Source of the DNA: an uncultured Treponema sp.
Lineage (GTDB): Bacteria; Spirochaetota; Spirochaetia; Treponematales; Treponemataceae
Assembly: GCA_947167745.1 (NCBI GenBank)
Contig: CAMVJE010000024.1
Coordinates: 1-21,437, forward strand
Direction of reading: 5' to 3'
Length of the DNA: 21,437 nucleotides
The first letter of the stretch is position 1. Every line of letters starts with the position of its first letter. Positions 1-21,437 of this stretch are shown in pieces. A program made the translations under genes and the position numbers. The notes beneath the pieces are model-generated. The model worked only from the letters and a program-made list of their open reading frames with translations, was not told the DNA's origin and searched no databases.

Positions 1-34
1 CCGCCTTGTTGATTCTGATGGCGATTTTGCTCAT
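1..34 (-). CDS. Start of a divergent gene, cut by the window edge
   Basis: An ATG at 34-32 on the minus strand opens a frame that runs off the left edge and reads MSKIAIRINKA. An AGAGG ribosome binding site lies about six bases upstream (around 40-44), the same type of site used by several genes in this window. Only 11 codons are visible, so the product cannot be named. It is divergent from the flavodiiron gene and may share its promoter region. Confidence 0.5.
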   Translation of the reverse strand, partial: MSKIAIRINKA

Positions 35-47
35 TAGATACCTCTAA

Positions 48-77
48 TTGAAAAAAATGATGTATCTATTATAATAG
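48..77 (+). promoter_or_regulatory. Sigma-70-type promoter for the fprA operon, with a symmetrical -10
   Basis: TTGAAA (48-53), a 16-bp spacer and TATAAT (70-75) form a near-consensus promoter that would start transcription around 82, just ahead of the GGAG site of fprA. The -10 sits in a perfect 12-bp palindrome, CTATTATAATAG (66-77), so the minus strand also reads TATAAT toward the divergent gene at 34. No good -35 is seen for the minus direction. Confidence 0.6.
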
Positions 78-107
78 TAAATAATAAAATTGTATATGGA
101 GAAAATT

Positions 108-1271
108 ATGCAGATTTCAGACACAATCAAATATGTAGGTGTAGACGATCATAAAATCGACCTTTTTGAAGGACAGTTCCATGTCCCGAACGGCATGGCT
201 TACAATTCCTATGCAATTCTTGACGAAAAAATCGCGATTATGGACAGCGTTGACGCGGATTTTGGCGATCAATGGCTTTCGAACATCAAGAGCTCGCTGG
301 GCGGAAAATCACCGGACTATCTCGTGGTTCAGCACATGGAAATGGACCACTCAGCCAATATCAAGCGATTTACTGAAACTTACCCGGAAGCAAAAATCGT
401 CTCTTCAAAAATGGCCTTCGTGATGATGAAAAGCTACTTCGGCTCGGACTTTGCAGAAAAACAAGTCGTCGTTGCAGAAGGAAGCAAGCTGGAGTTGGGA
501 AAGCATGTCCTCAATTTCATTGCCGCCCCCAATGTTCACTGGCCTGAAGTAATTATGACTTACGATTCTTTTGACAAAGTGCTTTTCTCTGCTGACGGAT
601 TCGGAAAATTCGGTGCGAACGACTACGATGACCCGGAAGGCTGGGCTTGCGAGGCTCGCCGCTATTATTTCGGAATCGTTGGAAAATTCGGTGCAAATGT
701 TCAGGCAGTCTTAAAGAAGGCCGCAAATCTTGAAATCAAAACAATTGCTTCCCTTCACGGCCCTGTTCTCGCTGGAGACGATGCAAAAGAAGCTCTCCGC
801 CTCTACGATATTTGGTCAAGCTACGGCGTTGAAAGCGAGGGAGTCTGCCTCCTTTACACTTCGGTTTACGGAAACACAAAGCGGGTGGCAGAAAGACTGG
901 CCGAAATTCTCAAGGCAAAAGGCTGCCCTAAGGTGGCAATTTCTGATTTGGCTCGCGAAGATACCTACGAGTGTGTTGAAGACGCCTTCCGTTACGGAAA
1001 ACTTGTTTTGGCAACAACAACTTACAACGGCGGCGTCTTCCCCACAATGCGTGAATTCATCGAGCATCTTACTGAGCGCAACTACCAGAACCGAAAAATC
1101 GCCTTCATCGAAAACGGCAGCTGGGCACCGATGGCAATCAAGGGCATGACAGCCATGTTCGAGCAGAGCAAAAACATCACGATTTGCGAAAACAAAGTCA
1201 CCGTGAAGATTGCGGAAAGCGCCGATACAGAAAGCCAGCTTGAAAACCTCGCGGAAGAGATTTTGAAATAA
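108..1271 (+). CDS. fprA: A-type flavoprotein / flavodiiron protein (O2 or NO reductase)
   Basis: Flavodiiron proteins reduce O2 to water, or NO to N2O, in the cytoplasm of anaerobes. The 387-residue product has both family modules. The N-terminal metallo-beta-lactamase-like domain (about 1-240) carries the di-iron ligands: the HxExDH motif H76, E78, D80, H81, then H143, D162 and H216. The C-terminal flavodoxin domain (about 245-387) has the FMN phosphate loop TSVYGNT. There is no rubredoxin or flavin reductase extension, so electrons must come from a separate donor. Start: ATG 108 has GGAG at 98-101 with six-base spacing; the in-frame TTG 90 and ATG 96 have no such site. The alcohol dehydrogenase follows 12 bp downstream with its own AAGGAG, so the two form an operon. 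O2 versus NO preference cannot be read from the sequence. Confidence 0.93.
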   Translation: MQISDTIKYVGVDDHKIDLFEGQFHVPNGMAYNSYAILDEKIAIMDSVDADFGDQWLSNIKSSLGGKSPDYLVVQHMEMDHSANIKRFTETYPEAKIVSSKMAFVMMKSYFGSDFAEKQVVVAEGSKLELGKHVLNFIAAPNVHWPEVIMTYDSFDKVLFSADGFGKFGANDYDDPEGWACEARRYYFGIVGKFGANVQAVLKKAANLEIKTIASLHGPVLAGDDAKEALRLYDIWSSYGVESEGVCLLYTSVYGNTKRVAERLAEILKAKGCPKVAISDLAREDTYECVEDAFRYGKLVLATTTYNGGVFPTMREFIEHLTERNYQNRKIAFIENGSWAPMAIKGMTAMFEQSKNITICENKVTVKIAESADTESQLENLAEEILK

Positions 1272-1283
1272 GGAGAATCTCCC

Positions 1284-2465
1284 ATGAACAATTTCACCTA
1301 CTACGCGCCCACAAAAGTTATTTTCGGAAAAGGCACTGAATCTCAGGCGGGAAGCCTTGTCGCCGCTCAGGATTGCAAAAAGGTCTTGCTTCATTACGGA
1401 AGCGGCTCTGTCAAAAAGACTGGGCTCCTTGACCGCGTAAAAAAATCTCTGGACGAGTCGGGTGTTTCTTATATTGAGCTGGGTGGAGTTGTTCCAAATC
1501 CTAGGTTATCGCTTGTTCGCGAGGGAATTGCGCTCTGTAAAAAAGAGGGAGTTGATTTTATTCTGGCTGTGGGTGGCGGTTCTGTAATTGATAGTGCAAA
1601 GGCTATCGGCTACGGTGTGACTAATGATTTTGATGTCTGGGATATTTTTGAAAAAAAGAATTCGCCCAAAAACTGCCTGCCGATTGGTGTCATTCTCACG
1701 ATTGCGGCCAGCGGAAGCGAGATGAGCAACAGCGCGGTCATCACAAACGAAGAGGGCTGGAAAAAGCGGGGCAGTAATTCCGACACTTGCAGGCCGAAGT
1801 TCGCCATTATGAATCCTGAGCTTACAATGACCCTTCCTGAATACCAGACCATGTGCGGCTCAACCGACATCCTCATGCACACTATGGAGCGGTATTTTAC
1901 CAGCAATGGAAACATGCAGATTACGGACTCAATCGCCGAAGGTCTTATGCGGACGGTAATCGAAAACACACTGATTCTGCTCAAAAATCCCAAGGACTAC
2001 GACGCCCGCGCGGAAATCATGTGGGCGGGAAGCCTGAGCCACAATGATTTGACCGGCTTGGGTAACGGCGGAAACGATTTTGCAAGTCATCGCCTTGAAC
2101 ATGAACTTGGCGGAATGTTTGATGTGGCTCACGGAGCGGGGCTGGCTGCAATCTGGGGAACATGGGCTCGCTATGTTTACAAAGATTGCCTTGCCCGGTT
2201 CAAAAAATTCGCCATCAAAGTCTGGAATGTAGAAAATTCTGGCTCTGACGAAGAAATCGCCCTCAAAGGAATCGAGGCAATGGAAAATTTCTATCGTAAA
2301 ATCAAAATGCCGGTAAATCTAAAGGAACTTGGAATCAGCCCGACTGACGAACAAATCACCGAACTTGCAAAAAAATGTGCAGTTGCAACCGGTGGCAAAG
2401 TTGGAAGTGCAAAAATCCTTTACGAAGAGGATATGCGAAACATCTTTGATGCGGCACGGGTGTAA
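1284..2465 (+). CDS. Iron-containing alcohol dehydrogenase (butanol dehydrogenase-like)
   Basis: Group III metal-dependent alcohol dehydrogenase of 393 residues, the normal family length, reducing aldehydes to alcohols with NAD(P)H. The nucleotide-binding GGGS motif is at 97-100, followed by VIDSAKA. The metal ligands are D195 and H199 (TDILMHTME), H269 and H283, with the family's 14-residue gap between the last two. It most resembles NADH- or NADPH-dependent butanol dehydrogenases (BdhA/YqhD type). AAGGAG at 1270-1275 overlaps the fprA stop and sets ATG 1284. Co-transcription with fprA suggests a shared role in spending reducing power or coping with oxidative or aldehyde stress; that is inference. 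The gene ends 20 bp from a convergent ABC permease, with no clear terminator hairpin between them. Confidence 0.9.
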   Translation: MNNFTYYAPTKVIFGKGTESQAGSLVAAQDCKKVLLHYGSGSVKKTGLLDRVKKSLDESGVSYIELGGVVPNPRLSLVREGIALCKKEGVDFILAVGGGSVIDSAKAIGYGVTNDFDVWDIFEKKNSPKNCLPIGVILTIAASGSEMSNSAVITNEEGWKKRGSNSDTCRPKFAIMNPELTMTLPEYQTMCGSTDILMHTMERYFTSNGNMQITDSIAEGLMRTVIENTLILLKNPKDYDARAEIMWAGSLSHNDLTGLGNGGNDFASHRLEHELGGMFDVAHGAGLAAIWGTWARYVYKDCLARFKKFAIKVWNVENSGSDEEIALKGIEAMENFYRKIKMPVNLKELGISPTDEQITELAKKCAVATGGKVGSAKILYEEDMRNIFDAARV

Positions 2466-2485
2466 CTGCAAAATTTGCGCGATAA

Positions 2486-3343
2486 TTACTCCAAATTCAG
2501 TTTATTACGCAGAATCAATAATGTGATTCCGGCACAAGCTACAGCAAAGAGAATGTCGAAGCCGATTGAGGCATAGCACATCGTTGTGATGATATTCCAG
2601 ATTTCCTCAGGCGCAGGTGAGTTGCTTGAGTCAAGACTTGTAATTTTATTCAGAAGGAAATTTGTTGTAAACTGGCCCTGAATTGTATTCATGATGGAAA
2701 GGCCGACAACAGCAACGATAAACTGAACAAGGGCACGACATTTTTTTGCGAGATGACCAACCGCATAAACCATATAAATGAAAGTAGCGGTAAAGAAAAT
2801 AGAGAAAATTCCAGTTACGCCAAAAAGAATACATGCATTTATAAGCGAATGACCTGTTAATTCAACGAATTTTTGCGCAAGCTCTGTAAAATTTTTATCT
2901 TCCATTAATTTGTCGATGACATTGCGATATAAGAGAAAAGTCGAGACCCCTACGACGAGTGTATAAATCAAAAGCCAGACGAAAGCCGAAAGAATTCGTG
3001 CCAGCAAATGACCCCAAAGGGAAACTGGAAGCGTAAGATTCAGATAAGCTTCGTTACCGAGCATTGATTTTTTGAATCTTCGTCCCAATTGAAGCAGGGT
3101 GATTATTGCAGAAGCAACGACAAAAATCATCATGACCGGATAAAGTACAAAATAGAAGAGCATGATTTTATCGCCACCAAAATCATCGAAAAAATTCTGA
3201 GAAAAATATAAAATTCCAGCAATGAAAGCGATTGCAAGAATTACCGAATAAACAGGCACAAAAACCCGCATTGTTGAGATAAATTCGTATTTAAAAACCT
3301 TTCCAATCATTGGAAGCTGGCTTACTTTATTTTCGTTTTCCAT
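2486..3343 (-). CDS. ABC-2 type transporter membrane subunit
   Basis: A 285-residue hydrophobic protein with about six membrane segments (roughly 27-47, 63-85, 110-135, 165-195, 205-225, 255-278). It has the segment YLNLTLPVS before a membrane span, a feature common in permease subunits of small ABC exporters encoded next to YtrB/BcrA-like ATPases. The ATPase gene lies immediately upstream. The start chosen is ATG 3343, preceded by CCGGAG with six-base spacing. An in-frame ATG at 3370 overlaps the ATPase stop but has no ribosome binding site. The ORF is convergent with the alcohol dehydrogenase gene. The substrate is unknown; relatives handle peptide antibiotics, lipids or cell-envelope stress. 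Confidence 0.75.
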   Translation of the reverse strand: MENENKVSQLPMIGKVFKYEFISTMRVFVPVYSVILAIAFIAGILYFSQNFFDDFGGDKIMLFYFVLYPVMMIFVVASAIITLLQLGRRFKKSMLGNEAYLNLTLPVSLWGHLLARILSAFVWLLIYTLVVGVSTFLLYRNVIDKLMEDKNFTELAQKFVELTGHSLINACILFGVTGIFSIFFTATFIYMVYAVGHLAKKCRALVQFIVAVVGLSIMNTIQGQFTTNFLLNKITSLDSSNSPAPEEIWNIITTMCYASIGFDILFAVACAGITLLILRNKLNLE

Positions 3344-3363
3344 AATATTCTCCGGTTCTCCAT

Positions 3364-4062
3364 TTAGCATCTGAATTCTTCGCGGAAGAGTTCATCAATT
3401 GTTTTACCTGTGGCATCTCGTGTTTTTTCTGCATTTCCCTGTCGGATAATTTCACCGTCTTTCAAGAAAATAATTTCGTTCAAGATGCTTTCAATATCAG
3501 AAATCAAGTGTGTTGAAATAAGAACGGTTGAGCCTGCCGGTGTATTTGTAAGAATCGTATTGAGGATATAATCACGGGCGGCAGGGTCAACGCCACCGAT
3601 TGGTTCATCAAGAATATAGAGAGGAACTTCTCGGCTCATTGTAAGAATCAGCTGAACTTTTTCTTTCGTTCCTTTTGACATTGCCTTGAGTTTATCTTTG
3701 AGACCGATTTTGAGTCGGCTGAGCATATCCAGGGCTTTATCTCGGTTAAAATTTGAATAAAAATCTTGCATCATTTTGACAAGCTGCTCAACATTCATCC
3801 AATCGTTGAGATAAACACAGTCCGGCTGATAAGCAACAAGAGCCTTAGATTCAGGACTTACAGGAAGCCCGCAGACAGAAACTTTCCCGCTAGATGGATG
3901 AAGAAGACCTGATGCGAGTTTTAAAAGCGTGGTTTTTCCACTGCCGTTTGGACCTAAAAGTCCGACAATTGCACCGCTAGGTACAGAAAGATTGACATTT
4001 TTAAGTGCCGTTTTATTATCGTATTTTTTTGTAACACCTGTATATTCCAGAACGGAATCCAT
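3364..4062 (-). CDS. ABC transporter ATP-binding protein (YtrB-like)
   Basis: A single nucleotide-binding domain of 232 residues. Visible motifs are Walker A GPNGSGKTT (37-45), Q-loop Q79, a variant signature SKGTKEK (129-135) in place of LSGGQ, Walker B LYILDEP (148-154, catalytic E153), the D-loop GGVDP and the H-loop histidine H185. The SKGxKxK form of the signature is typical of exporter ATPases in small GntR-controlled operons (YtrB type). AAGGAG sits six bases before ATG 4062. It heads a two-gene operon with the membrane subunit. No GntR-type gene is in the window, although the promoter has a palindrome such a repressor could bind. This ATPase is unlikely to serve the nearby NitT/TauT-type importer, whose ATPases belong to another subfamily. 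Confidence 0.88.
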   Translation of the reverse strand: MDSVLEYTGVTKKYDNKTALKNVNLSVPSGAIVGLLGPNGSGKTTLLKLASGLLHPSSGKVSVCGLPVSPESKALVAYQPDCVYLNDWMNVEQLVKMMQDFYSNFNRDKALDMLSRLKIGLKDKLKAMSKGTKEKVQLILTMSREVPLYILDEPIGGVDPAARDYILNTILTNTPAGSTVLISTHLISDIESILNEIIFLKDGEIIRQGNAEKTRDATGKTIDELFREEFRC

Positions 4063-4079
4063 GAAATTCTCCTTTTTGA

Positions 4080-4120
4080 ACTATTACTGAAATAGTGGAG
4101 AAAAATCAGGCGATTGTCAA
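4080..4120 (-). promoter_or_regulatory. Promoter and palindromic operator of the ABC exporter operon
   Basis: On the minus strand a consensus TTGACA (4120-4115) is followed by a 17-bp spacer and CACTAT (4097-4092). Overlapping the -10 and running downstream is the 17-bp inverted repeat ACTATTTCAGTAATAGT (plus-strand 4080-4096; six-base arms, five-base centre). A repressor bound there would block polymerase. The palindrome is seen directly; the operator role is inferred. Confidence 0.5.
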
Positions 4121-4124
4121 TTAT

Positions 4125-4153
4125 TTGACGAAGAAACGAAATAATTCTACTAT
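4125..4153 (+). promoter_or_regulatory. Probable promoter of the solute-binding protein gene
   Basis: TTGACG (4125-4130), a 17-bp spacer and TACTAT (4148-4153) lie about 40 bp before ATG 4194. The -10 is a modest match, so this is a candidate only. It is divergent from and does not overlap the exporter promoter. Confidence 0.35.
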
Positions 4154-4193
4154 ATTGTTATTATTTCATTTTTTGATTTGCACAGGGGATTTT

Positions 4194-5105
4194 ATGAAAA
4201 AATTTTTTTCACTTGTTTTTGCATCTGTGCTGGCTCTCTCTGCATTGTCAGCTCAGGATTCTTCTTATGCTGTAAAAGTTTCTGCTCCAAATGGCGCACC
4301 GGCTCTTTCGCTCGCAACATTGGCTGCAAAGAATCCAGAAAATTACACATTTGTAGCTGCTGAAACAATTTCTGCCGAATTTGCCGGCAATAAGGCAGAT
4401 TTCATCATCGCTCCGATTAACGCCGGCGCAAAACTCTACAAAATGGGTAAATCAACTTACAAACTCGCGGCTGTAGTCACTTGGGGAAATTTGTATTTCG
4501 CTTCTCAGAAAAAGAATTTTAAGCTCAAAGATATTAAAAAGTCTGAACTTACACTTTTCGGCGAGAATACAATTAATTCATCAATCGCCCTCGCTGCCCT
4601 CGAAAAAAATAAAATCACTCCAAAATCAGTGAACTATCTCGCAGGTGCGGCAAACACTCAGGCACTTCTTCTTTCTGACTTAGACGCAATCGTTCTTACG
4701 GCAGAACCAGCCCTCACCGCAGCTAAAATGAAGAATCCAAAAATTGTTTCTTATGCTCTCAATGATTTGTATAAAAAATCAACCGGATTTGACGGATTTG
4801 CTCAGGCAGGTCTTTTCGTCCGGGCCGAGACAGTCGAAAAAAATCCACAAGCAGTTGAAGCTTTCATCGCTCAGGCAGAGGAATCATGCAAAAAATGCAG
4901 TGCAAATCTTCCAGAAGTTGTTTCTGCAGCAGTCGAATTAAAAATCCTCCCAAACGCAAAAATCGCAGAAACGGCAATCCCGAATTGTGCGATTCGTTTC
5001 ATGAGCGCAAAAGAAGCAAAATCACAGGTCGAAACAGCGGCAAACATCGACATCAAACAGTACGGTGGCGCGCTTCCTGCTGACGACTTCTACTTTGGAA
5101 AATAA
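4194..5105 (+). CDS. NitT/TauT-type ABC transporter solute-binding protein
   Basis: A 303-residue exported protein. The signal peptide is residues 1-20 (MKKFF, hydrophobic stretch, then SALSA before Q21); there is no lipobox. The mature protein has the layout of NMT1/SsuA-like periplasmic binding proteins that feed importers of sulfonates, nitrate, thiamine precursors or similar small molecules. It ends with the FYFGK-type tail common in treponemal members. ATG 4194 has AGGGG just upstream and begins the signal peptide; the frame is open back to 4095, but that extension would bury the signal. A CKKC pair (C232, C235) is unusual for this family. The permease starts two bases after the stop. 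The ligand is unknown. Confidence 0.75.
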   Translation: MKKFFSLVFASVLALSALSAQDSSYAVKVSAPNGAPALSLATLAAKNPENYTFVAAETISAEFAGNKADFIIAPINAGAKLYKMGKSTYKLAAVVTWGNLYFASQKKNFKLKDIKKSELTLFGENTINSSIALAALEKNKITPKSVNYLAGAANTQALLLSDLDAIVLTAEPALTAAKMKNPKIVSYALNDLYKKSTGFDGFAQAGLFVRAETVEKNPQAVEAFIAQAEESCKKCSANLPEVVSAAVELKILPNAKIAETAIPNCAIRFMSAKEAKSQVETAANIDIKQYGGALPADDFYFGK

Positions 5106-5107
5106 GA

Positions 5108-5851
5108 TTGCCGAATAAAACAAAAAATACACTCTTTTTCTCCCTCGGCATTATTCTCATCGGAGTTTTGATTCAAATTCTGGGAAAGGCAAAAGGGGAT
5201 CCTCTGGTCTTTCCCGGAATTCTTGAAATTCTCAAAGCATTTTTCAATCTTTTAAAAACCCCCGAAACCTACAGGCTTATTCTCACCACATTCTGGCATT
5301 TGTTCGTCGCGCTGATTTTTTCTACGGTTTTGGGAGTGGCAATCGGCATGGCGGAGGGATTGAGCAATTGTGTCCGTCAGATTTTTAAGCCCCTGATGAT
5401 TATGCTCCGTTCGATTCCTATGATTGTCCTTGTAGTGATTATCATGGTGCTTACGAAATATCCCAAAGTGCCATATATTGCCGCCAGTCTCGTTCTTATC
5501 CCCATGATTAGCGAAGCAACTTGCGAGGGCTGCATCAGAATCGACCGGGATTTAATCGATGTTTACAGATTGAACAGTAATTTTTCCCCGCGGATTTTAT
5601 TTTCGGTATATTTGCCACTTATGGCTGGATATTTGAAACAGGCTTTTATAAATGCAGTCGGCACGGGAATAAAAATCATCGTAACGACAGAATATCTTGT
5701 TCAGAGCAAAAATTCTCTCGGCAAGGCAGTTTATTCAAGCGCGTATTTTAATGAGTACGAAGAGATTTATGCCTACGCGCTGATTATGGTGATTCTTGTT
5801 CTTTTGGTGAGCGGACTTCCTCTTCTTTTCGTAAAAAAAGCAAAATCCTAG
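5108..5851 (+). CDS. ABC transporter permease (SsuC/TauC-like)
   Basis: A 247-residue inner-membrane permease of the binding-protein-dependent transport family, with five or six membrane segments. The cytoplasmic EAA loop that contacts the ATPase is at about 136-156 (EATCEGCIRID). The only start giving a full N-terminus is TTG 5108, two bases after the binding-protein stop; the first ATG lies after the second membrane segment. GGAA at 5097-5100, within the end of the upstream gene, may serve as a weak ribosome binding site, so translation is probably coupled. No cognate ATPase gene follows: the next gene is convergent and shares the stop region. The importer must borrow an ATPase encoded elsewhere. 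Confidence 0.82.
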   Translation: MPNKTKNTLFFSLGIILIGVLIQILGKAKGDPLVFPGILEILKAFFNLLKTPETYRLILTTFWHLFVALIFSTVLGVAIGMAEGLSNCVRQIFKPLMIMLRSIPMIVLVVIIMVLTKYPKVPYIAASLVLIPMISEATCEGCIRIDRDLIDVYRLNSNFSPRILFSVYLPLMAGYLKQAFINAVGTGIKIIVTTEYLVQSKNSLGKAVYSSAYFNEYEEIYAYALIMVILVLLVSGLPLLFVKKAKS

Positions 5852-6720
5852 AATTTTACGCTTGTAATCGCCGAGTGGGGGCAGGCCGCCTTGCAGTCTC
5901 CGCAACGAATGCAGTCTGCACTATTGGGCTTTTCGTAGACAGGAATGTTGAGCTTGCAGATTTTTTGGCAAGCTCCGCATTTTGTGCATTTTGTCCCGTC
6001 GATTTTAAATCGGTAGAAGGAAATTTTATTGAAAATTCCGTAAATCGCTCCCAGCGGACAGACATATCGACAGAAAGGACGGTAGATTATAATAGAAGAA
6101 ATAATCGTAAGAATCAGAATGGCAAGCTTCCATCGGAAGATAAATCCCGCCGCTCCCCGCATGGCTGAATTCAAAAGAACGAGGGGAATTCCACCTTCAA
6201 GAGTGCCCACAGGGCAAATCCACTTGCAGAACCATGGTTCACCGAAGCCCATAAAATCCGCCACAAAAGCCGGAAGTAAGATTACGAAAACGGCGAGAAA
6301 GACAAAGCGAAGATAACGCAGGGCTCTCTCACCGGGAAGAGAGCGAATCTTTTTTACGAAGGGGATTTTATAGAGCAAATTCTGCACAAGACCGAAAGGA
6401 CACAAAAATCCGCAGACAAAACGACCGAGGAAAGTGCCGAAAATGACCAAAAGCCCGACGATGTACATGGAGATTTTGTAGTCCCGGCTGTTCAGAGTGG
6501 CTTGAAGGGAGCCGATTGGACAGGCACCCAGCGCGCCAGGGCAGGAATAGCAGTTCATACCTGGAACGCATACATATTTCGATGCCCCTTCAAAAATCTG
6601 ACCGTGAGCAAAGCCTTTGATGTAGCCGTTCGAGAGCGCGGCAAAGCAAGCCTGAACGATGAATCGAATGCGATTGTGTCGTGCGCGTTTTTCCGCGATT
6701 GAAGGTGCTTTCTTTTCCAT
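5848..6720 (-). CDS. NapH/YccM-like membrane 4Fe-4S protein
   Basis: A 290-residue polytopic membrane protein with two C-terminal ferredoxin-type [4Fe-4S] clusters: C245, C248, C251, C255 and C270, C273, C276, C280. Three membrane-proximal CxxxCP motifs (C103/C107, C165/C169, C217/C221) are characteristic of NapH/NosR/CcoG relatives. An N-terminal set, C51, C57, C60 and C67, is typical of the clostridial and spirochaetal branch found near TlpA genes. Such proteins pass electrons across or along the membrane. ATG 6720 lies one base after the stop of the CXXC microprotein gene, so the two are translationally coupled. Its stop is in the CTAG at 5848-5851 that also ends the convergent permease gene. 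It probably supplies electrons to the TlpA/CXXC pair; the direction is inference. Confidence 0.85.
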   Translation of the reverse strand: MEKKAPSIAEKRARHNRIRFIVQACFAALSNGYIKGFAHGQIFEGASKYVCVPGMNCYSCPGALGACPIGSLQATLNSRDYKISMYIVGLLVIFGTFLGRFVCGFLCPFGLVQNLLYKIPFVKKIRSLPGERALRYLRFVFLAVFVILLPAFVADFMGFGEPWFCKWICPVGTLEGGIPLVLLNSAMRGAAGFIFRWKLAILILTIISSIIIYRPFCRYVCPLGAIYGIFNKISFYRFKIDGTKCTKCGACQKICKLNIPVYEKPNSADCIRCGDCKAACPHSAITSVKF

Positions 6721-6721
6721 T

Positions 6722-6874
6722 TTAGCCGATTCCTATGCATTCCATACAGATGTGAGTCGCCTTGTTAAAGACAGTCGCCGCCTCGCCACGGAAAATGCCC
6801 GCAAGAACAAGGGCAATTCCAAGCACAAGGGCAAAAAGAGCGATAAGGCGACGATGTTTTTCGGTCAGTTTCAT
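6722..6874 (-). CDS. CD1871A-type CXXC membrane microprotein
   Basis: A 50-codon gene. The product starts MKLTEKHRR, has one hydrophobic helix (about 10-28, [19 protein letters not shown]) and ends [10 protein letters not shown]. The basic N-terminus predicts a cytoplasmic N-terminus and an extracytoplasmic CMEC dithiol. From memory this matches the small CXXC family named after Clostridioides difficile CD1871A, which is encoded next to 4Fe-4S membrane proteins and TlpA-like thioredoxins. The same arrangement is seen here: TlpA 58 bp upstream, the 4Fe-4S gene 1 bp downstream. AGAGG lies five to six bases before ATG 6874. It could be a thiol relay or assembly partner for the membrane iron-sulfur protein. 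The family assignment rests on the motif and neighbours, not on a search. Confidence 0.8.
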
Positions 6875-6900
6875 AAAAACCTCTGTGCAATCAGATTTAA

Positions 6901-6930
6901 TCCGCGTTTATCTGCGTCCATCTGCGTCTA
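6901..6930. repeat. Three tandem decamers between tlpA-like and CXXC genes
   Basis: TCCGCGTTTA, TCTGCGTCCA and TCTGCGTCTA follow each other without a gap, a 10-bp period close to one DNA turn. On the transcribed strand they read as GACGCAGAT/ACGCGGAT units. I recall similar short interspersed units from intergenic DNA of many phyla. The adjoining sequence ends in CACAGAGG, which supplies the ribosome binding site of the CXXC gene. Confidence 0.6.
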
Positions 6931-6932
6931 AA

Positions 6933-7454
6933 TTACTTCGCCTTTGCCAGCAAGTCGTCGATGATTTTCTGCCAGTCTTTTTGGCTTCTGGCTCCCAAGT
7001 AGACCTGTCCGATGATTTTGCCATCTTTGTCTACGAAGATTGTTGCGGGAACGGCCTGAATATTGCGCAAAAGTCCGTTCATCATGTCTTTGCTGGGAAC
7101 GACATGAGTGTAATTCGCCCCGGTTTTTGCGATGATTTCTTCACCGTCAGCTTTTGGCTTCGGGAGAATATTTCCCATGCGGTCAACGATGTCGATAGGA
7201 ATCCCCACCACTTCAACTCCCTTTGACTTGTTGGCTTCGTTGAGTTTTGCAAGGTCAGGCATTTCTTTAATGCAGGGCGGACAGAAAGTTCCCCAGATGT
7301 TGACCATGGTGATTTTGTTTTTTGCGAAAATTTCGCTTGTAATGGCCGTGCCATTCATGTCTTTTGAGGAAAATGTGACTTTATCTCCGGCTTTTTGTGC
7401 AAAAGAGAGTGTTGCGGCGCAAAGCAGAGCAAAAATTGTAAGAATCTTTTTCAT
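6933..7454 (-). CDS. TlpA-like thiol-disulfide oxidoreductase, exported
   Basis: A 173-residue secreted thioredoxin-fold protein. The signal peptide is residues 1-19 (MKKILTIF, hydrophobic core, SFA before Q20). The redox site is WGTFCPPC with C58 and C61 in the TlpA/ResA position, followed by the usual KEMPDL helix. The later V-PAT segment (QAVPATIFVD) holds the conserved cis-proline. The length fits the family. There is no lipobox, so it should be soluble in the periplasm. GGAGG precedes ATG 7454 with five-base spacing. It is the first gene of a unit with the CXXC microprotein and the membrane 4Fe-4S protein. The likely role is reduction of extracytoplasmic disulfides, with electrons drawn from the membrane protein; the target is unknown, but the secreted UGSC protein is a candidate. 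Confidence 0.88.
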   Translation of the reverse strand: MKKILTIFALLCAATLSFAQKAGDKVTFSSKDMNGTAITSEIFAKNKITMVNIWGTFCPPCIKEMPDLAKLNEANKSKGVEVVGIPIDIVDRMGNILPKPKADGEEIIAKTGANYTHVVPSKDMMNGLLRNIQAVPATIFVDKDGKIIGQVYLGARSQKDWQKIIDDLLAKAK

Positions 7455-7497
7455 GGTGTCCTCCGTCTTTCGTTTTATGTTTTTATTCTAATGCAGA

Positions 7498-7525
7498 CAG
7501 ACGGATTTTCCTTTAAATCCGTCTG
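7498..7525. repeat. Perfect 11-bp inverted repeat upstream of the tlpA-like gene
   Basis: CAGACGGATTT (7498-7508) and AAATCCGTCTG (7515-7525) are exact reverse complements around a six-base centre. It lies 44 bp upstream of the tlpA-like start and 178 bp downstream of the copA stop. No U-tract follows on either strand, so it is not a standard intrinsic terminator. It could be an operator, an mRNA 3'-end stabiliser for copA(Z), or part of the 5' leader of the tlpA-like gene. Confidence 0.6.
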
Positions 7526-7565
7526 AATCAAAGATGAAAAATTATTCAGAAATATTCAGGCGCAT

Positions 7566-7695
7566 CCCCCGCTTTTGCGGGGGTCGGGCTATCCACCGTT
7601 ACGCTGTCGCTCCATTCCTGCGCACTGTCATTGTCGGGTGAGACCCGACAATCCCATTGCTTTGGAACGCCTGGGGCGCGGCTACTATCCCTTGC
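7566..7695. repeat. GC-rich structured intergenic element after copA(Z)
   Basis: About 130 bp immediately 3' of the copA(Z) stop holds two strong hairpins: CCCCCGC-TTTT-GCGGGGG (7566-7583) and ATTGTCGGGT-GAG-ACCCGACAAT (7630-7652). Between and after them is a GC-rich segment with no convincing ORF. Its layout is like interspersed REP-type elements that I recall from treponeme genomes, lying 3' of genes. It may end or stabilise the copA(Z) transcript. Together with the 11-bp inverted repeat it fills the 249-bp gap between copA(Z) and the tlpA-like gene. Confidence 0.55.
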
Positions 7696-7703
7696 GCATT
7701 CCC

Positions 7704-7919
7704 TTAATTCATCTTGATGAATTCGTAGCCCGCTTCCGTCACGGCATTTTTTACGGCGGCCTCGTCAAGAGAAGAACCCTCTTTCAGGGTGACTGTCGCC
7801 TTTCCCTGCTCGTGGCTTGCGACTGCCGACTCCACGCCTTCCAAAGCTTCCAGAGCTTTTTTCACATGCATTTCGCAGTGTTGGCACATCATTCCATTGA
7901 TTTCGATTGTTTTTTCCAT
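7704..7919 (-). CDS. copZ: Probable internal translation start giving free CopZ
   Basis: Inside the copA frame, AAGGAG lies six bases before ATG 7919. From there the sequence encodes a complete 71-residue Atx1/CopZ-like chaperone ([15 protein letters not shown], one HMA domain). Such a strong site inside a coding region suggests that free CopZ is also made, or that two adjacent genes lost the stop between them. TAA triplets in the other frames just upstream (for example AATTAA and CATAAG) would have ended CopA if the frame differed by one base. The chaperone would carry Cu(I) to the ATPase. Confidence 0.6.
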
Positions 7920-10244
7920 TTTTGACTCCTTATGGTTAATTTTGTTTTTGTGCATTTTGAAAAAATTGAGGCGGAGGGCGTTTGAAACTACGCAGAAACT
8001 TGAAAGACTCATTGCCGTCGCTCCGAACATGGGATTGAGTTTCCAGCCCAAAGCCGCCGTAAAGACTCCAGCCGCAAGGGGGATTCCAATCACATTGTAG
8101 AAGAAAGCCCAGAAAAGGTTTTCATGAATGTTTTTCAGCGTTGCCCGGCTCAAGCGGATTGCAGCCGGCACATCTGAAAGTCGGCTTTTCATCAAAACGA
8201 TGTCCGCCGCATCGATTGCCACATCAGTTCCTGCCCCGATGGCGATTCCAATGTCAGCGCGGGTAAGGGCTGGCGCGTCGTTGATTCCGTCTCCCACCAT
8301 GGCCACACTGCCGTTTTCCTGTAATTTTCGGATTACGCTTTCCTTTCCGTCGGGGAGCACGCCTGCAATCACTTCGTCAACTCCGGCCTGCTTTCCAATT
8401 GCCTGAGCTGTTTTTTCATTGTCTCCAGTGAGCATGACCACGCGGATGCCCATTTCCTGCAATTCTTTTATGGCTTGTGGGCTGTCTTCTTTGATAGTGT
8501 CTGCCACCGCGATTATGCCGAGGATTTTTCCGTCACAGGCAAAAAAGAGAGGCGTTTTGCCTGATTCTGCAAGGGCTGCCGCTTTTTCTTCCATTTTTTT
8601 TCCGGCGAAAGTTGGAATCTCCTTTTGCATCTCTTTTATGAAATCCAGCTTTCCCCCTGCAAGAATTTTTCCGTCCATCCTTGCTTTAAGTCCCTTTCCG
8701 CTCAAAGCCTCAAAATCAGTCACATCTTTTGCCTTAAGATTTTTTTCCTCTGCTTTCTGAACGATTGCTTTTGCCAAGGGATGCTCGCTCTTTTTTTCAA
8801 GGGCATAGGAAAGAGCTAAAAGTTCTTCCTCGCTCACGCCTTCTGCAGGAAAAATATCCGTGACGCGGGGAGAGCCTTCTGTAATCGTACCGGTTTTGTC
8901 CAATGCGACAATGCTGATTTTCCCCGCCGCTTCAAGGCTTGCAGATGTCTTGAACAAAATGCCGTTTTTAGCTCCAATGCCGTTTCCAACCATGATTGCA
9001 ACTGGAGTCGCAAGTCCCAGAGCGCATGGGCAGCTGATTACGAGAACCGCCACAGCACGAGTGAGGCTTGTTCCCACATCGGCTCCCAAAAGCGACCAGA
9101 CGATGAATGTAAGAATGGCAATGGAAATCACAAGAGGAACGAAAATACCAGAAACTTTGTCGGCGATTTTTGCAATGGGGGCTTTTGTTGCCGCCGCGTC
9201 GCTTACCATCTGAATAATCTGAGAAAGAGTCGTGTCTTCGCCCACCCGCACGGCCTGACACTTTAAAAATCCAGAAGTGTTGGTCGTGGCAGCAGACACC
9301 TTATCCCCCGCCGTCTTGTCCACTGGAATGCTTTCGCCAGTGAGGGCAGATTCGTTCACCGCGCTGCTTCCTTCAAGCACGATTCCGTCAACGGGAATAT
9401 TCTCGCCCGGGCGCACAAGGAAAACATCACCTTTTTTTACGCTTTCAATGGGAACGGTCTTTTCTTCGCCATTTTCGACAATGACCGCTGTTTTTGGCGC
9501 GAGCTTCATCAATCCTTTTAAGGCATCGGTCGTCTTTCCCTTTGATTTTGCCTCCAGAGTTTTTCCTACGGTAATCAGAGTAAGAATCATGGCCGCCGTC
9601 TCAAAATAAAATTCGTGCATGTAATTCATGACGGCTTCTTCATTCCCTGCGACCACAGCTCCTGTCATGGCAAAAATAGCCCAGACGCTGTAAATAAAAG
9701 CCGAAGCCGAGCCAAGGGCCACCAGAGTATCCATGTTGGGCGCTCTGTGCAGAAGAGACTTAAATCCGCTCACAAAGAATTTCTGGTTTATAATCATGAC
9801 GATTGCAGAAAGCAAAAGCTGGACTAAGCCCATCGCCACATGATTTCCGTCGAAAAAAGAAGGCAGAGGCCACTTCCACATCATGTGCCCCATGGAGACA
9901 TACATGAGCGGAATCAAAAATATAATAGAAGAAAGAAGCCTTTTTATGAGGATTGGGCTTTCCCGGTCGCGGAGGGCATCTTCGGCACTTGCAGCTTGCC
10001 CTTTTTGCCCGCTAAAGCCGCTTGAAGAAGAGTCTGATTTTGCCTGAGATTTTAGGCTTGCTCCGTAGCCCGCATTTACTACGGCCTCAATAATTGCCTC
10101 GTCGCTGGCATTTCCTTCGATTCCCATGGAATTTGTAAGGAGACTCACCGAGCAGGATGTAACACCGCTCACCTTTGAGACCGCCTTTTCCACACGAGCC
10201 GAACAGGCCGCGCAAGACATTCCTGTGACATTAAATAGCTTCAT
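7704..10244 (-). CDS. copA: Cu(I)-exporting P1B-type ATPase fused in frame to CopZ
   Basis: An 846-residue copper-exporting ATPase. An N-terminal HMA domain has C11xxC14 (GMSCAAC). The core has TGES (302-305), the membrane Cu site C405-P-C407, the phosphorylated D449 in DKTGT, the SEHP motif of the nucleotide-binding domain and the hinge GDGINDAP. The last two membrane spans carry YN and MxxSS, the signature of Cu(I) (P1B-1) transport. Residues 776-846 form a second complete HMA domain (GMMCQHC, C787/C790) that looks like a free CopZ chaperone joined through a short linker ending HKESK. Start: ATG 10244 with AGGG six bases upstream; the frame stays open to 10265 without a better site. A C-terminal HMA is unusual, since metal-binding domains normally sit at the N-terminus. 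The fusion may be recent, because a ribosome binding site survives at the junction. Confidence 0.92.
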
Positions 10245-10298
10245 AATTTTCCCTGACTGTTTCACTTATAAATATAATCAAATTTTTCTTTTTCGACA

Positions 10299-10311
10299 GT
10301 GATTTAGTCAC
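10299..10311. promoter_or_regulatory. Short inverted repeat upstream of copA
   Basis: GTGA-TTTAG-TCAC lies 55 bp before the copA start. TATATT and TATAAG, either of which could be a -10, lie between it and the gene on the minus strand. The arms are only four bases. It resembles neither a CopY box nor a standard CRP site, so the role is a guess. Confidence 0.2.
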
Positions 10312-10330
10312 ATTAAAAGGAAAAAACTAT

Positions 10331-10514
10331 TTTGCGGTCCCTGCCTGCCGGCAGGTCGCTATGTCCGCCCTAGGGAGCGACGGCTTTAGCCGGCAAAATG
10401 CTCCGGTGGAGCATTTTGAGCGAGTCTCCGAGCTGCTATGCAGCGAAGGTCGGACTCACGCTCATTGCCAGCAAGCTGGCAACTACGGGGCTCCCAGCGC
10501 TACCGCATTTTTTT
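10331..10514. repeat. Hairpin-dense GC-rich intergenic element between copA and the UGSC gene
   Basis: The 349-bp gap between the copA start and the UGSC stop has no credible ORF but packs several hairpins: CCTGCC/GGCAGG (10344-10355), AAAATGCTCC-GGT-GGAGCATTTT (10395-10417), GCTGC-TAT-GCAGC (10432-10444) inside a longer bulged arm (GAGCG...CGCTC, about 10418-10462), and TTGCCAGC-AA-GCTGGCAA (10465-10482). A run of seven T at 10508-10514 follows on the plus strand. It is far more GC-rich than its AT-rich flanks. It could be an interspersed repeat, a structured 3' UTR of the UGSC transcript, or an RNA gene. The remaining bases, to 10593, show nothing clear. Confidence 0.5.
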
Positions 10515-10593
10515 CTTGACGATTCGCGGGAATTAAACAATATTTAAAACGATAAGTCCTTGCCAATCAAGAAAGATTTTTCTGTGATTTATC

Positions 10594-12663
10594 CTACTTC
10601 TTCTTTGGCGTTACGGGCTTTTGCGGTCGCTGGGGGCGGCTCCCCTGCTTTGCGGCGGTGGGCTGCTTTTTGCTTTTCTTCGCGCTTACAGCCTTCTTTC
10701 CCTCGTCCTTGTTGAAAGTTCCCTTCAAATAGAAGTTCTCAATGGGCTGGTAGCCAAGAGGAGCGACAAGTTCGTTCCAGTCTTTCGGGAGCTTGATTTC
10801 CGTGGTGACAAAACCGCCGCCCGGCATAACCTGAACCTTGTTGCGGTTTGCATCTCCTGTGACCAAAAAGGCCGTGTCACCCTTGTTCATGGTGGCGATT
10901 GTCATAATCTCATCGTCTTTCACAATCGGTTTGAGCCATTCGGGAGTTGGAGTCATTTTTGCCTGCTCGGCTTCGTCCTTTGAAAGCATGTCATAATGTT
11001 CGTCGAAAGAGCGGCGCTTGTACTGCTGGCTTCCGGTGTTTGCCCAGTAGTGGGCGTAGGTGCGGAGGGCCAAGGGGCGGCGGGCTGTCTCAATCAAAGC
11101 GTCCTCCAAATCAGACTTTGTCTTGTATTCCTTCGCCAAATCCCGCGCCACATATTCCGTGATGAAAACCGTTCGTGGAACCTGTGGCTTTGTGTTGCCC
11201 AAGCCATTCTGCTGCTTTTCGGTGATGTCGAAGGCCATGATTTCCATGATTTTTTCCGGGTCGTCGGTGGCAGGAGTTACATTGTTTCCCCATGCAAGCG
11301 CGCTTCCTGCTGTGATTGTATTTGCGTTCAAATCGTAGCCCTGCTGAACATGATAGGGCTTCCAGCCAAGCTTTACGCAGGCCTCGTCGTCCTCGCTGAA
11401 TGTGAAGGGGGTGAGGTAGCCGAAAGAGCCCATGCGGTTTTCCTTCACATAGTAGCCGCCGATGTTGAGCATGGCCAGGTCGATGAAGCGACCGAGGGCT
11501 TTGTTGGCCTTCTCGCTTATCATGCCCTGCTGATTGTCGATTCCCAGCTGGCGGGCGAGGGGGCCGTTGAGCCAAGCGAAGGGAGTCCAGCCGTGGGTTG
11601 AGGCCAGGGGTTTCCTCCATTCTCCGTCGTTCATTCCCTGCACGAAAGCAATGCAAATCGGCATGAACTCAGGCGGGACTCCTGCCATGACAGCGTTCGC
11701 CGCCACGGTGTAGACTGTGCACTCACGGTAGGCCAGGGCGAATGTTCCCAAAATGTCGCTTCCCTTGTAGCCGGTGAATTTCAAGTATTCCTGAACGGCC
11801 TCGTCTGTTGGCGGAACTACGGGCAAGCCGTCAGTCCAGCCGTTAATCTGCATGTACTCCTGAATCTCGTCGAAATTTCCGTAATAGATGATTTCATCGG
11901 CAGGGCGTTTTCCTTCCGGGGCATACAAAGCTATTTCTTCTTTTGTAATCTGAGTGGTGAGGGCGGTTTTAATCTGGGGCCAGAGAACTTCCCTTGCGTT
12001 CTTCTTAAGCTCATCAGTTGAGTGAGAGGCAAAGGCTCCAGGATATTCAGCCGTGCGGAGGACAGGCACGCCCCGGTTTACGCCTGTTGAATGAACCTGA
12101 GCCACGAATGTGGGAGCTGCGACCGTGACCGTGGGAATTCCGATGTATTCCGCGGCGATTGAGTCTCCGGTCTCCTTTGTGGTGCAAAGACCGCAGCCGC
12201 AGTTTCCAACGATAACGGCATCAACTTTAAGTTCCTTGAGCTTATCCTGAAAGGCCTTTGTCTTTTCTGTCGTGCCGAAGACCGAATAAGGGCCAGCCTG
12301 ACCGATGTCGTTAAACATGTAGATCTTCGCTGTCGGGAATTCTTTTTCGATGCATCTTTTAAGCTCATTGTGGGTGGTGACTGCCATAAAAGAGCCGCCC
12401 ACAAGCGCGATTGTCTTTCCTTTGAGGTTATCGAGCCTTTTTACCTGGCTAATCATTGGCACATCGTGATAGCCCACCGGGGAAACGATTGCGTAATTTT
12501 GGCTTCCGTCATCGGCGTACTGGGGAACAAAACATACTCCGTCCACGCATTCATCAGGATTGGTGGAGTATTTTGTCGCAGCGAAGAGGTTGTTAAGGCT
12601 AGCCGAAACCACAAGCAAAGTAAATGCCATACCTGCAAGAATAAATTTTTTCAGTTTCTTCAT
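10594..12663 (-). CDS. Secreted UGSC-type thiol protein with TDGLPVVPPT domain
   Basis: A 689-residue exported protein. The signal peptide covers about residues 1-29 (MKKLKKF, hydrophobic core, FAA). A CxxxxC pair follows at C39/C44. The first domain (about 60-235) has GNCGCGLC at 153-160; C157-G-L-C160 lies where selenoprotein relatives carry Sec-Gly-Ser-Cys (the UGSC motif, known from metagenomic selenoproteome surveys). The second domain (about 270-650) opens with WTDGLPVVPPT (276-286), a motif I associate with UGSC-linked proteins of unknown function. A lysine- and proline-rich tail (about 657-689) ends the protein. AGGAG precedes ATG 12663; the frame is open to 12720 without a ribosome site. 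GrdB and PrdB reductase subunits also use Sec/Cys motifs, so a reductive role is possible. The substrate is unknown. Confidence 0.72.
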   Translation of the reverse strand: MKKLKKFILAGMAFTLLVVSASLNNLFAATKYSTNPDECVDGVCFVPQYADDGSQNYAIVSPVGYHDVPMISQVKRLDNLKGKTIALVGGSFMAVTTHNELKRCIEKEFPTAKIYMFNDIGQAGPYSVFGTTEKTKAFQDKLKELKVDAVIVGNCGCGLCTTKETGDSIAAEYIGIPTVTVAAPTFVAQVHSTGVNRGVPVLRTAEYPGAFASHSTDELKKNAREVLWPQIKTALTTQITKEEIALYAPEGKRPADEIIYYGNFDEIQEYMQINGWTDGLPVVPPTDEAVQEYLKFTGYKGSDILGTFALAYRECTVYTVAANAVMAGVPPEFMPICIAFVQGMNDGEWRKPLASTHGWTPFAWLNGPLARQLGIDNQQGMISEKANKALGRFIDLAMLNIGGYYVKENRMGSFGYLTPFTFSEDDEACVKLGWKPYHVQQGYDLNANTITAGSALAWGNNVTPATDDPEKIMEIMAFDITEKQQNGLGNTKPQVPRTVFITEYVARDLAKEYKTKSDLEDALIETARRPLALRTYAHYWANTGSQQYKRRSFDEHYDMLSKDEAEQAKMTPTPEWLKPIVKDDEIMTIATMNKGDTAFLVTGDANRNKVQVMPGGGFVTTEIKLPKDWNELVAPLGYQPIENFYLKGTFNKDEGKKAVSAKKSKKQPTAAKQGSRPQRPQKPVTPKKK

Positions 12664-12738
12664 AAAAATCTCCTGTGTCTTTGTGATTTTAACTATATCC
12701 CTTGTGGTAACAGGATGCATGAATCAGGCGTGAATGAA

Positions 12739-12805
12739 TTCTGAAAGAAAATTCAGAAAACTTCACCAGGCTTTTCAGAAAAAAATCTCCTGACCGTGAT
12801 ATAAT
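12739..12805 (+). promoter_or_regulatory. Candidate response-regulator boxes and -10 for the two-component operon
   Basis: TTCAGAA occurs at 12752-12758 and again at 12774-12780, exactly 22 bp apart (two helical turns), and its inverse TTCTGAA at 12739-12745. OmpR-family regulators usually bind such phased direct repeats. TATAAT (12800-12805) follows, with no clear -35, as expected for an activated promoter. The boxes lie between the two-component operon and the divergent UGSC gene and could control both. Assignment to this regulator is inference. Confidence 0.4.
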
Positions 12806-12811
12806 TTTGTT

Positions 12812-13297
12812 ATGGTTCATAAAATGAAATTTTTACTAAGTTTTATTTTTCTCCTTTTGCCGGTGATTCTCTTTGCCCGGGAAGATGCAGGTACGTTTAA
12901 TTACAGCGGGCGCAAGATTCCTGAAAAAGCGGGCGTTTTTACTGTTATTGGCGTTAAGAGCGAAGTGGATGACGGGGATTTTCTTTTGATTTCTGTGTAT
13001 TTTAATGATATGGTCGACTCAAGTTCCGTGCGGAATCGTAGAATTTTTGTAAATGAAAAAGCAATTCCGCCTGTGACCCGCTTTCTTTTTTCAAAGAATC
13101 GTCGTATGGTTCAGTTTAAGATTAAGCGGCCGGAATCTTCTCCTACAAGTGGAGGCAAAGAATTTTCGCTCAGGCTTGTGCAGTTTCTGTCCTGCAGTGG
13201 CCAGACTATGAATCCAATTGAACTGAAAGGTCTTGAAGAAAACTGTTTTTTTAAATTTTCAAGGGAGAAGCGCGAATGGCAAAAATCCTCATTGTAG
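12812..13297 (+). CDS. Small exported protein with a possible Ig-like fold
   Basis: A 161-residue protein with a signal peptide (about 1-22: MVHKMKFLL, hydrophobic core, LFA before R23). The mature part is beta-rich; the stretch around 68-104 (SVYFNDMVDSSSV followed by an RMVQFKI strand) resembles SbsA-type bacterial Ig-like domains, a weak match made by eye. Two candidate starts exist, ATG 12812 and ATG 12824, neither with a ribosome binding site. TATAAT ends at 12805, which puts the predicted transcript start at about 12812, so the mRNA may be leaderless from the first ATG. It overlaps the response regulator gene by 22 bp and is probably an accessory or sensed partner of the two-component system. 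Confidence 0.65.
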   Translation: MVHKMKFLLSFIFLLLPVILFAREDAGTFNYSGRKIPEKAGVFTVIGVKSEVDDGDFLLISVYFNDMVDSSSVRNRRIFVNEKAIPPVTRFLFSKNRRMVQFKIKRPESSPTSGGKEFSLRLVQFLSCSGQTMNPIELKGLEENCFFKFSREKREWQKSSL

Positions 13298-13956
13298 AAG
13301 ACGATAAAGAACTTTCTCACATCACCGAGCTTGAGTTGACCCACGAGGGATTTTCTGTCGTAACGGCCGCGGACGGTCGGGAGGGATTTGAAAAAATTCA
13401 GGGCGAAAATCCTGATCTTGTCCTGCTGGATGTCATGCTTCCCCGTTTGAGCGGGCTGGAGATTTTGCGCAAAGTTAGGAATGAACTGAATTCTGACCTT
13501 CCCATAATTTTGGTGACGGCGCGGGGAGAGACAATCGATAAAGTTGACGGCTTGAACAGTGGGGCTGACGATTACATTGCAAAGCCATTTAAAATCGAAG
13601 AGTTGCTTGCCCGTATGAAGGCGGTGCTCCGTCGTACACAGAAAAATACGGATACAAGATCAGTCGTGCTTAAACACGGCTCAATTGAGATGATTGCTGA
13701 CGAGATGAGGGTTATCTTTGAAGGCGGAGCAGTTGAGCTTTCCAAAAATGAATTCTTACTTCTCAAATATTTCCTTGAAAATGCAGGCAAAATTCTTTCC
13801 AGAGATGACATTATAAAAAAAGTCTGGGGTGAAGATTATTATATAGAAGAAAACAGTGTTGATGTTTATGTGCGTCACCTGCGCTTGAAATTTGGCGAGA
13901 AAATAATAAAAACGGTAAGGGGCATGGGCTACATTATGCAGGAAGGTGAAAAATGA
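13276..13956 (+). CDS. OmpR-family response regulator
   Basis: A 226-residue DNA-binding regulator. The receiver domain (1-120) has the acidic pocket E8/D9/D10, phospho-acceptor D52 (LLDVMLP), switch T81 and K103 (AKPF). A winged-helix output domain (about 130-222) ends with the VRGMGY wing motif. GGGAG lies eight bases before ATG 13276. The gene starts inside the exported-protein gene and overlaps the kinase gene by ATGA, so the three should be co-translated. Likely targets are its own promoter and the divergent UGSC gene, through the TTCAGAA boxes. The signal is not known; copper or thiol stress would fit the neighbourhood, but that is inference. Confidence 0.95.
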   Translation: MAKILIVEDDKELSHITELELTHEGFSVVTAADGREGFEKIQGENPDLVLLDVMLPRLSGLEILRKVRNELNSDLPIILVTARGETIDKVDGLNSGADDYIAKPFKIEELLARMKAVLRRTQKNTDTRSVVLKHGSIEMIADEMRVIFEGGAVELSKNEFLLLKYFLENAGKILSRDDIIKKVWGEDYYIEENSVDVYVRHLRLKFGEKIIKTVRGMGYIMQEGEK

Positions 13957-15209
13957 GCAAAAAGCTTTTCCCTCCTGTTGCTTTTTTTTTATCTTTCCGG
14001 TTTATGCTTCTGCTTGCGGCATCGATGATTCTTCTTTCTGTGATTTTTCTTTCGCTGCTCAGGTTTTCTGTCACTCGCAAGCAAGATGTTGAGCTAGAGG
14101 AAAGTCTTAACCTTATTTGCGAGACGATTCGGTTAAATGGTAAGGATGATTTGGCTTTCCTGGATCTTCCCTATTATATCACCTATACGGTCTGGGAAAA
14201 GAAAAGCGGAGCCGTGCTTGCAACTAATGACAGTCTTCTTCCCCATCTTGAATCAGACGGAAAAAGCCGAACTTATTTTGAAAAAGATTATTTTACCGAC
14301 AGCGATTTAAATATCCGATATCGGACTGCTCGACTTGATTTGACAGACGGTCTAGCCGAAAATTATCTCATAATAGAATGTGCCATTGATATTGCAAATG
14401 ATTCTGCCGCAAAGATGAGCCGCGCCCTTCCTCGCATCACACTTATTTCTTTGATACCGATTTTGATTCTTTCATTTGCGCTTTCTTACCTGATTTCACG
14501 GAGTACGATTAAGGCTTTTAGAAAACTGCAAGAAGACTACGACAGGGAAAAGGCTTTTACCGGCAATGTGAGTCACGAACTGAAAACACCGATTTCGATT
14601 ATCGACGGCCATGCAAATCTATTAAAGCGCTGGGGAAAGGATGATCCTAAGCAGCTTGCTGAATCAATCGACGCTATTTTGCATGAAACAGAAAACATGA
14701 ATTCCATCGTGACGACTCTACTGGATATGAGCCGGATTGAAAACGGAAAGCTTAAAATCGAAAAAACGAAATTCTTTGTGACAAACTTTTTTGTCAAGCT
14801 CAGGGATGAATTTAAAATCACACATCCAGAATGCAGGATTGTGATTTCTGACCCGGACTTCCTTGAAATCGAAAGCGACTGGCAGAAACTTCATCAGATT
14901 TTCACTGTGATTTTATCCAACAGCGTAAAATTTGCCGGCTCGGATTGTAGCATTAGCCTTTCAGCACGCAAAGTCGGAAACAGAATTGAACTTTCTGCGA
15001 GTGACAATGGGCTGGGCTTTTCTGAGCAGGTTCTGCCCCATGTCTTTGAGCGGTTTTACAAAGGAGACCAATCCCACGACAGAAATGTAAGCGGAGCCGG
15101 GCTGGGGCTTTCAATCGCAAAAGTTCTTGTTTCAGCGTTAGGTGGTGAAATCTATGTAGAAAATGCAAGTGGTGGCGGAGCTTGCATAAAAATTGTACAC
15201 TCTCTTTAG
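13953..15209 (+). CDS. Sensor histidine kinase
   Basis: A 418-residue membrane kinase, cognate to the response regulator just upstream (four-base ATGA overlap). Two membrane helices (about 13-37 and 163-183) enclose an extracytoplasmic sensor region of roughly 125 residues without obvious metal-binding His or Cys clusters. The HisKA box has H208 in VSHELKTP. The ATPase domain has the N-box NSVKF (N323), G1 box DNGLGF (D351) and G2 box GAGLGLS (381-387). All catalytic motifs are intact. A run of nine T (13982-13990) within codons 10-13 could allow slippage. The sensor domain does not suggest direct copper binding. Confidence 0.94.
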   Translation: MSKKLFPPVAFFLSFRFMLLLAASMILLSVIFLSLLRFSVTRKQDVELEESLNLICETIRLNGKDDLAFLDLPYYITYTVWEKKSGAVLATNDSLLPHLESDGKSRTYFEKDYFTDSDLNIRYRTARLDLTDGLAENYLIIECAIDIANDSAAKMSRALPRITLISLIPILILSFALSYLISRSTIKAFRKLQEDYDREKAFTGNVSHELKTPISIIDGHANLLKRWGKDDPKQLAESIDAILHETENMNSIVTTLLDMSRIENGKLKIEKTKFFVTNFFVKLRDEFKITHPECRIVISDPDFLEIESDWQKLHQIFTVILSNSVKFAGSDCSISLSARKVGNRIELSASDNGLGFSEQVLPHVFERFYKGDQSHDRNVSGAGLGLSIAKVLVSALGGEIYVENASGGGACIKIVHSL

Positions 15210-15222
15210 GCAGAGGTTTAAT

Positions 15223-16050
15223 ATGACTTTTATAAAATCAATAATTTTGGCTTTCAGTACCTTTTCTTCCCTTCCAACTCCCCGAGTCAAATGGAACGAA
15301 AAAAACATGCGTTACATGATGTGTGCCTTTCCAATCATTGGTTTTGTGATTGCAGCTTTGTGGGCAGGCTGGTTTATTTTCGGAATTCAACTGCTTTTTT
15401 TCTGGCAGCGGTCAATTTCCATCCATTTGATTGCGCTTGGTTTCACTCTGATTCCTGTTTTCATCACCGGAGGAATTCATCTCGATGGTTTTATGGACAC
15501 TTGCGATGCTTTGGCAAGTCATGCCAGCCGGGAGAAAAAACTTGAGATTTTAAAAGATAGTCATTCCGGGGCTTTTGCAGTTTTGGCTTGTGTTATTTAT
15601 TTTCTTTCCTACTATTTTCTTTCTTTTGAGATATGCGATTATTTCTTTGGGGCGGCTTCTTCTAGTCGGTTTGTAAATTTTTTCGTTCGCCTTATGAATT
15701 TTCTTCCGATTGTGAGCGTTTTTGTTTTGAGCCGGCTATTAAGCGCATTTGCCGTAGCTACTTTTCCCATTGCTAAAAACAGCGGTCTTGTTTACACATT
15801 TGCCTCTGCAAGTGCAAAGAAATTCACAGCTGTCTGGTGTTATATTTTCTTTTTATTGCTTTCAGCTGCCTTGATTTATTTGTACAGATTTTTGGGAATT
15901 GCCCTTGTTGGGGGAAGTCTTTCGGTTTTTTGCTTTTATTTTGTTGTTGCTTTAAGGAATTTTGGAGGAATTACAGGAGACACGGCGGGCTGGTTCGTTC
16001 AAATGTGCGAAATTTTCGGCCTTTTGGTTTTCATGATTTCAATTTGCTAA
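15223..16050 (+). CDS. cobS: Adenosylcobinamide-GDP ribazoletransferase (cobalamin synthase)
   Basis: CobS joins adenosylcobinamide-GDP to alpha-ribazole (phosphate) in the last steps of cobalamin assembly, at the inner membrane. The 275-residue protein is hydrophobic with several membrane spans. It carries both family motifs: the acidic GGIHLDGFMDTCDAL (around 85-100), with KDSHSGAFA after it, and GGITGDTAGW near the C-terminus. ATG 15223 has AGAGG six bases upstream; the in-frame TTG 15193 lies inside the kinase gene and has none. It follows the kinase stop by 13 bp, so it appears to belong to the two-component operon, which is an unusual place for it. CobU, CobT and CobC are not in the window, and no cobalamin riboswitch was recognised. 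Confidence 0.88.
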   Translation: MTFIKSIILAFSTFSSLPTPRVKWNEKNMRYMMCAFPIIGFVIAALWAGWFIFGIQLLFFWQRSISIHLIALGFTLIPVFITGGIHLDGFMDTCDALASHASREKKLEILKDSHSGAFAVLACVIYFLSYYFLSFEICDYFFGAASSSRFVNFFVRLMNFLPIVSVFVLSRLLSAFAVATFPIAKNSGLVYTFASASAKKFTAVWCYIFFLLLSAALIYLYRFLGIALVGGSLSVFCFYFVVALRNFGGITGDTAGWFVQMCEIFGLLVFMISIC

Positions 16051-16100
16051 GGGAATATTTCTGAAGAAATTCATGGACTTTACTAGGACTTGAAAAATAA

Positions 16101-16150
16101 TTGAAAAAACTTTTTCATAGTGATAACATTTTTCTATTAAGCTTTATCAC
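16101..16150 (+). promoter_or_regulatory. Promoter of ilvE with overlapping inverted repeat
   Basis: TTGAAA (16101-16106), a 17-bp spacer and TAACAT (16124-16129) form a good sigma-70 promoter. GTGATAA (16120-16126) overlaps the -10 and is matched by TTATCAC (16144-16150) across 17 bp, just before the AGAGG of ilvE. The repeat could be an operator or a 5'-leader hairpin that partly hides the ribosome binding site. Confidence 0.55.
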
Positions 16151-16161
16151 AGAGGTAAAAA

Positions 16162-17184
16162 ATGGCGAAAGATTTGGATTGGGCAAACTTGCCTTTCGGT
16201 TACATGGAAACAACAAAAAGTTTCGTTGCAAATTATAAGAATGGTGCGTGGGACGAAGGAAAACTCACCAGCGACCACACAATTACAATGTCAGAATGTG
16301 CCGGCGTTTTGCAGTACGCTCAGACTTGTTTTGAAGGCCTCAAAGCATACACTACTTCAGACGGAAAAATCGTCACATTCCGCCCTGATTTAAACGCTGA
16401 CCGTATGAAGGATTCCTGCGAGCGTTTGGAAATGCCAGTCTTCCCGAAAGACCGATGGATTAAAGCCGTCATCGACACAATCAAAGCAAACATCGACTGG
16501 GTTCCACCTTACGGAAGCGGCGCTACCCTTTACATCCGTCCATATATGTTCGGTTCAAGCGCAGTTATCGGCGTTAAACCGGCAGACGAATATCAGTTCC
16601 GCATTCTTGTCACACCGGTCGGCCCATATTTCAAGGGCGGAGTAAAACCAATCACAGTACGAATTTCTGACCTTGACCGTGCAGCTCCACATGGAACCGG
16701 CGACATCAAGGCAGGTCTCAACTATGCAATGAGCCTCTATAATATTGTTGACGCTCACAAAAAAGGTTTTGCAGAAAACATCTACACTGACCCGGCAAGC
16801 CACACTTACATCGAAGAAACTGGCGGAGCAAACATCCTTTTCGTCACAAAAGGCGGAAAGCTTGTAACTCCAAAGTCAAACAGCATTTTGCCGTCAATCA
16901 CCCGCCGCTCACTTCTCCATGTTGCAAAAGAATATCTCCACATGGAAGTTGAGGAACGACAGGTCAACAAAAACGAGCTTAAAGATTTCGTAGAAATCGG
17001 TCTCTGCGGCACTGCTGCCGTAATCAGCCCAATCGGTTGCATCGATGACCACGGCACAAAAATCAACGTTCCCAGCGGCATGGATGAAATCGGCCCTGTC
17101 CTCAAAAAGCTCCGCGAAACTCTCACGGGCATCCAGATGGGAACCGAAAAAGCTCCAGAAGGCTGGATTTACGAAATAAAGTAA
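16162..17184 (+). CDS. ilvE: Branched-chain amino acid aminotransferase
   Basis: A fold-type IV PLP enzyme of 340 residues that interconverts leucine, isoleucine and valine with their 2-oxo acids, using glutamate/2-oxoglutarate, in the cytoplasm. The PLP lysine is K183 in GDIKAGLNYA, followed by the conserved YIEETGGANI segment (216-225). The N-terminal part has the CFEGLKAY segment (56-63) seen in the IlvE group with the longer N-terminal domain. AGAGG lies five bases before ATG 16162. It has its own promoter. The TSCPD-protein gene starts on the last base of its stop codon. No other branched-chain biosynthesis gene is nearby, so a catabolic role is as likely as a biosynthetic one. Confidence 0.93.
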   Translation: MAKDLDWANLPFGYMETTKSFVANYKNGAWDEGKLTSDHTITMSECAGVLQYAQTCFEGLKAYTTSDGKIVTFRPDLNADRMKDSCERLEMPVFPKDRWIKAVIDTIKANIDWVPPYGSGATLYIRPYMFGSSAVIGVKPADEYQFRILVTPVGPYFKGGVKPITVRISDLDRAAPHGTGDIKAGLNYAMSLYNIVDAHKKGFAENIYTDPASHTYIEETGGANILFVTKGGKLVTPKSNSILPSITRRSLLHVAKEYLHMEVEERQVNKNELKDFVEIGLCGTAAVISPIGCIDDHGTKINVPSGMDEIGPVLKKLRETLTGIQMGTEKAPEGWIYEIK

Positions 17185-17426
17185 TGGAAATCACTTACAA
17201 AACAAGCGGCACCTGCGCTCGCCTAATTCACTTTGAGCGCGATGCCGAAAATCGCATTCACAACATCTCTTTCGAGGGCGGTTGCAACGGAAATCTCAAG
17301 GCAATCGCCAAACTCTGCGAAGGCATGAAGGCCGAAGAAATCAACGCGAAGCTTTTGGGAAATCTCTGCGGCAACAAGCCGACTTCCTGCGCCGACCAGC
17401 TGGCCAAGGCCGTGATGACTGCATAG
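17184..17426 (+). CDS. TSCPD-domain protein (TIGR03905 type)
   Basis: An 80-residue protein with five cysteines, matching the small stand-alone TSCPD family: GTCARLI near the start, GGCNGNLKAI in the middle and TSCADQLAKA at the end. The domain is otherwise found at the C-terminus of B12-dependent ribonucleotide reductases, but the function of the single-domain form is not established. Its ATG shares its A with the last base of the aminotransferase stop (TAATG at 17182-17186), so translation should be coupled. A link to cobalamin or to nucleotide reduction is only suggestive; cobS is two genes upstream but in another transcription unit. Confidence 0.8.
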   Translation: MEITYKTSGTCARLIHFERDAENRIHNISFEGGCNGNLKAIAKLCEGMKAEEINAKLLGNLCGNKPTSCADQLAKAVMTA

Positions 17427-17460
17427 CGTCTTCTATGGCATTCTTAGAATTTTCGCATCA

Positions 17461-17889
17461 ATGATAGATTTCTACAGAACTAAATCCCTTGCAGAGCTGA
17501 CACCCGAAGAATGGGAAGCCCTCTGCGACGGTTGCGGCCGTTGCTGTTACAGGAAGTACATCACAGGCTACGGAAAGCGCGAAAAAACACATTTCACGCG
17601 CGTGGCTTGTGATTTGCTTGACCTAAAAACAGGCAAATGCACTGACTACGAAAACCGCTTCAAAATCATCAAAGATTGTCTCCAGCTCACCAAAAACAAT
17701 GTCTCCCAATTCGACTGGCTCCCTGAAACTTGCGCTTACCGCCTGGTCTACGAAGGAAAGCCCCTGCCCGACTGGCATCCCCTGATTTCTGGCCGCAAAG
17801 AAAGCGTGAGTGAAGCCGGAATCTTGATTCAGAAGGGAATCCACGAGCACGAAGTAGACGAATGTGACTGGGACGAATACGAGATTTGA
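17461..17889 (+). CDS. YcgN-like cysteine-cluster protein (UPF0260)
   Basis: A 142-residue cytoplasmic protein of the YcgN/UPF0260 family with the zinc- or iron-binding CDGCGRCC motif (C22, C25, C28, C29), two further cysteines in CTDYENRF and ETCAYR contexts, and the family segment LPDWHPLISG. The function is unknown. No good ribosome binding site precedes ATG 17461. A nine-codon frame (ATG 17435, MAFLEFSHQ) ends in a TGA that overlaps the start as ATGA, so translation may be coupled to it or to read-through from upstream. It follows the TSCPD gene by 34 bp and ends the plus-strand run. Confidence 0.85.
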   Translation: MIDFYRTKSLAELTPEEWEALCDGCGRCCYRKYITGYGKREKTHFTRVACDLLDLKTGKCTDYENRFKIIKDCLQLTKNNVSQFDWLPETCAYRLVYEGKPLPDWHPLISGRKESVSEAGILIQKGIHEHEVDECDWDEYEI

Positions 17890-17900
17890 AAAGCAAAAAC

Positions 17901-17983
17901 ACTTGAAATTTCTGCACAATCTGACATAAATTCACTTGAAAAATCTGCACTTTTTCGCACATAAATACTTGAAATTTCTGCAC
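17901..17983. repeat. Three 17-bp direct repeats at exact 33-bp period
   Basis: ACTTGAAATTTCTGCAC at 17901-17917 and 17967-17983, and ACTTGAAAAATCTGCAC at 17934-17950, are separated by 16-bp spacers that share ACATAAAT. The core GAAATTTC is itself palindromic. The array lies between two convergent gene ends, so it is not an ordinary promoter. The unit and spacer lengths are too short for CRISPR. It may be a protein-binding iteron array, a transcription-end region or an interspersed tandem repeat. Confidence 0.75.
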
Positions 17984-18020
17984 TTTTTGTGGTGAATTAT
18001 TTTTCATCCCGCTCGTGATT

Positions 18021-18332
18021 CTATTTCCGAATCTTTTCCTTCAATTTAATTCCCAATTTTTCAAGCTCCTCGTCAATCACTGAGTCAATTCTGGCAAAAA
18101 GGCTGTCATCGCCTGAGAATTCTTGCGCCGTGTAAAAGAAACTTGCTGGCGTTGTATTAAAAATGACACAAAGCGCGTCCAGAAGTTCTGCCGTCACAAA
18201 AGATTTTCCGTTTTCTATGCGGCTGAGATGATTGGGGATTATGTCTAATTTTTCAGCCAGTTCTTCCTGAGTCAGTTTTCTTAGTTTTCTGAAATGCTTT
18301 AGATTCTCGCCAAAAATTTCTTTTACATTCAT
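18021..18332 (-). CDS. XRE-family transcriptional regulator
   Basis: A 103-residue regulator with an N-terminal Cro/C1-type helix-turn-helix (about 9-63; LTQEELAEKLDIIPNHLSRIENG covers the two key helices) and a C-terminal acidic/basic helical tail that may dimerise. No clear ribosome binding site precedes ATG 18332. TATAAA lies about nine bases upstream on the minus strand, so the transcript may have a very short leader. It marks the border between the conserved block on the left and the AT-rich accessory block on the right, and is divergent from the 143-residue gene, which it could control. No integrase or phage gene accompanies it. Confidence 0.85.
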   Translation of the reverse strand: MNVKEIFGENLKHFRKLRKLTQEELAEKLDIIPNHLSRIENGKSFVTAELLDALCVIFNTTPASFFYTAQEFSGDDSLFARIDSVIDEELEKLGIKLKEKIRK

Positions 18333-18422
18333 GTAGTGAATTTTATAAAGTGGAACCGTAATAAAACATATTGTTTAAAGATGAAATATTTAAAATAATC
18401 TTCATTACATGCTCAATTTTCC

Positions 18423-18450
18423 TTGACTTGTTGATTTTTAATGTTATAAT
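18423..18450 (+). promoter_or_regulatory. Strong extended -10 promoter for the accessory block
   Basis: TTGACT (18423-18428), a 16-bp spacer and TATAAT (18445-18450) preceded by TG (TGTTATAAT) make the best promoter match in the window. It would start transcription at about 18457, some 40 bases before the next gene. Confidence 0.7.
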
Positions 18451-18498
18451 TTTTAAGAAACAAAGCATTTTATGCTAAGTTTAAGGAGAAATTTTACT

Positions 18499-18930
18499 AT
18501 GCGAAAAATTATTACCGTATCATCAGATGATGTTGAATCAAGAACTTCAGCCTTAAAGATTCTGTCATCATTGTTTTCTGAGACTTCTGAATTTGAAGAA
18601 ATTTGGCGTGACTGGGGTACAGACAGTTGGGGTTGGTTTAAAATTAATGGCATCACGATTTTTGTAAGCACAACGGGTTCTGATGCAGCATCTTTCAAAA
18701 AGAATATCGAGTATATGCAGGAATATGACTGTTCAATAGGTGTAATGGCAGCTCCAAAATCAGCGGCAGCAGCTACAGATGAAATAGAAATTGAATCGAT
18801 TGATATAAAAAACTATACGAAAAATATAAAAAATGCTACAAAAGCCAGTACAGAAGCAAGAAACAGAATCCTTGCGTCGGCTCTTTTTATAAAAGTATGT
18901 AATGACCATGGTGTTATTCCGGCTGTATAA
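18499..18930 (+). CDS. Unrecognised 143-residue protein
   Basis: I do not recognise this family. The product is soluble, with no signal peptide or membrane span. A tryptophan-rich stretch, EEIWRDWGTDSWGWF, lies at about 34-48 and is followed by a beta-like segment (INGITIFVS). The C-terminal half is rich in Ala, Lys and Asn and probably helical. AAGGAG lies ten bases before ATG 18499; the in-frame ATG 18472 has no site. A strong promoter drives it, so it should be well expressed. A 55-bp gap separates it from the leucine-rich-repeat lipoprotein gene. It is divergent from the XRE regulator. Confidence 0.7.
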   Translation: MRKIITVSSDDVESRTSALKILSSLFSETSEFEEIWRDWGTDSWGWFKINGITIFVSTTGSDAASFKKNIEYMQEYDCSIGVMAAPKSAAAATDEIEIESIDIKNYTKNIKNATKASTEARNRILASALFIKVCNDHGVIPAV

Positions 18931-18985
18931 AGAAGGCATAAGAGAATAATTGAATGGATTTTATCCTTTTGTTTAGGAGAAAATA

Positions 18986-19822
18986 ATGATGAATAAAACA
19001 ATAATTATAATTTTTTCATTTTTCTGTTTTGTTTTAGCAGGATGTAACTGTTCACCAACACTTACAGCAAATGGAATTACCGTTCCTTTAGAAAAAGCAG
19101 AGGAGCTTGTAAAAACAATAAAAGAAGATTCTGAAATCATAGTAAAAGGAACTGTAACAAAAGAAGATTTGGAAGAAATTGCAAATGCTTTTTATGTACC
19201 TTTGGATACTCCAGATCCAACGGTGTTAAGGTACTTCCTTCCAAAAAATGTGAAAATTGTTTTGAATTTATCAAATGCAAAAGGAATTAGAGAAATAAGC
19301 GATGAATTTAGCGAGCACTATAATCTAAAAAAAATAATTTTGCCGTTGGGTATCAAAAAATTAGGAAAAGGTTTTAATATGGGTACAGATGTTAAAAAGT
19401 TCATAGTTCCTTCGTCTGTGACAGAAATTAAAGAGTTTGCACCTTTGAATCAGGAACTCAAATTTATAGAAGTTTCAGAAAAAAATAAAAATTACAGTAG
19501 CTATGACGGAGTATTATATAGCAAGGATATGCAGATATTGATTTGTTGTCCTGCTAGCCACAGTAGAGAACTAAAAATACATGATGGTACAAAAACAATT
19601 TGTACAGGAGCTTTTTGGCGTTGTAAAAATTTAGAAGATGTAATAGTTCCTGAATCGGTGACGAAAATTGAACAAAGTGCATTTTTTAATTGTAATAATC
19701 TCAGAAGCGTTACACTTCCATCAAGCATTCAGTTAACTGAAGACAACCTTTCAAATATTTTTTATGAATGTGAACGGCTTTCCACTATTTATTACGATGG
19801 TGAAACTTATAAATGGGAATAG
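18986..19822 (+). CDS. Lipoprotein with BspA-type leucine-rich repeats
   Basis: A 278-residue predicted lipoprotein: lipobox LAGC with lipidated C20 after a hydrophobic leader. The first half of the mature protein (about 25-95) is charged and has no recognised domain. From about 107 to 265 come irregular BspA-type (LRR_5) repeats, visible as I-V-P-x-S-V-T-x-I type strands (FIVPSSVTEIKEF, VIVPESVTKIEQSAF, VTLPSSI) with F..C.NL turns between. Such proteins are often surface-exposed in treponemes and take part in adhesion or protein binding. AGGAG lies six bases before ATG 18986, with a second ATG directly after. AT-rich codon use differs from the left part of the window. Confidence 0.82.
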   Translation: MMNKTIIIIFSFFCFVLAGCNCSPTLTANGITVPLEKAEELVKTIKEDSEIIVKGTVTKEDLEEIANAFYVPLDTPDPTVLRYFLPKNVKIVLNLSNAKGIREISDEFSEHYNLKKIILPLGIKKLGKGFNMGTDVKKFIVPSSVTEIKEFAPLNQELKFIEVSEKNKNYSSYDGVLYSKDMQILICCPASHSRELKIHDGTKTICTGAFWRCKNLEDVIVPESVTKIEQSAFFNCNNLRSVTLPSSIQLTEDNLSNIFYECERLSTIYYDGETYKWE

Positions 19823-19844
19823 TAAAGCAAATTTAGGTGTTATT

Positions 19845-20981
19845 ATGAAACATTTAGCTTTTGCAATATGTGGTATTTTTATTCTTCTGCATCTTTCCTG
19901 TGAGAGTGAGCAAAGTAAACATGAAAAAATATCTGAACAATTACTGGAACAGGCAAATGAGGGGGATCTTTGGCTTTTATATGATGATTTGCTTGATTAT
20001 TTTGAAAAAGATGAAAATTACGCTTTTGTTAAAGAAGAGAATGGTTTTCGGTTAAAAAATGAACCTATAAAACATGCGATGTTAAGCCTTTATGATTTCC
20101 ACAAGAAAAATCATCTTCCCATATTGCAAGATCAGGAGCATCCTGAAAATGCTGAAAACTGGTTTTACTTTTACAATTTGTTGCTCCAAAATGAAGATAC
20201 TTTGTCAGAAGAACAAATTGAACACTATGATTCATTAACTACAGAATGTGATTATTGCCGTCTAGCATTTAAAAACAATTTAGATATAGCTTGGCCGGAA
20301 ATAACATATGATTTGATAAATAATTTTCCTAAACTAAAAGAAGAAGCTCTTTATAATATTAACCGCTTAAACGCAGCAAAAGAGAAAGCAGATGCGGAAG
20401 AAGCGGAAAGACGGAGAATCGAAGCTAGTAGATTAACTGGAGTACAAGATTACAAATTTGGTATGTCTAAAGCCGAAGTGAAAAAAAAATGGAGTAAAGC
20501 CCATGAAAAAGAATGGGTGCCGGAATTAAAAATAGTCGACATAGGTACATTAGATTCTGAACCGTATATTGCAGAAGTTTTAGTTGGTGGAGGGTTTTCC
20601 TACGGACAAATTTCTTTTGATGTTGTTAGTTTTCTTTTTATTAATGACAAACTTTATAAAGTATATTTGATTTATGATGGAAATACTTACAATAATTCAA
20701 ATACAATCGCTGCGATAAAATCATTGGTGAATTCTATTGTTTCGAAATATGAATTTAATGGCAGACCTGTCGATGGGTCTACTAATATAGGTCCCCTTAA
20801 TATGTACGGAAAAACTTACAAGAAATTTGATAAAACTGAAGTTTTTTACGGCAGTTCAGAACAAGGTTTCGGTGCTTATAGTGCACTTATTACTTTTGAA
20901 GATATAAAAATTAGGGAAAACAATTATAATCAAGCTTTACAAAAATACAAAGATAGTATGACCAATCGCAATGATTTTTAA
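19845..20981 (+). CDS. Putative lipoprotein of unknown function with charged coiled coil
   Basis: A 378-residue exported protein. The leader ends LLHLSC, a relaxed spirochaete-type lipobox with C19. After an acidic helical N-terminal half comes a short coiled coil rich in Ala, Glu, Lys and Arg (about 173-196). The C-terminal domain (about 204-378) begins YKFGMSKAEVKKKW, a pattern often seen at the start of small alpha/beta domains in exported proteins of unknown function. ATG 19845 has only a weak AGG upstream; the open frame back to 19764 overlaps the previous gene and would bury the leader. A run of nine A (20481-20489) lies in the coding region. It is 22 bp from the leucine-rich-repeat gene, so probably in the same operon. 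Confidence 0.7.
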   Translation: MKHLAFAICGIFILLHLSCESEQSKHEKISEQLLEQANEGDLWLLYDDLLDYFEKDENYAFVKEENGFRLKNEPIKHAMLSLYDFHKKNHLPILQDQEHPENAENWFYFYNLLLQNEDTLSEEQIEHYDSLTTECDYCRLAFKNNLDIAWPEITYDLINNFPKLKEEALYNINRLNAAKEKADAEEAERRRIEASRLTGVQDYKFGMSKAEVKKKWSKAHEKEWVPELKIVDIGTLDSEPYIAEVLVGGGFSYGQISFDVVSFLFINDKLYKVYLIYDGNTYNNSNTIAAIKSLVNSIVSKYEFNGRPVDGSTNIGPLNMYGKTYKKFDKTEVFYGSSEQGFGAYSALITFEDIKIRENNYNQALQKYKDSMTNRNDF

Positions 20982-20998
20982 CCTGGAGCTTGAGGATA

Positions 20999-21364
20999 AT
21001 GAAAAATTCTGATTCAAACATCGCAAAGCTAAAATCTCTTCTTGAAAGCAATGGCCTTGAACACTGTATTCCGTTGCTTGAAGAGAAAAAACTGTTGGAC
21101 AAATCGCTTCTTGCCAAAATGACAGAAAGCGACTATGAAAAAATCGGCATAACTGAAATCAGCGACCGAAAAAAATTGCTTACGCTATTCGGCAAAAAAG
21201 AAAAAGGCTGCCTGATACCAATTTTGATTGTCATTGTTATAATTGCAGGCGTATTGATTTTACTTCATTATTTAGGCATATTGGGCTCGTTGGTCAAAAT
21301 CGTGAAAGGCGCAGGTCTATTGCTTTTGGTTTTTATCCTTGCATGTGCTTTTTTGTTTAGTTGA
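20999..21364 (+). CDS. SAM-domain membrane protein
   Basis: A 121-residue protein with an N-terminal sterile alpha motif (about 7-65: GLEHCIPLLEEKKL, LLAKMTESDYEKIGI and RKKLLTLF fit the five-helix SAM pattern) followed by two membrane segments (about 71-90 and 103-120). SAM domains are common in eukaryotes and sparse in bacteria, where they mediate oligomerisation. The basic loop before the first helix places SAM in the cytoplasm. ATG 20999 is 17 bp after the previous stop, with GGAG at 20985-20988 or GAGG at 20992-20995; an in-frame TTG at 20990 overlaps that region and is less likely. It is the last gene in the window; 21365-21437 holds no terminator or gene that I can support. Confidence 0.75.
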   Translation: MKNSDSNIAKLKSLLESNGLEHCIPLLEEKKLLDKSLLAKMTESDYEKIGITEISDRKKLLTLFGKKEKGCLIPILIVIVIIAGVLILLHYLGILGSLVKIVKGAGLLLLVFILACAFLFS

Positions 21365-21437
21365 CAGCTAGAGAAGGTAAATTGGTCTGTACAGAAGGAG
21401 TCATGATTCTATTTAATTGAGTTATAAAAATAAAATC

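What the first reader, a model, noticed from the sequence alone, without database searches (positions are those of the whole stretch)
5848..12663. Extracytoplasmic thiol-redox and copper cluster centred on a UGSC protein
A secreted UGSC-type protein, CopA(Z), an exported TlpA thioredoxin, a membrane CXXC microprotein and a NapH-like 4Fe-4S protein lie in one direction. NapH-like proteins move electrons and TlpA proteins reduce exported disulfides; both are established. Together they would make a complete path from cytoplasmic reductant to the Cys-Gly-Leu-Cys site of the UGSC protein, with copper export protecting it. That linkage is inference, since the genes are separated by two long structured gaps and may not form one transcript.
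Basis: partly seen in the sequence, partly recalled or inferred. Interest (0 to 1): 0.72.

Follow-up and report, generated by a model that had tools for sequence, protein, structure and literature searches.

The report
Exported UGSC protein with thiol-reducing module
In a gut Treponema, a secreted enzyme of unknown job sits beside a small set of genes that probably carries electrons across the cell membrane to keep cysteines outside the cytoplasm reduced; that set may be a substitute for the usual DsbD/CcdA system.

Summary
The genes are as described, on one strand: secreted UGSC protein (CGLC), CopA-CopZ, exported TlpA, a 50-aa CXXC membrane microprotein (CD1871A family) and a NapH-like Fe-S protein. 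In 200 genomes of the window's genus, TlpA and CXXC directly follow 10 of 22 near-full-length UGSC genes (an intact NapH-like gene next in 7 of these 10); UGSC fragments lie near CXXC in 5 more genomes. Elsewhere TlpA follows UGSC in L040 and L046, and DsbD in L053. The trio is widespread, its cysteines nearly invariant, and it occurs as NapH-thioredoxin fusions. In a Clostridia-type sample DsbD_TM is rarer where CXXC occurs. Best reading: a transmembrane dithiol-reducing wire (Fe-S clusters, CXXC, TlpA) with, among its clients, an exported Cys form of a mostly selenoprotein family distantly like glycine-reductase protein B. Electron direction, donor and UGSC substrate are inferred. Copper export is a neighbour in a few close relatives only. 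The link is frequent, not obligatory: 12 of 22 UGSC genes lie elsewhere, and 7 of 9 tested non-Treponema carriers lack CXXC.

The parts
10594..12663 (-). Exported UGSC-family protein (689 aa from the ATG at 12663, behind a GGAG; the open frame reaches 12720): signal-peptide-like N-terminus, N-terminal CX4C, Rossmann-like UGSC domain, large C-terminal domain without a clear solved relative, basic tail
   Evidence: export inferred from the N-terminal hydrophobic segment
12184..12195 (-). Active-site motif Cys-Gly-Leu-Cys (position of UGSC in selenoprotein relatives)
   Evidence: read from the sequence; Cys in 23 of 23 exported-clade rows, TGA in 41 of 47 distant loci with an aligned site (counted by eye)
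12532..12549 (-). N-terminal CX4C (CVDGVC), possible relay dithiol
   Evidence: pattern CX4C-x-[VLI]-P found in 110 of 120 listed homologues; 4 of the other 10 start after this region; role inferred
10266..10593 (-). Gap UGSC-CopA: mostly the leader of CopA as in L031/G319 (96.5% over 115 and 90.7% over 107 positions), with about 80 nt of a repeat-like insert also seen in L110
7704..10265 (-). CopA-CopZ: copper P1B ATPase with N-terminal HMA and C-terminal CopZ-like domain; neighbour, not judged part of the module
7455..7703 (-). Structured gap CopA-TlpA; short pieces recur near UGSC genes of relatives
6933..7454 (-). Exported TlpA/ResA-like thioredoxin
   Evidence: export inferred from the N-terminal hydrophobic segment
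7272..7283 (-). TlpA active site Cys-Pro-Pro-Cys (WGTFCPPC)
   Evidence: read from the sequence
6722..6874 (-). CD1871A-family membrane microprotein, one hydrophobic segment, ends ICMECIGIG
   Evidence: NF040920 62 bits, cut-off 32; both Cys in 36 of 36 aligned sequences
6737..6748 (-). CXXC (Cys-Met-Glu-Cys) near the C-terminus of the microprotein, predicted extracytoplasmic
   Evidence: side of membrane inferred from the basic N-terminus
5848..6720 (-). NapH-like membrane protein with two 4Fe-4S ferredoxin motifs and ten further invariant Cys in and around the membrane segments
   Evidence: 18 of its 19 Cys in 35 of 35 aligned sequences

Best explanation
TlpA, the CXXC microprotein and the NapH-like protein form a transmembrane dithiol-reducing module, working like DsbD/CcdA but built on iron-sulphur clusters. 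Electrons from a cytoplasmic or membrane donor (ferredoxin or quinol; not known which) pass through the clusters of the NapH-like protein, reduce the CXXC at the outer end of the microprotein, and from there reduce exported TlpA. In this lineage one client is the exported UGSC protein, whose CGLC site is reduced by TlpA, perhaps through its N-terminal CX4C. The UGSC protein is an exported, cysteine form of a family otherwise rich in selenoproteins and distantly like glycine-reductase protein B, so it is probably a thiol-dependent reductase acting outside the cytoplasm; its substrate is unknown. Shown: gene linkage, conservation, fusions, statistical relations. Inferred: electron direction, donor, membrane sidedness, reduction of UGSC by TlpA, the reaction. 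CopA is a neighbour only.
For: Linkage: TlpA then CXXC directly after UGSC in 10 of 22 near-full-length loci of 200 genus genomes, with frames overlapping or 2 nt apart in L125 and L124; scattered over the UGSC tree, at least 9 state changes. Of 9 genomes with only partial hits, 4 have a UGSC fragment within 1 kb of CXXC and one at 1.4 kb. CXXC in 19 of 21 UGSC genomes v. 86 of 179 others, Fisher p 1.3e-4, kinship ignored. Other lineages: TlpA follows UGSC in L040 and L046, DsbD in L053. Module: NapH-like next to CXXC in 25 of 25 Spirochaetota loci and 30 of 30 class-of-G469 loci; TlpA-like near in 23 of 25 and 23 of 30. Two single-chain NapH-ferredoxin-thioredoxin fusions, each right after a frame that ends in the CXXC domain. 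In the class of G469 DsbD_TM occurs in 12 of 39 CXXC genomes v. 113 of 206 others, p 0.005. A CXXC copy with in-frame UGA (ULEC) in a genome with SelB. The UGSC domain hits a GrdB model at E 2.6e-5.
Against: 12 of 22 near-full-length UGSC loci are not next to TlpA-CXXC, including that of the nearest genome G001; two UGSC genomes (G347, G371; 85% and 67% complete) show no CXXC. In 3 of the 10 linked loci the NapH-like gene is not intact and directly next: a 63-aa fragment in G319, none found in the 1.5 kb held in G423, 1.4 kb away in G447. 7 of 9 non-Treponema UGSC genomes tested lack CXXC, and 3 of the 9 show neither CXXC nor DsbD_TM. CXXC is kept in 86 genus genomes without near-full-length UGSC, so UGSC is not the only client. 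In the genus the contrast with DsbD_TM depends on the threshold: 0 of 5 genomes with hits over 60 bits carry CXXC (p 0.02, my threshold, chosen after seeing the hits), but 3 of 9 over the curated cut-off and 8 of 18 at E 0.001 do. GrdB scores are far under cut-off (23 v. 602 bits). In the window CopA and two structured gaps separate UGSC from TlpA, so co-transcription there is not shown.
Confidence: 0.52

Rival explanations
1. The trio is a general extracytoplasmic thiol-reducing module, but UGSC is not its client: UGSC sits beside it by old synteny and is reduced by something else or needs no reduction.
For: 86 of 105 CXXC genus genomes have no near-full-length UGSC; 12 of 22 UGSC loci are elsewhere; UGSC fragments remain near CXXC in 5 genomes.
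Against: TlpA next to UGSC also in L040 and L046, DsbD next to UGSC in L053; tight or overlapping frames in L124 and L125; at least 9 changes on the tree rather than one frozen block.
Confidence: 0.22
2. The chain runs the other way: UGSC oxidises an external thiol or other substrate and passes electrons through TlpA and CXXC to the NapH-like protein and into the cell.
For: NapH-like proteins are described as modules that serve reductases and oxidases (PMC8238504, passages).
Against: TlpA/ResA relatives are reductants (established knowledge, recalled); DsbD, a reductant supplier, follows UGSC in L053; DsbD_TM is rarer with CXXC in the class of G469.
Confidence: 0.1
3. A metal-handling island: UGSC and TlpA bind or reduce copper or organometals, with CopA exporting the ion (a cousin of the SAO operon).
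For: CopA beside UGSC in the window and in G411, after a UGSC remnant in G319, and as a 3' fragment in G275; the permease next door has a weak SaoP hit (45.2 v. cut-off 295 bits).
Against: 24 of 25 trio loci show no CopA hit at E 1e-4; the CopA cases all lie in the window's 13-row clade; no other Sao model was listed for the ten proteins scanned.
Confidence: 0.1

Closest known systems
DsbD / CcdA transmembrane thiol reductases (PF02683)
   Same: Proposed job: carry reducing power across the membrane to an exported TlpA-like thioredoxin
   Different: No DsbD_TM hit in the ten window proteins scanned; Fe-S membrane protein plus CXXC microprotein instead of cysteine-pair transmembrane helices
Flavinylated NapH-like systems (PMC8238504, passages read)
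   Same: NapH-like Fe-S protein (PF12801) handing electrons to an extracytosolic carrier
   Different: That survey defined its clusters by flavinylation genes; here the carrier is a CXXC microprotein plus thioredoxin and no FMN-binding domain was hit
Ferredoxin:thioredoxin reductase (recalled, no call)
   Same: Fe-S cluster reducing a disulfide of a thioredoxin
   Different: FTR is soluble; no sequence relation tested
UGSC family selenoproteins (PF24696/NF041046) and the UGSC/Unknown_1 fusion of Zhang and Gladyshev 2008 (PMC2398784, passages)
   Same: UGSC domain; a two-domain architecture that may be the same fusion (their alignment not seen)
   Different: Cys in place of Sec, exported, below the NF041046 cut-off, extra N-terminal CX4C
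Glycine/sarcosine reductase component B beta (GrdB/GrdF)
   Same: Weak profile match (GrdB for the window protein; GrdF for L043); that the stretch holds the GrdB selenocysteine is recalled
   Different: Exported, one chain, far below cut-offs; no glycine-reductase model was listed for the other window proteins scanned
SAO operon (Haft and Gwadz 2023, J Bacteriol e00259-22; not held, seen only as a reference entry, a figure legend and table rows in other papers)
   Same: Weak SaoP-like permease nearby
   Different: SaoP far below cut-off, no other Sao model listed

Membership tests
UGSC family | Pfam PF24696 gathering score | tested here: met
   64.9 bits, cut-off 25
UGSC family | NCBIfam NF041046 equivalog cut-off | tested here: not met
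   49.3 bits, cut-off 125
UGSC family | Sec at first motif position | tested here: not met
   TGC codon, Cys; 23 of 23 exported-clade rows are Cys
Glycine reductase selenoprotein B | TIGR01917 cut-off | tested here: not met
   23.3 bits, cut-off 602.2
CD1871A family CXXC protein | NF040920 cut-off | tested here: met
   62 bits, cut-off 32
NapH/MauN ferredoxin-type protein | TIGR02163 cut-off | tested here: not met
   65.6 bits, cut-off 213; PF12801 met
TlpA/ResA thioredoxins | Pfam Redoxin score and CXXC; NCBIfam ResA/TlpA cut-offs | tested here: inconclusive
   Redoxin met (57.9 v. 26.6) and CPPC present; ResA 60.1 v. 170 and TlpA 58.7 v. 230 not met
DsbD/CcdA | DsbD_TM domain PF02683 | tested here: not met
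   no hit in the ten proteins scanned
Flavinylated NapH-like system | FMN-binding domain in or beside the NapH-like gene | tested here: not met
   no such Pfam hit in the ten proteins scanned, which lie between 4095 and 15209
SAO operon | SaoP and other Sao models over cut-off | tested here: not met
   only SaoP, 45.2 bits, cut-off 295
CopA copper exporter | TIGR01511 cut-off | tested here: met
   591 bits, cut-off 397
Transmembrane thiol-reducing system (function) | Reduction of exported TlpA by the membrane parts | not testable with these tools
   needs biochemistry

The most novel reading that the evidence does not exclude
The NapH-like protein, the CD1871A microprotein and TlpA are a widespread, undescribed third type of transmembrane thiol-reducing system, an iron-sulphur 'membrane ferredoxin:thioredoxin reductase' that can substitute for DsbD/CcdA in anaerobes, exists as NapH-thioredoxin fusions and in a selenocysteine version, and powers an exported glycine-reductase-like enzyme in gut bacteria.
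Probability: 0.37. Interest if true: 0.78.

Novelty: new variant of a known kind. Interest (0 to 1): 0.62.

Why it matters
In the window's genus only 9 of 200 genomes have a DsbD_TM hit over the curated cut-off, so where such anaerobes get reducing power for exported thioredoxins is open. A named three-gene module with natural fusions gives a direct, testable answer. It also gives the exported UGSC proteins, of unknown function, a likely electron source and a class of chemistry to test.

Tried and rejected

Rows dropped or not read: L001 (part of L002) in scripts; 8 of 55 distant loci had no aligned active site; 25 of 40 CXXC matches and 30 of 40 were read as loci; genomes of 9 of the 14 non-Treponema loci among L031-L054 were tested. 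Cross-tables were tallied by hand.
Full report
WHAT IS THERE. The window is from a gut-type Treponema. Its nearest held genome is G001 (29% of sampled words), whose UGSC contig has the length of a Treponema sp. UBA3813 contig; UGSC is 93% identical there. Five - strand genes match the finding. The UGSC frame starts at 12720 or, better, at the ATG 12663 behind a GGAG. The gaps of 328 and 249 nt fold well beyond shuffles. The first gap is largely the CopA leader also found in L031 (UBA4326), with about 80 nt of a repeat-like insert.

IS THE LINKAGE REAL? In 296 Spirochaetota genomes the CXXC family occurs in 39 and the UGSC protein in 5. In the 200 genomes searched of the window's genus, UGSC hits occur in 30 and CXXC in 105. 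Near-full-length UGSC (600 or more residues) is in 21 genomes, 22 loci. In 10 of the 22 loci TlpA and CXXC follow directly on the same strand: G319, G423, G447, G304, G275, G299, G380, G393, G388, G117 (CXXC 0.5-0.85 kb away). In 7 of these 10 an intact NapH-like gene comes next; G319 has a 63-aa fragment there (an intact set lies further on), G423 none in the 1.5 kb held, G447 has it 1.4 kb away. In L125 UGSC and TlpA overlap by 4 nt and TlpA and CXXC by 4 nt; in L124 UGSC and TlpA are 2 nt apart. G456 has the trio 2.3 kb downstream. The other 11 loci are not linked; G347 and G371 have no CXXC hit. CXXC is in 19 of 21 UGSC genomes against 86 of 179 others (Fisher p 1.3e-4, kinship ignored). 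Of the 9 genomes with only partial UGSC hits, G192, G390, G433 and G377 have a fragment within 1 kb of CXXC and G425 at 1.4 kb; those of G433 and G377 are only 27 and 23 residues long. For G192 and G390 the whole trio was seen beside the remnant. On a UGSC tree of 32 rows the TlpA-next state needs at least 9 changes.

OTHER LINEAGES. Loci L031-L054 (49-93% identity) form an exported clade. Of these 24, three end inside the UGSC frame; TlpA is the next gene in 7 of the other 21, among them L040 (Lachnospiraceae title) and L046 (Prevotella title), and in L053 the next gene is a DsbD (PF02683 98.7 bits). So different thiol-reducing proteins take the same place. Against this, only 2 of the 9 non-Treponema genomes tested carry CXXC, 4 of 9 carry DsbD_TM and 3 show neither.

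ACTIVE SITE. All 23 exported-clade rows have Cys at the UGSC position; of 47 distant loci with an aligned site 41 have TGA, 5 Cys and 1 neither (counted by eye; 8 further loci gave no row). The exported form is thus the Cys branch of a largely selenoprotein family. NCBIfam GrdB models match residues 122-260 at E about 3e-5 and GrdF matches L043 at 2.4e-4, all far below cut-offs. That GrdB carries its Sec in this stretch and uses it to cleave a C-N bond is recalled, not tested. The UGSC domain is Rossmann-like; the C-terminal domain is confidently modelled but without a clear solved relative.

THE MODULE. The NapH-like gene adjoins CXXC in 25 of 25 Spirochaetota loci and 30 of 30 class-of-G469 loci; among the 11 CXXC copies it does so intact in 8. 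TlpA-like genes are close in 23 of 25 and 23 of 30. Eighteen NapH-like cysteines are present in 35 of 35 sequences: eight in the ferredoxin part, ten in or near the membrane segments. Both microprotein cysteines are in 36 of 36, close to the C-terminus. Two genomes carry one chain with NapH-like, ferredoxin and thioredoxin domains, each directly behind a frame that ends in the CXXC domain; one of them, G471, also has the exported UGSC of L045. In G576 the CXXC reads ULECIGIG with an in-frame UGA, the frame scores 62.8 bits against NF040920, and SelB is present; this is a single case in an assembled genome and could be an error.

AGAINST DsbD/CcdA. In 245 genomes of the class of G469, DsbD_TM occurs in 12 of 39 CXXC genomes against 113 of 206 others (p 0.005, kinship ignored). 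In the genus the picture is threshold-dependent: none of the 5 genomes with a hit over 60 bits has CXXC (p 0.02, threshold chosen afterwards), but 3 of 9 over the curated cut-off and 8 of 18 at E 0.001 do, against 105 of 200 overall.

HOW IT PROBABLY WORKS. Electrons go from an unknown inner donor through the Fe-S clusters to the outer CXXC, to TlpA, to exported clients, UGSC among them. Linkage, conservation and fusions are shown; direction, sidedness, donor and the UGSC reaction are inferred. Overall confidence 0.52; that UGSC is a reductase in the GrdB manner, about 0.35.

COPPER. CopA is beside UGSC in the window and in G411, and as a 3' fragment in G275; in G319 a UGSC C-terminal remnant precedes CopA-TlpA-CXXC-NapH, the window's own order, next to a separate UGSC-TlpA-CXXC set; in G447 it lies 2 kb past the trio on the other strand. 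All are in the window's 13-row clade. Of the 25 trio loci only that of G275 shows a CopA hit. In G001 the same trio, with the same flanking genes, has neither CopA nor UGSC beside it. I read CopA as a neighbour carried by rearrangement.

KNOWN OR NEW. The single families are named in NCBIfam. A 2021 survey (PMC8238504, passages) describes NapH-like systems defined by flavinylation genes, and DsbD systems; the passages I saw do not describe this one. Searches listed no account of the trio that I recognised; PMC13188914 has no occurrence of NF040920 or CD1871. The key SAO paper was not held.

Noticed in passing
L168:7404-7535 (+), genome G576: CD1871A-family microprotein with in-frame UGA at the first Cys of CXXC (ULECIGIG); the genome has SelB. 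Possible new selenoprotein form; single case.
   Followed up: partly
L169:2493-4100 (-) and L170:2384-4129 (-): Single-chain NapH-like/ferredoxin/thioredoxin fusions, each preceded by a 277-294 aa frame that ends in the CXXC domain.
   Followed up: yes
window 4095-5851 (+): NMT1/SsuA-like binding protein and permease (weak SaoP hit) converging on the NapH-like gene, with no ATPase gene beside them on that strand. The pair is kept in G001 (L003) but gave no hit at the other 24 trio loci. A passage in PMC11326576 calls C. difficile CD1871, the gene whose number the CXXC family's name echoes, an ABC transporter permease.
   Followed up: partly
window 12812-15209 (+): Small protein, response regulator and histidine kinase divergent from UGSC; the cassette is beside UGSC in G001 too (L002), and other regulator-kinase pairs lie near UGSC in L032, L033 and L034: candidate regulators.
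   Followed up: partly
L007, L008, L009 (genome G088): Three UGSC two-domain genes with in-frame TGA in one Spirochaetota genome; two end in a CX4C tail (CKDGSC, CSDGSC) like the N-terminal CX4C of the exported form.
   Followed up: partly
L031:403-1230, L032:4888-5667, L002:9570-10421: Exported protein just upstream of UGSC in several Treponema, its N-terminus resembling the UGSC signal region; only a sub-threshold hydrolase hit (Hydrolase_4, 20.7 bits, cut-off 27).
   Followed up: no
window 18000-21437: G+C falls from about 0.48 to 0.31: a possible acquired stretch.
   Followed up: no
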